Source: Prevotellaceae bacterium
GTDB taxonomy: Bacteria; Bacteroidota; Bacteroidia; Bacteroidales; Bacteroidaceae
Length of the DNA: 53,620 nucleotides
Direction of reading: 5' to 3'
Assembly: GCA_029226205.1 (NCBI GenBank)
Contig: JAQXXT010000100.1
Location: 1-53,620, forward strand
Below are positions 1 through 53,620 of the stretch, in pieces; the stretch's first letter is position 1, and each line of letters opens with the position of its first letter. Below the pieces are notes generated by a model. The model saw only the letters and a list, made by a program, of their open reading frames with translations, did not search any database and was not told the DNA's origin. A program made the translations under genes and the position numbers.

Positions 1-61
1 CCTTCTTCAATGCCACAAGGAACTTATTCCATACTTGTTCATAGCGTTCTGCTGCTGTCAT
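1..61 (-). CDS. N-terminal fragment of an unidentified protein, cut by the window edge
   Basis: Reading leftward from an ATG at 61-59 the sequence encodes about 20 residues, starting MTAAERYEQVWNKFLV, and runs off the window. A typical -7 box (TATCTTTG on this strand, 87-94) lies 25 bases upstream, which supports this as a true gene start. Too little is visible to name a family. Confidence 0.6.
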   Translation of the reverse strand, partial: MTAAERYEQVWNKFLVALKK

Positions 62-86
62 AACATTACGGTTTGATTTATCGCCG

Positions 87-94
87 CAAAGATA
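87..94 (-). promoter_or_regulatory. -7 promoter box for the leftward edge gene
   Basis: TATCTTTG on the minus strand matches the Bacteroidota TAnnTTTG consensus and lies about 25 bases before the ATG at 61. Confidence 0.6.
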
Positions 95-194
95 ATGAAT
101 CAAAATGATCCACACAAGGCTGCATCGCGGATACGCTTACATACCTTCACTCCACGTGGGGATGCTATCAAAGAGCTCTTCATATATGTCACTC

Positions 195-226
195 TTGGCA
201 GCAAAATGAAAAAAAATTATACTTTG
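195..226 (+). promoter_or_regulatory. possible weak promoter of hsp20 with long leader
   Basis: TTGG at 195-198 and TACTTTG at 220-226 are spaced about 21 bases apart, roughly as expected for -33 and -7 boxes, but the -7 is one base short of TAnnTTTG. The stretch from 195 to about 275 is repeated at 14327-14406 in the hsp20 scar. If used, it gives a leader of about 170 bases. In the rest of 62-402 I see no gene; the open frame at 95-361 has no family resemblance. Confidence 0.3.
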
Positions 227-388
227 CTGACAAAACAAGACAGAAATGGCACACGCGAGGGCGGCTGTGCACGTGGGCACGCTTGTTGCAATATCACGGG
301 TGAAGTTCGGAAGTCGGACGAAGGACAACGCAAGGCGTCCGGAGGACGATGGACAGGCTGAGGATAAACAAAGGTTTAAAACATAATT

Positions 389-394
389 AGGAGG
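389..394 (+). promoter_or_regulatory. strong Shine-Dalgarno of hsp20
   Basis: AGGAGG sits 8 bases before the ATG at 403. Strong Shine-Dalgarno sites are rare in Bacteroidota, so this suggests high translation and fixes the start at 403 (a second ATG follows directly at 406). Confidence 0.6.
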
Positions 395-402
395 TTTGCT
401 TT

Positions 403-831
403 ATGATGTTACCAATGTTGAGTGGTATGAATTCTTGGTTGGATAATGATTTCGATGATATGTTGAACACCAACTGGATGCCGCGCGTGAACGCTACGGC
501 GCCCGCTATCAACGTCAAGGAGAATGCCGATGCCTACGATGTAGAGTTGGCTGCCCCGGGCACTACGAAGGAGGACTTCAAGGTGAACGTTGACAATGAT
601 GGTAATCTGATTATCAAGATGGAACACAAGGAGAACAAGAAGGACGAGAACAAGAAGGAGCACTATCTGCGCCGCGAGTTCTCCTACAGCAATTACGAAC
701 AGGCACTCTCGCTGCCTGACGATGTTGAGAAAGACAATATCGCAGCAAAAGTTGAGAATGGTGTGCTGCATGTAACGCTTCCTCGCACTCATAAGGCAGA
801 GAAAGAGACCAAGAAGATTGAGGTCGCATAA
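403..831 (+). CDS. small heat-shock protein, Hsp20/alpha-crystallin family
   Basis: The 142-residue protein is a cytosolic ATP-independent chaperone that holds unfolding proteins until Hsp70 or ClpB can refold them. After a short variable N-terminus (MMLPMLSGMNSWLDNDFDDM) comes an alpha-crystallin domain from about residue 30, with the usual 'DAYDVELAAPG' strand, 'KVNVDNDGNLIIKMEH', a charged loop, and the closing 'NGVLHVTLPR' strand with the A-x-x-x-N-G-V-L motif. Length is normal for the family. It stands alone, with a strong Shine-Dalgarno in front and an intrinsic terminator behind. Pieces of this gene and both its flanks recur as a scar at 14327-14477 beyond the PUL. Confidence 0.93.
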   Translation: MMLPMLSGMNSWLDNDFDDMLNTNWMPRVNATAPAINVKENADAYDVELAAPGTTKEDFKVNVDNDGNLIIKMEHKENKKDENKKEHYLRREFSYSNYEQALSLPDDVEKDNIAAKVENGVLHVTLPRTHKAEKETKKIEVA

Positions 832-859
832 CGATATCAACTTTCTTAGAATAAATCAG

Positions 860-890
860 GGGATTGTCCACGAGGGCAATCCTTTTTTTT
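860..890 (+). terminator. intrinsic terminator of hsp20
   Basis: GGATTGTCC (861-869) pairs with GGGCAATCC (874-882) around a four-base loop, with one G-T pair, followed by eight T. A perfect-stem copy of it ends the hsp20 scar at 14468-14499. Confidence 0.8.
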
Positions 891-1058
891 ATTTCTTCAA
901 AAATTAATCATCTGGATTTCCCTTTACCGGCTATTCAACGACCTCTTTCTGGCCAATAATAATATAAAGACCCCGTTACAGTTTTTTGTCTTCCGAGATT
1001 CGCATACTTCCATTAAACTTTTTAATCTCAATATTTCCCCTATTTTTATATTTTTTAG

Positions 1059-1066
1059 TATCTTTG
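1059..1066 (+). promoter_or_regulatory. -7 promoter box for the PUL regulator
   Basis: TATCTTTG matches TAnnTTTG and lies 20 bases before the GTG start at 1086. No clear -33 box is visible. Confidence 0.6.
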
Positions 1067-1085
1067 CACGGTAAACTTAATCAAC

Positions 1086-4000
1086 GTGCGTAGGGCATTC
1101 ATCTTTTTTTATATTGTCTTCCTCATCCTTCTGACCGGGGGAAGGAGCTGGGCGGCATCAACAGCGACATTACGGCGCAGTCTATTCATGACGGCGAACA
1201 TCAACACTGCTGAGGGCTTGTCGAGCGCCCGTACCTATTCCGTCGTCGAGGGACGGGACGGGGCGATTTGGATAGCCACGAAGGCCGGTGTGGATCGGTA
1301 TAATGGCCAGACGGTGAAGAACTACCGCCTCTCGGAGAGCCTGCGCTATTGTGACGCCAGCGGACTGACGATCCGTCTCTTCCATACGCCGCAGGGTGAC
1401 CTCTATGCCTATGACAACAAGGGACATATTTATACCTACAGCCCTTTCCTCGAAACATTTGTACTCCGATATAACCTCGCCAGTCTTATGGGTGGCTCAT
1501 GGATAGTCAATGCCGCAGCCCTCGATCACCGTGGAACTCTGTGGGTGGCTACCGACCGCGGACTCTGTCGTGTGTGTCGGGAAGGAAGAGCCTCGCTATT
1601 GCTTCGTGGCCATTATCTCTACGATGTGGAGTCACTGTCTATGGGCCTGACCATTGGCGCTGCCGACGGCGTCTATCTCCTCCGAGGAGCCCAAGTCAGA
1701 AAGGTGACGTCCGACGCCGCCGTTCTATCCATGTATGAGGACCGCGCCCGACATCTGATATGGCTGGGTACGTTCCACGATGGCGTGAAGGTTTATCGCA
1801 GCGATACCTTCCGGCCGGTGCCAGTTGTCGGTTTGGAGGCTGTCCCGCAAATGCCGGTACGGGCCCTAATTGTCTGGGACCATCGCACGCTGCTCTTCGG
1901 CATCGACGGCGCGGGAGTCTATAGCTATGATTTCCCAACCCATAAGGCCCTTCCGTTGCTCAACACCGACGGACGGCCCGACAACAGTCTTCAGGGCAAT
2001 GGCGTCTACTGTCTCCTCCGGGACCATACGGGCAACCTATGGATTGCCAGTTATACGGGTGGTATAGACCTTGCCTGTCCCACGGGCAATGACTTTTCTT
2101 TCGTCCGTCATGAATATCTCAATTCCCAAAGTCTGATCAACAACAGTGTCAACGATATCCTGATGACTCCAGACGGCAGACTGTGGTATGCCACCGATGA
2201 TGGTATCAGCATCTACGACGGAAAGACCGGCCATTGGGCCCACACCTTATATAATAAGGTAGTGCTCAGTCTCTGTGCCCTGCCTTCGGGCACCATTCTC
2301 GCCGCCACCTATGGCAATGGTGTCTATGCCGTCAACGGGGGAGAAGGCCGGCTGATCTATGGCACCGCTTTAGGAAACCTGAAGACTAATTATGTCTACA
2401 GTCTCTTGCTGGACAGCCGTGGTGGACTGTGGATCGGTTGTCTCGATGGTCCGCTGACCCATGTCACCGGCTCCCGTCGGGAAGAATATCCCATACAGGA
2501 GATACAATGCATGGTGGAGCCGCCGGATCACCGCACCGTCATCGTCGGTACAACCCATGGCTGTTACCGCATCAATGAGACCACTGGCCGCCAGACCCGA
2601 TTCTTTTATCCCGAACAATATCCCGGAGCCATCTACAACTATTTCGTCAACGCCCTCGCCTTCGACGGTCCTGACCGCCTATGGATTGCCACGGATGGTG
2701 GCGGTCTGTACTGCTATCATCCCTCCACCCGTCGTGTGGAGAATCTTACGACCCATCAGGGACTCCCATCAAATGTTGTCAGTTCCCTGATATGGGATGA
2801 TCGTCATCAGTTATGGATGGGTACGGACCGTGGTCTCGCCTGTCTGCATGGACGTACGGTGGGACTCGTCAACTATGTGAAAGGATTCGAGTGTGAGTAC
2901 AAGCGTATGGCGGCAGCATATCTCCGTGGCGGTCGGCTGGCTTTCGGCAGTTGTCAGGGAGCTGTCATCATCAATCCCCGGCAGATCCTTGGCCTCAGTT
3001 ATGAGGCGCCACTGCGTATCACCGATATCCGTGTAGAGGGCGTCCCTGTCGACAGTGCCTGGCGCGTAAGGTTCTATCCGATGTTCCGTCGGCATGAACT
3101 TACGCTCAGCCATCAGGAGAACACGCTGACCGTTTCTTTCGAAAGTATCAACTACCGTTGCCGCAACGACATAGAATATCAGTGTTTCCTCGAGGGTTAT
3201 GACCACCAGTGGAGCGCCCTCTTCCCCCAGCAGGATGTCCGTTTCGCCAACCTTCCTCCCGGCGACTACACTCTCCATGTGAAGAGTGTCAGCAAGAGCA
3301 GTCTGCAGGTGCTCGGCGAGGCCACGCTGCACATCACCATCCATGAGCCGTGGTGGAACACGCTATGGGCCTGGACAGCCTATCTGCTGCTCATAGGATG
3401 GCTCGTCTATATGGGCTGGGACTATTACCGCGGTCGACTGCGCCAGCGCTATGACCGTGAGAAGATCGATTTCTTCATCAATACAACTCATAACATCCGT
3501 ACACCGCTGACCCTCGTCCTCGCTCCCTTGCGTGATATCGCTGCCGACGACACACTCTCCGCCCGTAGCAGGAAGTTTCTGCAAATGGCCCGGGAGAACG
3601 GCAACCGCCTAATGACGATGATCTCCGGGTTGCTGGACTTCCAAAAAGCGGACATCGGGCACCACGAGGATCATCCGCAGCTGCTCAGCGTCTCTGCCAT
3701 TCTTCATGAACAGCAGCATCGCTTTGACTTGGTAGCCTCAGAGAAGGGTATCCAACTGACGACGGAAAGTCCGGACGAGGACCTACTGTTGATGGCCGAC
3801 AAGACCATTCTCGACCTTGTATTCGAGAATCTCATCTCCAATGCCATCAAATATACGCCCCGTGGCGGTACCGTCCTGCTCAGAGCGACGGCAGCAGCCG
3901 GCCGTCTGTCCCTTGCCGTCTGCGACACGGGCATCGGCATTCCCCGTCAGGACCGCCGCCAACTGTTCTCCTCCTTTTTCCGCGCTTCCAATGCCGACAA

Positions 4001-4994
4001 GGGCAAAGGATATGGCCTCGGTCTGCGCATCACGCGCCAACTCGTCTCTCGTCTGGGCGGCGAGCTCTCCTGGACGAGCGAGGAAGGACGTGGTACCACG
4101 TTCACCGTGACATTGCCCCTGCTGTCGCCTCACCAGGCCACGACGGAGACATCGGGAGAGGAAAAGGGGAAGGATACGCTGCTCTTCGTCGATGACAATG
4201 AAAGTCTGCGTCAATATATGCGCATGGCTTTCTCACCACGTTATCACGTGGTGACGGCGTCTGATGGCGAGGCTGCCTTAGCCTATCTGCGTGATGGTGT
4301 CTGCGATATTGTCGTCTCCGATATCATGATGCCCGGCATTCAGGGAGACGAGCTCTGCCGCCGTATCAAGGAGAACAAGGACACGGCGTGGCTTCCCGTG
4401 ATCCTCCTCACGGCCAAAAGCGGTAAGGACTTCATGATCGACGGCCTCCATCAAGGAGCAGACGATTATATCGCCAAACCTTTCGACGCCGATATTCTGG
4501 CCGAGAAGATCTCCTCCATCCTCGCCAACCGCCGCCGACTGAGCGACTATTACCTCCGGAAGAGCATGGAACAGGCCCGGCAGACGATGAAAAAGCGAAA
4601 GAATGCCGCATCGCCCACTTCTACATCTTTAGCGGACAGCGGAGAGGACGTATCTTCCTCACCTTCCGAGCCCGTTGACCCCAAGGACCAGGCGTTCGTC
4701 GCCAAGGCTACGCAATTGGTCCTCGACCATATCAGTGACAACACATTCACCATCGACCGCCTCTGCCGGGAGATGGCGATGAGCCGTACCCTTTTCTATG
4801 GTCGTCTGAAGACGCTCACAGGTCAGTCACCCCAGGACTTCATCCGTCTGCTACGCCTGGAGCGTGCCGCCACCCTCTTACGCGACGGCGTTCCCGTCCT
4901 CGATGTTTCCATCCGTACAGGATTCGTCAATGCCAAATATTTCAGTACGGTATTCAAGAAACATTTCGGCGTTTCACCGAGTAAATACCGTTAA
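1086..4994 (+). CDS. hybrid two-component system sensor/regulator (HTCS) of the PUL
   Basis: One 1302-residue chain joins sensor, kinase, receiver and DNA-binding parts. It begins with GTG and a signal peptide (to about residue 24). Periplasmic beta-propeller repeats follow (motifs such as 'GxLWIAT', 'LWIGCLDG'), then a Y_Y_Y domain at about 680-740 and one membrane helix near 760-782. Next are a HisKA box with His802, an HATPase domain from about 905 ('ENLISNAIKYTP', 'GIGIP', 'GYGLGL'), a receiver with Asp1079 in 'VVSDIMMPG', and a C-terminal AraC helix-turn-helix from about 1210. In HTCS proteins the propeller binds an oligosaccharide and the AraC part switches on the adjacent PUL. The residue after the phospho-His is Asn rather than the usual Glu or Asp. 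The gene has its own promoter and sits just upstream of the PUL operon it probably controls. Confidence 0.95.
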   Translation: MRRAFIFFYIVFLILLTGGRSWAASTATLRRSLFMTANINTAEGLSSARTYSVVEGRDGAIWIATKAGVDRYNGQTVKNYRLSESLRYCDASGLTIRLFHTPQGDLYAYDNKGHIYTYSPFLETFVLRYNLASLMGGSWIVNAAALDHRGTLWVATDRGLCRVCREGRASLLLRGHYLYDVESLSMGLTIGAADGVYLLRGAQVRKVTSDAAVLSMYEDRARHLIWLGTFHDGVKVYRSDTFRPVPVVGLEAVPQMPVRALIVWDHRTLLFGIDGAGVYSYDFPTHKALPLLNTDGRPDNSLQGNGVYCLLRDHTGNLWIASYTGGIDLACPTGNDFSFVRHEYLNSQSLINNSVNDILMTPDGRLWYATDDGISIYDGKTGHWAHTLYNKVVLSLCALPSGTILAATYGNGVYAVNGGEGRLIYGTALGNLKTNYVYSLLLDSRGGLWIGCLDGPLTHVTGSRREEYPIQEIQCMVEPPDHRTVIVGTTHGCYRINETTGRQTRFFYPEQYPGAIYNYFVNALAFDGPDRLWIATDGGGLYCYHPSTRRVENLTTHQGLPSNVVSSLIWDDRHQLWMGTDRGLACLHGRTVGLVNYVKGFECEYKRMAAAYLRGGRLAFGSCQGAVIINPRQILGLSYEAPLRITDIRVEGVPVDSAWRVRFYPMFRRHELTLSHQENTLTVSFESINYRCRNDIEYQCFLEGYDHQWSALFPQQDVRFANLPPGDYTLHVKSVSKSSLQVLGEATLHITIHEPWWNTLWAWTAYLLLIGWLVYMGWDYYRGRLRQRYDREKIDFFINTTHNIRTPLTLVLAPLRDIAADDTLSARSRKFLQMARENGNRLMTMISGLLDFQKADIGHHEDHPQLLSVSAILHEQQHRFDLVASEKGIQLTTESPDEDLLLMADKTILDLVFENLISNAIKYTPRGGTVLLRATAAAGRLSLAVCDTGIGIPRQDRRQLFSSFFRASNADKGKGYGLGLRITRQLVSRLGGELSWTSEEGRGTTFTVTLPLLSPHQATTETSGEEKGKDTLLFVDDNESLRQYMRMAFSPRYHVVTASDGEAALAYLRDGVCDIVVSDIMMPGIQGDELCRRIKENKDTAWLPVILLTAKSGKDFMIDGLHQGADDYIAKPFDADILAEKISSILANRRRLSDYYLRKSMEQARQTMKKRKNAASPTSTSLADSGEDVSSSPSEPVDPKDQAFVAKATQLVLDHISDNTFTIDRLCREMAMSRTLFYGRLKTLTGQSPQDFIRLLRLERAATLLRDGVPVLDVSIRTGFVNAKYFSTVFKKHFGVSPSKYR

Positions 4995-5052
4995 TGTCAG
5001 ATTAGAAACCTTTTCTGTCAGCTATCAAACCCATCTGATACCTTCTTTCCCG

Positions 5053-5060
5053 TACCTTTG
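5053..5060 (+). promoter_or_regulatory. -7 promoter box of the PUL structural operon
   Basis: TACCTTTG lies 30 bases before the GH16 start, in the 95-base gap after the HTCS gene. It is probably the site from which the HTCS drives GH16-susC-susD-SGBP-GH3, since the later genes are only 15-25 bases apart. Confidence 0.65.
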
Positions 5061-5089
5061 CCGTCGAAACAACAATCATCTAAAAACGT

Positions 5090-5971
5090 ATGAACGGCAA
5101 ACTATTCAATGTATTGGTTCTGAGTCTCTTCACGGCTATTTCCATGAAGGCCCAGAATTACAAACTGGTGTGGAGCGATGATTTCAACGCCAACACCTTG
5201 GGGAAGAACTGGAATGTGGAAACAGTTGCTTCCCCTTATAATCATGAACTGGAGTACTACACCCCCCGTCAGGAGAATGTGACCGTCAAAGACGGCACCC
5301 TAATCCTCACGGCTCGTCGTGAGCATTATGGCGACAAAGCCTTCACATCCGGCCGTGTCAACAGTCGTCAGAAAGTTTATTTCGCCCATGGCATGATTGA
5401 GGCACGCATCAAACTGCCGCGCCTCTCCAATGGTCTATGGCCCGCCTTCTGGATGATGGGCGAGGATGATGATGTTCACTCCTGGCCTGCCTGCGGTGAG
5501 ATCGACATCATAGAGATGGGCGAGCATGGCGGTATCAGTTCCGGACAGTCTGACCGCTGGGTCGGCGGCACCATCCACTGGGGCGAAGACGCGCAGCATC
5601 ACCAGCAATGGTCCGACCAGGGACAGCATGCCTACGACTATACCCTTGCCGGTGACGACCAATACCATATCTATACGATGACATGGGATGACACTTATAT
5701 AAGAATGTATATTGACCATTCCAACAAGCCGTATTTCACAGCCGCCATCAACAAGCGTATCGATTCCCGTATCACATCGGACATTTATATGCATAAACCT
5801 TTTTATATACTCTTCGACCTCGCCGTCGGCGGTGATTTCACCGGCATTCTGAGTCCCGAAGGCATCACTGCCCTTGCCGACGAGGGCAGCGAGGCGAAGA
5901 TGTATATCGACTACGTCCGTGTATACCAAGAGAAAGGTCAGGAGAATCTTGTCTGTCCTGACCGTCATTAA
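5090..5971 (+). CDS. glycoside hydrolase family 16 endo-beta-glucanase, secreted
   Basis: The 293-residue protein has an N-terminal signal peptide (to about residue 21, ISMKAQ) and a single GH16 domain. The catalytic signature GEIDIIEMGE puts the nucleophile at Glu137, the assisting Asp at 139 and the acid/base at Glu142. This spaced E-x-D-x-x-E form is typical of laminarinases and mixed-linkage glucanases. Other GH16 hallmarks are 'LVWSDDFN', 'GRVNSRQKVYFAHGMIEARIKLP' (split) and 'GLWPAFWMMG'. It probably cuts beta-1,3- or beta-1,3-1,4-glucan into oligosaccharides at the surface or in the periplasm. It is first in the PUL operon, 25 bases before susC. There is no lipobox, so it may be periplasmic or exported rather than a lipoprotein. 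Confidence 0.9.
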   Translation: MNGKLFNVLVLSLFTAISMKAQNYKLVWSDDFNANTLGKNWNVETVASPYNHELEYYTPRQENVTVKDGTLILTARREHYGDKAFTSGRVNSRQKVYFAHGMIEARIKLPRLSNGLWPAFWMMGEDDDVHSWPACGEIDIIEMGEHGGISSGQSDRWVGGTIHWGEDAQHHQQWSDQGQHAYDYTLAGDDQYHIYTMTWDDTYIRMYIDHSNKPYFTAAINKRIDSRITSDIYMHKPFYILFDLAVGGDFTGILSPEGITALADEGSEAKMYIDYVRVYQEKGQENLVCPDRH

Positions 5972-5995
5972 TCCGCATTAAAAGAACTAAAGCAT

Positions 5996-8900
5996 ATGAA
6001 TCAAAACAATCTGAGACTAACACGCCTCGTCTGTATGGGTCTTCTCTCCCTGGGAGCCTTACAGCAGGCCAATGCCGGTACGGCCGCCAGCGCCATCACA
6101 CAGCAGGCCACGGCCATTCAAGGTATCGTCACCGATGGTACGGAACCTATTATCGGGGCCACCATCAAGGCTGTGGGATCCACAGACGGCACCGTCACCG
6201 ATCTCGACGGTAAATTCTCCCTTGACGTGAAGCCCGGGACCCCACTCGTCATTAGTTATGTAGGTTATAAGACCATCACCGTCAAAGCCACAGCTCATAT
6301 GACCGTGACCCTCCATGAGGATGCGAAAAACCTGAAGGAGGTCGTCGTCACGGCCTTGGGCATCAAGCGCGACCGCAAGGCCCTCGGCTATGGTCTTACG
6401 GAAGTCAAGGGCTCCGATCTTCAGAAAGCCAAGGAGACGAATGTCATCAACTCCCTTGAAGGAAAGGTCGCCGGCCTCGTCGTTCAGGGCACTGCCGGTG
6501 GCGCCTCCGGCTCTACCCGTGTCCTTCTACGTGGCAATACGGAGATAGCCGGTGACAACCAGCCGCTCTATGTCGTCGATGGCGTGCCTCTTGATAATAC
6601 GAATTTCGGCAGTGCCGGTACTTCCGGTGGCTATGACCTTGGTGACGGCATCTCAGCCATCAATCCCGATGATATCGAGTCGATGTCCGTATTGAAAGGT
6701 CCCGCCGCCTCCGCCCTCTATGGCAGCCGTGCCTCTCACGGTGTCATCCTCATCACGACGAAGAAAGCCAGCAAGGCGAAAGTCAGCGTGGAGTATAATG
6801 GCTCCATGACCTTCGACACGCAGTTGGCAAAATGGGATAACATCCAGAATGTCTACGGCCAGGGCTACAACGGCCAGTATGCCTCCACGGCAACATCGGG
6901 CACGAACAGCAGTTGGGGTCCCAAGGCCGACAACTTCGGCGTGACCTATTTCGATGGTGTCACCCGTCCCTTCCTGATGTATCCCGACAACACGTCAAAC
7001 TTTTTCCGCACGGGCCTGACGGCGCAGAACTCCGCCATCCTCTCCGTAAGCAGCGGCAAGACGGGTGTGCGCTTCTCCTTCACCGACATGCGCAACAAGG
7101 ATATCCTCCCCAAGACCCATATGAGCCGTGACAACTACAACCTCCGCGTCACCACGTCGGCAGGTCCCGTCGACTTCGACTTCAACGTGGCCTATACCCG
7201 TGAGGATGTGAAGAACCGTCCGGCTCTCGGCGACTCCCAGAGCAATGTCGGCAAGAACCTCATGACCCTCGCCGGCACGTACAACGAGGACTGGCTGCGC
7301 CACTATGAAAATGCCGACGGCTCCTATGCCAACTGGAACGGCAATGATATGTACAATATCAATCCTTACTGGGATTTGTATAGGAACCGCAACACCTCAG
7401 GCAAGGATGTCTTCCGTCTCACCGGCAAGGCCATCTGGAACATCAATAAGCACTTGAAACTACAAGGCACCATCGGTTCGAACATGAACTTCATGAATTT
7501 CGAGGACTATTCCGCCAAGACGACACCGGGCAACATGGCCGGTACGCTGCAGACCGACAAGTTTGAGAACAAGACCATCAACGCTGAACTCCTCGCCCTG
7601 TATAACAACTCCTGGGGCGACTTCGACTTCAACGGTACCCTCGGCGGCAATATCTACCGCGTGAACAACAAGACGACGACGCTCTTCGGCTTGAGCCAGC
7701 AGATGGATAATGTCATCTCCATCGCCAACTACTCTGAGCAGAGCATCATCCCCGACCAGTATAAGAAGCAGATCAGCTCGCTTTATGGCAATGCCAGCAT
7801 CGGCTACCGACATACCTACTATCTTGAGGGCACCCTCCGCGGCGATAAGTCATCGACGCTGCCGGTGAACCACAACGTATATGTCTATCCTTCCTTGTCG
7901 GGCAGCTTTGTCTTCTCTGAGCTGCTGAAGAACAAGAAGATCATCAACTACGGAAAGCTCCGCGCTTCCTGGGCCAAGGTGGGAAGCGACACCGATCCTT
8001 ACAAGCTCGCCCTGAACTACAAGACAGGCCAGTACAGCTACAGTGGCTATACCATCGGGTATATCAATAACACGGTGATGCCCAACAAGGACCTCAAGCC
8101 GACGATGACCAACTCCTTTGAACTCGGCCTCGAGGCCAAGCTGTTGAACAACCGCATCGGCGTCGACTTCACCTATTATAATCAGATGTCGAAGGACCAG
8201 ATCATCTCACTCGCCTCTTCCGCCGCCTCCGGTTACGACTACCGCCTCATCAATGCGGGAAAGATCCAGAACAAGGGTATCGAACTGGCCATCAACGCAC
8301 GTGCCGTACAGTATAAGGATTTTGCATGGGATCTCGGCATGAACTTCTCCAAGAATGTCAACAAGGTGAAATCACTCACCGACGGCATGGACTATTTCGA
8401 GCTTGAGAAGGCCACCTGGTGCAATGTCTCCGTAGGTGCTGAGGTCGGCGAGAAATACGGTTCCATCATCGGTCCAGACTTCAAGCGCACCGCCGACGGA
8501 CAGATGATTATCAACGCCAAGACCGGTCTGCCGGAAGTTGACTCGAAGACACGTACCCTCGGCAATGCCTCCTGGGACTGGACGGGCGGTTTCTATTCCA
8601 CCTTCTCCTATAAGAACTTCCGTCTCTCCGCCTCCTTCGACGTGAAGGTTGGCGCCGACCTCTTCTCAATGTCCATGCGCTCCGCCTACGCCACGGGCCG
8701 TGCTAAGGAGACCCTCGCCGGCCGTCAGGAGTGGTACGACTCCGAGGAAGCACGCCAGGCTGCCGGCATGACCATCGACCAGTGGCGTCAGTCTGGCAAC
8801 TGCAAGGGATATATCGTCCCCGGTGTCATCGACAATGGCGACGGCACCTACCGTCAGAATGACATCCCCGTCAACCCGCAGAGTTTCTGGCAGAGTGCCG

Positions 8901-9169
8901 CCACCAACTGCCCGAGCATGTTCATCTACGACAACTCCTACGTGAAATGTCGTGAGATCACCTTCGGCTACACCTTCCCGCAGCATCTCCTGGGAAAAGT
9001 CATCAAGAGCATGACGGTATCTTTCGTGGCCCGTAACCCGTTCATCGTATGGAAGAACATTCCGAATATCGATCCGGACTCCGGTTACAACACCTCCGGT
9101 CTCGGTCTGGAGTATGGCTCTCTGCCCTCCCGCCGCAGCTACGGCATGAACGTCAATATTAAGTTCTAA
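5996..9169 (+). CDS. SusC-like TonB-dependent outer-membrane transporter
   Basis: The protein has 1057 residues, a normal SusC length. A signal peptide ends near residue 27 (QQANAG). A carboxypeptidase-like barrel-partner domain follows at about 38-118 ('GIVTDGTEPIIGATIKAVGS', 'VISYVGYKT'), then a SusC plug at about 120-260 ('EVVVTALGI', 'NSLEGKVAGLVVQG', 'PLYVVDGVPLDN') and a beta-barrel ending in aromatic NVNIKF, a typical outer-membrane C-terminus. With the SusD protein encoded 16 bases downstream it should form a lidded importer that takes up glucan oligosaccharides using TonB energy. Confidence 0.95.
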   Translation: MNQNNLRLTRLVCMGLLSLGALQQANAGTAASAITQQATAIQGIVTDGTEPIIGATIKAVGSTDGTVTDLDGKFSLDVKPGTPLVISYVGYKTITVKATAHMTVTLHEDAKNLKEVVVTALGIKRDRKALGYGLTEVKGSDLQKAKETNVINSLEGKVAGLVVQGTAGGASGSTRVLLRGNTEIAGDNQPLYVVDGVPLDNTNFGSAGTSGGYDLGDGISAINPDDIESMSVLKGPAASALYGSRASHGVILITTKKASKAKVSVEYNGSMTFDTQLAKWDNIQNVYGQGYNGQYASTATSGTNSSWGPKADNFGVTYFDGVTRPFLMYPDNTSNFFRTGLTAQNSAILSVSSGKTGVRFSFTDMRNKDILPKTHMSRDNYNLRVTTSAGPVDFDFNVAYTREDVKNRPALGDSQSNVGKNLMTLAGTYNEDWLRHYENADGSYANWNGNDMYNINPYWDLYRNRNTSGKDVFRLTGKAIWNINKHLKLQGTIGSNMNFMNFEDYSAKTTPGNMAGTLQTDKFENKTINAELLALYNNSWGDFDFNGTLGGNIYRVNNKTTTLFGLSQQMDNVISIANYSEQSIIPDQYKKQISSLYGNASIGYRHTYYLEGTLRGDKSSTLPVNHNVYVYPSLSGSFVFSELLKNKKIINYGKLRASWAKVGSDTDPYKLALNYKTGQYSYSGYTIGYINNTVMPNKDLKPTMTNSFELGLEAKLLNNRIGVDFTYYNQMSKDQIISLASSAASGYDYRLINAGKIQNKGIELAINARAVQYKDFAWDLGMNFSKNVNKVKSLTDGMDYFELEKATWCNVSVGAEVGEKYGSIIGPDFKRTADGQMIINAKTGLPEVDSKTRTLGNASWDWTGGFYSTFSYKNFRLSASFDVKVGADLFSMSMRSAYATGRAKETLAGRQEWYDSEEARQAAGMTIDQWRQSGNCKGYIVPGVIDNGDGTYRQNDIPVNPQSFWQSAATNCPSMFIYDNSYVKCREITFGYTFPQHLLGKVIKSMTVSFVARNPFIVWKNIPNIDPDSGYNTSGLGLEYGSLPSRRSYGMNVNIKF

Positions 9170-9185
9170 CTCAAAGACAAGTAAA

Positions 9186-10925
9186 ATGAAAACGATATTA
9201 AAAAAACATAGTCGGATCTTACATCTGATGATAGGAGTCATGGTCGCCGCCTTCACCTGCATTTCCTGTTCCGATGACACCATGGAGACGTTGAACACTG
9301 ACGGCTCAAAGGCGTCCGCCATTGATCCCAATGCACAACTGACGACTTCTCTGTTGCAGACCTACGGCGATTTCTCCCTCATGGATACCTACCGCAGTTA
9401 TATCAGCGGCTTCACGCAGCAGTTCGCCGGTGGCTGGAATGTCACCAATTATGCCGGGTCTGTCCATGCCGACAACGATCAGGAGAGTCTCGCCTGGTCC
9501 CGTTACTACTCCATCTCCATCAAGAACCTCGTGGATGCTATCTCGAAGACGGCCGACCAGCCTAATGTCAATGCCGCCCTGCGTATCCACCGCATCTACC
9601 TCCTCTCCTTGCTGACGGATATCTATGGTGATGTCCCGGCAACGGAGGCCGGCAAGGCTTATACCGCCGGCATCGCCAACCCGCGCTATGACAAACAGCA
9701 GAACATCTACTCCTACTTCTTCGATGAGCTCGACTCCTGTGAGCGACAGCTCGGCACGGGCACCGACAATATCACGGGCGACGTGACGAGCCTCGGGGGA
9801 AATATCAGCAAATGGAAGAAATATGCCAACTCCCTGCGTATGCGCTACGCCATGCGTATCTCCGACGTCGACCCCCAGAAGGCCGAGCAGGAATTTGAGA
9901 AAGCCTACAACAGTCCCGACGGTTTCATCGCCTCTACCGATGAGGATGCCTACGTGAAATACCTCAACAAGCCATTCACGCTCTATGAGGGTGCGCGGAA
10001 ATATGACTTCCGTGTCAATGCCTTCAGCGAGATCCTCTACGGTCAGGACGCAACCTCTCCGTCCTTCATCTGCTCTACGTTATTCAACATGCTGAAAGAC
10101 AACAACGACCCGCGCCTCTACCGCATCTGCCGTCATTATATCAACACGGCACGCTCCAATATCACCCCAAGCAGCGATGGCAATATCGATGTTACGGATG
10201 AGGTCGTGGCCTATCTGAAGCGTAACAACATGGAGGAGTCGCCTTGTAATCCCGGTGCCGCATGGTATGACAACTGGGTGTCGGCACCTGCCAACAGTGA
10301 GATACCTACCTTGGACAACCTGGTGAAGAACAATCCCTCTGTAGGATATGACGCCAACAATGCGCCGGCACGCATGATGCGCCCGTTCCTCTCCATCGAC
10401 TTCGAACAGCCCGACAACCCCGGCATCCTCATCACCTCCGCGGAGGTCAACTTCCTCCTCGCCGAAGCCAAGACGAAAGGCTGGAAGGTCAGCGGCAGCG
10501 CCGAAGACTATTATGAGAAGGGTATTCGCCAGTCCATGGAGTTGCTCAACGACCTCTATCTGAAGAGCAACAAGATCAGCGAGAAGGAGATCAGCACTTT
10601 CATCGACGCCCATCACCTCGGCAGCAATCCGAAGGAGGATATCAACACACAGGCATGGATCCTGCATCTCACCAATCCTTCCGAGGCGTGGGCCAACCTT
10701 CGTCGTTCCGACTATCCCGTGCTCATGGACCGTACGAAACTCAGCACCTTTGACGGCTTCACCTACGACGACGCCAACCTCTCGACACCCGTACGCCTGC
10801 AGTACCCATCCCTGGAATCCCGTTACAACAAGAGCAACTACGAGGATGCCATCCAGCGCCTCGGTGGCACCGACAACTGGCACCAGCGGATGTGGTGGGA
10901 TACAAAAGATGGTAATTTCAAATAA
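9186..10925 (+). CDS. SusD/RagB-family glycan-binding lipoprotein (SusD-like)
   Basis: The 579-residue protein has a lipoprotein signal peptide with lipobox ending CISC (Cys near residue 28). It continues 'SDDTMETLNTDGSKAS' and helix-rich TPR-like sequence with 'YISGFTQQFAGGW', 'LLTDIYGDVP' and 'NFLLAEA', as in SusD-like proteins (probably the SusD-like_2 branch). It should cap the SusC barrel and bind the oligosaccharide cargo. It is 16 bases after susC and 15 before the next lipoprotein gene. The subfamily assignment is inference; the SusD-like role from position and lipobox is firm. Confidence 0.9.
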   Translation: MKTILKKHSRILHLMIGVMVAAFTCISCSDDTMETLNTDGSKASAIDPNAQLTTSLLQTYGDFSLMDTYRSYISGFTQQFAGGWNVTNYAGSVHADNDQESLAWSRYYSISIKNLVDAISKTADQPNVNAALRIHRIYLLSLLTDIYGDVPATEAGKAYTAGIANPRYDKQQNIYSYFFDELDSCERQLGTGTDNITGDVTSLGGNISKWKKYANSLRMRYAMRISDVDPQKAEQEFEKAYNSPDGFIASTDEDAYVKYLNKPFTLYEGARKYDFRVNAFSEILYGQDATSPSFICSTLFNMLKDNNDPRLYRICRHYINTARSNITPSSDGNIDVTDEVVAYLKRNNMEESPCNPGAAWYDNWVSAPANSEIPTLDNLVKNNPSVGYDANNAPARMMRPFLSIDFEQPDNPGILITSAEVNFLLAEAKTKGWKVSGSAEDYYEKGIRQSMELLNDLYLKSNKISEKEISTFIDAHHLGSNPKEDINTQAWILHLTNPSEAWANLRRSDYPVLMDRTKLSTFDGFTYDDANLSTPVRLQYPSLESRYNKSNYEDAIQRLGGTDNWHQRMWWDTKDGNFK

Positions 10926-10940
10926 TCAACATTCAGAAAA

Positions 10941-11945
10941 ATGAGTATGAAACTTTTCAGAAACCAAATAGCCGCCATAGTGGCACTGTTCAGCATGCTT
11001 CTGCCGGCCGGAGTGCTTACCTCCTGCTCCGATGATGATCCTTACTTCACGGCTACGGAGGATGACGCGCCGCGCATCCTCAATACGGACCTCGTCTACG
11101 ACGGCTCACCGCTTTCCCTCAACGGGAAGGCGACGGAGAACTTCAAATACAATGTCATTGTCACACCCGCCAACTATACCACGGTGACCTGGTTCCTCGA
11201 CGGCGAGCAGATCCATGAGGGCGACAGCATCGACCAGCCGATCCTCGCCGGTGTCTACAACCTGAAGATTGTCGCCACAACAACAAAGGGCAAGTCGACC
11301 TCCCGCACCGTCACGCTGACGATAACACCGGGCGACAACGACCCCGTCCTCGGCACGAAGAGCTATGAGCGCTGGGTGGCTCCCGGCGCTACGGCAACGA
11401 TCCACGACTGCCGGAACATCAGTGATATCACGGGTGTGCTCATCGGCAGCCAGGCAGCAACGGATGTCACCGCCAACGGCACCACCCTGAAATTCACAGC
11501 TCCCGCCAACCTTGCCGACAGCACCTACCGCATCGTCCTCGTCGACAAGGACGGCAAGCAGTATGGCGGTGGTAAGATCCAGGTGACGACGACGCCTCCT
11601 GCCGAGATGACGCTGTGGGAAGGCCATCACTACGTGTCGTGGGATCTCCCCGATGGTGATGCCCACAAGACGTTCAACCTGCTGGGCAAGGATGTCTTCG
11701 CCACGATGAAAGCCGGCACCATCCTGAAGATCAACTACTCGCTCAACACCGCCGACAGCTATCATCAGCTGCAGGTGATGACGGGTTGGTGGACCGTTCT
11801 CCCCGGTACTTCCGTACAGACACTCACGGCCGACGGCTCCATAGAGGTGACGCTCACGCAGGAGGACCTCGACCTCATCAGCGCTCAGGACGGCTTCCTC
11901 ATCGGCGGCCACGGCTTCTATGTCGACCGCATTATCGAAGAATAG
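10941..11945 (+). CDS. surface glycan-binding lipoprotein of the PUL (SGBP, SusE/F position)
   Basis: The 334-residue protein has a lipobox ending LTSC (Cys near residue 29) followed by an acidic SDDDP stretch, typical of lipoproteins exported to the cell surface. An Ig/PKD-like domain covers roughly 45-130 ('TTVTWFLDGEQIHEGDS'). A second strand-rich domain lies near 130-220, and a C-terminal domain at about 225-334 ('LWEGHHYVSWD', 'LKINYSLN', 'YHQLQV', 'DGFLIGGHGFYVDRI'). That last domain resembles the tandem repeats of the secreted protein at 46114-47214. By position after susD it should hold polysaccharide at the surface for GH16 and SusCD. The family is recognised by architecture and context, not by a catalytic motif. 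Confidence 0.8.
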   Translation: MSMKLFRNQIAAIVALFSMLLPAGVLTSCSDDDPYFTATEDDAPRILNTDLVYDGSPLSLNGKATENFKYNVIVTPANYTTVTWFLDGEQIHEGDSIDQPILAGVYNLKIVATTTKGKSTSRTVTLTITPGDNDPVLGTKSYERWVAPGATATIHDCRNISDITGVLIGSQAATDVTANGTTLKFTAPANLADSTYRIVLVDKDGKQYGGGKIQVTTTPPAEMTLWEGHHYVSWDLPDGDAHKTFNLLGKDVFATMKAGTILKINYSLNTADSYHQLQVMTGWWTVLPGTSVQTLTADGSIEVTLTQEDLDLISAQDGFLIGGHGFYVDRIIEE

Positions 11946-11960
11946 TTACTTACACTTTTT

Positions 11961-14282
11961 ATGATGAAACATACAATCCTCTCTCTGATGGCCCTGGTGC
12001 TCGCATGTACATCGGTACATGCCGGCACCCCGGCCATTTATCGTGACCCCGCCATTGAACAGAAGGTGGAGGCAATGCTCTCCCGTCTCTCCCTGCGCCA
12101 GAAGGCCGGACAGATGGTAGAGCTCGTCGCCGACCTCTTCGGCAAGAATGACGCCGCGGGAGTGTTCCACATCGACAAAGCCCGAACCGACTCCATCCTG
12201 AGCCGTTATCAGATTGGCTCCATCCTCAACGCGCCGAACACGACGGCGCCGACAGCCCGTCAGTGGCAGGAATATCTCCGGGATATCCAAGAGAGTTCCA
12301 TGCGCCTCATCGGCATACCCTGTCTCTATGGCCTCGACCAGAATCACGGCTCCACCTATACGCAAGACGGCACCCTCTTCCCGCAGAACATCAATGTGGC
12401 AGCAACCTTCAACCGTGCCATTGCCCACGACTGCGCGGCAGCGACAGCCTATGAGACACGTGCCGTCAGCATCCCCTGGACCTACAGTCCTACCGTCGAC
12501 CTCGGACGTGATCCCCGCTGGCCCCGTCAGTGGGAGAACTTCGGTGAGGACTGCTACCTGAATGCCGCCATGGGCAGTGCGATGGTCAAAGGCTTCGAGG
12601 GTGATGATCCCAATCATATCGATGACTACCATATCGCCGCCTGCATGAAGCACTACCTCGGCTATGGCGTGCCATGGACAGGCAAGGACCGCACACCAGC
12701 CTATATCTCTCCCTCGGACCTGCGGGAGAAGCATTTCATGCCCTTCCGTACCGGTGTCCGCAGTGGCGCCCTCAGCGTGATGGTCAACTCGGCCTCTGTC
12801 AACGGCATGCCCGTCCATGCCAACAAGACACTGCTCACGGGATGGCTGAAGGAAGGCATGACATGGGATGGTGTCCTCGTCACCGACTGGGCGGATGTCA
12901 ACAACCTCTATACGCGTGAATGTGTCGCCAAGGACAAGAAAGACGCCTTGCGAATCGCCATCAATGCCGGTATCGACATGGTCATGGAACCGTATAGCGC
13001 CAATGCCGTCGACCTCATTGAACAGTTGGCCCAGGAAGGCGCCATCCCCATGAGCCGTATTGATGATGCCGTACGCCGTATCCTCCGCATGAAATACCGG
13101 TTGGGCCTCTTCGACCGGCCTACGGAAAATCTGAAGAATTATCCAAAATTCGGCGGAAAAGAATTTGCCAAACTGTCCTATCGTGGTGCCGTAGAGAGTA
13201 TGGTACTGCTGAAGAATACCGATCACATCCTTCCCCTGAAAAAAGGAACGCGCATCCTCCTTACAGGTCCCAACGCCAATCAGATGCGCTGTCTCGACGG
13301 CGGATGGAGCTATACTTGGCAAGGAAATCTCACCGACCGCTTCGCCGGGAAGTATCATACCATCTACGAGTCCCTCTGCGACCGCTTCGGCAAGGACCAT
13401 GTCTTGTTGCGACAGGGCGTGACCTACGACGAGAAGGGAAGATATGATGAGGAGAATATACCCGATTATGCCGCTGCCGTGAATGCCGCCGACAGTGCCG
13501 ACATCATCGTGGCCTGCATCGGCGAGAACTCCTATACGGAGACCCCCGGCAACCTTAGTGACCTCACGCTCTCCGCTCGTCAGCGTACGCTCGTAAAGAA
13601 ACTGGCAGAAAGCGGGAAACCCATCATCCTCATCCTCAACGAGGGCCGTCCGCGCCTCATCAGTGATATCGAGCCACTGGCCAAGGCCGTCGTCGACATT
13701 TTCCTGCCGGGAAACTATGGCGGTGATGCCCTCGCGGCCCTCCTCTCCGGCGATGAGAATTTCAGCGGGAAAATGCCCATCACCTATCCGAAGGAGATCA
13801 ACTCCCTGGCCAACTACGACTTCAAGAAGAGTGAGGAAGTGGGGACAATGGCCGGGGCCTACGACTACAACGCCCGCATCACCCAGCAGTGGCCGTTTGG
13901 CTACGGCATGAGCTACACCTCCTTCGCCTACAGTAATCTGAGGGTGGAGAAAGATCATTTCATTCCCGGTGATACGATCTCCCTCTCCGTGGATGTCACG
14001 AATACGGGCAACCGGGAAGGCAAGGAGAGCGTGCTGGTCTACAGCAGTGATGTGGTGGCGTCGATGACTCCCGACGGCCGCCGCCTGCGTGCCTTCGAGA
14101 AGGCAGACCTCAAGCCCGGCGATACACGTACCTTCACGTTCCACATTCCCGCCGACGACCTCGCCTTCGTCGACTGGGACGGACAGTGGCGCCTGGAAGC
14201 CGGTGAGTTCCGCTTCTCCGTCGCCGACCAGTCCGTCTCCGTATGGTGTGACAAGACGAGGGTGTATGCTGCGGAGCGATAA
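11961..14282 (+). CDS. glycoside hydrolase family 3 beta-glucosidase, periplasmic
   Basis: The 773-residue protein has a signal peptide (to about residue 20, SVHAGT), a GH3 N-terminal barrel, a GH3 C-terminal alpha/beta domain and a fibronectin-type III-like tail near 690-765. The nucleophile is Asp309 in 'VLVTDWADV'. The acid/base region includes 'GENSYTETPGNLSDL'. Other family motifs are 'KHYLGYG', 'DLGRDPRWPRQWENFGED' and 'KNTDHILPL'. It should release glucose from imported beta-gluco-oligosaccharides in the periplasm and complete the PUL pathway. The start is ambiguous between two adjacent ATGs (11961 and 11964). Its operon terminator is the one carried by the hsp20 scar at 14468-14499. 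Confidence 0.93.
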   Translation: MMKHTILSLMALVLACTSVHAGTPAIYRDPAIEQKVEAMLSRLSLRQKAGQMVELVADLFGKNDAAGVFHIDKARTDSILSRYQIGSILNAPNTTAPTARQWQEYLRDIQESSMRLIGIPCLYGLDQNHGSTYTQDGTLFPQNINVAATFNRAIAHDCAAATAYETRAVSIPWTYSPTVDLGRDPRWPRQWENFGEDCYLNAAMGSAMVKGFEGDDPNHIDDYHIAACMKHYLGYGVPWTGKDRTPAYISPSDLREKHFMPFRTGVRSGALSVMVNSASVNGMPVHANKTLLTGWLKEGMTWDGVLVTDWADVNNLYTRECVAKDKKDALRIAINAGIDMVMEPYSANAVDLIEQLAQEGAIPMSRIDDAVRRILRMKYRLGLFDRPTENLKNYPKFGGKEFAKLSYRGAVESMVLLKNTDHILPLKKGTRILLTGPNANQMRCLDGGWSYTWQGNLTDRFAGKYHTIYESLCDRFGKDHVLLRQGVTYDEKGRYDEENIPDYAAAVNAADSADIIVACIGENSYTETPGNLSDLTLSARQRTLVKKLAESGKPIILILNEGRPRLISDIEPLAKAVVDIFLPGNYGGDALAALLSGDENFSGKMPITYPKEINSLANYDFKKSEEVGTMAGAYDYNARITQQWPFGYGMSYTSFAYSNLRVEKDHFIPGDTISLSVDVTNTGNREGKESVLVYSSDVVASMTPDGRRLRAFEKADLKPGDTRTFTFHIPADDLAFVDWDGQWRLEAGEFRFSVADQSVSVWCDKTRVYAAER

Positions 14283-14326
14283 ATCCAATCCACCATGCGC
14301 GGAACATCAAGTCCCCACTGACACGG

Positions 14327-14477
14327 TTGGCAGCAAAATGAAAAAAAAATCATATTTTGCTGATAAAACGAGACAGGAATGACACACTCGCAGAGTGTTG
14401 TGCAGGTCGGGAGAATGCCGATGCCTACGATGTAGATAACGATATCAACTTTCTTAGAATAAATCAGGGGATTGTCC
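14327..14477 (+). pseudogene. scar of a second hsp20 copy with internal deletions
   Basis: Three blocks match the hsp20 locus in the same order and strand. 14327-14406 resembles 195-275 (the upstream region: TTGGCAGCAAAATGAAAAAA and onward, with scattered changes). 14411-14436 equals 520-545, inside the coding region ('ENADAYDV'), over 26 identical bases. 14437-14477 equals 829-869, from the hsp20 stop codon through the first terminator arm, over 41 identical bases. The pieces between have been lost. Nothing translatable as Hsp20 remains. No other gene is visible in 14283-14593. Confidence 0.88.
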
Positions 14478-14499
14478 TTGGGGACAATCCCTTTTTTTT
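14468..14499 (+). terminator. intrinsic terminator after the PUL, inherited from the hsp20 scar
   Basis: GGGATTGTCC (14468-14477) pairs perfectly with GGACAATCCC (14482-14491) around a TTGG loop, followed by eight T. It is about 185 bases after the GH3 stop and is the first terminator after the PUL operon. Confidence 0.85.
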
Positions 14500-14559
14500 G
14501 TTTGAAAAAGGTTTTTGTAAAAAATTCAACCCACAAAGAGAAATCCGGAAAATTATTCG

Positions 14560-14567
14560 TACTTTTG
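14560..14567 (+). promoter_or_regulatory. -7 promoter box for the DUF2156-GNAT gene
   Basis: TACTTTTG matches TAnnTTTG and lies 27 bases before the ATG at 14594. It shows that the open frame upstream of this ATG, which runs into the hsp20 scar, is not translated as part of the gene. Confidence 0.65.
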
Positions 14568-14593
14568 TTGCCGAAACTCATCGCAACAAGACT

Positions 14594-16348
14594 ATGATTC
14601 GATTTCATGATATCTCCGCGCGCGACCGGGAGCTCATCCAGCGCTATACGCTGAATGGGACGGGACGCAACTGTGACCTCTCCTTCGCCAACCTCATCAG
14701 CTGGCGGTTCCTCTACGACACGCAGTTCGCCATCATCGACGACTTCCTCGTCTTCCGTTTCTATACCGGCCGCCATCTGGCTTATATGGCCCCCATCGCC
14801 AAGCCCGTCATCCAGTCAGACGCCACTTACCAACAGCCTGCCGACAGCAGCTGTCCCGCTTCCGTCATCCGCCGGATGCGTGACGATGCCATCGCCATGG
14901 GCCAGCCGTTCCTGCTCATCGGCTGCAGCGGGTCAATGACCGACTGCCTCGAAGAGATCATGCCCGGCGAGTTCACCGTCAGGGCCGAGCGTGACTATTT
15001 CGACTATATCTATCTCCGGGAGAAGCTCGCCACGCTCTCCGGCAAGCATCTCCAGAGCAAGCGCAACCACTGCAACAAGTTCCGCGCCCTCTATCCCGAC
15101 TACGAATACCGTCCCCTCACCAAGAGCCTCATCCCAGAGTGTCTGCGTCTCGAGGAGAAATGGCGGAAAGAGACAAAGCAGGACGCCGAAGAGGAGGAAG
15201 ACAGGGAGCTCAGTGAGGAACTGCGTGCCATGACACGGGCTTTCGTCAACTGGGACTACCTCGACTGTCTCGGCGGCTGCATCTTCGTCGACGGCCAGCT
15301 CGTTGCCTTCACCTTCGGCTGTCCCATCACCCACGACACCTTCGATGTCTGTGTGGAAAAAGCCGACACACGCTACGAGGGCTCTTTCTCCATCATCAAC
15401 CAGGAGTTCGCGCGTCATCTGCCCGAACAATATATCTATATGAACCGTGAAGAGGATCTTGGTGCCGAGGGGCTGCGCAAGGCGAAACTATCCTATAAGC
15501 CTGCCATTCTCCTGGAGAAATATTCCATCATGGAGAAGAACCCGCTGAGCCTCTTCGAGGATGTCCACCGCATCAAGGCGGAGACGGAGCAGCTCTATGC
15601 CGCCACGTTCGATGATGCCGAGGCCTTCCGCAACCTCTATTTCAGTAAGGTATTCACCGATGAGCGGAACATCGTCTGTCAGATCGACAACCATGTCGTC
15701 GGCGCCCTTCAAGCCATCCCCTACCCGCTGCGGCAGGGACAACAGACCACGAACGCCAGTTATATCTATGCCGTATCCGTCGACATCGACTACCGTCGGC
15801 AGCATGTCGGCAGCAGTCTCATGCGCCAGGCCCATCACACGCTCTATTACCGTGGCACCGTCTTCTCGGTATTGATCCCCGCGGAGCCGTGGCTCTTCGA
15901 CTGGTATGCCGCCATGGGCTACACGCAGGTCGCCGATGCCATTGCGGCCCCCGGGGGTGTCGCTACCATGCCGTTCAGCACGTTCGACGAGTGGCAGCGG
16001 CAACAGCCCTGCATGGTGGAGCAGACCGAAGCATCCTTTGCCACGGCCCAGGAGGCCCTGCGCGTCTGTGGGGAGACCAACAGTCCCGCCGCCCCCGCCA
16101 TGCTCCGTGTCATCAATGCCCGCAAGGCCCTGCAGTTCTATGCCGCCCAGCATCCCGACACGACAGTCGACATCCGCGTGTACAACGACAAGGACATCGC
16201 GCTCAACAACACCTATTTCCATATCGCCGCCGGCCAATGCCGGCAGACAGACCGTCCGCTCCCCGATGCTCGTTCCCTGACCATCAGCGAGCTCGCCGTC
16301 TTCCTCTTCCATGCTTCCCATCCCGTCATGACGCTGATGCTGAACTGA
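14594..16348 (+). CDS. DUF2156 (LPG-synthase-like) fused to Eis-like GNAT acetyltransferase with SCP2-like tail
   Basis: The 584-residue cytosolic protein shows three regions. Residues about 1-290 resemble the DUF2156/phosphatidylglycerol-lysyltransferase C-terminal family ('LSFANLISWRFLYDTQFA', 'KHLQSKRNHCNKF', 'NREEDLGAEGLRKAKLSYKP'). Residues about 320-470 are a GNAT fold with an acetyl-CoA loop 'VDIDYRRQHVGSSLMRQ'. Residues about 490-584 ('MLRVINARKALQFYAA', 'ISELAVFLF') resemble the sterol-carrier-like domain that follows GNAT in Eis-type acetyltransferases. The start at 14594 is chosen because the promoter box lies just before it. The substrate is unknown: DUF2156 relatives move aminoacyl groups onto lipids, Eis relatives acetylate amines. 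The fusion is inferred from one uninterrupted frame. Confidence 0.75.
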   Translation: MIRFHDISARDRELIQRYTLNGTGRNCDLSFANLISWRFLYDTQFAIIDDFLVFRFYTGRHLAYMAPIAKPVIQSDATYQQPADSSCPASVIRRMRDDAIAMGQPFLLIGCSGSMTDCLEEIMPGEFTVRAERDYFDYIYLREKLATLSGKHLQSKRNHCNKFRALYPDYEYRPLTKSLIPECLRLEEKWRKETKQDAEEEEDRELSEELRAMTRAFVNWDYLDCLGGCIFVDGQLVAFTFGCPITHDTFDVCVEKADTRYEGSFSIINQEFARHLPEQYIYMNREEDLGAEGLRKAKLSYKPAILLEKYSIMEKNPLSLFEDVHRIKAETEQLYAATFDDAEAFRNLYFSKVFTDERNIVCQIDNHVVGALQAIPYPLRQGQQTTNASYIYAVSVDIDYRRQHVGSSLMRQAHHTLYYRGTVFSVLIPAEPWLFDWYAAMGYTQVADAIAAPGGVATMPFSTFDEWQRQQPCMVEQTEASFATAQEALRVCGETNSPAAPAMLRVINARKALQFYAAQHPDTTVDIRVYNDKDIALNNTYFHIAAGQCRQTDRPLPDARSLTISELAVFLFHASHPVMTLMLN

Positions 16349-16358
16349 TCCCGCAGGC

Positions 16359-17102
16359 TTATTTTAGTTCTTTTCTCGCCTTTTTCATTGCCTCAGCGAA
16401 AGCCGCGGTGGTGTGTATCCGGGCCACGGCAGCACTGGCGGCGAGACGGGCGGCATCGACATCACTCTGATAATGATATCCCGCGATGACACGACTCTGT
16501 CCGAACTCATAGCCACGCTTCAGGATCGCCTCCGCACGGGCAGGATTCAGCTCCGAGAGGACGAGGGCCACGGCCCAGCCAGCAGCGGAATGACTCGAGG
16601 GATACGACGGACTCGTCGCGTGCTTCGCCTCCGACCACGGGATCAGCGTCCTGTCACCAAACTGCACAAAGGGCCGGCGGCGCCTGTAATAGTCCTTCGC
16701 CTTCTTCGTGGCATAGACGGCATCACTGATCGTCCTCTCCACGAGGTCCCAGACCGCCGGTGTTTTCTCTTTCGACAACGTACAGCCGAAAGCCTCCGAG
16801 AAGCCCTTGACGATGCTGTCCGTCGACATATATGAGTCGAAGACAGCCTGACGGCCACGGGCTCCCTGTCGCTGCGTCTTCCCCCAGACATACTGCACCA
16901 TATCGTTGATGTAATTCTGACTCAGCGTGTCGGGAGGAGCCGGGAGATAGAGCGTGCCGTCGGGCTCGTTGCCATGCGTGAAAGAAGGGAACTCCTCCTT
17001 TGCCGTCTGGGCACTCAGCGCCATCGGCGCCATCACCAGGACCAAGGAGAAAGCGAGGCGGCAGAAGCCCCGCATTCGTTGTTGCAAACAGTTTTTCGTC
17101 AT
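16359..17102 (-). CDS. class A acid phosphatase, PAP2 superfamily, secreted
   Basis: The 247-residue protein carries a signal peptide ending near SAQTAKE and the three PAP2 phosphatase motifs: K-x6-RP (KDYYRRRRP), a PSxSH version of the second motif (SYPSSHSAAG), and SR-x5-H-x3-D (SRVIAGYHYQSD). The arrangement and length fit periplasmic non-specific acid phosphatases of class A (PhoN/PhoC type), which release phosphate from many organic phosphates. Its 3' end converges with the DUF2156 fusion gene, 10 bases apart. It has its own promoter at 17130-17137. Confidence 0.9.
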   Translation of the reverse strand: MTKNCLQQRMRGFCRLAFSLVLVMAPMALSAQTAKEEFPSFTHGNEPDGTLYLPAPPDTLSQNYINDMVQYVWGKTQRQGARGRQAVFDSYMSTDSIVKGFSEAFGCTLSKEKTPAVWDLVERTISDAVYATKKAKDYYRRRRPFVQFGDRTLIPWSEAKHATSPSYPSSHSAAGWAVALVLSELNPARAEAILKRGYEFGQSRVIAGYHYQSDVDAARLAASAAVARIHTTAAFAEAMKKARKELK

Positions 17103-17129
17103 ATTGTTTCGTTGATGTTGTTACAGCCG

Positions 17130-17137
17130 CAAAATTA
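17130..17137 (-). promoter_or_regulatory. -7 promoter box for the acid phosphatase
   Basis: TAATTTTG on the minus strand lies 28 bases upstream of the ATG at 17102. Confidence 0.6.
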
Positions 17138-17324
17138 CAACTTTTTTCTGCCGGGAACAAATAAGAAGGTCCTTAAATTCCCTTGAAAAAACTTTCACCG
17201 ACGATCATGCTCAATCATGTCCCTAACTATTCCCCATCTTCCTTGCGTGGCCGCAACATGGCGGCCACCTACTCAGTGTCAGAAAATTACCCTCTTCCTC
17301 TTTTTGAGCAACAGATAAAAGGTC

Positions 17325-17444
17325 ATGGCGCTCATAGAATTCAACAAGCGAACGACCGGCGGGAAATACGCGAATCCGGGTCATTATTATAATTCACTGA
17401 TTTCCAATGGGATAAAAATAAATATCAGTCAAGCAATTTTCTGA
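17325..17444 (+). CDS. possible small protein or N-terminal gene remnant, unrecognised
   Basis: An ATG opens a 39-residue frame beginning MALIEFNKRTTGGKYANPG and ending in TGA. The sequence is hydrophilic, balanced in composition and looks more protein-like than chance frames nearby, but no ribosome site or TAnnTTTG box stands in front. It could be the surviving N-terminus of a truncated gene. I do not recognise it. Confidence 0.25.
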   Translation: MALIEFNKRTTGGKYANPGHYYNSLISNGIKINISQAIF

Positions 17445-17556
17445 TAGCATAATTATTCGTGTAATTATACAAAATAGGAGGTTTATCTTCGATGATTATG
17501 CAAAAATTCATCGTATTTTTCAATCACAAATAACGTAGTTAGCTTCCATAAACAAC

Positions 17557-17597
17557 GAGCAGAATTTCCTAAACACGTTGTTTAGAAAATTCTGCTC
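17557..17597. repeat. long hairpin, 18-base arms, 5-base loop
   Basis: GAGCAGAATTTCCTAAAC (17557-17574) is the reverse complement of 17580-17597 with a single mismatch, around the loop ACGTT. No T-run follows on either strand, so it is not a standard terminator. It could be part of a small RNA, a protein-binding palindrome or a mobile-element remnant. Confidence 0.8.
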
Positions 17598-17747
17598 GAT
17601 AGATAGCAGGAAAAATCCACAAGACAAATCTTTCCGGACTATTTTTCAGCTACTGAATCGCTAGAATAGAAATCCATGCAAAGAAAAATAGGCGCAAAAT
17701 AAAGGGAGTGCTTCATTGGGATAACTGAAAAGCCACTCATCCACTTT

Positions 17748-17807
17748 GGCGGAGCATGACAAATCATGTCCCTACATCGGCGGAGCATGATAAATCATGT
17801 CCCTACA
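17748..17807 (-). repeat. two tandem copies of the CATGAT module
   Basis: Two near-identical units at 17748-17776 and 17779-17807, read on the minus strand as GTAGGGACATGAT, two bases, then (A/G)TCATGCTCCGCC. The same module forms the core of the large inverted-repeat elements at 29101, 35728, 37052 and 44316 and occurs alone at 20411, 39454 and 40191. Confidence 0.85.
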
Positions 17808-17840
17808 TTTAATGCGCCGATTTTACTTCTTTACTTCTTA

Positions 17841-18065
17841 TTATCGTGTCATAGAGGAGACGATGGCGCCAACGGCGGCACCAACGGCAGCGGCGACGAC
17901 CGTTGTGCCGGTATGGTCCTCATGGCGGGGACGAGGGTCACGCGGAGGGAGAGCCTCGGGGACCGGCATACGGTGATCCATCACATACGTGCGCTCATCC
18001 TCGGCACGGCGGTCGGCGACGACTCTGCGGTGGTCGGGATTCATCAATTGACGGGGGAGCACCAT
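17841..18065 (-). CDS. small basic protein with C-terminal glycine-zipper-like helix, function unknown
   Basis: The 74-codon frame begins 19 bases after the fructokinase-like stop on the same strand, so it may be the last gene of that operon. The N-terminal part is rich in Arg, Asp and His; the C-terminus (TTVVAAAVGAAVGAIVSSM) is a small-residue helix that could enter a membrane. Codon choice (GCC, GTC, CGC) matches the neighbouring real genes. An internal ATG seven codons in is an alternative start. No family is recognised, and it could be a degenerate fragment. Confidence 0.45.
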   Translation of the reverse strand: MVLPRQLMNPDHRRVVADRRAEDERTYVMDHRMPVPEALPPRDPRPRHEDHTGTTVVAAAVGAAVGAIVSSMTR

Positions 18066-18084
18066 CCATTAGGATCCGGGGGGA

Positions 18085-18963
18085 TCACTTATGCGCGGTG
18101 AACTCGGCGGGAAGCTTCGGCATGGCACCGTTCTGCGTGCAGACAAAGGCGCTGACTTTCACAGCGAGTTCATGGGCCTGCTTCACGGGCATGCCGTTGA
18201 GGATGGCAGCGGTGAATGATCCCGTGAAACTGTCGCCGGCGCCGACAGTATCGGCAACTTTCACCTTCGGTGTCTCTTGGAAGGACAGCTCACCCGGCGT
18301 GAAGACATAACTACCGTTTGTGCCACAGGTGAGAACGAGCATGCGAAGGTTGTACTTGCCGAGGATCAGCCAGCACTTGTTCTCGATATCCAGTCCGGGA
18401 TAGCCGAACATACGGCCGATGGTAACGAGCTCCTCGTCGTTAATCTTCAGGATGTCACAACGCTTCAGACTCTCCTGAATGACCTCTTTGCTGTAGAAGT
18501 TCTGTCGGAGGTTGATGTCGAAGATCTTCAGACAACTGGCGGGGGTGCTGTCGAGGAACTTGTAGATAGTCTTGCGGGACACCTCACTGCGCTGGGCCAG
18601 GGAACCGAAGCAGACGGCCTCACAGTGATGGGCGGCCTCCTCGATCTCGGGCATGAAGGGGATATTGTCCCACGCCACATTCTGCTTGATGTCGTAGGTG
18701 GGGATACCCTCGGCATCGAGAGTCACAGCGACGGTACCCGTAGGATAGTCGACACGCGGCATGACATACTTCAAGCCTTTGGCGTCAAACTCCTTCAGCG
18801 TCTCGTCGCCGAGGGCATCCTTGCCGACGGCGCTGACGGCACGGGCATCGAAGCCAAACTGACCGGCATGATAAGCGAAGTTTGCCGGTGCGCCACCTAA
18901 TTTCTTTCCTTCCGGGAGACAGTCCCACAGGGCCTCTCCAAGTCCTACAATGATCTTATTCAT
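18085..18963 (-). CDS. PfkB-family sugar kinase, probably fructokinase
   Basis: The 292-residue cytosolic kinase shows the PfkB N-terminal glycine signature ('GGAPANFAYHAGQFG') and the C-terminal catalytic motif DTVGAGDSFTG, with Asp of GAGD as the base that activates the sugar hydroxyl. 'VGLGEALWDCLPEGKKLGGAP' (split) is typical of bacterial fructokinases. I chose the ATG at 18963 because it gives the normal start 'MNKIIVGLGE'; the longer frame has no support. It follows a hexose-type MFS transporter gene on the same strand with a 93-base gap that includes a GC-rich repeat, so transport and phosphorylation of fructose or a similar sugar are probably coupled. Confidence 0.88.
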   Translation of the reverse strand: MNKIIVGLGEALWDCLPEGKKLGGAPANFAYHAGQFGFDARAVSAVGKDALGDETLKEFDAKGLKYVMPRVDYPTGTVAVTLDAEGIPTYDIKQNVAWDNIPFMPEIEEAAHHCEAVCFGSLAQRSEVSRKTIYKFLDSTPASCLKIFDINLRQNFYSKEVIQESLKRCDILKINDEELVTIGRMFGYPGLDIENKCWLILGKYNLRMLVLTCGTNGSYVFTPGELSFQETPKVKVADTVGAGDSFTGSFTAAILNGMPVKQAHELAVKVSAFVCTQNGAMPKLPAEFTAHK

Positions 18964-19022
18964 AGTTTTATATTGATTTATTAGTTTATGATTTAGTATT
19001 ATGAAGCCACTAGACATTTCAA

Positions 19023-19055
19023 CATCCCTCCCTTGAGGGAGGGCTTGGGTAGGCT
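19023..19055. repeat. GC-rich repeat family 2, intergenic copy
   Basis: CATCCCTCCCTTGAGGGAGG and the following 'GCTTGGGTAGGCTTTT' match the copies at 38882-38918 and 39515-39550. It contains a CCCTCCCT/AGGGAGGG hairpin and lies just after the MFS stop codon, in front of the kinase gene. Confidence 0.75.
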
Positions 19056-19056
19056 T

Positions 19057-20241
19057 TTATTCCTTGATTCTACCGATATACGTTGCGAGATAGACGACAC
19101 CGACGGCCATGACGGCGACAGCGGCGGCGACGGTATGAGCGGCATCTGTAGCCCAGCCCATGACCATCGGGAAGATGGTGCCACCGAAGAGGCCCATGAT
19201 CATCAGGCCGCTGACCTCGTTCTGCTTCTCGGGTTCACTCTTCAGTGCCTGGGCGAAGACGAGGGAGAACACGTTACTGTTGCCGTAACCAACGAGGGCG
19301 ATACTCGTGTAAAGGATCCATTTCTCATGTCCGAAGAAGAGGCCGCACATCGACAGGGCCATGAAGAGGATGGAGATGGCGAAGAACAGTCGGTTGTTGA
19401 GGACACGGAGAATCACCGTTCCCGTGAAACAGCCGATGGTACGGAAGATGAAATATAAAGAGGTGGCGAAGGCTGCCTCGTCGAGCGTCATGCCGAGGCG
19501 CTCCATGAGGATCTTCGGTGCCGTGGTGTTCGTACCGACATCGATACCGACGTGGCACATGATGCCGATGAAGCTCAGCAGGACAATCGGCGTGCCGAGG
19601 AGCTTGAAACAGGCCACGAACTGATGGCCCACGCTCGGTAGCTGACGGTGCTCCTGAAGCTCCGGCTCCTCTATGGGCGTGGAGAGGAGGAAGAGGGAGG
19701 CAGCGATACCGATGACCATATAGATCGGGAAGAGGACGCGCCAGCCGAGGCCGAAATTCGGGATATCGTTGACGGAGCCCCACATGGCGATATACGGAGC
19801 CATGAATGAGGCGATGGCCTTGATGAACTGTCCGAACGTCAGCGTGGAGGCGAGGTGACCACCCTGCACGACGGTGGATACCAGCGGGTTCAGCGACGTC
19901 TGCATGAGAGCGTTGCCGATGCCGAGCAGGGAGAAGGAGACGAGCATCACGTAGAAATTCTCTGTGAAGATCGGCAGCAACAGTGAGAAAATAGTGATGA
20001 CGAGGGAGAGCAGAACGGTCTTCTTCCGTCCGATCTTGTTCATCAGCACGCCCGTAGGGACGGAGAAGATGAGGAACCAGAAGAATACGAGTCCCGGCAG
20101 AGAGTTGGCCATAGAGTCGGAGAGTCCGAGGTCATGCTTCACATAGTTGGAAGCGATACCCACGAGATCGACGAATCCCATGGCGAAGAAGCAGAGCATC
20201 ACCGATGACAGTGCCAGTGCATTAACTTTTTTCTGGTCCAT
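19057..20241 (-). CDS. MFS sugar transporter, FHS (FucP/GluP-like) type
   Basis: The 394-residue protein has about twelve hydrophobic helices. It starts 'MDQKKVNALALSSVMLCFFAMGF', with an MFS loop motif 'GVLMNKIGRKKTVL' between helices 2 and 3, and 'NPLVSTVVQGGHLASTLTFGQ' in helix 4-5 as in the fucose-hexose:proton symporter group. It should import a hexose with protons. The start at 20241 rather than an upstream codon is supported by the promoter at 20348-20355. The kinase downstream on the same strand suggests fructose or glucose as substrate; the exact sugar is not shown by the sequence. Confidence 0.87.
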   Translation of the reverse strand: MDQKKVNALALSSVMLCFFAMGFVDLVGIASNYVKHDLGLSDSMANSLPGLVFFWFLIFSVPTGVLMNKIGRKKTVLLSLVITIFSLLLPIFTENFYVMLVSFSLLGIGNALMQTSLNPLVSTVVQGGHLASTLTFGQFIKAIASFMAPYIAMWGSVNDIPNFGLGWRVLFPIYMVIGIAASLFLLSTPIEEPELQEHRQLPSVGHQFVACFKLLGTPIVLLSFIGIMCHVGIDVGTNTTAPKILMERLGMTLDEAAFATSLYFIFRTIGCFTGTVILRVLNNRLFFAISILFMALSMCGLFFGHEKWILYTSIALVGYGNSNVFSLVFAQALKSEPEKQNEVSGLMIMGLFGGTIFPMVMGWATDAAHTVAAAVAVMAVGVVYLATYIGRIKE

Positions 20242-20347
20242 TGTGGTTAGGTTTTTACTTGTCCTTGAAATTGTTTCGTCGGACAAAATTATTGTATTTG
20301 TTGATTTATTCGATTTTCCGATTGCCGGGTTTGAAACATTCTGCTTG

Positions 20348-20355
20348 CAAAGTTA
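20348..20355 (-). promoter_or_regulatory. -7 promoter box for the MFS-kinase operon
   Basis: TAACTTTG on the minus strand, about 107 bases upstream of the MFS ATG, divergent from the promoter at 20402. Confidence 0.6.
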
Positions 20356-20401
20356 GCAAAAAAAATAAGAGAATTAAGAAATAATAAAAGGAATTTTTTA
20401 T

Positions 20402-20409
20402 TACCTTTG
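20402..20409 (+). promoter_or_regulatory. -7 promoter box for the CDF transporter
   Basis: TACCTTTG lies immediately before two tandem CATGAT-module copies, which would form the transcribed leader of the CDF gene. Confidence 0.6.
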
Positions 20410-20410
20410 C

Positions 20411-20466
20411 GTAGGGACTTGATTCATCATGTTCCGAACACGTAGGGACTTGATTCATCATGTTCC
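20411..20466 (+). repeat. two tandem CATGAT-module copies in the CDF leader
   Basis: GTAGGGACTTGATTCATCAT followed by GTTCC occurs at 20411-20436 and 20442-20466. Here the palindrome centre reads TTGATTCATCATG, a variant of CATGAT-NN-ATCATG. Both copies lie between the promoter box and the start codon. Confidence 0.85.
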
Positions 20467-20475
20467 AGAAAAATA

Positions 20476-21423
20476 ATGATTATGGTTGAGATTAAGGATA
20501 AGCAAGTCAGTCAGCGGGAGCGGGCAATCACGCGCGTCACCCTCGAAGGTAGCGTCATCAACATCGTGTTGCTGACGTTTAAGTTCATCGCCGGTATCCT
20601 CGGACATTCCGGGGCTATGATCGCCGATGCTCTACATTCGTTGTCGGATTTCATCACCGACATCATCGTCATCATCTTCGTCCATGTGAGCAGCAAGCCC
20701 ATAGACAGCGATCATGACTACGGCCATGGGAAATATGAGACACTCGCCACGGCCCTCGTGAGCATCATGCTCCTCGTCGTCGGCGCCTATCTGATGTTCA
20801 GTTCCGTGGTGAAGATATGGAGCGTCATGCGCGGTGCCATCCTGCCACGACCGGGCATCATTGCCCTCATCGCCGCACTGGCGAGTATCGCGCTGAAGGA
20901 ATGGGCTTACCAGTTCACTGTCCGACTGGGCAAGAAAGTCCATTCGGATGCCGTCATCGCCAACGCGTGGCACCACCGCAGTGATGCTCTCTCTTCCGTC
21001 GGCACGGCCATCGGTATCGGCGGCGCCATCCTCCTCGGCAGCCGCTGGACGGTCCTCGACCCGCTGGCGGCCCTTGTCGTGAGCGTGTTCATCGTCATCT
21101 CCGCCTTCAAGCTCGTCAACGGTGCCGTCGGCGAGCTCACAGAGAAGAGTCTGCCGGCCGATGTGGAACAGCATATCACGGACATCGTATGCAGTGAGCC
21201 GCAGGTGAGTGCTGTCCATAACCTCCGCACACGCCATATCGGCAATGCCACGAGTATAGAAATGCACGTACGCATGCCAGGGAACCTCACGCTCTATGAG
21301 GCCCACCAGCATGCGACGAATATCGAACATGCTCTCCGCCACCATTTCGGCAACAACACCCTCATCAGTATCCACATGGAACCCGTGAAGGTCAATGGAA
21401 AATATGAGGAGCCGGGGAGATAA
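20476..21423 (+). CDS. cation diffusion facilitator (CDF) family metal exporter
   Basis: The 315-residue inner-membrane protein has about six helices and a cytosolic C-terminal domain. It carries the paired metal-site motifs 'DALHSLSD' in helix 2 and 'NAWHHRSDALSS' in helix 5, characteristic of CDF antiporters that expel Zn, Fe, Mn or similar divalent ions in exchange for protons. The C-terminal part from about 215 ('VEQHITDIVCSEPQVSAVHNLRTRHIG', split) is the ferredoxin-like CDF dimerisation domain with His residues. The start is either 20476 or the second ATG at 20482. It is monocistronic and convergent with doxX 17 bases away. Confidence 0.9.
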   Translation: MIMVEIKDKQVSQRERAITRVTLEGSVINIVLLTFKFIAGILGHSGAMIADALHSLSDFITDIIVIIFVHVSSKPIDSDHDYGHGKYETLATALVSIMLLVVGAYLMFSSVVKIWSVMRGAILPRPGIIALIAALASIALKEWAYQFTVRLGKKVHSDAVIANAWHHRSDALSSVGTAIGIGGAILLGSRWTVLDPLAALVVSVFIVISAFKLVNGAVGELTEKSLPADVEQHITDIVCSEPQVSAVHNLRTRHIGNATSIEMHVRMPGNLTLYEAHQHATNIEHALRHHFGNNTLISIHMEPVKVNGKYEEPGR

Positions 21424-21440
21424 TAGAAAAGACGAAAGGG

Positions 21441-21863
21441 TTAGTCCAGCACGCTGCCCTTCGTGACGGCGTATTTGCCGGCACCGGTGAAGAAGAGGAC
21501 AGCGGCACCGAGGAGATAGAGCATCGGCAGTTCAATGGCCCAGCCACCCGTCATCGCGTCGACGGAGAAGATCATGGAGGAGTGAGCCATAAGGATTGCC
21601 ACGGCCATATTGCCTACGAAGACCACTGCGGCCAAACGAGTCCAGGCGCCAAGGATGAGCATGAGGGAAGCGATCACCTCAGCGGCCACGGAAAACCAGG
21701 CGATGAACGACGGCAGGCCGAGGGCGGCGAGCATGTCACTGATGAACCCTACACCATAGAGGATCTTGTGTACACCGTGGAAGAGCATAAGGCCACCTAC
21801 GGTAAGACGGAGCAATAAAAGACCAAAGTCTGTATTGCGGAGGAAATCTTTCTGAACAGTCAT
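21441..21863 (-). CDS. DoxX-family membrane protein
   Basis: The 140-residue protein has four hydrophobic helices and the DoxX signature 'LLLLRLTVGGLMLFHGVHKI' followed by 'FSVAAEVIASLMLILGAWTR'. The biochemical role of bacterial DoxX proteins is poorly defined; some are linked to thiosulfate or redox stress. I chose the ATG at 21863 because it lies 50 bases after a promoter box and starts the normal 'MTVQKDFLR' N-terminus; the longer frame crosses that promoter. Confidence 0.85.
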   Translation of the reverse strand: MTVQKDFLRNTDFGLLLLRLTVGGLMLFHGVHKILYGVGFISDMLAALGLPSFIAWFSVAAEVIASLMLILGAWTRLAAVVFVGNMAVAILMAHSSMIFSVDAMTGGWAIELPMLYLLGAAVLFFTGAGKYAVTKGSVLD

Positions 21864-21912
21864 AATTTTCAATTTTATGTGTTTAATGTAAATGTGAACT
21901 TTATTTCGGTTG

Positions 21913-21920
21913 CAAAGGTA
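21913..21920 (-). promoter_or_regulatory. -7 promoter box for doxX
   Basis: TACCTTTG on the minus strand, 50 bases upstream of the ATG at 21863. Confidence 0.6.
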
Positions 21921-22001
21921 CAACATATCCGTCATCCGTGAAATACCATAATAGCGGTATATTTTGTACAAATTTCAAAAAAAACAACAGAAACATGTTT
22001 C

Positions 22002-22143
22002 CCACCGTAAGATTTTTGTGATTCCGCTGGGGAAAGGCCCAGCGACCCAGCAGCGTTTTGGTCGGGGATAATACCACCATGAGATTTGTTGTGATTCCGC
22101 TGGGGAAAGGCCCAGCGACCCAGCAGCGTTTTGGTTGGGGGAT
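22002..22143. repeat. two tandem ~72-base repeats each carrying the tRNA-Arg 3' end
   Basis: Units at 22002-22070 and 22074-22143 are nearly identical. Each contains GTGATTCCGCTGGGG (22018-22032 and 22091-22105), which is exactly the complement of the last 15 bases of the tRNA before its CCA (22151-22165). Each then continues with AAAGGCCCAGCGACCCAGC and GCGTTTTGGT. On the tRNA strand the units lie directly downstream of the tRNA and can form GCTGGG/CCCAGC hairpins. Confidence 0.88.
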
Positions 22144-22148
22144 AAAAA

Positions 22149-22226
22149 TGGTGATTCCGCTGGGGTTCGAACCCAGGACCCACAGCTTAGAAGGCTGTTG
22201 CTCTAATCCAACTGAGCTACGGAACC
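22149..22226 (-). tRNA. tRNA-Arg, anticodon UCU, CCA encoded
   Basis: On the minus strand the 78-base gene starts GGTTCCG and ends CGGAATC-A-CCA, closing a seven-pair acceptor stem with one G-T pair. The D-arm has AGCTCAGTTGGATTAGAGC. The anticodon arm is ACAGC-CTTCTAA-GCTGT, placing TCT at positions 34-36. The T-arm has GGTTCGAACC. It reads AGA codons. A promoter box lies at 22263-22270. Confidence 0.95.
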
Positions 22227-22262
22227 AACACCCGTTTACAGGAAAGGCCTGTAAATTCTGTG

Positions 22263-22270
22263 CAAAGGTA
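22263..22270 (-). promoter_or_regulatory. -7 promoter box for tRNA-Arg
   Basis: TACCTTTG on the minus strand, 37 bases before the tRNA 5' end. Confidence 0.6.
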
Positions 22271-22343
22271 CGGTTAATTTTTGAAATAGCGAAATCTTTG
22301 CACAGATTTTTGGCAAATGTCCCTCTTTTTCCAAAATTTTCCT

Positions 22344-22351
22344 TAATTTTG
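22344..22351 (+). promoter_or_regulatory. -7 promoter box for the SpmAB-like gene, very short leader
   Basis: TAATTTTG ends only 8 bases before the ATG at 22360, so the transcript can have almost no leader. Confidence 0.6.
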
Positions 22352-22359
22352 CAGCCGCT

Positions 22360-23592
22360 ATGGTATTAAACTATATTTGGATCGCCTTCTTTGTCATCGC
22401 GTTCCTCTTTGGACTCGTCCAACTGATCTTCATGGGTGACACCACCGTGATGGAGAAGATGGTTCAGAGTACTTTCGACACATCGAAGACCGCCTTCGAG
22501 ACCTCTCTGGGGCTCACGGGCGTGTTGGCGCTGTGGCTCGGCATCATGAAGATCGGCGAAAGGGCCGGTGCCGTCAATGCCCTGTCGCGCATGCTCTCAC
22601 CGGTGTTCACAAAGCTCTTCCCGGGTATTCCGAAGGGCCACCCCGCCATGGGTGCCATCTTCATGAATATCGCCTCCAACATGCTCGGCCTTGACAATGC
22701 CGCCACGCCGACGGGCTTGAAGGCCATGCAGGAGATGCAGAGTCTGAACCCGAAGAAAGACACGGCGACGAACCCGATGATCATGTTCCTCGTGCTGAAC
22801 ACCTCCGGACTGACGATCATCCCGACGACGATCCTCGCCTTCCGCGCCGCGAAGGGTGCCGCCATGCCAACGGATGTCTTCATCCCCATCCTTATCTCTA
22901 CGGGTATCGCCACTCTCGCGGGAATCATCATTACGGCCTTGTGGCAGAAAATCAACCTGCTGCAGCCCGTCCTCCTCGCCACCCTCGGCGGTCTCATTGC
23001 CTTCATCGGCCTCATCATCTGGGGCTTCGGACAGATGGACAAGGATACGATGGCCACAGTGACCAGCGTGACCTCCAACCTCATCCTTCTCGGTGTCATC
23101 ATCACCTTTATCGTAGCGGGATTTCTGAGGAAGATCAATGTCTACGATGCCTTCATCGAAGGAGCGAAGGAAGGATTCAATACCGCCGTGAGAATCATCC
23201 CCTATCTCGTAGCCATCCTCGTAGGTGTCGGCATCTTCCGCGCCTCGGGCGCCATGGACATGCTCATCAATGGCATCTCATGGTGCGTGAAGAGCTGCGG
23301 GCTGAACACCGACTTCGTAGGCGCGCTTCCTACGGCCTTCATGAAGCCCCTCAGTGGCAGTGGCGCCCGTGGCTTGATGCTTGAAGCCATGGACAACTAC
23401 GGTCCCGACAGTTTCGTCGGTCGTCTGAGCTGTATCTTCCAGGGCTCCACAGACACCACCTTCTATATTCTCGCCGTCTATTTCGGCAGTGTCAACATTA
23501 AATACACCCGTCACGCCGTAGCCTGCGGTCTCCTCGCCGATCTTGTCGGTGTCATCGCCGCCATCTGCGTGGCATACATATTCTTCCATTGA
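22360..23592 (+). CDS. SpmA-SpmB fused membrane protein, nucleoside-recognition (Gate) domains
   Basis: The 410-residue inner-membrane protein consists of two similar halves, each with a Gate/nucleoside-recognition domain. In the first, 'GLTGVLALWLGIMKIGERAG' precedes 'NMLGLDNAATPTGLKAM'; the second, from about residue 250, has 'GFNTAVRIIPYLVAILVGVG' and 'FMKPLSGSGARGLM'. In Bacillus the halves are the separate spore-maturation proteins SpmA and SpmB. In non-sporulating Bacteroidota this fused form is common and its transport substrate is unknown. The flippase gene starts one base after its stop, so the two are co-transcribed. Confidence 0.82.
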   Translation: MVLNYIWIAFFVIAFLFGLVQLIFMGDTTVMEKMVQSTFDTSKTAFETSLGLTGVLALWLGIMKIGERAGAVNALSRMLSPVFTKLFPGIPKGHPAMGAIFMNIASNMLGLDNAATPTGLKAMQEMQSLNPKKDTATNPMIMFLVLNTSGLTIIPTTILAFRAAKGAAMPTDVFIPILISTGIATLAGIIITALWQKINLLQPVLLATLGGLIAFIGLIIWGFGQMDKDTMATVTSVTSNLILLGVIITFIVAGFLRKINVYDAFIEGAKEGFNTAVRIIPYLVAILVGVGIFRASGAMDMLINGISWCVKSCGLNTDFVGALPTAFMKPLSGSGARGLMLEAMDNYGPDSFVGRLSCIFQGSTDTTFYILAVYFGSVNIKYTRHAVACGLLADLVGVIAAICVAYIFFH

Positions 23593-23593
23593 T

Positions 23594-25075
23594 ATGGCAA
23601 ACTTAAAATCATTAGCAAAGGATACCGCGATCTACGGACTGAGCAGTATTGCGGCACGATTCATCGGCTATCTCCTCGTACCTATTGAGACAGCCAAGTT
23701 CAACGCCGCCGGCGGACAGTATGGTATCATCACGAATATCTACGCGTATATCGCCCTGCTGATCATCATCCTCACCTACGGCATGGAGACGACTTTCTTC
23801 CGCTTCATGAACCGCCCAGGAGAAGATCCGAAGAAAGTATATGCCACGACGCTGCGCATGGTGGCGACAACCTCACTGGCTTTCGTACTCCTTCTCTGGG
23901 CCTTCCTCCATCCTATCGCCAACGTCATCGGCTATCCCGATCATCCGGAGTTTATCATGATCATGGGCACCTGCGTGGCCATCGACGCCTTCACGGCCAT
24001 CCCCTTCGCCTATCTCCGCTATGCCCACAAGCCCGTGAAGTTTGCCCTGTTGAAGATGGTGAGCATCCTCGTCAACCTCGTCGGCGTGAGCCTCTACCTC
24101 ATCGTGCTGCCGGACATGCACCTGAATCTCTTCAACATCTACGACGCCCACTTCGACCTAGAGGTGGTATGGGTATTCTGGATTGAGCTCTCCGGCTCCG
24201 TCCTCACGCTGATCCTCCTGGCCAAGGAGCTGAAAGGCTTCGCCAATCCTTTCGACAAGGCGACGTGCAAGCGCATGCTCTCCTATACGTGGCCGCTGCT
24301 CGTCATGGGCCTCGCCGGTCAGCTCAACCAGTGCGCCTCACAGATTATCTTCCCCTATGTCTTCAATGGCACGCCGGAGGAAGCCCGCGTACAACTCGGT
24401 ATCTACGGTGCCTGTATCAAGATTGCCATGATCATGGTCATGATCACGCAGGCCTTCCGCTATGCCTATGAGCCATTTGTCTTTGGACAGTCGAAGGAGA
24501 AGAATAACAAGGAGACCTATGCCCGTGTGATGAAATACTATATCATCTTCACCCTTCTGGCTTTCCTGAGTGTCATCGGATATATGGATATCATCCGCTA
24601 TATCGTCGGCAAGAGTTACTGGGAAGGACTGGAGATCGTGCCGATCGTCATGGCGGCAGAGATCATGTTCGGCATCTTCTTCAACCTCAGCTTTTGGTAT
24701 AAGCTCATCGACAAGACAATCTGGGGCGCTTACTTCAGTGGCATCGGCGCCGCCGTCCTTATCGCCGTGGATATCATCTTCATCCCGCACTTCAGCTACT
24801 GGGCGTGCGCATGGGCCGGCTTCGTGAGCTATGCCGTGAGCATGATCCTGAGCTATTTCTTCGGACAGAAATATTATCCTATCAACTATCCGCTGAAAGA
24901 TATCGCCTTCTATACCGTTGCCGCCCTCATCGCCTTCGCCGTCCTCGACTTCAGCAACAACCACTTGCCGATGTGGGGCGCCCTCGGGTTGAATACCGTC
25001 CTCCTCGCCGCTTTCCTGGCCATGATCATCAAGCGCGATTTCTGGGCATTGATCCAACAAAGAAGGGCACGGTAG
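23594..25075 (+). CDS. polysaccharide flippase, MATE/MOP superfamily (Wzx-like)
   Basis: The 493-residue integral membrane protein has about fourteen hydrophobic segments. It begins 'MANLKSLAKDTAIYGLSSIAARFIGYLLVPI', and 'YGMETTFFRFMNR' is typical of polysaccharide-export flippases of the MOP superfamily. It should move lipid-linked sugars across the inner membrane, but no glycosyltransferase cluster surrounds it. I start at 23594, one base after the previous stop. Its own TAG stop codon lies in the first bases of an inverted-repeat element (25072 onward), which suggests the original 3' end was altered by that element. Confidence 0.85.
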   Translation: MANLKSLAKDTAIYGLSSIAARFIGYLLVPIETAKFNAAGGQYGIITNIYAYIALLIIILTYGMETTFFRFMNRPGEDPKKVYATTLRMVATTSLAFVLLLWAFLHPIANVIGYPDHPEFIMIMGTCVAIDAFTAIPFAYLRYAHKPVKFALLKMVSILVNLVGVSLYLIVLPDMHLNLFNIYDAHFDLEVVWVFWIELSGSVLTLILLAKELKGFANPFDKATCKRMLSYTWPLLVMGLAGQLNQCASQIIFPYVFNGTPEEARVQLGIYGACIKIAMIMVMITQAFRYAYEPFVFGQSKEKNNKETYARVMKYYIIFTLLAFLSVIGYMDIIRYIVGKSYWEGLEIVPIVMAAEIMFGIFFNLSFWYKLIDKTIWGAYFSGIGAAVLIAVDIIFIPHFSYWACAWAGFVSYAVSMILSYFFGQKYYPINYPLKDIAFYTVAALIAFAVLDFSNNHLPMWGALGLNTVLLAAFLAMIIKRDFWALIQQRRAR

Positions 25076-25145
25076 GGGCACCCCTTGTGGGCGCCCTAAT
25101 TGGAATCCGTGGCGTTAGGACGGCCACAAGGGCCGCGCCTTACGG
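25072..25145. repeat. inverted-repeat element A (REPIN-like), short form
   Basis: The left arm GTAGGGGCACCCCTTGTGGG continues GCGCCCTAA; the right arm is TTAGGACGGCCACAAGGGCC then GCGCCTTAC. They are separated by only about 16 bases. The element overlaps the flippase stop codon. Confidence 0.85.
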
Positions 25146-25210
25146 TGGGAGAAACATCTGCCACGCCGAAATAACCCATCGAAAATATCAATTTTCTTGA
25201 AAAAATTGTG

Positions 25211-25218
25211 TAACTTTG
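25211..25218 (+). promoter_or_regulatory. -7 promoter box for the S46 peptidase
   Basis: TAACTTTG lies 27 bases before the ATG at 25246. Confidence 0.65.
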
Positions 25219-25245
25219 CGGCATAATCAATAATTACACAATATA

Positions 25246-27387
25246 ATGAAGAAAATGAAAGCAAAGTCCGTATTGGGCTTTTTACTTTTATCCCTTTGTA
25301 ACCCACTGTCCTCATCCGCCGATGAGGGCATGTGGACCCTTTACAACCTCCCCGAGCAGACTTTGGAGGTCATGCAGAGTTATGGTTTCCAACTTAACCG
25401 CGACCAGCTTTACAGTGGTTCCAACGCGTTGAAAGATGCCGTCGTCAACTTCTCCGGCTATTGTTCCGGTGTCGTCGTCTCTCCCGACGGTCTCGTCTTC
25501 ACCAACCACCACTGCGGCTTCGAAGCCATCCGCTCCCATTCCACCGTCGACCACGACTATATGCTCAACGGCTTCTACGCCAAGACCTATGCCGACGAGT
25601 TGCCGAATGAGAATATGTTCGTCTCCTTCATGAAGAACCAGGAGGATGTCACCGGCCGTGTGGAGGATGCGCTGAAGCATATCAAGAGCAGTGATGAGAA
25701 AGAGCAGGTCATCGACTCCCTGCAGAATCTCATGACCGACTCCGTGAAACGTATCGACTCCACGCTCCATGTCAACATCGACGCTTTCTATGAGGGCAAT
25801 AAATGGTATGCCACGACCTATCAGGACTTCACCGACCTGCGCCTTGTCTTCACCGTGCCGAAGAGTATGGGTAAGTTCGGCGGAGAGACCGACAACTGGA
25901 TGTGGCCGCGGCAGACCTGCGACTTCTCCGTCTTCCGCATCTACTGTGATCCGAAGACCGGCGGTCCCGCTCCTTATTCTAAAGATAATGTACCCTATCA
26001 TCCGAAACGCTGGGCCCAGGTGAGCCTCGACGGCTATGAAGACGGCAGCTATGCCATGACCATCGGCTATCCCGGTTCCACAAGCCGTTATCTCTCCAGC
26101 TATGGCATCCAAGTACGCCGCGATGATGAGAATGCGCCGCGCGCACAGGTACGTGGTGTCAAGCAGGAAGTGATGCTGCGCCACATGCGTGCCGACGAGG
26201 CCGTACGTATCAAGTACGACTCCAAGTTCGCCCAAAGCTCCAACTACTGGAAGAACTCCATCGGTATGAATAAATGTATCGACTCCATCGGCCTCATCAA
26301 CCAGAAGCGCCTCTTCGAACAGAAGATCCAGGCTTGGCAGGACACGACGAAGGCTGATATCCACAAGGTTGACTTCCCCCGTCTCGCCTCCCTCTACAGT
26401 CGCCTCGGCAAACTGGAGTATGTATGGACGAATTTCTCTGAGACCTTCACGCGCCGCAGCAATATCGAGTTCAATGTCCGTGCGATGAGACTCGGCAACG
26501 GCATGGAGGTGAAAGGCCCCGAGAATAAGCCGAAGAAACAGTACCATGAGTTTGAAGACAACAGCAATGAATGGGATGCCGCCACCGATGAGGAGATGCT
26601 CGCCGTGCTGCTGAAGAACTACCGTGAGCATGTCTCCAAGGAATGGCTCCCCGCTTTCTATCAGACCATCGACAAACAGTATGGCGGCAACTACCAGGCT
26701 TTCGCCAATGACCTCTATACAAAGAGCCTCATCATGAAACCCGGCGCCAAGCTCTATTTCAACAGTAAGGACTACAAGAAAGATCCCGGCGTCAACTACG
26801 GTCTCGACCTGCAGGATATCCTCGCCAACCTTCAGGAGCAGTCGTCTGCCCTCGAGGACAGCATTGCTGACCAGGAGAAATATCTCTGTGCCGCCAAGAT
26901 CCGTATGGAACAAGACCAGCCGCATTATAGTGATGCCAACTTCACGATGCGCCTGAGCTATGGCAAGGTCGGCGGCTTCGACCTCGGCGGCAAGCCCTCC
27001 GGCTATTATACCACAGCGGAGAGTATCGTTGAGAAAATGAAGAAGGGAGACAACGGCGTCATCGACTACCAGGCAGAGCCGATCATGCACCAGCTCCTCA
27101 GCGTGAAGGATTTCGGCCGCTATGCCGACAAGAAGACGGGTGTGCTGCAGCTCTGTTTCCTGACGAATAATGACATCACGGGCGGCAACAGTGGCTCTCC
27201 GATGTTCAACGGCAAAGGCCAGCTCATCGGCCTCGCCTTCGACGGCAACTGGGACAGCCTCTCAAGCGATATCAACTTCGACCGCCATCTCGCCCGCTGC
27301 ATCGGTGTCGATATCCGTTATATTCTCTATATGATGGATAAATGGGGACATGCCGACCGTCTGCTTCAGGAGATCAACGCGAAATAA
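25246..27387 (+). CDS. S46-family dipeptidyl-peptidase (DPP7/DPP11 type), periplasmic
   Basis: The 713-residue protein has a signal peptide (to about residue 25, SSSADE) and the chymotrypsin-like S46 fold. The catalytic triad is visible as His89 in 'FTNHHCGF', Asp226 in 'RQTCDFSVF' and Ser649 in 'GGNSGSP'. Length equals that of the known enzymes (about 700-720). These remove dipeptides from the N-terminus of oligopeptides in the periplasm, feeding amino-acid-fermenting or proteolytic Bacteroidota. Whether it prefers hydrophobic (DPP7) or acidic (DPP11) residues depends on a single S1-pocket residue that I cannot place with certainty. It has its own promoter. Confidence 0.92.
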   Translation: MKKMKAKSVLGFLLLSLCNPLSSSADEGMWTLYNLPEQTLEVMQSYGFQLNRDQLYSGSNALKDAVVNFSGYCSGVVVSPDGLVFTNHHCGFEAIRSHSTVDHDYMLNGFYAKTYADELPNENMFVSFMKNQEDVTGRVEDALKHIKSSDEKEQVIDSLQNLMTDSVKRIDSTLHVNIDAFYEGNKWYATTYQDFTDLRLVFTVPKSMGKFGGETDNWMWPRQTCDFSVFRIYCDPKTGGPAPYSKDNVPYHPKRWAQVSLDGYEDGSYAMTIGYPGSTSRYLSSYGIQVRRDDENAPRAQVRGVKQEVMLRHMRADEAVRIKYDSKFAQSSNYWKNSIGMNKCIDSIGLINQKRLFEQKIQAWQDTTKADIHKVDFPRLASLYSRLGKLEYVWTNFSETFTRRSNIEFNVRAMRLGNGMEVKGPENKPKKQYHEFEDNSNEWDAATDEEMLAVLLKNYREHVSKEWLPAFYQTIDKQYGGNYQAFANDLYTKSLIMKPGAKLYFNSKDYKKDPGVNYGLDLQDILANLQEQSSALEDSIADQEKYLCAAKIRMEQDQPHYSDANFTMRLSYGKVGGFDLGGKPSGYYTTAESIVEKMKKGDNGVIDYQAEPIMHQLLSVKDFGRYADKKTGVLQLCFLTNNDITGGNSGSPMFNGKGQLIGLAFDGNWDSLSSDINFDRHLARCIGVDIRYILYMMDKWGHADRLLQEINAK

Positions 27388-27420
27388 TATTGGGAATCAA
27401 GAATATAAAAACAAGCAACA

Positions 27421-27693
27421 ATGAATAAGGCTATTATCACCGTAGTGGGTAAGGATACCGTGGGTATCATCGCCCGTGTCTGCACCTATCTCGCAGAGAA
27501 CAATGTCAACATCCTCGACATCACCCAGACTATTATCCATGGCTATTTCAACATGATGATGATGGTGGACATGTCGAAAGTCACGAAGAACTTCGAGCAG
27601 ATCGACACGGAGCTCGCAGAGGTCGGCAAGGTCCTCGGCGTACAGATCAAGTGCCAGCGCGAGGAGATCTTCGACCGCATGCACCGGGTATAA
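27421..27693 (+). CDS. ACT-domain protein, UPF0237 family
   Basis: The 90-residue protein is a single ACT domain ('AIITVVGKDTVGIIARVCTYLAENNVNILDITQ', split). ACT domains bind amino acids and regulate partner enzymes. It lies 33 bases upstream of the UPF0210 gene, a pairing seen in many bacteria and suggesting that this protein senses a ligand for its neighbour. The pathway is unknown. Confidence 0.88.
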   Translation: MNKAIITVVGKDTVGIIARVCTYLAENNVNILDITQTIIHGYFNMMMMVDMSKVTKNFEQIDTELAEVGKVLGVQIKCQREEIFDRMHRV

Positions 27694-27726
27694 TATAATA
27701 AGGTAAACGAAAAAAGGAAACAGAAG

Positions 27727-29091
27727 ATGATCAATATCTCTGATGTAATCGAGACCAACAAGATGATCGAGCAGGAGAACTTCGATGTCCGCACCATCAC
27801 CATGGGCATCAGTCTCCTCGACTGCGTAGACAGCGACCTCGACCGTCTGTGCAATAACGTATACAATAAGATCACGCATCTGGCCAAGAACCTCGTGAAG
27901 ACGGGTGAGGACATCTCGCGTGAGTATGGCATCCCTATCGTCAACAAGCGTATCGCCGTGACCCCCGTGGCCCTCATCGGCGGCAGTGCCTGCCATACCC
28001 CCGAGGACTATGTGAAGATCTGCAAGACGCTCGACAAGGCCGCTCATACCGTCGGCATCAACTTCCTCGGTGGCTACTCCGCCGTGGTCTGCAAGGGTAT
28101 GACGCCGAGCGATGAACTCTTCATGCGCTCCATCCCCCAGGCCCTCGCCGAGACGGAGCTGATCTGCTCTTCCGTGAATGTCGGCTCTACGAAGACGGGT
28201 ATCAACATGAATGCCGTGCGCCTCATGGGTGATATGGTCCACGAGACGGCAGAGAAGACGAAGGACCAGGGATCTATCGGCTGCGCCAAGCTCGTCGTCC
28301 TTTGCAATGCTCCCGACGACAACCCGTTCATGGCCGGTGCCTTCCACGGTGTCACCGAGCCCGATGCCGTCATCAGCGTCGGTGTCAGTGGCCCTGGTGT
28401 CGTGAAGCATGCCCTGGAGGAAGTGCGTGGTAAGAATTTCGAGGAACTGGGTACGACGATCAAGCGTACGGCCTTCAAGATCACGCGTGTCGGCCAGCTC
28501 GTTGCCAAGGAGGCCAGCAAGCGCCTCGGCATCCCCTTCGGCATCATCGACCTTAGTCTGGCTCCTACGCCGGCCATCGGCGACAGTGTGGCCGATATTC
28601 TGAAGGAGATGGGCGTTGAACAGCCCGGTGCGCCGGGTACGACGGCAGCCCTCGCCATGCTCAACGATCAGGTGAAGAAAGGTGGTATCATGGCCAGCTC
28701 GTATGTCGGCGGTCTCAGTGGTGCCTTTATCCCCGTCAGCGAGGACCAGGGCATGATTGACGCCGTGGAAGCCGGTGCCCTGCGCATTGAGAAACTCGAG
28801 GCGATGACATGTGTATGCTCCGTAGGTCTCGACATGATTGCCATCCCCGGAGATACGACGCCCGCAAATATCGCCGGTATCATCGCCGACGAGGCTGCCA
28901 TCGGTATGGTCAACCAGAAGACGACGGCCGTACGAGTCATCCCCGTTATCGGCAAGAAGGTCGGTGATCATGTGGATTTCGGTGGTCTCCTCGGTCATGC
29001 GCCGATCATGCCCGTGAGCACTTTCGCCAGCGATAACTTTGTCAACCGCACGGGTCGTATCCCCGCACCGATACATAGTTTTAAGAATTAA
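27727..29091 (+). CDS. UPF0210 / DUF711 (PFL-like) family protein
   Basis: The 454-residue cytosolic protein begins '[27 protein letters not shown]' (split) and contains '[19 protein letters not shown]', '[13 protein letters not shown]' and '[20 protein letters not shown]', all typical of UPF0210. The family is distantly related to pyruvate-formate-lyase-like barrels but lacks an identified reaction. It is conserved next to the ACT-domain protein, 33 bases upstream here. An inverted-repeat element follows the stop. Confidence 0.88.
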
Positions 29092-29100
29092 GTTCTTCCA

Positions 29101-29216
29101 CCGTAGGGGCACCCCTTGTGGGCGCCCTAACCGCAAAGATGTAGGAACATGATTTATCATGATCCGACAAACGATTGTCATGGCAATTAGGACGGCCACA
29201 AGGGCCGCCCCTACGG
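29101..29216. repeat. inverted-repeat element B (REPIN-like), full form
   Basis: The left arm CCGTAGGGGCACCCCTTGTG continues GGCGCCCTAA. The core holds the CATGAT module (GTAGGAACATGATTTATCAT). The right arm is TTAGGACGGCCACAAGGGCC then GCCCCTACGG. It lies between the converging UPF0210 and TPR genes. Confidence 0.88.
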
Positions 29217-29222
29217 AGGATC

Positions 29223-30143
29223 CTACCCTATCAACTGTTTTACCACGGCGTCGGCATGCTCATAGAGCGTCTGCTCTTCATCGGCAGAAACGGGAGAGAT
29301 ATCCTTGAGCTTTTCCTGAAGACGAAGGGTATAGGCCGATACATGCTGACCTTTATTCTGACGGATACGAAGACACTCCCGCAGCTCGTAGGCAGCCCGA
29401 CGGGGATTGCTGTCCTGCAAGAGAATGGCCAGTTCACGGTGATATTTAGCCGCAAACTCCTCCCTGCGTTGGTGAACGACCGCCATACAATAAAGGGCGA
29501 TCTTCTGATTTTTATCCGTCAACAGTTTTGCCAGTTCGGCATAGAGATAGCTCTCATGATGCCGCCGCAAAACTTTCTTATACACCTCCACAGCCTTGTC
29601 CGTCTGTCCGAGAAGCGTATGCATCTGTGCCAGATGGCGCAGATTCTCTATATAATACGGAGACTTCTGCATGGCCACACGGAAGAGATCGGCAATCTGA
29701 TTGATATATTCGGCATCACGAGAAGGCAAATCCTTCAACAAGTGGTTGACGACCTGCTGTCCCAGCGAGGGCACGGGATGACCCTTATAAACATACGGCT
29801 GCCAGTCGGCATCGGTCATCCGTTTGAAATAAGGCATAAAATAAAGAAGGTTGAAATTCTCCACGAGACGGTCCATCTTCAGCGCTGCCGACACAATGGC
29901 CCTGTTGCCTTGCATGAGCCTGTCCTGGGTCTGCGGGTAGAGCTGTATGAGCTGGTAAAGCAACCGGCGGGCCTCCTCGACCTTCCTTGCGCCGAGCCGC
30001 TGCTTCAGTACGTCATTCGTACACCAAAACATACACAGGTTCGTATGCGGTCCGCGGTGAACGGCATAAATGCGCGAGATCGCCTCATACGCTTCTTCGA
30101 ACCTTCCCTCCTTCCGTAATGCAAAAATGTCTCGTACTTCCAT
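29223..30143 (-). CDS. TPR-like helical-repeat protein, function unknown
   Basis: The 306-residue protein is mostly helical and carries degenerate tetratricopeptide-like repeats. Examples are 'LRKEGRFEEAYEAISRIY' near the start, 'NLRHLAQMHTLLGQTDKAVE' in the middle and 'YAELAKLLTDKNQKIALYC' further on. No signal peptide or membrane segment is seen, so it is probably cytosolic and binds protein partners. The ATG at 30143 is chosen over an upstream TTG. It starts 20 bases after the LOG-family stop and appears to be the last gene of the higB-higA-LOG-TPR unit. I cannot assign a process. Confidence 0.75.
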   Translation of the reverse strand: MEVRDIFALRKEGRFEEAYEAISRIYAVHRGPHTNLCMFWCTNDVLKQRLGARKVEEARRLLYQLIQLYPQTQDRLMQGNRAIVSAALKMDRLVENFNLLYFMPYFKRMTDADWQPYVYKGHPVPSLGQQVVNHLLKDLPSRDAEYINQIADLFRVAMQKSPYYIENLRHLAQMHTLLGQTDKAVEVYKKVLRRHHESYLYAELAKLLTDKNQKIALYCMAVVHQRREEFAAKYHRELAILLQDSNPRRAAYELRECLRIRQNKGQHVSAYTLRLQEKLKDISPVSADEEQTLYEHADAVVKQLIG

Positions 30144-30163
30144 TGTCAAAAGGGTTTAAAGGG

Positions 30164-30694
30164 TTACAGCAGTATCTTTTTCAGCTCCTCCAGACTGTTG
30201 GCGACGCGGATATCATCAGTGTAATGACCGCGGAGCATCCCGCGCTGCTCAAGATTCTCCAGCAAGGCGATGAGTGGATCCCAGAAGCCGTTGATATTAT
30301 AGAGGATTACCGGTTTCTGATGATAGCCGATGAGATGTGAGGCGGCAACGGTGAAGATCTCGTCGAGCGTGCCGATGCCTCCCGGCAGGGCGATAGTAGC
30401 ATCACACTGCGCGAGCATGAGGTCCTTACGGTCGCTGAGGTTGTCGCAGGGAATCTCCACGTCGACGAAGTCGGACTTGCGGCCGCCGCGCTCCACCATT
30501 GTAGGCAGAACACCGATCGTCATGCCGCCGCCGTCGTGGACGGCCTTGCCGATACACTCCATCAGCCCGCTGTTGCAGCCGCCATAGACGAGCGTATGCC
30601 CTTCCGTGGCCATCCATCGTCCGAGCTCTGTCGTCGCTTCCGCAAACTCCGCCACGATACCGTTATTCGCTGAACAAAATACTGCTAACTTCAT
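30164..30694 (-). CDS. LOG-family nucleotide 5'-monophosphate phosphoribohydrolase
   Basis: The 176-residue protein has the lysine-decarboxylase-like Rossmann fold of the LOG family, with 'VYGGCNSGLM' and the catalytic/substrate motif PGGIGTLDE. Plant and bacterial LOG proteins split cytokinin riboside monophosphates or AMP into base and ribose phosphate. In this organism the physiological substrate is unknown. The start codon lies 5 bases after the higA stop, and a Shine-Dalgarno-like AGGAG is embedded in the last higA codons, so it can be translated from the toxin-antitoxin transcript. Confidence 0.9.
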   Translation of the reverse strand: MKLAVFCSANNGIVAEFAEATTELGRWMATEGHTLVYGGCNSGLMECIGKAVHDGGGMTIGVLPTMVERGGRKSDFVDVEIPCDNLSDRKDLMLAQCDATIALPGGIGTLDEIFTVAASHLIGYHQKPVILYNINGFWDPLIALLENLEQRGMLRGHYTDDIRVANSLEELKKILL

Positions 30695-30699
30695 ATCTT

Positions 30700-31065
30700 T
30701 TATACTCCTAGCACAACATTGGCATCAATATTCAAAGTTTTACTAATTTTTCGCCCAATCTGTAAGGTTGGTTCACTCTTACCTGAGAGATAATCGCTTA
30801 TCCTAGATGGGCTGACACCAAGAATAGAAGATAATTTAGTCTGAGTCAATCCCATTTCGTACATCCTCAACTTAATTACGTTAGGCAACGAAGGCGTCTG
30901 AATAGGATAATGCTCCTCCTCATACTCTTCAATAAGATTGGAGAGCATGACGTACTCTATGACTTTTGGGTCAGAAGTCGGCGTGCTGTCATCGAACTGA
31001 GGAGCAAGTTCTTCTACCCTTTTCATCAATGCATTGTATTCTGTTTCGTTCTTAATTCTTGCCAT
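30700..31065 (-). CDS. higA: HigA-type antitoxin, Xre helix-turn-helix
   Basis: The 121-residue protein starts 'MARIKNETEYNALMKRVEEL' and ends with a Cro/C1-type helix-turn-helix ('LTQTKLSSILGVSPSRISDY'). It should neutralise HigB and repress the operon by binding its promoter. It begins 4 bases after the higB stop. An upstream ATG at 31080, overlapping higB, is possible. Codon use is more AT-rich than the LOG and TPR genes that follow, suggesting the toxin-antitoxin pair was acquired. Confidence 0.88.
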   Translation of the reverse strand: MARIKNETEYNALMKRVEELAPQFDDSTPTSDPKVIEYVMLSNLIEEYEEEHYPIQTPSLPNVIKLRMYEMGLTQTKLSSILGVSPSRISDYLSGKSEPTLQIGRKISKTLNIDANVVLGV

Positions 31066-31069
31066 AATG

Positions 31070-31366
31070 CTATATTTCATTAATCGTTTTTATATGGTCA
31101 TATTGCTTGTGGGTTCCGATAAATCGTATCAATACATTTTGAATGGTAAACTTCACCACGGCCACCAAGCGATAGTCATTTCCTTTAATATTAAAGACAT
31201 AATGTTGGTTTCCAACGTTGTCTACACTATTGAAAGTCATTTTCATATCAGCAAAGTTAGTCCATGTAGCTTTTTTGGTTTTACTAAACCAGTCTTCTAA
31301 AGCATCCTTTGACTGTGGATTCTTTAAATAGAAATCTACGATAGTCTTTCTTTTGATAATATGCAT
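31070..31366 (-). CDS. higB: HigB-family toxin (RelE-like mRNA interferase)
   Basis: The 98-residue protein reads 'MHIIKRKTIVDFYLKNPQSK' and continues with 'WTNFADMKMTF', 'VFNIKGNDYRLVAVV' and 'RFIGTHKQYD', matching the HigB toxin pattern throughout. HigB cuts mRNA on the ribosome, slowing growth when the antitoxin is lost. Toxin-before-antitoxin order is usual for hig loci. The ATG at 31366 is used because a longer TTG start at 31387 would lie inside the promoter box at 31385-31392. Confidence 0.9.
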   Translation of the reverse strand: MHIIKRKTIVDFYLKNPQSKDALEDWFSKTKKATWTNFADMKMTFNSVDNVGNQHYVFNIKGNDYRLVAVVKFTIQNVLIRFIGTHKQYDHIKTINEI

Positions 31367-31384
31367 AACATCATCATTTTTGTA

Positions 31385-31392
31385 CAAAGATA
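31385..31392 (-). promoter_or_regulatory. -7 promoter box of the higBA-LOG-TPR unit
   Basis: TATCTTTG on the minus strand, 18 bases before the higB ATG. As in other hig loci this is the likely target of HigA autorepression, but no operator palindrome was resolved. Confidence 0.6.
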
Positions 31393-31487
31393 AGGATAAT
31401 ATTTCTGAATTACAAAATTATTTTCCAAAATTTAGAAAAAAAATATCTTTTCCTCTTTTTTCTGCCTTGATTATCAATGAAAATCAT

Positions 31488-31495
31488 TACCTTTG
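31488..31495 (+). promoter_or_regulatory. -7 promoter box of the RNA helicase gene
   Basis: TACCTTTG, about 106 bases before the helicase start, leaving a long leader as is common for cold-shock-type helicase genes. Confidence 0.6.
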
Positions 31496-31601
31496 CACCC
31501 GATTTCTAAGAACGGAGGATCATCGCCCGATATTTTCATGGCTGGGAGGGCGAAGTTATCCCCTCACAGGAAGAGTATTAAAAAAATATCAGGTAACAAA
31601 T

Positions 31602-33473
31602 TTGAAAACATTTGAAGAATTAGGTGTCAACGAAGAGATTCGCCGCGCCATTGAGGAACTGGGCTTTGAGCAGCCGATGCCGGTCCAGGAAGAAGTCATC
31701 CCGTATCTTTTAGGCAACAAGAATGATGTCATCGCACTGGCGCAGACCGGTACGGGCAAGACGGCCGCTTATGGTCTGCCCGTATTGCAGAAGACGGATG
31801 CAGAGGACAAAACGACGCAGGCCGTCATCCTCTCGCCTACCCGTGAGCTCTGTCTGCAGATTGCCGACGACCTCAACGCTTTTGCCAAGTACATCCATGG
31901 CTTGCATATCGTGCCCGTCTACGGCGGCGCCGACATCGTGCCACAGATCCGCCAGTTGAAGAAAGGCGTACAGATCATCGTCGCCACGCCGGGCCGTCTC
32001 ATTGACCTCATCAACCGCGGTGTGGCCCAGCTCGACCACGTGCGCAATATTGTACTCGACGAGGCCGACGAGATGCTTAACATGGGCTTCTCCGAAAGTA
32101 TCAACGCCATCTTCGAGCAGCTGCCCGAGGACCACAATACGCTCCTCTTCTCCGCCACGATGAGCAAGGAGATCGAGAAAATCGCCCAACAGTATCTCCA
32201 CGACTATAAGGAGATCGTCGTCGGCAGCCGTAATGAGGGTGCAGAACATGTCAACCACATCTACTATCTCGTACACTCCAAGGACAAATATCTGGCCTTG
32301 AAGCGTATCGTCGATTACTATCCGCGCATCTTCGCCATCATCTTCTGTCGTACGAAGCTCGAAACGCAGGAGATTGCCGACAAGCTCATCAAGGACGGCT
32401 ACAACGCCGAGGCCCTCCATGGCGACCTCAGCCAGCAGCAGCGCGACCTGACAATGCAGAAATTCCGCCAGCATACGGTGCAGTTCCTCGTCGCCACCGA
32501 TGTCGCCGCCCGTGGTCTCGATGTCGAGGACCTCACGCATGTCATCAACTACGGTCTGCCCGATGATATCGAGAGCTATACCCACCGCAGTGGCCGTACG
32601 GGCCGTGCGGGAAAGAAGGGTACGTCGATCAGCATCATCCATACAAAGGAGAAATGGAAAGTACGCCAGATTGAGAAACAGATCGGTAAGGAGTTTGTCG
32701 ACGGCACACTGCCCACGCCGGAGGAAATCTGCAAGAAACAGCTCTACAAGACGATGGACGATATCATGAAGACAGATATCGACGAGGAGCAGATAGCCCC
32801 GTATATGGATGATATCAACCGTCAGTTTGAATATCTCGACAAGGAAGACCTCATCAAGAAGATGGTCGCCGTGACCTTCGGTAAATTTCTCGAATATTAT
32901 AAGAATGCGCCGGTGATCGAGAAGCCTACAGGCAAGCGCAGTGACCGCGCCGGTGAGAAGGGTGACCGCAAAGGCCGGACCAATGGCGGACGCCGCAGTC
33001 ACGAGCCCGAAGCCGGATACCGCCGTCTCTTCATCAACCTCGGCAAGACCGACGGTTTCTATCCCGGTGAGATCATGCAGTTTCTCAACCACCATATCCA
33101 CGGCAGCAAACAGGAGGTGGGACATATCGACCTGCTGCAGAAATTCTGCTATATTGAGGTCCCCGAGAATGACGCTCAGAAAGTGATGAACGCCATCAAC
33201 GGAGCGACGTATAAGGGTCGTGAAGTCCGCTGTAATGATGCCGACGAGGGTGGCCACGGCCGCAGCGCCCGTCCTAAGGCCGGTGCCGAGCGTCGTATCG
33301 CCCGCAAGGAGGCCCACAAGGGAGATAACAGTCCTCGTGGCAGTAAGCCCCGCCACGGCAAAGAAAAGGAGTCCTGGCGCGACCTCATCAAAGACAAGCC
33401 TTTCAAACTGAAAGGTGAGGTCCCCGACTTCTCCGAGGAAGGCTGGGCACGAAGAAGACCGAAAAAGAAATAG
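31602..33473 (+). CDS. DEAD-box ATP-dependent RNA helicase with DbpA RNA-binding domain
   Basis: The 623-residue protein has a Q motif ('FEQPMPVQEEVIPYLL'), Walker A GTGKT (Lys53), 'SPTREL', the DEAD box at Asp153-Asp156, 'SAT', and 'HRSGRTGR' closing the second RecA-like domain near residue 340. A basic linker is followed by a DbpA-like RNA-binding domain at about 465-545 ('RRLFINLGKTDGFYPGEIMQ'). It should unwind structured RNA, for example in ribosome assembly or cold adaptation. The natural start is 'LKTFEELGVNEEI', for which only a TTG codon (31602) is available; no in-frame ATG follows until well inside the Q-motif region. The 3' end is followed by strong palindromes at 33484. Confidence 0.92.
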   Translation: MKTFEELGVNEEIRRAIEELGFEQPMPVQEEVIPYLLGNKNDVIALAQTGTGKTAAYGLPVLQKTDAEDKTTQAVILSPTRELCLQIADDLNAFAKYIHGLHIVPVYGGADIVPQIRQLKKGVQIIVATPGRLIDLINRGVAQLDHVRNIVLDEADEMLNMGFSESINAIFEQLPEDHNTLLFSATMSKEIEKIAQQYLHDYKEIVVGSRNEGAEHVNHIYYLVHSKDKYLALKRIVDYYPRIFAIIFCRTKLETQEIADKLIKDGYNAEALHGDLSQQQRDLTMQKFRQHTVQFLVATDVAARGLDVEDLTHVINYGLPDDIESYTHRSGRTGRAGKKGTSISIIHTKEKWKVRQIEKQIGKEFVDGTLPTPEEICKKQLYKTMDDIMKTDIDEEQIAPYMDDINRQFEYLDKEDLIKKMVAVTFGKFLEYYKNAPVIEKPTGKRSDRAGEKGDRKGRTNGGRRSHEPEAGYRRLFINLGKTDGFYPGEIMQFLNHHIHGSKQEVGHIDLLQKFCYIEVPENDAQKVMNAINGATYKGREVRCNDADEGGHGRSARPKAGAERRIARKEAHKGDNSPRGSKPRHGKEKESWRDLIKDKPFKLKGEVPDFSEEGWARRRPKKK

Positions 33474-33483
33474 CATTTAACAC

Positions 33484-33551
33484 TTGTGCAAGGCCTTTGC
33501 ACACTTTGTGCAGACGTCATGCACAAGTTGTGCAGAGGCCTTGCACAGTTT
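33484..33551 (+). terminator. cluster of TGTGCA/TGCACA palindromes after the helicase gene
   Basis: Three overlapping palindromes occupy 33484-33549: TGTGCAAGGCCTTTGCACA, TGCACAAGTTGTGCA and TGTGCAGAGGCCTTGCACA, followed by five T. They can fold into alternative hairpins and probably end or protect the helicase transcript. They could also be binding sites; the T-run after the last one favours termination. Confidence 0.55.
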
Positions 33552-33590
33552 TTATCGTAGGGCCATGATTTTGGGACAACGGATAATTTA

Positions 33591-33611
33591 TGTGTGTGTG
33601 GGGGGGGGGGG
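33591..33611 (+). repeat. (TG)5 followed by a G12 tract
   Basis: TGTGTGTGTG (33591-33600) runs into twelve consecutive G counting the last G of the dinucleotide run (33600-33611). It lies in noncoding DNA about 120 bases after the helicase gene. It is the longest homopolymer of G or C in the window and would be prone to slippage. Confidence 0.85.
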
Positions 33612-33865
33612 AGGACATGCCTCCATCAATGATCATCAATATTTCATCAATATCATTAGCGCTGAAAAGATATTCATCTAAGGATGCCAAGGCATCGCGT
33701 CAATTTCCATCAATATAGGCAGATGGGCATCTCCATTAATGATCATTAATGAAACATTAATGGAGACGATACTCGAGGCGAATATTGATGATCATTGAAG
33801 AGATGGCTTGCCATCTATGGATGCTTATTATATCGGGCACGCGCTGTGCCAATGTATTGATGATT
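33612..33865. other. gene-free stretch rich in ATCAATGATCAT-like palindromes
   Basis: No gene is seen. There are several related palindromic words: ATCAATGATCATCAATAT near 33628, the perfect palindrome CATTAATGATCATTAATG at 33734-33751 nested in TCCATTAATG/CATTAATGGA (33732-33741 and 33755-33764), ATTGATGATCATTGAAG near 33784, and a perfect AGATGGC-TT-GCCATCT hairpin at 33801-33816. The repeated motif suggests locally duplicated DNA around a decayed gene. Confidence 0.6.
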
Positions 33866-34308
33866 TTATTGATGAAATGTGAAAACGAAGGTCTTAGCCC
33901 CGGCAGACTTCGGCGCACGCAGATAACAACTGTTACGGCCGATGGTAGCGCCTGTGGAGACAGGAGACCAGAAGCCAAGCATGTTGTCAGTACCTTGATA
34001 CTTGACAATATTCAGCACATAATATTGATAGTTGTCATCAGAATAAGGTACCGTCATCGCATCATAGCTGCCGACCAACTCAACCGTAGAAGAGCTGCTT
34101 GAACTGGAGCTTGCACTCGGAATGGGGTTGTCGTCATCAGCCCAGAAGTTCAGGGAAGCACTGGTTACAGATGACTTCGCGCCAAGGATCACCGGAGTCT
34201 GTGCGGGAATTACAGAGCCCCTGAGAGCTGAGAACGTCAAAGCAGCAGCTGCCCGGGAAAGAGCAATGCCGCCAAACTCAATAGGAAAGTAAAAATATTA
34301 ATTTTCAT
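33866..34308 (-). pseudogene. decayed secreted protein gene, frameshifted after the signal peptide
   Basis: A start at 34308 encodes a signal peptide (MKINIFTFLLSLAALLFPG) but meets TGA at about residue 24. In another frame the sequence continues without stop to 33866, giving 'RGSVIPAQTPVIL', a poly-Ser run, 'YVLNIVKYQGTDNMLGFW' and 'GAKTFVFTFHQ'. This resembles the C-terminal domain that closes many Prevotella surface proteins ('PANTPVIL..', 'YVL.....GFY', 'AYL'). The mature middle part is missing, so at least one frameshift and probably a large deletion have occurred. The promoter at 34339 is intact. Confidence 0.65.
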
Positions 34309-34338
34309 CAAATTGTAATTTTAGTTATTTGGCGGGTG

Positions 34339-34346
34339 CAAAGGTA
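34339..34346 (-). promoter_or_regulatory. -7 promoter box in front of the pseudogene
   Basis: TACCTTTG on the minus strand, 31 bases before the ATG at 34308. Upstream of it on that strand (34389-34408) lies an inverted repeat ATGTACA-N6-TGTACAT that could be an operator. Confidence 0.5.
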
Positions 34347-34438
34347 AGAAAAAAAGTAGATAGCCCGGTCAGGATGGGGAATTTGCACATGTACAAAAGA
34401 GTGTACATTATCAAACTATCAGAAAAGTTAGTCTATCG

Positions 34439-34534
34439 CTCCCACCCTTCGGTGGGAGATTGGCTGAACATGATAAATCATGCCTCTACATTGTCGCAAT
34501 TAGGGCGGCCACAAGGGCCGCACCCTGCAAACGG
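34439..34534. repeat. partial inverted-repeat element C with tetraloop hairpin
   Basis: A perfect CTCCCACC-CTTC-GGTGGGAG hairpin (34439-34458) is followed by an inverted CATGAT module (AACATGATAAATCATGCCTC) and one right-type arm, TTAGGGCGGCCACAAGGGCC then GCACCCT. The opposite arm is missing. It lies downstream of the symporter gene, so the hairpin may end its transcript. Confidence 0.7.
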
Positions 34535-34539
34535 ATCAA

Positions 34540-35709
34540 TCATTGCACATTTCCCCGCCCCGCGATCTTATTCACGAGTACGGCGATAGCGCCATCACCC
34601 GTCACGTTGCAAGCCGTGCCGAAAGAGTCCATGGCGATATAGAGGGCAATCATCAGCGCCTGGGCATTGCTGTCGAAGCCGAGGATACTCGCCAACGGTG
34701 CCAGGGCGGCCATCACGGCACCACCGGGGACGCCCGGAGCGGCCACCATCATGATGGCGAGGATGAGGATGAAATGGAGGAAGAGACCGGGATCATGAGG
34801 AATATTCGTCATCATACAGATCGTTAGGGCACAGCACGTGATCTTCATCATACTTCCCGAGAGGTGTATCGTAGCACAGAGCGGGATGACGAAACCCGCG
34901 ATATCCTCCCGCACGCCATTCTTCAGCGTCGCCTTCAGCGTCACGGGGATCGTTGCTGCCGAAGAGCTCGTGCCGAGGGCCGTGAGATAGGCGGGAATCA
35001 TCGTTGCCAACAGGCGCAGCGGATTGCGATGGGCGAAGCCTCCGGCAATGGTGAACTCATAGAGCAGGATGAAGACATGAAGGACGAAGATCACGACGAT
35101 CACCTGGGCGAAGACAAGAAGGATGCGGTAAGCCTCGCCCGTATAGGTCATGTTGACGAAGATACCGAAGATATACAAAGGCAGGAAGGGGATGATGCCC
35201 TTCTCTATGACTTTCTCTATGATATACTTAAACTCCGTGAAGATATTCTTCAGCGTATGGAGATGGCCGTAGGACGTGCCGAGGCCGACGATGAAAGAGA
35301 ATACGAGGGCACTCATCACGTCGACCATCGCGGGGATGGAGATGGTGAAGAACGGTGCCAGCTCCTGCGCCTTGTCCACATGTGCCGGCGCTGCCGTATG
35401 GGCGAGGATACCGGGGAAGAGCCATAAGCCCGTGCCATAGCCGAGGAGTCCGGCAACAACCGTATCACCGTAAGCGATGGCGACAGTAAGCATCAACAGT
35501 TTCCCGGCATTACTGCCGAGTTCAGCGATGGCGGGGGTCACGAGGCCGATGATGATCAGCGGAATCATGAACCCGAGGAACTGACTGAAGAGACTGTTGA
35601 AGGTCACGAAGACTCTCACCCACCCTTCTGAAAAAATATTGCCCAGCGCCACACCGAGAATGATCGCGATGATAACGCGGGGCAACAAAGAGATCTTAAT
35701 ATGTTTCAC
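34540..35709 (-). CDS. dicarboxylate/amino acid:cation symporter (DAACS family)
   Basis: The 389-residue inner-membrane protein shows the DAACS (glutamate transporter) fold: several N-terminal helices, the serine-rich hairpin motif 'LGTSSSAATIPVTL', and the HP2/TM8 region 'APGVPGGAVMAALAPLASILG' (split) followed by 'MDSFGTACNVTGDGA'. It should import dicarboxylates or acidic/hydroxy amino acids with sodium or protons. The start is a GTG at 35709 preceded by a TAAGG; the longer frame reads through an inverted-repeat arm ('RLGRPQGPPLR') and is not protein. It may be transcribed with the flavodiiron gene upstream. Confidence 0.88.
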   Translation of the reverse strand: MKHIKISLLPRVIIAIILGVALGNIFSEGWVRVFVTFNSLFSQFLGFMIPLIIIGLVTPAIAELGSNAGKLLMLTVAIAYGDTVVAGLLGYGTGLWLFPGILAHTAAPAHVDKAQELAPFFTISIPAMVDVMSALVFSFIVGLGTSYGHLHTLKNIFTEFKYIIEKVIEKGIIPFLPLYIFGIFVNMTYTGEAYRILLVFAQVIVVIFVLHVFILLYEFTIAGGFAHRNPLRLLATMIPAYLTALGTSSSAATIPVTLKATLKNGVREDIAGFVIPLCATIHLSGSMMKITCCALTICMMTNIPHDPGLFLHFILILAIMMVAAPGVPGGAVMAALAPLASILGFDSNAQALMIALYIAMDSFGTACNVTGDGAIAVLVNKIAGRGNVQ

Positions 35710-35727
35710 CTTATTTATTATTATCCA

Positions 35728-35836
35728 CCGTAGGGGCGGCCCTTGTGGCCGTCCTAACCGGGAAAGATGTAGGGACATGATTCATCATGTTCCGCCATAT
35801 TGTGGAGTTAGGACGGCCACAAGGGCCGCCCCTACG
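35728..35836. repeat. inverted-repeat element D (REPIN-like), full form
   Basis: The left arm GTAGGGGCGGCCCTTGTGGC continues CGTCCTAA; the core contains GTAGGGACATGATTCATCAT; the right arm is TTAGGACGGCCACAAGGGCC then GCCCCTACG. Arms are exact inverted copies. It separates the flavodiiron gene from the symporter gene. Confidence 0.9.
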
Positions 35837-35847
35837 ATGGTGGAATA

Positions 35848-37029
35848 TTATTTCAACAATGCCTCTGCCATGGCACGTCCGAGGGCCTCACACTGCTCCT
35901 TCGTCGTTGCCGTCAGGCCCTGCTTCATATCCACCGGCTCACCGACAGCCTCAAACTTCAGGCGCGTGTTATTCCAGTCCTCAATCTTCGAGACGGCCTT
36001 GCTGGCCCAGCAGTGACTGCCGAACCATCCGATGAGGTGGTTCTTGATGTCCTTGTTGGCGATCTCGGAGAGCAGCACCTCCATCTCATGATAAAGTCCG
36101 GCGTTATAGGTCGGCGCACCGACGATGAGTCCCTTATAGCGGAAGATATCACGGAGGATATAGCTGTGATGAGTCTTGGAGACATTATACATCACGATAT
36201 TCTTCACGCCGGAAGCACTGGCAGCACGTGCGATGATCTCCGCCATACGCTCCGTATTGCCATACATCGTACCATAGCAGATGACGAGGCCCGGCTCCGT
36301 CTCATATTTCGAGAGCTTGTCGTAGATGCCGATGACCTTGTCGACATACTTATTCCATACAGGGCCGTGGGTAGAGCAGAGATAGTCCACCTGGACTTTA
36401 CTGAGCTTCTTCAGCGCATTCTGTACGGGGATGCCATACTTGCCGACGATATTGCTGTAGTAGCGTACCATCTCAAGCCAGAACTCATCGGTATTGATGT
36501 CCCGGTCAATAATGCCACCGTTGAGGGCGCCGAAGCAGCCGAAGGCATCACCGGAGAAGAGCACGTTGGTCGTCGTGTCGAGCGTCATCATCGTCTCCGG
36601 CCAGTGAACCATCGGCGTCATGAAGAACTGCAGCGTATGCTTGCCGAGGTCGAGAGTATCGCCCTCCTTCACCTCCATGGTGTCATCGCTGATCTGATAG
36701 AAGCCCTGCAGCATGTTGAAGGTCTTCTTGTTGCCGATGATCTTCACGTCGGGATAGTATTTCTTCAGCAAGGAGATACTGCCGCTGTGGTCGGGCTCCA
36801 TATGGTTAATCACGAGGTAGTCGATCTTCTTGTCTCCGATGACCTCATGGAGATGCTCGAGAAACTGCATGAAGAAGTCTACTTCCACCGTGTCGATCAG
36901 ACAGACTTTCTCATCGTTGATGAGATAAGAGTTGTAAGACACGCCATTCGGCAACGGCCACAGACCTTCGAAGAGGTTCTTGTTGCGGTCGTTGACACCT
37001 ACATAATAAATATTTTTTGCTATTTCCAT
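35848..37029 (-). CDS. FprA-type flavodiiron protein (A-type flavoprotein)
   Basis: The 393-residue cytosolic protein joins an N-terminal metallo-beta-lactamase-like diiron domain with a C-terminal flavodoxin domain. The diiron ligands H-x-E-x-D-H are seen in 'NHMEPDHSG', with further ligands at 'MVHWPETMM', 'FSGDAFG' and 'CSTHGPVW'. The FMN site is 'YGTMYGNTERMAE' near residue 260. Such enzymes reduce O2 to water or NO to N2O and protect anaerobes. The ATG at 37029 is used; upstream codons lie in an inverted-repeat arm. It lies between two such elements, after a PfkB kinase gene on the same strand. Confidence 0.93.
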   Translation of the reverse strand: MEIAKNIYYVGVNDRNKNLFEGLWPLPNGVSYNSYLINDEKVCLIDTVEVDFFMQFLEHLHEVIGDKKIDYLVINHMEPDHSGSISLLKKYYPDVKIIGNKKTFNMLQGFYQISDDTMEVKEGDTLDLGKHTLQFFMTPMVHWPETMMTLDTTTNVLFSGDAFGCFGALNGGIIDRDINTDEFWLEMVRYYSNIVGKYGIPVQNALKKLSKVQVDYLCSTHGPVWNKYVDKVIGIYDKLSKYETEPGLVICYGTMYGNTERMAEIIARAASASGVKNIVMYNVSKTHHSYILRDIFRYKGLIVGAPTYNAGLYHEMEVLLSEIANKDIKNHLIGWFGSHCWASKAVSKIEDWNNTRLKFEAVGEPVDMKQGLTATTKEQCEALGRAMAEALLK

Positions 37030-37051
37030 AATTCGTATTTTGATTTCCCTT

Positions 37052-37158
37052 CGTAGGGGCGGCCCTTGTGGCCGTCCTAACCGGGAATAATGTAGGGACA
37101 TAATTTATCATGTTCCGCAAACGTCGATTTAGGACGGCCACACGGGCCGCGCCCTACG
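37052..37158. repeat. inverted-repeat element E (REPIN-like), full form
   Basis: The left arm CGTAGGGGCGGCCCTTGTGG continues CCGTCCTAA; the core has GTAGGGACATAATTTATCAT, with one palindrome base changed; the right arm TTAGGACGGCCACACGGGCC then GCGCCCTACG carries two changes relative to the consensus. It lies between the PfkB and flavodiiron genes. Confidence 0.88.
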
Positions 37159-37164
37159 ATGGAT

Positions 37165-38094
37165 TTACAACCGCTTGGCCTTACCAAACTCAGGGCTTAC
37201 AGAATTAGTGATATCCTTGCAGCACTCAGCGGAGAACTCAAGTCCACAGGCGACGACCTGATCCCATTTCTTCTCACTCATGCCGTTGGTGATATCCTCA
37301 CGCGTGATACCATATTTAATCATACCATAGATAAACCCGGCATTGAAATTGTCGCCCGCGCCAATCGTACTCACGGTCTCCATCGGCGGTATGGGATACT
37401 CCTTACGGAAACCATCCTGGTCATGGACGACAACAGGGTCGGCACCGCGCGTACAGATGAACTTCTTACAATAGAAAGAGATCTCGGAGTTATACACCTT
37501 ATCGGGATCGTCCATCTTGTAGAGTACGGCGAAATCCTCATGGGAGCCACGAACGATGTCGGCATAGTCAAGATTGTCGAGAAGATTCGGCGTGATCTTC
37601 ATGATATCATTCTTATGCGATGAACGGTAGTTGACATCGTAATAGATGATGGCACCATGCTCACGGGCATATTCGAGGAAGCCGGCCATCTGCGGGCGCA
37701 CCACGGGGTTGACGGCGAAGAAAGAGCCGAAGAGGACGATGTCGTCCTTGTTGATCTCCGGGAAGTCAAACTCAAGTTGGTCATGGGGATGATCCTTATA
37801 GAAGATATAGTCAGCGTTGTTGTCCTTGTCGAGGAAAGCCAGGGAGATAGGACTCTTGCTCTCGGGGAATACCGCCACATGATCGGCATTGACACCATTA
37901 TCGCGCAGGAAGGCGATGACACGCTGTCCGATGCGGTCATTGCCGGCCTCAGAGATAAAGGTAGTGTTGATGCCGCAGCGCCCCAGAGAGATCGTGGCGT
38001 TGAAAGCGGAGCCGCCGGGGACGGCACTCACCGGCTGGTTGTCTTTAAATATAATGTCGAGGACGGTCTCCCCGATTCCAATCACTTTTCGCAT
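37165..38094 (-). CDS. PfkB-family carbohydrate kinase
   Basis: The 309-residue kinase has the PfkB glycine signature ('VPGGSAFNATISLGRCG') and the catalytic motif STIGAGDNFNAG with the GAGD aspartate. It differs clearly from the fructokinase-like protein at 18085, for example in 'GKAKRL' at the C-terminus and 'YDVNYRSSHKND' in the centre. The substrate cannot be read from the sequence; ribose, fructose and tagatose-type sugars are all possible. It has its own promoter and lies upstream of the flavodiiron gene, with an inverted-repeat element between. Confidence 0.85.
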   Translation of the reverse strand: MRKVIGIGETVLDIIFKDNQPVSAVPGGSAFNATISLGRCGINTTFISEAGNDRIGQRVIAFLRDNGVNADHVAVFPESKSPISLAFLDKDNNADYIFYKDHPHDQLEFDFPEINKDDIVLFGSFFAVNPVVRPQMAGFLEYAREHGAIIYYDVNYRSSHKNDIMKITPNLLDNLDYADIVRGSHEDFAVLYKMDDPDKVYNSEISFYCKKFICTRGADPVVVHDQDGFRKEYPIPPMETVSTIGAGDNFNAGFIYGMIKYGITREDITNGMSEKKWDQVVACGLEFSAECCKDITNSVSPEFGKAKRL

Positions 38095-38119
38095 TATCGT
38101 GTAAAAATCAATTCACGTG

Positions 38120-38127
38120 CAAATATA
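38120..38127 (-). promoter_or_regulatory. -7 promoter box for the PfkB gene
   Basis: TATATTTG on the minus strand, 26 bases upstream of the ATG at 38094. Confidence 0.55.
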
Positions 38128-38170
38128 ATAAAAATCTCGCATTACCCATCGCTGATTATCGATTTTTTTG

Positions 38171-38178
38171 TATTTTTG
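38171..38178 (+). promoter_or_regulatory. -7 promoter box for the M16 peptidase, very short leader
   Basis: TATTTTTG ends 9 bases before the ATG at 38187. A GTG at 38178 in the same frame overlaps the box and cannot be the start. Confidence 0.6.
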
Positions 38179-38186
38179 TGTCTGTT

Positions 38187-39458
38187 ATGAAATACAGCAC
38201 CTATACTTTTCCTAATGGACTGCGGCTGATCTACCTGCCGTCAGACTCTCCCGTCGTCTACTGCGGCTTTGAGATTGCCGCCGGTTCACGTCAGGAGGGA
38301 CCCGACGAGGAGGGCCTGGCCCATTTCGTTGAACATACCACCTTCAAGGGTACCGAGCGCCGCAGCGCCTGGCAGATCCTCAACTATCTCGAGGCCGTCG
38401 GCGGTGACCTCAACGCCTTCACCACGAAAGAGGATACGGTATACTACGCCGCCGTCCTCAAGGAGCACGTGCCGCGCGCCATCGACCTGTTGACCGATAT
38501 CGTCTTCCACTCCGTTTATCCGCAGAAAGAGATTGACAAAGAGGTAGAGGTGATCTGCGATGAGATAGAGAGCTACAACGACACGCCCTCCGACCTCATC
38601 TATGATGACTTCGAGAATATCATCTTCAAAGGTACGCCCTTAGGCCATAATATCCTCGGCACGGCCGACCGCGTCCGCTCTTTCACTACCGCTGATGCCC
38701 TCCGCTTCACGAAGAAGTACTACCGCCCCGACAATGCGATATTCTTTATATATGGAGGTGGAGAGCTTTCCTTTGACCCTCATAAGAAGCCATGGTCGAT
38801 CCTTGCAAACATCCCCAAGGCTATTGAAAGCCCCTCCATTTCGTGGAAGGATTGTGATGAGGCCTCAGAGGCATTTGAAAAGCCCCTCCCTTTTCGGGGA
38901 GGGGTTGGGGAGAGGCTTATCTTACGCCACTTATCCACTCACCAAGCTCACGTGATGATTGGTTGCAGAGCCTATGACGTACACGACGAGCGGCGCATGG
39001 CTTTATATCTGTTGAATAATATCCTCGGCGGACCGGGCATGAACGCCAAACTCAATGTTGCCCTGCGCGAGCACCACGGCCTCGTCTACACCGTAGAGAG
39101 TACGATGGTGAGCTATGGTGATACGGGCATCTGGTGCATCTATTTCGGTTGTGATCCCGAGGATATCGACCGCTGCATTAAACTCATCCGCCGTGAGCTT
39201 CAGCCGTTTATGGACAAGCCCCTCTCCGACCGGCAGATGCAGGCGGCGAAGAAGCAACTCAAAGGTCAGATCGGCGTGGCCTGCGATAACCGGGAGAACT
39301 TCGCCCTCGACTTCGGCAAGAGTTTCCTCCACTGGGGCTGGGAGAAAGACATCACCGCCCTCTATGCCCATATCGACGCCATCACCGCTTCTCAGATCCA
39401 GCAAGTCGCCCAAGAGCTCTTCCCCGCCGAAAACCTCACGACGCTGATCTATTCGTAG
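38187..39458 (+). CDS. M16-family zinc metallopeptidase (insulinase-like)
   Basis: The 423-residue protein has the inverted zinc motif HxxEH at His46-Glu49-His50 ('AHFVEHTTFKG') with the distal glutamates in 'EVEVICDEIESYND', and an M16 C-terminal half with 'NNILGGPGMNAKLNVALRE' and 'YTVES'. Length equals one M16 repeat pair. No signal peptide is present, so it may act in the cytosol on peptides. Between the halves, residues about 190-250 are unusual: 'EKPLPFRGGVGERL' at about 231-244 is encoded by a copy of GC-rich repeat family 2. The stop codon TAG belongs to a CATGAT module (39454 onward). Confidence 0.9.
   Translation: MKYSTYTFPNGLRLIYLPSDSPVVYCGFEIAAGSRQEGPDEEGLAHFVEHTTFKGTERRSAWQILNYLEAVGGDLNAFTTKEDTVYYAAVLKEHVPRAIDLLTDIVFHSVYPQKEIDKEVEVICDEIESYNDTPSDLIYDDFENIIFKGTPLGHNILGTADRVRSFTTADALRFTKKYYRPDNAIFFIYGGGELSFDPHKKPWSILANIPKAIESPSISWKDCDEASEAFEKPLPFRGGVGERLILRHLSTHQAHVMIGCRAYDVHDERRMALYLLNNILGGPGMNAKLNVALREHHGLVYTVESTMVSYGDTGIWCIYFGCDPEDIDRCIKLIRRELQPFMDKPLSDRQMQAAKKQLKGQIGVACDNRENFALDFGKSFLHWGWEKDITALYAHIDAITASQIQQVAQELFPAENLTTLIYS
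38882..38918 (+). repeat. GC-rich repeat family 2, copy inside the M16 gene
   Basis: GCCCCTCCCTTTTCGGGGAG followed by GGGTTGGGGAGAGGCTT matches the copies at 19023 and 39515. It is read in frame by the M16 gene as KPLPFRGGVGERL. Confidence 0.8.
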
Positions 39459-39482
39459 GGACATGATTCATCATGATCCGAC
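39454..39482 (+). repeat. single CATGAT module overlapping the M16 stop codon
   Basis: CGTAGGGACATGATTCATCA continues TGATCCGAC. The TAG of CGTAGGG is the stop codon of the M16 gene. Confidence 0.8.
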
Positions 39483-39510
39483 AAATCCGTCAATGAAGCC
39501 CTAAGACAAT

Positions 39511-40155
39511 TTACTCCCCTCCCTTTCGGGGAGGGGTCGGGGGTGAGGCTAAATAATACACCGCTTCATTGCCTTCGTTGAAGAGAAGGTCGAGGATGCT
39601 GAGGTTGGGCTGAAAGCCGAACTTCTGTTGATAAACTTGATAATAACGCCGGGGAGCAAAAGAAGGATCATTGCCCGGATGCTTCGGACGGATGACCTCA
39701 CGCAGATCCGTGAAATCACCGGCTACAGCATAATCCTCCGTCCGACGTACATGAGGGTCAAAGTCAAGGAGCTCGCACATTTTCTCCATAATCGTCCAGT
39801 TGAAATCATAGAGAAACTCCCACCGGCGCTCAAAGAAAGGCCGGAGGTCATCAGCATAATACTCAAAGAAAGGGCTCTCGCCATAGGCACTCTGCAAAGC
39901 ATTCCAATGGAGATGCTGCCAGTTGCCATGGTCACTGATCCGCACATCGCGCATTAAAGTCTTGTCAAGGCGCCCGCCGTCGGGCTTCTCCACAGGAACC
40001 GTCAGCGCCTGGATGCCCTCTGTAGTAGCGATCAGACACCGGTTGCGATAAGTCTGTTTCATGAAATGGTCATACTGCTCTATCTCGCAATCTCCGCGGA
40101 AGAGTTTCTGATACCATTGTATCGGTCCGAAATAAGTTGATGAAAGAAGAAACAA
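39511..40155 (-). CDS. WbqC-like family protein
   Basis: The 214-residue protein starts 'LSSTYFGPIQWYQKLFRGD' and contains 'RISDHGNWQHLHWNALQSAY' and 'FFEYYADDLRPFFE', typical of the WbqC family. WbqC proteins are linked to O-antigen sugar synthesis in some bacteria, but the reaction is not firmly known. The only reasonable start is a TTG at 40155 giving 'MFLLSSTYFGP'; the first ATG is 31 codons later and would remove conserved sequence. The last dozen residues (ASPPTPPRKGGE) come from a GC-rich repeat copy. It lies after lepB and its paralogue on the same strand, an arrangement common in Bacteroidales. Confidence 0.82.
   Translation of the reverse strand: MFLLSSTYFGPIQWYQKLFRGDCEIEQYDHFMKQTYRNRCLIATTEGIQALTVPVEKPDGGRLDKTLMRDVRISDHGNWQHLHWNALQSAYGESPFFEYYADDLRPFFERRWEFLYDFNWTIMEKMCELLDFDPHVRRTEDYAVAGDFTDLREVIRPKHPGNDPSFAPRRYYQVYQQKFGFQPNLSILDLLFNEGNEAVYYLASPPTPPRKGGE
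39515..39550 (+). repeat. GC-rich repeat family 2, copy encoding the WbqC C-terminus
   Basis: CCCCTCCCTTTCGGGGAGGG continues GTCGGGGGTGAGGCT. Read on the minus strand it supplies residues SPPTPPRKGGE at the end of the WbqC-like protein. Confidence 0.8.
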
Positions 40156-40190
40156 GGAAAAGTAAAGAAGTAAAAAATTAAAAATTAAAC

Positions 40191-40251
40191 GTAGGGACTT
40201 GATTTATCATAATCCGCCCACCGTAGGGACTTGACTTTATCATGATCCGCC
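40191..40251 (+). repeat. two CATGAT-module copies between the S26-like gene and WbqC
   Basis: GTAGGGACTTGATTTATCAT (from 40191) and GTAGGGACTTGACTTTATCA (from 40223), each ending in ATCCGCC. Both are slightly altered from the consensus. Confidence 0.8.
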
Positions 40252-40257
40252 GTTCTC

Positions 40258-40671
40258 CTACCACGGCATACGGAAAATCCTCGTGGCCTTTCCGATACAG
40301 GAATGCAGATGGACGAGAACCGGCTGGCGGCCCACCGTCATGAGATAGATCTTACAATCAGGGCAGGGACAATGCTCACAGCACACTTGCGGTATGATAT
40401 AACGGCAGCCTCGGAGGGTAATCGTATCCCCCGGCACTGCCGTTACTGTACCTATATAATAAGCGGTACTGTCGGTGAACACCACGGCATCACCTTTTAC
40501 GAAATGGGCGCAGGCCAAGTGGTTCACGATATAACGGTCACCAACTTTCATCTGAGGAGCAAACTCATTATTGCTGACCGTGAATACCGTGAAGACATAC
40601 TTGCGGATACCGAGCATGACCAGCAACAGTACCGCAAGTACGACGATGAACTTGACACTCTGGCGCCACAT
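40258..40671 (-). CDS. degenerate S26 signal-peptidase-like protein lacking the catalytic dyad
   Basis: The 137-residue protein has one N-terminal membrane helix (about 8-22) and an S26-type core: 'FAPQMKVGDRYIVN', 'KGDAVVF' and 'VPGDTITLRG' match the signal peptidase I boxes. However the position of the catalytic Ser (SM in I-P-S-x-S-M) is Glu36, and that of the Lys in 'YIKRV' is Gly74. It therefore cannot work as a normal Ser/Lys signal peptidase. Residues about 96-106 hold a cysteine cluster (CCEHCPCPDC) suggesting a metal site. Its ATG overlaps the lepB stop by one base, so both are translated together. Possible roles: an accessory subunit, a substrate holder or a relic. Confidence 0.75.
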   Translation of the reverse strand: MWRQSVKFIVVLAVLLLVMLGIRKYVFTVFTVSNNEFAPQMKVGDRYIVNHLACAHFVKGDAVVFTDSTAYYIGTVTAVPGDTITLRGCRYIIPQVCCEHCPCPDCKIYLMTVGRQPVLVHLHSCIGKATRIFRMPW

Positions 40672-42137
40672 TATTTAATATTGTCCACCCATTTGAAGAT
40701 ACGGTTCCAACGGATACCCTTGAAGCCCGGATGGTCGGGGTTATGGCTCCACCAGATAAAGATCGGCTTACCGACGATATGATCCTCAGGCACAAAGCCC
40801 CAATAGCGGCTGTCGGCGGAGTTATGGCGGTTATCACCCATCATCCAGTAATAGTCCATCTTGAACGTATAGCTGTGGGCCTCCTTGCCGTTGATATAGA
40901 TTTTGCCATTCTTCACCACGAGATTGTTACCCTCATAGACGCGGATCGGACGCTCATAGACGGCGATATTCTTCATCGTCAGAGCGATGCTCTTGCCTTT
41001 GGCAGGGATCCATACCGGACCGTAGTTGTCGCGTGTCCAACCGGTGACGGCATTCATCGGATAGAGATCGCCGGTCTCGGCATCGGTATTCAGACGGATG
41101 GAGGTCACGAGGTCCTTATGCTTGCTCAGCACGGCGGCGGCATGCTTCGTCAGTGGCAGGAAACCATTCTGCGTCAAGCTCTGCAGATCCTCATTGCTGA
41201 TCTCCAGCTGGTCGCAGAGGTCGGCGGGCAGCATCTGACGGAGTTTCACATAATAAGTATACTGCACGTTGTCCGGCTCTTTGTTCGGACGACCGTTGAG
41301 ATAGACGATACGGTTCTTGATCTGCAGCGTCTGACCGGGCAGACCGACACAACGCTTCACATAATTCTCCTGACGGTCAGTAGGACGCGTGATGATACGG
41401 CCATACTGATTAGGATTGTCGAGGATATACTTTCTTCCCAACCCATAGAGGCGGGCATAGAAGTCACGCTGCTGCTGAATCGTCATTGCCTGTACATTGG
41501 GGAGGGTGCCATACTGCTGCTGATAGAGCTGAGAGCCGAAAGAGTAGCACATGGTGTAGTAATCCTGGTTATCCCACGGCTCCTCAGAGCAGATGGTATC
41601 GCCACAAGGATAGTTGAAAACAACGATATCATTCAACTGCACCTTTCCGAAGCCTTTCAACCGGCGGTAATCCCAGTGGGGCCAATCGAGATAACTCTTC
41701 ACGTTGATGAGCGGCATCGTATGCTGCGTCAACGGCATCGTCAGCGGCGTCTCCGGGATACGGGGACCATAGCTCATCTTACTCACGAAGAGGTAGTCAC
41801 CCGTCAGCAGGCTCTTCTCCAGAGAAGAAGAGGGAATGACATAATTCTGGAAGAAGAAGAGGTTGACGAAGTATACGGCTACGAGAGCGAAGACGAGGGC
41901 GTCAACCCAACTCATGATAAACCGCACCGGTCCCTCAGAGTCCTTCCACCACTGCCAGCGAATCTTCTTCGAAATATAAACATCGTAGATGAAGAGGGCA
42001 CCGAGGATCGTCAGTATCCATCCCGTGATGCTCTGCGGGAGGACCCAGAGGATGAAGAGGGCATAGAAAAAGATAGCCACGCCGAACTTCGTCCACTGGA
42101 CCTTCATATTCAGTTTTGCTTTTTCCTTATCGATCAT
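40671..42137 (-). CDS. lepB: signal peptidase I
   Basis: The 488-residue inner-membrane protease removes signal peptides from exported proteins. N-terminal helices lie at about 17-57 and 77-97. The catalytic Ser105 is in 'IPSSSLEKS' (with Leu instead of the usual Met after it) and the general-base Lys261 in 'ENYVKRCVGLPGQ'. Later boxes 'YYWMMGDNRHNSADSRYWG' and 'GKPIFIWWS' are typical. It is longer than E. coli LepB because of an insertion between the Ser and Lys boxes (about 130-250), as is usual in Bacteroidales. It follows dapB by 6 bases and overlaps the degenerate paralogue by one base. Confidence 0.94.
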   Translation of the reverse strand: MIDKEKAKLNMKVQWTKFGVAIFFYALFILWVLPQSITGWILTILGALFIYDVYISKKIRWQWWKDSEGPVRFIMSWVDALVFALVAVYFVNLFFFQNYVIPSSSLEKSLLTGDYLFVSKMSYGPRIPETPLTMPLTQHTMPLINVKSYLDWPHWDYRRLKGFGKVQLNDIVVFNYPCGDTICSEEPWDNQDYYTMCYSFGSQLYQQQYGTLPNVQAMTIQQQRDFYARLYGLGRKYILDNPNQYGRIITRPTDRQENYVKRCVGLPGQTLQIKNRIVYLNGRPNKEPDNVQYTYYVKLRQMLPADLCDQLEISNEDLQSLTQNGFLPLTKHAAAVLSKHKDLVTSIRLNTDAETGDLYPMNAVTGWTRDNYGPVWIPAKGKSIALTMKNIAVYERPIRVYEGNNLVVKNGKIYINGKEAHSYTFKMDYYWMMGDNRHNSADSRYWGFVPEDHIVGKPIFIWWSHNPDHPGFKGIRWNRIFKWVDNIK

Positions 42138-42143
42138 AATCAA

Positions 42144-42899
42144 TTAGAATTTAAACAGATCGGATGTGGTCAGCAAGCCCGTGTGATCCTTCGTATACTC
42201 AGCGGCGAGGACAGCGCCAAGGGCGAAACCCTTACGGCTGTGGGCATCATGGGTGATGGTGATCTTGTCGGCCTCACTGTCGTAGCTGATGCTATGGATG
42301 CCCGGCACCTCGTCGTGGCGGACGGAGTTGATGAGCAGCTCGTCAGCCTTGTGGTCGGCAGAGCCCTCCACACGACCATCATCCCATGTCGTCGTGCCCT
42401 TCTTCCAGTCCTTCTTGCGGTCGAGGTCGTTCACGATCTCCTCAGCAAGGGTGATGGCGGTACCCGACGGCGCGTCGAGCTTATGGATATGATGCGTCTC
42501 GGTCATCTCCACGTCATACTGTGGGAATCCGTTCATGATCTTGGCCAGATAACGGTTGACAGCGGAGAAGATAGCCACGCCGATAGAGAAATTGCTGGCC
42601 CAGAAAAGGGTCTGCTTGCCGTCTTTCGTCAACGCCTCAACATCAGCCTTGTGGTCCTTCATCCAGCCCGTAGAACCGCTGACAACCTTCACATGATGCT
42701 TGAAGGCACGGAGATAGTTATCATAGGCTGCTGTGGGATTGGTGAACTCGATGGCGACATCGGCACTGGCAAAGGCCGGAGAATCGAAGTCGTCCTGGTT
42801 GTCTACGTCAATCTTGCATACGATCTCATGGCCACGCTCCAGGGCGATCTGCTCGATCATATGACCCATCTTGCCGTAGCCGATTAAAGCAATTTTCAT
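42144..42899 (-). CDS. dapB: 4-hydroxy-tetrahydrodipicolinate reductase
   Basis: The 251-residue cytosolic enzyme reduces the dihydrodipicolinate precursor with NAD(P)H in the diaminopimelate/lysine pathway. It has the nucleotide site 'LIGYGKMGHMIEQIA' at the N-terminus and the substrate motif 'ETHHIHKLDAPSGTA' near residues 135-150, including the HH and K residues used in catalysis. Its promoter is at 42931-42938. Cotranscription with lepB just downstream links peptidoglycan precursor supply and secretion, an arrangement common in Bacteroidales. Confidence 0.95.
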   Translation of the reverse strand: MKIALIGYGKMGHMIEQIALERGHEIVCKIDVDNQDDFDSPAFASADVAIEFTNPTAAYDNYLRAFKHHVKVVSGSTGWMKDHKADVEALTKDGKQTLFWASNFSIGVAIFSAVNRYLAKIMNGFPQYDVEMTETHHIHKLDAPSGTAITLAEEIVNDLDRKKDWKKGTTTWDDGRVEGSADHKADELLINSVRHDEVPGIHSISYDSEADKITITHDAHSRKGFALGAVLAAEYTKDHTGLLTTSDLFKF

Positions 42900-42930
42900 A
42901 ATTTTCTAATTCGAATTAAAAACGTTTTGG

Positions 42931-42938
42931 CAAAGATA
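42931..42938 (-). promoter_or_regulatory. -7 promoter box of the dapB-lepB operon
   Basis: TATCTTTG on the minus strand, 32 bases before the dapB ATG. Confidence 0.65.
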
Positions 42939-42982
42939 CAATATTTTTTCAGGAAAAAGGTACCCTGTTGCAATATTTTTTG

Positions 42983-42990
42983 TATTTTTG
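42983..42990 (+). promoter_or_regulatory. -7 promoter box for the DUF2851 gene, short leader
   Basis: TATTTTTG ends 13 bases before the first ATG (43003). It is divergent from the dapB promoter. Confidence 0.6.
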
Positions 42991-43002
42991 CACATACCTA
43001 TA

Positions 43003-44307
43003 ATGAAGAAGCCTATGGAACAACTCTTGCACTATGTCTGGAAACACAAGCTATTCCCCCTGCGCCCGCTGACGACGACGGACGGACAGACGGTGGAAGT
43101 GATCGACCCGGGACTGCACAACCGCAATGCCGGACCCGACTTCTTCAATGCCAAAATAAAGATCGGCAATACCCTCTGGGTGGGCAACGTGGAGATCCAC
43201 GACCGGGCCTCTGACTGGTTTCTTCATGGCCACGACCAGGACAGCCATTACGACAATGTCATCCTCCATGTCTGCGGTATCGTGGACGTCGAGGCAAAAA
43301 ACAGCCGGGGAGAGGTGCTCACGCAGATGCAGCTCGATGTCCCCCGGAGCGTACGGGTTAATTACCAGCAGTTGATCAACACCGACACCTATCCACCGTG
43401 CTACCGCGTCATCCCTACCCTCTCGCGCCTCACCGTCCATTCGTGGATGAGTGCCTTGCAGACGGAGCGACTCGAACAGAAGACGGAGGCGATAGCAAAG
43501 CGCGTGGACGACTGCGGCGGCGACTGGGAGAGTGCCTACTTCGTCACCCTCGCCCGCAACTACGGCTTCGGCATCAACAACGACACCTTCGAGCAGTGGG
43601 CCCGCGCCATTCCGCTCCACGATGTCGACCACCACCGCGACAATCTCTTCCAGATTGAGGCGATATTCATGGGGCAGGCCGGACTACTCGACATCGACTC
43701 CGTGCCGAAGCGATATCAGAAAGACGCGCTTGGCGAGGGCTATTTCAATAAGCTGAGGGAGGAATATCTCTATCTCGCCCATAAGTTCAACCTGCAGCCC
43801 ATCGACTGGCATCTGTGGCGCTTCCTACGGCTGCGCCCGCAGAACTTCCCGCACATCCGCATCTCGCAGTTGGCCAACCTTTACTACCAGCACAAGGCGG
43901 GGCTGAGCCAGCTTCTCGAGGCCGACTCCATCAAGGCGATGAACGAGATCCTGCGCGTCGGAGTGACCCCTTACTGGGAGACGCATTATACTTTCGGCTC
44001 AACGAGTACGAAGAATGGCAAGCACCTCTCACCCTTCAGCCTCAACCTGCTGCTCATCAACACCGCCGTGCCAATACTCTTCGCCTACGGACGCCATAAG
44101 CAGGACGACACCCTCTGCGACCGTGCTTTCGACATCCTCGAACAGCTCAAGGCGGAGAAGAACCATATCATCACGATGTGGCAGGAAGTAGGACTCCCTG
44201 TAGACAATGCCGGCGACAGTCAGGCACTCATCCAGTTGAAGAAGGAATACTGCGATAAGAAAGACTGCCTCCGCTGCCGCTTCGGTTATGAATATCTGAA
44301 AAAATAA
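43003..44307 (+). CDS. DUF2851 family protein, function unknown
   Basis: The 434-residue cytosolic protein shows the DUF2851 N-terminus 'MEQLLHYVWKHKLFP', then 'GLHNRNAGPDFFNAKIKIG' and 'LWVGNVEIHDRASDW', and ends with four closely spaced cysteines ('YCDKKDCLRCRFGYEYL') that may bind metal or an Fe-S cluster. The acidic and His residues in the N-terminal part suggest a nuclease-like fold, but this is inference. The start is the ATG at 43003 or, closer to homologues, 43015. An inverted-repeat element follows. Confidence 0.85.
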   Translation: MKKPMEQLLHYVWKHKLFPLRPLTTTDGQTVEVIDPGLHNRNAGPDFFNAKIKIGNTLWVGNVEIHDRASDWFLHGHDQDSHYDNVILHVCGIVDVEAKNSRGEVLTQMQLDVPRSVRVNYQQLINTDTYPPCYRVIPTLSRLTVHSWMSALQTERLEQKTEAIAKRVDDCGGDWESAYFVTLARNYGFGINNDTFEQWARAIPLHDVDHHRDNLFQIEAIFMGQAGLLDIDSVPKRYQKDALGEGYFNKLREEYLYLAHKFNLQPIDWHLWRFLRLRPQNFPHIRISQLANLYYQHKAGLSQLLEADSIKAMNEILRVGVTPYWETHYTFGSTSTKNGKHLSPFSLNLLLINTAVPILFAYGRHKQDDTLCDRAFDILEQLKAEKNHIITMWQEVGLPVDNAGDSQALIQLKKEYCDKKDCLRCRFGYEYLKK

Positions 44308-44315
44308 CAAACCAC

Positions 44316-44430
44316 CGTAGGGGCGGCCCTTGTGGCCGTCCTAATGGAGCAAACGTAGGGACATGATTTATCATGATCCGTCCAACATGACATCAAAGGA
44401 GTTAGAACGGCCACAAGGGCCGCCCCTACG
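44316..44430. repeat. inverted-repeat element F (REPIN-like), full form
   Basis: The left arm CGTAGGGGCGGCCCTTGTGG continues CCGTCCTAA; the core contains GTAGGGACATGATTTATCAT; the right arm is TTAGAACGGCCACAAGGGCC then GCCCCTACG. It lies between the DUF2851 and thioesterase genes. Confidence 0.88.
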
Positions 44431-44454
44431 AAGTAATATCAAAACAAAATAAAA

Positions 44455-44865
44455 ATGGAAAAGAATCATCCTTACGTCTTTGAGACGCGACTGGAAGTAA
44501 GAGACTATGAATGCGATATCGAGGGTATCGTCAACAATGCCAACTATCTGCATTATTTCGAACATACGCGCCACCGCTTCCTCCAGAAGACCGGACTAAG
44601 TTTCAAGGATATGCACGAGAAGGGCACCGATGCCGTCGTAGCCCGTATGACGCTCGAATACAAGACGCCGCTGCAGTGCGACGACTTCATGATCTCCAAA
44701 CTATGGATTGAGAAGCAGGGCGTCCGCTATATCTTCCACCAGGATATCTACCGCGAGCGCGACAACAGGCTCTCCTGCCGTGCGAAGGTGGAGCTCGTCT
44801 GCCTCGTCAACGGCCGCCTCGCCATCAGTCCCGAATACGATAAGGCCTTTGAGCCATACATGTAA
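44455..44865 (+). CDS. acyl-CoA thioesterase, hotdog fold (YbgC/4HBT family)
   Basis: The 136-residue protein has the 4HBT-type motif 'VRDYECDIEGIVNNANYLHYFEHTRHRF' (split): an Asp near residue 20 and the conserved central helix 'NNANYLHYFEH'. It should hydrolyse an acyl-CoA or acyl-ACP in the cytosol. The substrate is not evident. It is flanked on both sides by inverted-repeat elements and followed by dprA. Confidence 0.88.
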   Translation: MEKNHPYVFETRLEVRDYECDIEGIVNNANYLHYFEHTRHRFLQKTGLSFKDMHEKGTDAVVARMTLEYKTPLQCDDFMISKLWIEKQGVRYIFHQDIYRERDNRLSCRAKVELVCLVNGRLAISPEYDKAFEPYM

Positions 44866-44869
44866 TCCA

Positions 44870-44980
44870 CGTAGGGGCACCCCTTGTGGGCGCCCGCTGA
44901 CCGACAGGTCGGAGGTTTGAGCATCGTGGGGAAATTTGTTGAATATCCTGTTAGGACGGCCACAAGGGCCGCCCCTACGG
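44870..44980. repeat. inverted-repeat element G, full arms with unrelated core
   Basis: The left arm CGTAGGGGCACCCCTTGTGG continues GCGCCC; the right arm is TTAGGACGGCCACAAGGGCC then GCCCCTACGG. The 50-base core has a CCGACAGGTCGG palindrome instead of the CATGAT module, so the core is exchangeable. Confidence 0.85.
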
Positions 44981-44995
44981 TGTAAATATATTAGA

Positions 44996-46129
44996 ATGTC
45001 ATCAGATCAAGAAATTATCGACTCCATCGCACTGACAAGACTGAACTACTTCTCTCTTGCCGGTCTGCTGCAGCTCTACCGCCGCCTCGGCAGTGCCCGG
45101 GAGGTGATAGAGCATAGGAAGGATATCCGCGACATCCTCCCCGATGCCCATCCGCGCCTCATCGAAGCCTTACAGCATATCGATGAGCCACTGAAGCGGG
45201 CGGAGGTGGAGTATGCGTGGGACCAGCGACATGGCGTCCATGTGCTCTGTCTGAATGATCCCGATTATCCCCAACGGCTGAAAGAAGTCGATGATGCCCC
45301 CCTTGTGCTCTTCTATAAGGGGAATACGGACTTGAATCAGCGCCATGTCATCGATATTGTCGGCACACGCCGTTGTACGACATACGGACAAGATATCATC
45401 CGACATTTCATCAAAGAGCTGAAAGCCTACTGTCCGGAGGTACTCATCGTCAGTGGACTGGCCTATGGCGTGGATATCTGTGCCCATCGCAATGCCTTGG
45501 AGAATGATTTCCCCACCGTCGGCGTCCTCGCCCATGGCCTCGACGATCTCTATCCGGCCGCCCATCGGGAGACAGCGAAGAAAATGATCAACAACGGAGG
45601 ACTCATCACGGAGTTTCTTACCCAGACAAGGGCAGAGAAAGTCAACTTCATCCGCCGTAACCGTATCGTCGCCGGGATGAGCGATGCCACAATCCTCGTG
45701 GAGAGTGCCTTTAAAGGTGGCGGCCTCATCACCACAGGCATCGCCCAGGACTATGGCCGTGATGTCTTCGCTTTCCCCGGACCCGTCATCAACGCGCCGT
45801 ATAGTGAGGGCTGCAATAATCTCATCCGAGATGGAGGCGCAGGCCTCATCTCCAGTGCCGAAGATTTTGTCAAGGCTATGGGCTGGCAGAGTGATGCCGT
45901 ACTCTATGAAGCCAAACGAAAAGGCATTGAACGCCAGCTCTTCGTCGACCTCAGTCCGGAGGAAGAGTTGATCGTCAATGCCTTAAAGGAGAAAGATAAT
46001 CAACAGATGAATATGTTAACGGTCAAGACGAATATCCCCATCGGTCGTCTCACCGCCCTCCTCTTTCAGTTGGAGATGAAGGGAGTGGTGAAGGCGATGG
46101 CCGGAGGAGTGTATCATCTGTTAAGTTGA
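44996..46129 (+). CDS. dprA: DNA-processing protein DprA
   Basis: The 377-residue cytosolic protein loads RecA on incoming single-stranded DNA during transformation. After an N-terminal helical domain, the Rossmann-like core contains 'VGTRRCTTYGQDI', 'SGLAYGVDICAHRNALEN' and 'RNRIVAGMSDATILVESAFKGG' (split), all DprA hallmarks, and a winged-helix tail from about 310 ('NMLTVKTNIPIGRLTALLFQLEM', split). The ATG at 44996 is used; the longer frame reads an inverted-repeat arm. Its 3' end overlaps the converging gene at 46114 by 16 bases. Confidence 0.93.
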   Translation: MSSDQEIIDSIALTRLNYFSLAGLLQLYRRLGSAREVIEHRKDIRDILPDAHPRLIEALQHIDEPLKRAEVEYAWDQRHGVHVLCLNDPDYPQRLKEVDDAPLVLFYKGNTDLNQRHVIDIVGTRRCTTYGQDIIRHFIKELKAYCPEVLIVSGLAYGVDICAHRNALENDFPTVGVLAHGLDDLYPAAHRETAKKMINNGGLITEFLTQTRAEKVNFIRRNRIVAGMSDATILVESAFKGGGLITTGIAQDYGRDVFAFPGPVINAPYSEGCNNLIRDGGAGLISSAEDFVKAMGWQSDAVLYEAKRKGIERQLFVDLSPEEELIVNALKEKDNQQMNMLTVKTNIPIGRLTALLFQLEMKGVVKAMAGGVYHLLS

Positions 46130-47214
46130 ATAATCTTTTTACCATGAAGAATGCAGATACCCTTCGGCTGAGCCATGCGCTGACCCATCAGATTATAATA
46201 GGCGGCCTGCTCACGATGATCGCCGGAGACGGCATTGATCTTCGTGGAAATGGAAGAGACGACGCGGACCTCCTGAAGGGTATAGCTCTGACCCTTCACG
46301 ACGAAGCCACTACGCAGCAGATCAACATTATCATCGGTGACCTCGAGGGTGAAGTTACCGTCGAAATCATTATATTTCTCATGGTCTGTCGTCAGGAAAA
46401 CAGAGAAGTCGGGTGCTGCCACCTGAATCTGAGACGGCGCATCCTCGGTGGAAGCAGAGGCATCACCGACAAAGACGAGCTTGTCGCCAACCTTCAGATT
46501 CTCATCCTTCAGTGCCAATACATTATTCCAACCATTGGGATCGAAGGAGCCCATCCACGGCAGCTCTTCAAACGTCAGTACGGGGGCCTTCTCTACCGTT
46601 ACTGAACTGAGCACGAAATGCTGGCCTTTCACAACGAATCCGGAGTCGAGCAGATCTCGCGTGGCGGCATCATCAATAGAGAGGGTATAGCTGCCATTGC
46701 TGAAATCTACAAGATTCCAGTCACCCTTTGTAAAAAAAGTAGAGAAATCGGGCGTTGCCACCTGCAGCTGTGCATAAGAGCCTGTAGCGGAGCCCGAAAA
46801 GATCAGTTTGTCGCCGGCCTTCAGTTCTTTATCCTGCAAAGCCAACTGACTGTTCCAATTGTTAGGATCAAAGGATCCCGACCAAGGGAGAGACTGATAC
46901 TCAATTCCACTTGTCGTATCGGAAGATGTATTATCGGAAGAAGAATCATCGGAAGACTTCTTGAGGACTTCCACGGACTTCAACGTAAAGTTCTGACCTT
47001 TCACATAAATACCACCATTGATGGCATTGAGATTGTCGCCGGTGACGACGAGCTTGTAGACCCCTAACGAGAAGTCAGCGTAAGGGCCGTCAATCTGAGC
47101 CCAGTTTTGGGCGTCGAAAGATCCCGACCAAACTGCCGAGCTCTTGGCGAAAACGCAAATGACACCGGCAAGCAGTACCATTAATGCACATAAGAAAAAT
47201 TTTTTGTTCATCAT
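46114..47214 (-). CDS. secreted protein of tandem beta-rich repeats with YNL-GQ tail
   Basis: The 366-residue protein has a signal peptide (to about residue 24, VFAKSS) and three copies of one domain. Copy 1 (about 25-85) lacks the middle. Copies 2 (about 108-215) and 3 (about 222-325) follow the pattern LPWxGSFDPNxWN, LKxGDKLxF, Q(L/I)QVAxPDFS, LxxSGFVVKGQ, SVxVE. A Ser/Asp-rich linker separates copies 1 and 2. The C-terminus ('YYNLMGQRMAQPKGICILHG') resembles the tail common on exported Prevotella proteins. The C-terminal domain of the PUL lipoprotein at 10941 follows the same pattern, so sugar binding is possible but unproven. The start is at the paired ATGs 47214/47211. Confidence 0.75.
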   Translation of the reverse strand: MMNKKFFLCALMVLLAGVICVFAKSSAVWSGSFDAQNWAQIDGPYADFSLGVYKLVVTGDNLNAINGGIYVKGQNFTLKSVEVLKKSSDDSSSDNTSSDTTSGIEYQSLPWSGSFDPNNWNSQLALQDKELKAGDKLIFSGSATGSYAQLQVATPDFSTFFTKGDWNLVDFSNGSYTLSIDDAATRDLLDSGFVVKGQHFVLSSVTVEKAPVLTFEELPWMGSFDPNGWNNVLALKDENLKVGDKLVFVGDASASTEDAPSQIQVAAPDFSVFLTTDHEKYNDFDGNFTLEVTDDNVDLLRSGFVVKGQSYTLQEVRVVSSISTKINAVSGDHREQAAYYNLMGQRMAQPKGICILHGKKIIQLNR

Positions 47215-47256
47215 GAGTTTAGTGTTGAAATATGAGTATTCATTCGTAACCGGAGG

Positions 47257-47264
47257 CAAAATTA
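47257..47264 (-). promoter_or_regulatory. -7 promoter box of the repeat-protein gene
   Basis: TAATTTTG on the minus strand, 43 bases before the ATG at 47214. Confidence 0.6.
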
Positions 47265-47307
47265 AGGAATTTTATTTTGATGATAAAGAAAAAGAGGTGT
47301 AAAAAAA

Positions 47308-47337
47308 GGGGACCGTACAAATGCGGTCCCCTTTTTC
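47308..47337 (-). terminator. bidirectional intrinsic terminator
   Basis: GGGGACCG (47308-47315) pairs perfectly with CGGTCCCC (47324-47331) around an eight-base loop. On the minus strand it is followed by seven T, so it ends the 47377-50048 operon. On the plus strand five T follow. Confidence 0.88.
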
Positions 47338-47376
47338 TATTATTCGTCCACCCTACGGCAGTTTTACTATTTACTT

Positions 47377-47592
47377 TTATTCGTCCCAATCAAAATACTT
47401 ATTCTGCTTGGCCTCATTGATCACGTCGGGGATGCCATCATCGGTTGTCTTGACAGAGATAACCCCACTATCACTACCGTCATCCAGTTGCACATGGCTA
47501 TTATTCTGCACTGATCCTGCTGCCATGAGGCTTTCCTGGCTCATGCGGATCATCCGCACACAAGGCTGCTGATAAATTCTTTTCATTCTCAT
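47377..47592 (-). CDS. small acidic Prevotella-type protein downstream of a secreted protein, function unknown
   Basis: The 71-residue protein reads MRMKRIYQQPCVRMIRMSQE at the basic N-terminus, then 'SLMAAGSVQ' and an acidic C-terminal half ending 'NKYFDWDE'. Small proteins of this form (basic 'KxYxxP' start, 'LLAAS'-like centre, acidic Gly/Asp-rich end) recur in Prevotella next to secreted-protein genes, but no function is known to me. It starts 2 bases after the upstream gene's stop, so the two are translationally linked, and ends before a strong terminator. An alternative start is the ATG at 47586. Confidence 0.7.
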   Translation of the reverse strand: MRMKRIYQQPCVRMIRMSQESLMAAGSVQNNSHVQLDDGSDSGVISVKTTDDGIPDVINEAKQNKYFDWDE

Positions 47593-47594
47593 TG

Positions 47595-50048
47595 TTATTT
47601 CACGATATATTGGTGTCCATTCATTATATACATTCCTGCGGGGAGACCGGCGAGGCTGTTGCCCTCGCGGACTTTCTGCCCGTTGAGGTTATAGATGCCC
47701 GTAGCTTTGGCCGTCGGAGCGACGGTATGAGAGATGATATCCGTGGGAACTACATCATCATCATCAAAAGCCCACGTTACTGCATCATCGCGCTTAGCGG
47801 TGGTGCCACTATTCATGACCACGTTAGGGTTATCAAACAGCGCCTTCAACTTGTGCGTCAGCTGTACATAAGCCAGTCCGGACTTAATCTGACGATCCTT
47901 CGATACATTCGGGTAGAGGGCGCCATTGTAGAAGAAATAATCACAAGGAGAAGTCTCCGTAGTTGCATCATACTTGCTCAGCGTCGTATAGTCATCCACA
48001 CCCGTGATATTCTCTACCTCACCCGTGGAGTTATTCCTCATCTTGATCACGGGGGCCGTGGAGATGAACGTCATCTTCTGGTCCTTGAGATAAGTATCAA
48101 ACTTACTCTTCTCGTCATCGGTGAAGTTACTGCCATAGGTGAATGCCGGAGTATAGAAGGTATAGGTAGCATAATCACGCGTGTTCGCACGGACGCCATT
48201 AAAGGTGAAGTCACTCTTATCCGCACTCAGTTTGACGATATACGGATAGTTGGCACGGATAGACGTAGCGGCCTTGAAATGGATCTTTACATAGTAGTCA
48301 TAGCCTTTCGTGCTGTTTGCCTTCTTCGTCACCTTGGCATTACCAAGCTCAAGGATCTTTGCGTCAGAGCCGAATACCTTGTGCATCTCATCACTCGTCA
48401 TGTTGTAAGACAGGGAGATGGGCTTATAGATCGAAGCGGAGAGCTTATGCGTGAACGCTGCCATGCCACTGACATACTTGGCGACCTCAGTAGGAATGAT
48501 GCTGACGGAGTTAATCGTAATATTCTGCCCCTTGATACGGATACCATGCTGCTGAATATTACTCATCATTCCCGTCATCACGCCGTCAGCGCCCGTCACC
48601 GGTACATTGTTGCTACCATCGTTATGAAACTTCGTAATGGCATCGCTGAAGACGATATCCACATTATTCGTACCCGTAGAAAGGCCGAGGTAGTTATGGT
48701 ACACATAGCTGCCATCGGTATTGCTGGCACGATAGCGGGTATAATAGCCATAGTAACCATTGGCATCGGCGGTAGGATCACAGACGGCAATCAGAGGATT
48801 ATCCCCCGTAGACGTATAGTTCACGCGGATGATGCCATTCTTCGTATTGTCAATCTGGCCGTTGCTGCTGTTACTATCCTTATATTTGAAGTAGTCGCCG
48901 GAGATGTCGAGATAGTCATTAGACAAAGATTTCAGCGTCTTACTCTGCGAATAAGTGCTGCGAGCCTCTCTGCTGCGGTCATCCCAATCAGAATACTTGC
49001 GCTTAGCTTCATCATAATGAAGGAAGTAGATGCCCGAGAGGGTGAAGTCATTGCCGCCGATCCACAGATTGTTGTTATCGATCAGGTCCTTCAATGTCGT
49101 ATTGACCGTGATATCCATGTATTTCCAACCATTGATACTGAACTTATCAGAGCCCGACATGATAGCTTCACTCGTCTTCCAGTTTTTCAAGAAGCAATAG
49201 GAGTCCTCCTCAGCATTGCGGAAGACGACACGCATGACATCGCCCTTCACGACATAGTTCCTGACCGATGAGAAGTCGAGCGGATTATTGTTCTCACGCT
49301 GATACCAGTCCGATATATAATAAGGTGTGATACCGGCATCGGTATAGGTACCACTATTCTGCTTATGGTTCGTATCCTCCGTACGGTTACCGAGATAGGC
49401 AGCATTACGCTCCTTGGCTAGGGTCTTGGAGAAATAAGACAAATAGACGGCAATAATCTTCAAGTGCTTGCCCTCAAGAGCCATATCATGCTTACCAAGG
49501 AGAGTAAGGTTGTCGAACGTCAAAGTTACAGAGCCATCGGTAGTGCCAAGATCCTTATAATCTTGCTTAGTGTCAGATGTTGAGCTGAAATTACAGAAGC
49601 CATACCATTTGTTATCACTACTTGAATAATATTTCGGAGAGATTTGGGCTGGATCAGAAGATGTAGCCCCATCAACCAAATACTTTACGGTGATGGCAAC
49701 CTTAAGATCCGGATAATCATTCTTCAATACAGAGATTGGATCCGTTTTTGTATCCGACTTGAAGAGACTCTTGTCAATAAACAAGGCACGCTCCCATTTG
49801 CCGGTAGAGAAATAATAACCATTGTTGGCATCAGCGACAAAGCCATTCGTCGTCGTTACAGAGGAGACCCAGGCAGTCTCATTCGTTGTAGACGAGCCAT
49901 TTTCCTCATTACCATTCGAATAGACGGTGGACGTACTGTTGACGGTGTTCGCCGCAGCCTTCCAGGAGAAGATGACGTTCGTGTCATCGGCGGCCCGCAT
50001 CTGCAGGAAGCAGAGGGTCATCCCTAAGAGAAATAATAATCTGTTCAT
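47595..50048 (-). CDS. large secreted multi-domain beta-rich protein, YNL-GQ tail, function unknown
   Basis: The 817-residue protein has a signal peptide (to about residue 19, LQMRAAD). Several diverged beta-sandwich units follow: one near 130-210 ('KHLKIIAVYLSYF'), one near 250-350 ('VKGDVMRVVFRNAEEDSY', 'LWIGGNDFTLSGIYFLHY') and one near 380-530 ('IRVNYTSTGDNPLIAV', 'GIRIKGQNITINSVSII'). They share the closing pattern K/G-G-x-x-F/I-T-x-x-x-I/V with the repeats at 46114. A later module ('YPYIVKLSAD', 'FISTAPVI', 'GLAYVQLTHKL') is common in exported Bacteroidales proteins. It ends 'TGIYNLNGQKVREG...YIVK'. No catalytic motif is visible. It has its own promoter and is followed by the small acidic gene. 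Confidence 0.72.
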   Translation of the reverse strand: MNRLLFLLGMTLCFLQMRAADDTNVIFSWKAAANTVNSTSTVYSNGNEENGSSTTNETAWVSSVTTTNGFVADANNGYYFSTGKWERALFIDKSLFKSDTKTDPISVLKNDYPDLKVAITVKYLVDGATSSDPAQISPKYYSSSDNKWYGFCNFSSTSDTKQDYKDLGTTDGSVTLTFDNLTLLGKHDMALEGKHLKIIAVYLSYFSKTLAKERNAAYLGNRTEDTNHKQNSGTYTDAGITPYYISDWYQRENNNPLDFSSVRNYVVKGDVMRVVFRNAEEDSYCFLKNWKTSEAIMSGSDKFSINGWKYMDITVNTTLKDLIDNNNLWIGGNDFTLSGIYFLHYDEAKRKYSDWDDRSREARSTYSQSKTLKSLSNDYLDISGDYFKYKDSNSSNGQIDNTKNGIIRVNYTSTGDNPLIAVCDPTADANGYYGYYTRYRASNTDGSYVYHNYLGLSTGTNNVDIVFSDAITKFHNDGSNNVPVTGADGVMTGMMSNIQQHGIRIKGQNITINSVSIIPTEVAKYVSGMAAFTHKLSASIYKPISLSYNMTSDEMHKVFGSDAKILELGNAKVTKKANSTKGYDYYVKIHFKAATSIRANYPYIVKLSADKSDFTFNGVRANTRDYATYTFYTPAFTYGSNFTDDEKSKFDTYLKDQKMTFISTAPVIKMRNNSTGEVENITGVDDYTTLSKYDATTETSPCDYFFYNGALYPNVSKDRQIKSGLAYVQLTHKLKALFDNPNVVMNSGTTAKRDDAVTWAFDDDDVVPTDIISHTVAPTAKATGIYNLNGQKVREGNSLAGLPAGMYIMNGHQYIVK

Positions 50049-50128
50049 TGTAGTATGATCGTTTGTTGAAAATGCAGTCGTTAAGTGTTGTGGACAAAGA
50101 ATCAATCAAGGTAGTTATTTCGTGGCTG

Positions 50129-50136
50129 CAAAATTA
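50129..50136 (-). promoter_or_regulatory. -7 promoter box of the 817-residue secreted-protein operon
   Basis: TAATTTTG on the minus strand, 81 bases upstream of the ATG at 50048. Confidence 0.6.
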
Positions 50137-50172
50137 GAACATTTTCAAAAAATAAAGACACTCCAACAAACT

Positions 50173-50208
50173 AAAAAAGAGGGCGTTGAACAAACGACAC
50201 CCTCTTTT
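50173..50208 (-). terminator. intrinsic terminator downstream of the OPT transporter
   Basis: AAAAAAGAGGG (50173-50183) pairs with CCCTCTTTT (50200-50208); inner CGTT/AACG extends the stem. On the minus strand six T follow. It lies 120 bases after the OPT stop, beyond element H. Confidence 0.75.
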
Positions 50209-50224
50209 GCGACAAATCATCCAC

Positions 50225-50314
50225 CGTAGGAGCGGCCCTTGTGGCCGTCCTAACTCTACGACATGGCGGAACATGATCTTCCCGGTTAGGGCGGCCACAA
50301 GGGCTGCCCCTACG
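50225..50314. repeat. inverted-repeat element H (REPIN-like)
   Basis: The left arm CGTAGGAGCGGCCCTTGTGG continues CCGTCCTAA; the right arm is TTAGGGCGGCCACAAGGGCT then GCCCCTACG. The core keeps only part of the CATGAT module (GGCGGAACATGAT). It lies between the OPT stop and its terminator. Confidence 0.87.
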
Positions 50315-50324
50315 AGGAAAAAGA

Positions 50325-52310
50325 TTATTTCTTCGTGGCTTTGACGAAATAGATGATCAAAAGGACATAAGCCAGGAGGCTGCAGACCTCTGACATCGGA
50401 TTGGCCCACCACGTATCAGCGATACTCAACTCTACACCACCGAACTTCAGCAGGGCGCTGACGACACCCATCAATGCACCACCGGCGATGAAACCACTGG
50501 CGATGAGCGTGCCCTTCTCGCCGCGGGCCTTGTTGACAGAGGCATCCTTCGAACGGCTCGTGACATACCAGTTGAGGGCGCCACCGACGACGAGGGGAAT
50601 ATTCAACTCGATGGGGATGAACATGCCAAGGGCGAAGGCGAGGGCGGAGATGCCACAGCGGTCGAGGATGATGGCGATGACGGCACCGATGCCATAGAGC
50701 AGCCACGGAGCGCCGACACCATTCATCAGCGGGTCGATGACAGCCGCCATAGCGTTGGCCTGCGGGGCAGCGAGCTGTCCGCTGGCAAAGCCGTAAGTCT
50801 TATTGAGGAGCATCATCACGCCACCAACCGTAGCAGCCGAGACAAGAGTGCCGAGGAACTTCCACGTCTCCTGCTTCTTCGGTGTCGTGCCGAGCCAGTA
50901 ACCGATCTTCAGATCCGTGATGAAACTACCGGCCATGGACAGCGCCGTACAGACGACACCACCCATGATGAGTGCGGCAAGCATGCCACCGGGGCCCTTC
51001 AGACCGACGGCGACCATGACCACGGAAGCGAGGATGAGCGTCATCAGCGTCATGCCCGATACCGGGTTACTGCCGACGATGGCAATGGCATTGGCAGCGA
51101 CAGTCGTAAAGAGGAAGGCGATGACCGTCACGAGGAGGATACCGACGATGGCAAAGAGGAGATTGCCCTGCATCACGCCAAACCAGAAGAAGAGGAAGGT
51201 GATGAGGATCGTCACGAGGGAGCCGACGGCGATAATCTTAAACGAGATATCGCGCTGCGTGCGCTTCACCTGGGCTTCTGCCCCACTCTTTCCTTTCAGC
51301 TCACGACTGGCGAGGCTCACGGCGCCCTTGATGATGCTCCAGCTCTTGATGATACCGATGATACCGGCCATGGCGATGCCGCCGATACCGATGCTGCGGC
51401 CATAGGCCTTGAAGATATCCTCCGGACTCATGGCGCCGACGGTCGTCGTGATCGACGGGTCCCACATGTTCAACACCTGATCATGGAAGACGAGGCTCAT
51501 GCCGGGAACAATCAGCCACCAGACGGCAAGAGAGCCGAAAGTGATATACAAGGCATAACGGAGGCCGACGATATAACCGAGACCAAGGACGGCGGCACCC
51601 GTATTGACCTTGAAGACGAGTTTGGCATGATCCGCCAACTGCTGGCCCCAGGAGCACACACGACTCGTGAAGTTCTCATTCCACCATCCGAAAGAGGCGA
51701 CGATGAAGTCGTAGAGACCACCGACAAGTCCGGCGATGAGCAACGGTTTGGCCTGATCACCACCCTTCGCCCCGGAGACGAGGACCTGCGTCGTCGCCGT
51801 AGCCTCGGGGAAGGGATACTTACCGTGCATGTCACTGACGAAATACTTGCGGAAAGGAATAAGGAAAAGGATGCCGATGACACCACCGAGAGCCGACGCC
51901 ATGAAAATCTTCAGAAACGATGTCGTCATCTCCGGATATTTCGCCTGGAGGATGTAGATGGCCGGCAGCGTGAAGATGGCACCGGCGACGACGGCACCCG
52001 AACAAGCACCGATACTCTGGATAATAACGTTCTCACCGAGGGCTTTCTTGCGGTGCGTCGCCGTGGACACACCGACGGCGATGATGGCAATGGGGATGGC
52101 AGCCTCAAAGACCTGACCGACTTTCAAGCCGAGATAAGCGGCAGCGGCAGAGAAGAGGACCGCCATAATGATACCCCAACTCACCGACCAGCCATTCACT
52201 TCCGGATAGACGTGATCCGGTTTCATGATCGGGGTGTACTCTTCCCCGTCCTTCAGTTCCCGAAAAGCATTATCGGGCAACTGGATCTGTTCTTTTTCTT
52301 CGTTTTCCAT
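50325..52310 (-). CDS. OPT-family oligopeptide transporter
   Basis: The 661-residue inner-membrane protein has roughly 14-16 hydrophobic helices with OPT signatures: 'SAAAAYLGLKVGQVFEAAIP', 'NVIIQSIGACSGAVVAGAIF', 'KYPFPEATATTQVLVSG', 'GVGAPWLLYGIGAV' and 'FIPIELNIPLVVGGAL'. Such transporters take up small peptides or, in the related YSL branch, metal chelates, driven by protons. The start at 52310 is supported by the -7 box only 10 bases upstream; the frame upstream lies on the opposite strand of dus. With the S46 peptidase it could form part of a peptide-using lifestyle. Confidence 0.9.
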   Translation of the reverse strand: MENEEKEQIQLPDNAFRELKDGEEYTPIMKPDHVYPEVNGWSVSWGIIMAVLFSAAAAYLGLKVGQVFEAAIPIAIIAVGVSTATHRKKALGENVIIQSIGACSGAVVAGAIFTLPAIYILQAKYPEMTTSFLKIFMASALGGVIGILFLIPFRKYFVSDMHGKYPFPEATATTQVLVSGAKGGDQAKPLLIAGLVGGLYDFIVASFGWWNENFTSRVCSWGQQLADHAKLVFKVNTGAAVLGLGYIVGLRYALYITFGSLAVWWLIVPGMSLVFHDQVLNMWDPSITTTVGAMSPEDIFKAYGRSIGIGGIAMAGIIGIIKSWSIIKGAVSLASRELKGKSGAEAQVKRTQRDISFKIIAVGSLVTILITFLFFWFGVMQGNLLFAIVGILLVTVIAFLFTTVAANAIAIVGSNPVSGMTLMTLILASVVMVAVGLKGPGGMLAALIMGGVVCTALSMAGSFITDLKIGYWLGTTPKKQETWKFLGTLVSAATVGGVMMLLNKTYGFASGQLAAPQANAMAAVIDPLMNGVGAPWLLYGIGAVIAIILDRCGISALAFALGMFIPIELNIPLVVGGALNWYVTSRSKDASVNKARGEKGTLIASGFIAGGALMGVVSALLKFGGVELSIADTWWANPMSEVCSLLAYVLLIIYFVKATKK

Positions 52311-52319
52311 AATTGTTTG

Positions 52320-52327
52320 CAAAGATA
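52320..52327 (-). promoter_or_regulatory. -7 promoter box for the OPT transporter, near-leaderless
   Basis: TATCTTTG on the minus strand, ending 9 bases before the ATG at 52310. Confidence 0.6.
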
Positions 52328-52394
52328 GGGAAAAATTAAAAAGTAAAAAAGTAAAAAAGTAAAAAAAGTAAGTCCCTACTTCTTTTCTTTTTTG

Positions 52395-52402
52395 TAATTT
52401 TG
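52395..52402 (+). promoter_or_regulatory. -7 promoter box for dus, near-leaderless
   Basis: TAATTTTG ends 7 bases before the ATG at 52410. It is divergent from the OPT promoter, with an AT-rich stretch of repeated AAGTAAAA between. Confidence 0.6.
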
Positions 52403-52409
52403 CACACAA

Positions 52410-53423
52410 ATGAAAATAGGTAATATAGAATTTGGTGAAAAGCCACTTTTCCTCGCTCCCATGGAGGATGTCACCGACATCGGATTCCGTAAACTCTGCA
52501 AGCGCTTCGGCGCCGCCATGGTCTATACGGAGTTCGTCTCCGCCGATGCCATCATCCGCAGCATCAAGTCGACCCTCTCGAAGATGGTGATTGACGACGA
52601 CGAGCGCCCCGTGGGTATCCAGATCTACGGCCGCGACGTGGCGTCGATGGTCGAGGCAGCGAAGATCGTGGAGGAAGTACACCCCGATGTCATTGACCTC
52701 AACTTCGGATGTCCGGTAAAGAAAGTCGCCGGGAAAGGCGCCGGTGCCGGGATGCTGAAGAATATCCCCTTGCTGTTGGAGATCACGCGGGAAGTCGTGA
52801 AAGCCGTCCATACCCCCGTAACGGTGAAGACGCGCCTCGGATGGGACCATAACAACCTCATCATCACCGACCTCGCCGAACAGTTGCAGGACTGTGGCAT
52901 ACAAGCGCTGACGATCCACGGCCGTACACGCTCGCAGATGTATACGGGCAAAGCCGACTGGACCCTCATCGGGGAAGTAAAGCGCAACCCTCGCATCCAT
53001 ATCCCCATCATCGGCAACGGCGATATCACCACTCCCGAGGAGGCCAAGCGGGCCTTCGACGACTATGGTGTAGACGCCGTGATGATCGGTCGTGCCACCT
53101 TCGGCCGTCCGTGGATCTTCAAGGAGATCCGCGACTACCTTGATGCCTCATCACCCTCCGTAGGGGCACCCCTTGTGGGCGCCCAAGCTCCACATACCCT
53201 CACCCTCGATGACAAAATCGACATCCTCGAGGAACAGTTGGAGATCAACATCAACCGCATTGACGAATACCGCGGTATCCTCCATACGCGCCGCCATCTC
53301 GCCGCCTCCCCGATCTTCAAGGGCATCCCCGATTTTCGTCAGACTCGCATCGCCATGCTCCGTGCGGAGACCAAGGAGGAGTTGGTGAAGATTCTGGAAG
53401 AGTGCAGAGAAAGGCTGAAATAA
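52410..53423 (+). CDS. tRNA-dihydrouridine synthase, DusB/NifR3-like, with repeat-encoded insertion
   Basis: The 337-residue flavoenzyme reduces uridines in tRNA D-loops using FMN and NADPH. It opens 'FLAPMEDVTDIGFRKLCKRF' and has the catalytic Cys101 in 'NFGCPVKKVAGKGAG', plus 'TVKTRLGWD', 'IHGRTRSQMYTGKADW' and 'IGNGDITTPEEA', all Dus motifs. Residues about 249-260 (SVGAPLVGAQAP) are encoded by one arm of the inverted-repeat family (53158-53184) and lie between the barrel and the helical tail. The reading frame is preserved through it. Its 3' end is repeated 177 bases downstream (53557-53620). Confidence 0.93.
   Translation: MKIGNIEFGEKPLFLAPMEDVTDIGFRKLCKRFGAAMVYTEFVSADAIIRSIKSTLSKMVIDDDERPVGIQIYGRDVASMVEAAKIVEEVHPDVIDLNFGCPVKKVAGKGAGAGMLKNIPLLLEITREVVKAVHTPVTVKTRLGWDHNNLIITDLAEQLQDCGIQALTIHGRTRSQMYTGKADWTLIGEVKRNPRIHIPIIGNGDITTPEEAKRAFDDYGVDAVMIGRATFGRPWIFKEIRDYLDASSPSVGAPLVGAQAPHTLTLDDKIDILEEQLEININRIDEYRGILHTRRHLAASPIFKGIPDFRQTRIAMLRAETKEELVKILEECRERLK
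53158..53184 (+). repeat. inverted-repeat arm I inside dus
   Basis: CCGTAGGGGCACCCCTTGTG continues GGCGCCC, identical to the left arms of elements A, B and G. It is translated in frame as SVGAPLVGA. Confidence 0.88.
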
Positions 53424-53443
53424 TCGCCCTTGCAGGGGCCGTC
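53381..53443 (+). repeat. first copy of a direct duplication covering the dus 3' end
   Basis: The stretch from 53384 (GGTGAAGATTCTGGAAGAGT...) through the dus stop and into element J recurs from 53561, 177 bases later, with one difference in the bases after the stop (TAA versus TAG). The second copy continues to the window edge. Confidence 0.88.
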
Positions 53444-53545
53444 CCTTGTGGCGGCCCGATGCCGGAACGGCATTACTTGTGATAAACGATTCCCAGTATG
53501 ATTCGGCGTTCCGCCGACGGGCCGCCACAAGGGACGGCCCCTGCA
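53431..53545. repeat. inverted-repeat element J, variant arms, perfect 28-base inverted repeat
   Basis: The left arm TGCAGGGGCCGTCCCTTGTG continues GCGGCCCG, and its exact reverse complement stands at 53518-53545. The loop word CTTGT/ACAAG is the same as in elements A-H but the stem bases differ. The core lacks the CATGAT module. Confidence 0.88.
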
Positions 53546-53556
53546 TGAGGGTCAAT

Positions 53557-53620
53557 AGCTGGTGAAGATTCTGGAAGAGTGCAGAGAAAGGCTGAAATAG
53601 TCGCCCTTGCAGGGGCCGTC
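53557..53620 (+). repeat. second copy of the dus 3'-end duplication, running off the window
   Basis: From 53561 the sequence repeats the last 13 or so codons of dus, a stop codon (TAG here) and the start of another element-J arm (TGCAGGGGCCGTC). It has no start codon and is not a gene. Confidence 0.85.

Follow-up and report, generated by a model that had tools for sequence, protein, structure and literature searches.

A predicted beta-glucan PUL between an hsp20 gene and a collapsed hsp20 copy, in a block likely transferred between two species by homologous recombination

Results

Organization of the locus

The window analysed here is a stretch of 53,620 nucleotides from a Prevotellaceae bacterium (assembly GCA_029226205.1, contig JAQXXT010000100.1), whose genome is a 124-contig draft, 87% complete. 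PULs determine which fibres gut or rumen Bacteroidales can eat, and a complete one lies near the left end of the window, between an intact hsp20 gene and the remnant of a second hsp20 unit, which we call the scar. The features are as follows.

1..140, minus strand: terminal part of a repeated, insertion-sequence-like element; an identical run of 140 bases opens contig C17 of this genome, after which the two diverge
187..402, plus strand: upstream part of the hsp20 unit, with a dyad TTGGCAGCAA-N19-TTGCTGACAA at 195-233, a promoter-like match and a leader
403..831, plus strand: intact hsp20 gene, 142 aa (PF00011, E=5e-23)
858..890, plus strand: intrinsic terminator of hsp20, a hairpin of -14.7 kcal/mol with a T-run after it
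1086..4994, plus strand: HTCS, hybrid two-component regulator of the PUL (Reg_prop, HATPase_c, Response_reg, HTH_18)
5090..5971, plus strand: GH16 endo-beta-glucanase, by domain match; best solved relative 5nbo
5996..9169, plus strand: SusC-type transporter (Plug, CarbopepD_reg_2)
9186..10925, plus strand: SusD-type glycan-binding protein; best solved relatives 9bam/9bal (SGBP-A), then 6e60 (MLGUL)
10941..11945, plus strand: SGBP-B, second surface glycan-binding protein in the SusE position, from position and syntenic homologues; no Pfam match
11961..14282, plus strand: GH3 beta-glucosidase (PF00933, PF01915, PF14310)
14319..14409, plus strand: scar piece 1, upstream part of the second hsp20 unit with the dyad retained; 14319-14390 corresponds to window 187-257 at 85%, the rest to about 14409 by eye
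14410..14436, plus strand: scar piece 2, hsp20 coding sequence 519-545, 27/27 identical
14436..14503, plus strand: scar piece 3, hsp20 stop-codon region and terminator (828-894), 91% identity, with a hairpin of -17.6 kcal/mol
14594..14646, plus strand: last stretch of a block 99.8% identical to Prevotella sp. AGR2160, made up of the opening 53 bases of the next gene; no differences at 14124-14646, the first of 212 at 14647
14594..16348, plus strand: phosphatidylglycerol lysyltransferase-like gene (LPG_synthase_C and GNAT domain matches), the right homology arm; 212 of 1702 bases differ from AGR2160

All of the PUL genes have open frames. HTCS, GH16, SusC, SusD, SGBP-B and GH3 occur in one cluster, with SGBP-B placed by position and synteny only, and the PUL is predicted from its sequence to be of the mixed-linkage beta-glucan (MLGUL) type and to serve the use of beta-glucan fibre. 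A SusC of at least 56% identity was present in at least 33 other genomes of the 150 searched, a lower bound given that five candidates were scored per genome. In keeping with the initial annotation's reading of the locus, hsp20 is not a usual neighbour of this PUL: none of 20 fetched PUL loci had an hsp20 nearby and none of 20 fetched hsp20 loci had this PUL type, in a survey that left out HTCS matches below 32% identity and all matches shorter than 40 residues (a separate comparison left out HTCS matches below 35%).

The scar is a collapsed hsp20 unit

The intact hsp20 unit begins at -216 from its start codon, and the gene, its upstream region and its terminator reappear at 14319-14503, oriented alike but collapsed to a remnant. 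The three pieces of the remnant are collinear with hsp20, in the same order and on the same strand, and by eye the first 42 bases of piece 3 are identical to it. Their BLAST E-values against the bacterium's own genome (1.2e-14, 1.6e-6 and 1.5e-19 for pieces 1, 2 and 3) are low enough that the likeness to hsp20 is not due to chance. Window 1-1000 has 34 20-mers in common with the remaining window sequence, and every one of them starts there within 14327-14458; outside the repeat, the best matches on either side reach 15 of 40 bases, equal to the random median, and the likeness ends there. Compared with a full hsp20 unit, about 236 and about 283 bases are gone, and the two deletion junctions, read from the sequence, overlap by 2 and 1 bases. 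Thus, the initial annotation's description of three collinear hsp20 pieces downstream of the PUL in the same orientation was recovered in register with hsp20, its sizes of 80, 26 and 41 bases were right within a few bases, and the downstream copy is, as proposed there, an hsp20 unit minus two internal stretches.

From the end of the PUL to the next gene, terminator-like sites on the plus strand occur in piece 3 only, and the retained terminator of the collapsed copy probably now ends PUL transcription, by prediction. No known RNA family was detected in window 1-16500 at gathering thresholds. The idea that the scar is a dispersed element of its own genome was dropped, as no further copy was found in the 87% complete assembly and only the window copies matched well. 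Short matches to the scar in 27 other genomes of 150, the strongest at E=1.5e-4, were judged to be chance, and the viral contigs searched held no exact match to the scar junction.

A block common to two genomes ends inside the next gene

The isolate Prevotella sp. AGR2160 carries the same 14.6-kb block, scar included. Window 1-14646 differs from it at 26 places with no indels over 14,646 bases, and the scar is identical. From 14647 onwards the identity is 87.5%; by codons, 25 of 4487 differ in the seven block genes and 169 of 585 in the next gene. Elsewhere, the two genomes resemble each other at 82-93% in nine segments, one of them the tail of the lysyltransferase-like gene (40 of 446 candidate stretches scored), and at 75-93% in seven segments in a second comparison (40 of 233 scored). 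Window 35901-53620 lay outside this comparison, and in the part compared no segment exceeded 93% other than the end of the IS-like repeat in C17. Within that part, the block is far more similar than either its adjoining DNA or the remaining DNA of the two genomes, which suggests that it moved between two species. The block was found in these two genomes only, both with PUL and scar, in collections with one genome per species.

Likeness to AGR2160 ends a few bases past the stop codon of the lysyltransferase-like gene, beyond which the genomes are not collinear. The 72 bases around the start of this gene are 89-92% identical even to the outgroups, and a single such gene was found in the bacterium's own genome at E <= 1e-60, a cutoff that a small fragment on the edge of a contig would not pass. 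Neither hsp20 nor the PUL lies upstream of this gene in the two nearest outgroups found, in keeping with the initial annotation's reading of the locus.

On the left, the IS-like end sits 46 bases from the hsp20 repeat. Its open reading frame, which starts MTAAERYEQVWNKFLVALKK, continues in AGR2160; it had no Pfam match, and one sub-threshold NCBIfam line was noise. From its end GTAAGCG, the element may be IS66-like. The left end of the block is hidden because the contigs of both genomes stop in this repeat. The site does not have the make-up of a composite transposon: an IS-like end is present on the left only, and its strong second match in the bacterium's own genome is C17, not beside the scar. 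From hsp20 through the lysyltransferase-like gene, no integrase or conjugation genes or attachment sites were seen (the DNA left of the IS-like end lies outside view), and megablast of the block against plasmid and phage collections gave no match. Homology between the left flank of the window hsp20 and that of UBA2725 was at first thought likely and then dropped, as it also begins at 187.

hsp20 units are dispersed repeats in the clade

hsp20 is present in four copies in H. mizrahii, three in P. lacticifex and two each in AGR2160 and the MAG CAMCBZ. Among the matches listed, the copies are alike over the unit and their flanks differ; flanks also reassort across hsp20 in relatives, a pattern that depends on draft assemblies. 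For AGR2160, similarity of the left flank is only 72%, and about 180 bases of that alignment are the hsp20 unit itself. In 10 of 11 within-genome pairs from relatives, the left edge of the unit lies between -181 and -208 relative to the start codon, and the right edge varies from +1 to +678. One pair is 98.3% identical with different flanks, the dyad half-sites show paired changes at two loci, and in AGR2160 the likeness of the two units is confined to the stretch between -101 and the stop codon.

Units with internal collapses were seen at a further four loci, spread over 3 of 14 genomes, not counting fragments without a left edge (e.g. G423 C3:217187, G430 C148:40080, G422 C21:16141) or at contig ends (G431, G432, G427, G435). 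Three of these four scars have a common junction, -171|369, and parts of their flanks match, suggesting common descent; for this reason we dropped them as proof of a mobile deleted form.

That direct hsp20 repeats bracket DNA, as first noted for the window, extends to relatives. Each of the eight hsp20 pairs that lie on one contig and no more than 25 kb apart is a direct repeat; that of G027 is an old pair at 67% identity. In G014, a stretch of 13.7 kb with genes for an alpha-L-rhamnosidase and an apiosidase-like protein is bracketed by two units that are 93% identical and start at -170, and 31 bases at the end of the rhamnosidase gene match the 3' end of hsp20 exactly. Directly adjacent units were absent from the hsp20 lists examined, and no scar was found at the far end of the 8.4-kb stretch that follows one H. 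mizrahii hsp20.

Discussion

Origin of the arrangement

Based on the identity step and the shared scar, it is likely that the block recently passed as a whole from one species to another through homologous recombination. On the right, the crossover would have fallen within the opening 53 bases of the lysyltransferase-like gene, a gene present in both genomes. Since this step lies beyond the scar and inside the next gene, the hsp20 repeats did not set that boundary, and since the finished scar lies inside the shared block, the collapse is older than the transfer. The order read from the collapsed copy would then be duplication, collapse and transfer. Before this, the PUL likely came between two hsp20 units because the units are dispersed repeats able to recombine ectopically; the downstream copy afterwards lost two internal stretches, likely because one intact hsp20 suffices, and kept its terminator. 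Of the routes by which the PUL could have come to lie there, we favour ectopic recombination between dispersed units: the direct repeats are limited to the hsp20 unit and the flanks differ on each side, as a single crossover would leave them, a pattern that other routes also fit. For this history in full, from ectopic placement through collapse to transfer, we consider the chances about even. This PUL was seen flanked by two intact hsp20 copies in no genome, nor did any, the two nearest outgroups included, show hsp20 next to the lysyltransferase-like gene in the absence of the PUL. Literature searches returned nothing relevant on PULs flanked by direct repeats, on PUL transfer by recombination or interspecies recombination in rumen Prevotella, or on multi-copy hsp20 in Prevotella; PMC10769429 had no bearing on these points.

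The main rival to the transfer is that the step at 14.6 kb is an assembly join, in a two-species metagenome, of an AGR2160-like block to another species' lysyltransferase-like gene, with no transfer at all. Fragmentation of the draft, the position of the step near the start of a gene conserved even in outgroups and the lack of collinearity beyond that gene are all compatible with a join; against it stand the 26 differences from AGR2160, the absence of other segments above 93% among the candidates scored, and the finding of one lysyltransferase-like gene, with the reservation about contig ends given above. We regard a join as unlikely. Even so, the order of hsp20, PUL and scar would still be real, as it is present in an isolate. 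A different doubt concerns the repeats, which would be bystanders if hsp20 had been duplicated first and the PUL inserted later by an unrelated route, for example with the IS-like element. The confinement of the repeat to the hsp20 unit, the nearby IS-like end and the spread of related SusC genes through genomes in which fetched loci lack hsp20 all suit this account, which is weakened by own-genome searches with window 1-200 and the scar region, where no IS-like copy appeared to the right of the PUL, and by the lack of directly adjacent units in the lists examined; it seems to us rather doubtful, without being far-fetched.

A more radical possibility is that the hsp20 unit moves in its own right and has a left end that forms a hairpin, in which case the two units around the PUL would behave as the ends of a composite element do. 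The left edge does fall at the conserved dyad in 10 of 11 pairs, the 98.3% pair with different flanks among them, the half-sites change in pairs, and collapsed units keep this edge. However, selection on promoter and operator would yield the same left edge, the right edge varies, the G014 pair starts elsewhere, no target duplication or transposase was seen, and three of the four other scars look related by descent, so that mobility of this kind appears quite improbable. Finally, the initial annotation had the PUL either inserted beside hsp20 or duplicated together with it. The former may hold; the latter we dropped, because the repeat matches the hsp20 transcription unit exactly in extent, which means that the PUL was not duplicated along with it. 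A tandem duplication of both, followed by loss of one PUL, would account for two hsp20 copies in the same orientation, but likeness ends at the unit edges on both sides and no PUL-derived repeat lies beside the scar in window 1-16000, making it scarcely credible.

Cases in which the spread of a PUL can be followed at base resolution, with no conjugative element involved, are rare, and here the identity step is placed within the first 53 bases of a shared gene. The collapsed hsp20 would serve as a molecular fossil that orders duplication, collapse and transfer. If dispersed hsp20 units anchor recombination, genome shuffling in the clade would have a chaperone gene among its causes. A broader reading, tentative and on the unlikely side as a whole, is that the Prevotella/Hallella hsp20 unit is a dispersed, repeatedly copied and collapsing cassette with a dyad left end that acts as portable homology, direct pairs of which bracket and reshuffle cargo such as the glucan PUL and the rhamnosidase cluster, with collapsed copies staying on as terminators.

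Comparison with known systems

Dispersed direct repeats such as rRNA operons and IS copies can gain, lose or rearrange the intervening DNA by ectopic recombination. Compared with these, the repeat here is a small protein-coding transcription unit, hsp20, with two to four copies in four genomes. The porphyran PUL, an example of a horizontally acquired PUL, is carried on conjugative elements. According to PMC7157763, it is a catabolic PUL thought to move between species; in contrast, the window block has no annotated conjugation or integrase gene and no megablast match among plasmids or phages, and its identity step lies inside a shared gene.

Other loci described in that paper have syntenic SusC, SGBP-A, SGBP-B and GH3 with an HTCS, as in the window, and carry GH16_3 and/or GH158 (PMC7157763), whereas the window SusD is closest to the SGBP-A and MLGUL structures. 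Among solved proteins it is nearest to SGBP-A 9bam/9bal and then to 6e60 of the MLGUL, and the window GH16 is nearest to 5nbo. The MLGUL of Bacteroides ovatus and its Segatella copri counterpart resemble the window PUL in combining HTCS, GH16, SusC, SusD, SGBP-B and GH3. In PMC11784079, the enzyme in this MLGUL role is GH16 in B. ovatus and GH5_4 in S. copri, and on that division the window PUL is of the GH16 type of B. ovatus as opposed to the GH5_4 type of S. copri. Compared with both of these loci, only the window PUL sits between two hsp20 units.

A collapsed hsp20 copy lies downstream of the PUL

The PUL comprises HTCS, GH16, SusC, SusD, an SGBP and GH3, all with open reading frames, and it lies between two copies of hsp20. 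As the initial annotation had proposed, the intact upstream unit recurs downstream of the PUL, split into three pieces that keep its order and orientation. We refer to these pieces together as the remnant.

Features of the window
1-140: repeat at the left end
187-894: hsp20 unit (the gene and its repeated surroundings)
195-233: dyad copy at hsp20
300-402: hsp20 leader
403-831: intact hsp20
14319-14503: remnant of the second hsp20 unit
14319-14390: piece 1, 85% identical to the hsp20 unit
14327-14366: dyad copy in the remnant
14410-14436: piece 2, 27/27 bases identical to the hsp20 unit
14436-14503: piece 3, 91% identical to the hsp20 unit
14594-16348 (+): phosphatidylglycerol lysyltransferase-like gene (next gene)
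22149-22226: tRNA-Arg (tct)

Read from the sequence, the remnant lacks about 236 and 283 bases, with overlaps of 2 and 1 bases at the junctions, which bears out the collapse by two deletions put forward in the initial annotation. Similarity is at random level beyond the limits of the repeat on both sides; the suggestion that the PUL was duplicated jointly with hsp20 is therefore unsupported. The window is contig C100, 53,620 bases long; its source genome measures 2.51 Mb in 124 contigs and is 86.8% complete.

In the interval that separates the PUL from the next gene, plus-strand terminator-like sites are confined to piece 3. This piece has a stronger hairpin than intact hsp20 does (−17.6 vs −14.7 kcal/mol), and by eye the differences fall in the loop or add pairing. 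The remnant is predicted to end the PUL transcript, and probably does so. The hsp20 leader, about 100 bases, is well conserved among copies and had no Rfam match; it is possibly a heat-sensing leader.

A near-identical block occurs in another species

A protein scan with hsp20 (genome_contigs, 84,980 species genomes, with records very near the window possibly omitted) returned 38 loci, one of them near-identical (99%), in Prevotella sp. AGR2160. Its contig, NZ_AUJK01000029.1, begins 174 bases left of the window start and spans the PUL and the remnant, which it shares, into the next gene. Window positions 1-14646, the block, differ from it at 26 bases without indels. From 14647 through the rest of the next gene, 212 of 1702 bases differ, and a few bases past that gene's stop codon the stretch read has nothing in common. 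Counted by codon, 25 of 4487 differ in the seven block genes (11 synonymous, 14 nonsynonymous) and 169 of 585 in the next gene (110 and 59).

In the other parts compared, the genomes are more distant. Window positions 16000-35900 matched AGR2160 in nine segments on four contigs at 82-93% (40 of 446 candidates scored), one segment being the tail of the lysyltransferase-like gene itself, and 20 kb of another AGR2160 contig matched the window's genome in seven segments at 75-93% (40 of 233 scored). By this measure the genomes belong to different species, with the block an outlier. The likeliest reading is that the block moved recently between species through homologous recombination. The main rival is an assembly join at that point. 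Because the last differing position within the block is 14123, the crossover would be placed by an absence of differences; 53 bases identical by chance at 12.5% divergence have a probability of about 0.001.

The left end of the block is hidden because both contigs terminate within a repeat, the last 140 bases of which also start contig C17. This repeat end, identical in C17, lies 46 bases before the hsp20 unit and looks like an insertion sequence end; it had no Pfam match, and its IS family is our assumption.

On the right, the lysyltransferase-like gene region has DNA matches in 6 of 14 relatives, AGR2160 included. In the nearest two others, UBA2725 and RUG13783 (85-86% protein identity), a GH31 gene and an AraC-type regulator (Pfam on UBA2725 genes) lie immediately upstream, and neither hsp20 nor the PUL is present there. 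Thus, hsp20, the PUL and the remnant are additions relative to these genomes, or losses in them. The gene is conserved and its neighbors differ among the window, AGR2160 and these two genomes, as if it were often relocated. The tRNA-Arg gene is the source of a 77-base identical match to a contig of the relative hRUG908.

hsp20 units form a dispersed family with recurring direct pairs

Several genomes carry multiple hsp20 units: four in H. mizrahii, three in P. lacticifex, and two each in AGR2160 and the MAG CAMCBZ. Within genomes, similarity begins 181 to 208 bases upstream of the start codon in all but one of 11 pairs (about −101 in the exception, from AGR2160) and ends 1 to 678 bases after the stop codon (+54 to +70 in six). 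One pair is 98.3% identical despite differing flanks. At the left edge of the units lies a conserved dyad, TTGKCAGYAA-N19-TTRCTGMCAA, a candidate regulator site or hairpin. Of 23 loci examined in relatives (within L151-L186), 22 have half-sites matching at 7-10 of 10 positions, and L165 has 5 matching; the best match was taken per locus, a choice that favors the consensus. L159 and L164 carry paired changes in both arms.

The flanks appear to reassort across units. In their left flanks, the second AGR2160 copy and one P. lacticifex copy resemble one H. mizrahii copy (72% and 84%; the unit itself accounts for about 180 bases of each alignment), and in their right flanks they resemble another (93% and 86%). 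UBA7764 joins two H. mizrahii flanks, maybe as an assembly effect, since N runs lie inside its hsp20. A carbonic-anhydrase-like gene (L157:9246-9785) immediately precedes one H. mizrahii unit; some remnants also have its 3' end in front of them, as judged by eye.

Searching 14 genomes with a full H. mizrahii unit revealed internally deleted units with the left edge kept at four loci in three genomes (H. mizrahii, two; AGR2160 contig C21 and RUG143, one each). Three share a junction and, partly, flanks, and so probably stem from one event.

In the lists examined, eight same-contig pairs of units or remnants have their members less than 25 kb apart, and every one is a direct pair: the window, AGR2160 C21, H. 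mizrahii C47 and C48, RUG143 C42, RUG753, G014 C26 and G027 C18. The window's order of intact then collapsed is repeated in H. mizrahii C48 (~2 kb apart), RUG143 (~16.5 kb) and H. mizrahii C47 (~23 kb). In G014 (L110:1270-16153), 13.7 kb containing genes for an alpha-L-rhamnosidase and an apiosidase-like protein are flanked by two intact units that share 93% identity between −170 and about +13; 31 bases of the hsp20 3' end recur exactly at the end of the rhamnosidase gene. RUG753 has hsp20 at either contig end, with 88 bases identical. The G027 pair, 67% identical, is old. The AGR2160 C21 pair consists of two fragments, adjacent in an intact gene and 8 kb apart in rearranged DNA (L277:3863-4101 and 12142-12244); the second is identical to H. 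mizrahii at 103/103 bases.

The window's arrangement is therefore one instance of a recurring one. These pairs are the strongest support for the role given to direct hsp20 repeats in the initial annotation, the mechanism itself being visible in no case.

Proposed history and comparison with known PULs

We favor a route in which recombination between dispersed hsp20 units would have placed the PUL between two of them; the downstream copy would then have collapsed, and the finished block would have passed between species. The genomes examined showed no intermediate state for this PUL. At least 33 other genomes, among 150 of the same genus searched, carry a SusC at least 56% identical. Twenty of these 33 loci, each fetched with 9-15 kb, had no hsp20, and no PUL of this kind was present in 20 hsp20 loci fetched from relatives; among loci examined, the linkage occurs in the window/AGR2160 block only. 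A literature search on the key features, at the level of listings, returned nothing relevant.

The nearest solved structure to GH16 is 5nbo, and those to SusD are 9bam/9bal (SGBP-A), followed by 6e60 (MLGUL). According to excerpts of PMC11784079, the mixed-linkage glucan PUL of B. ovatus has GH16 and that of S. copri has GH5_4. On that description, the window's PUL equals the B. ovatus PUL in gene set, being of the GH16 type, and differs from the S. copri version in carrying GH16 instead of GH5_4.
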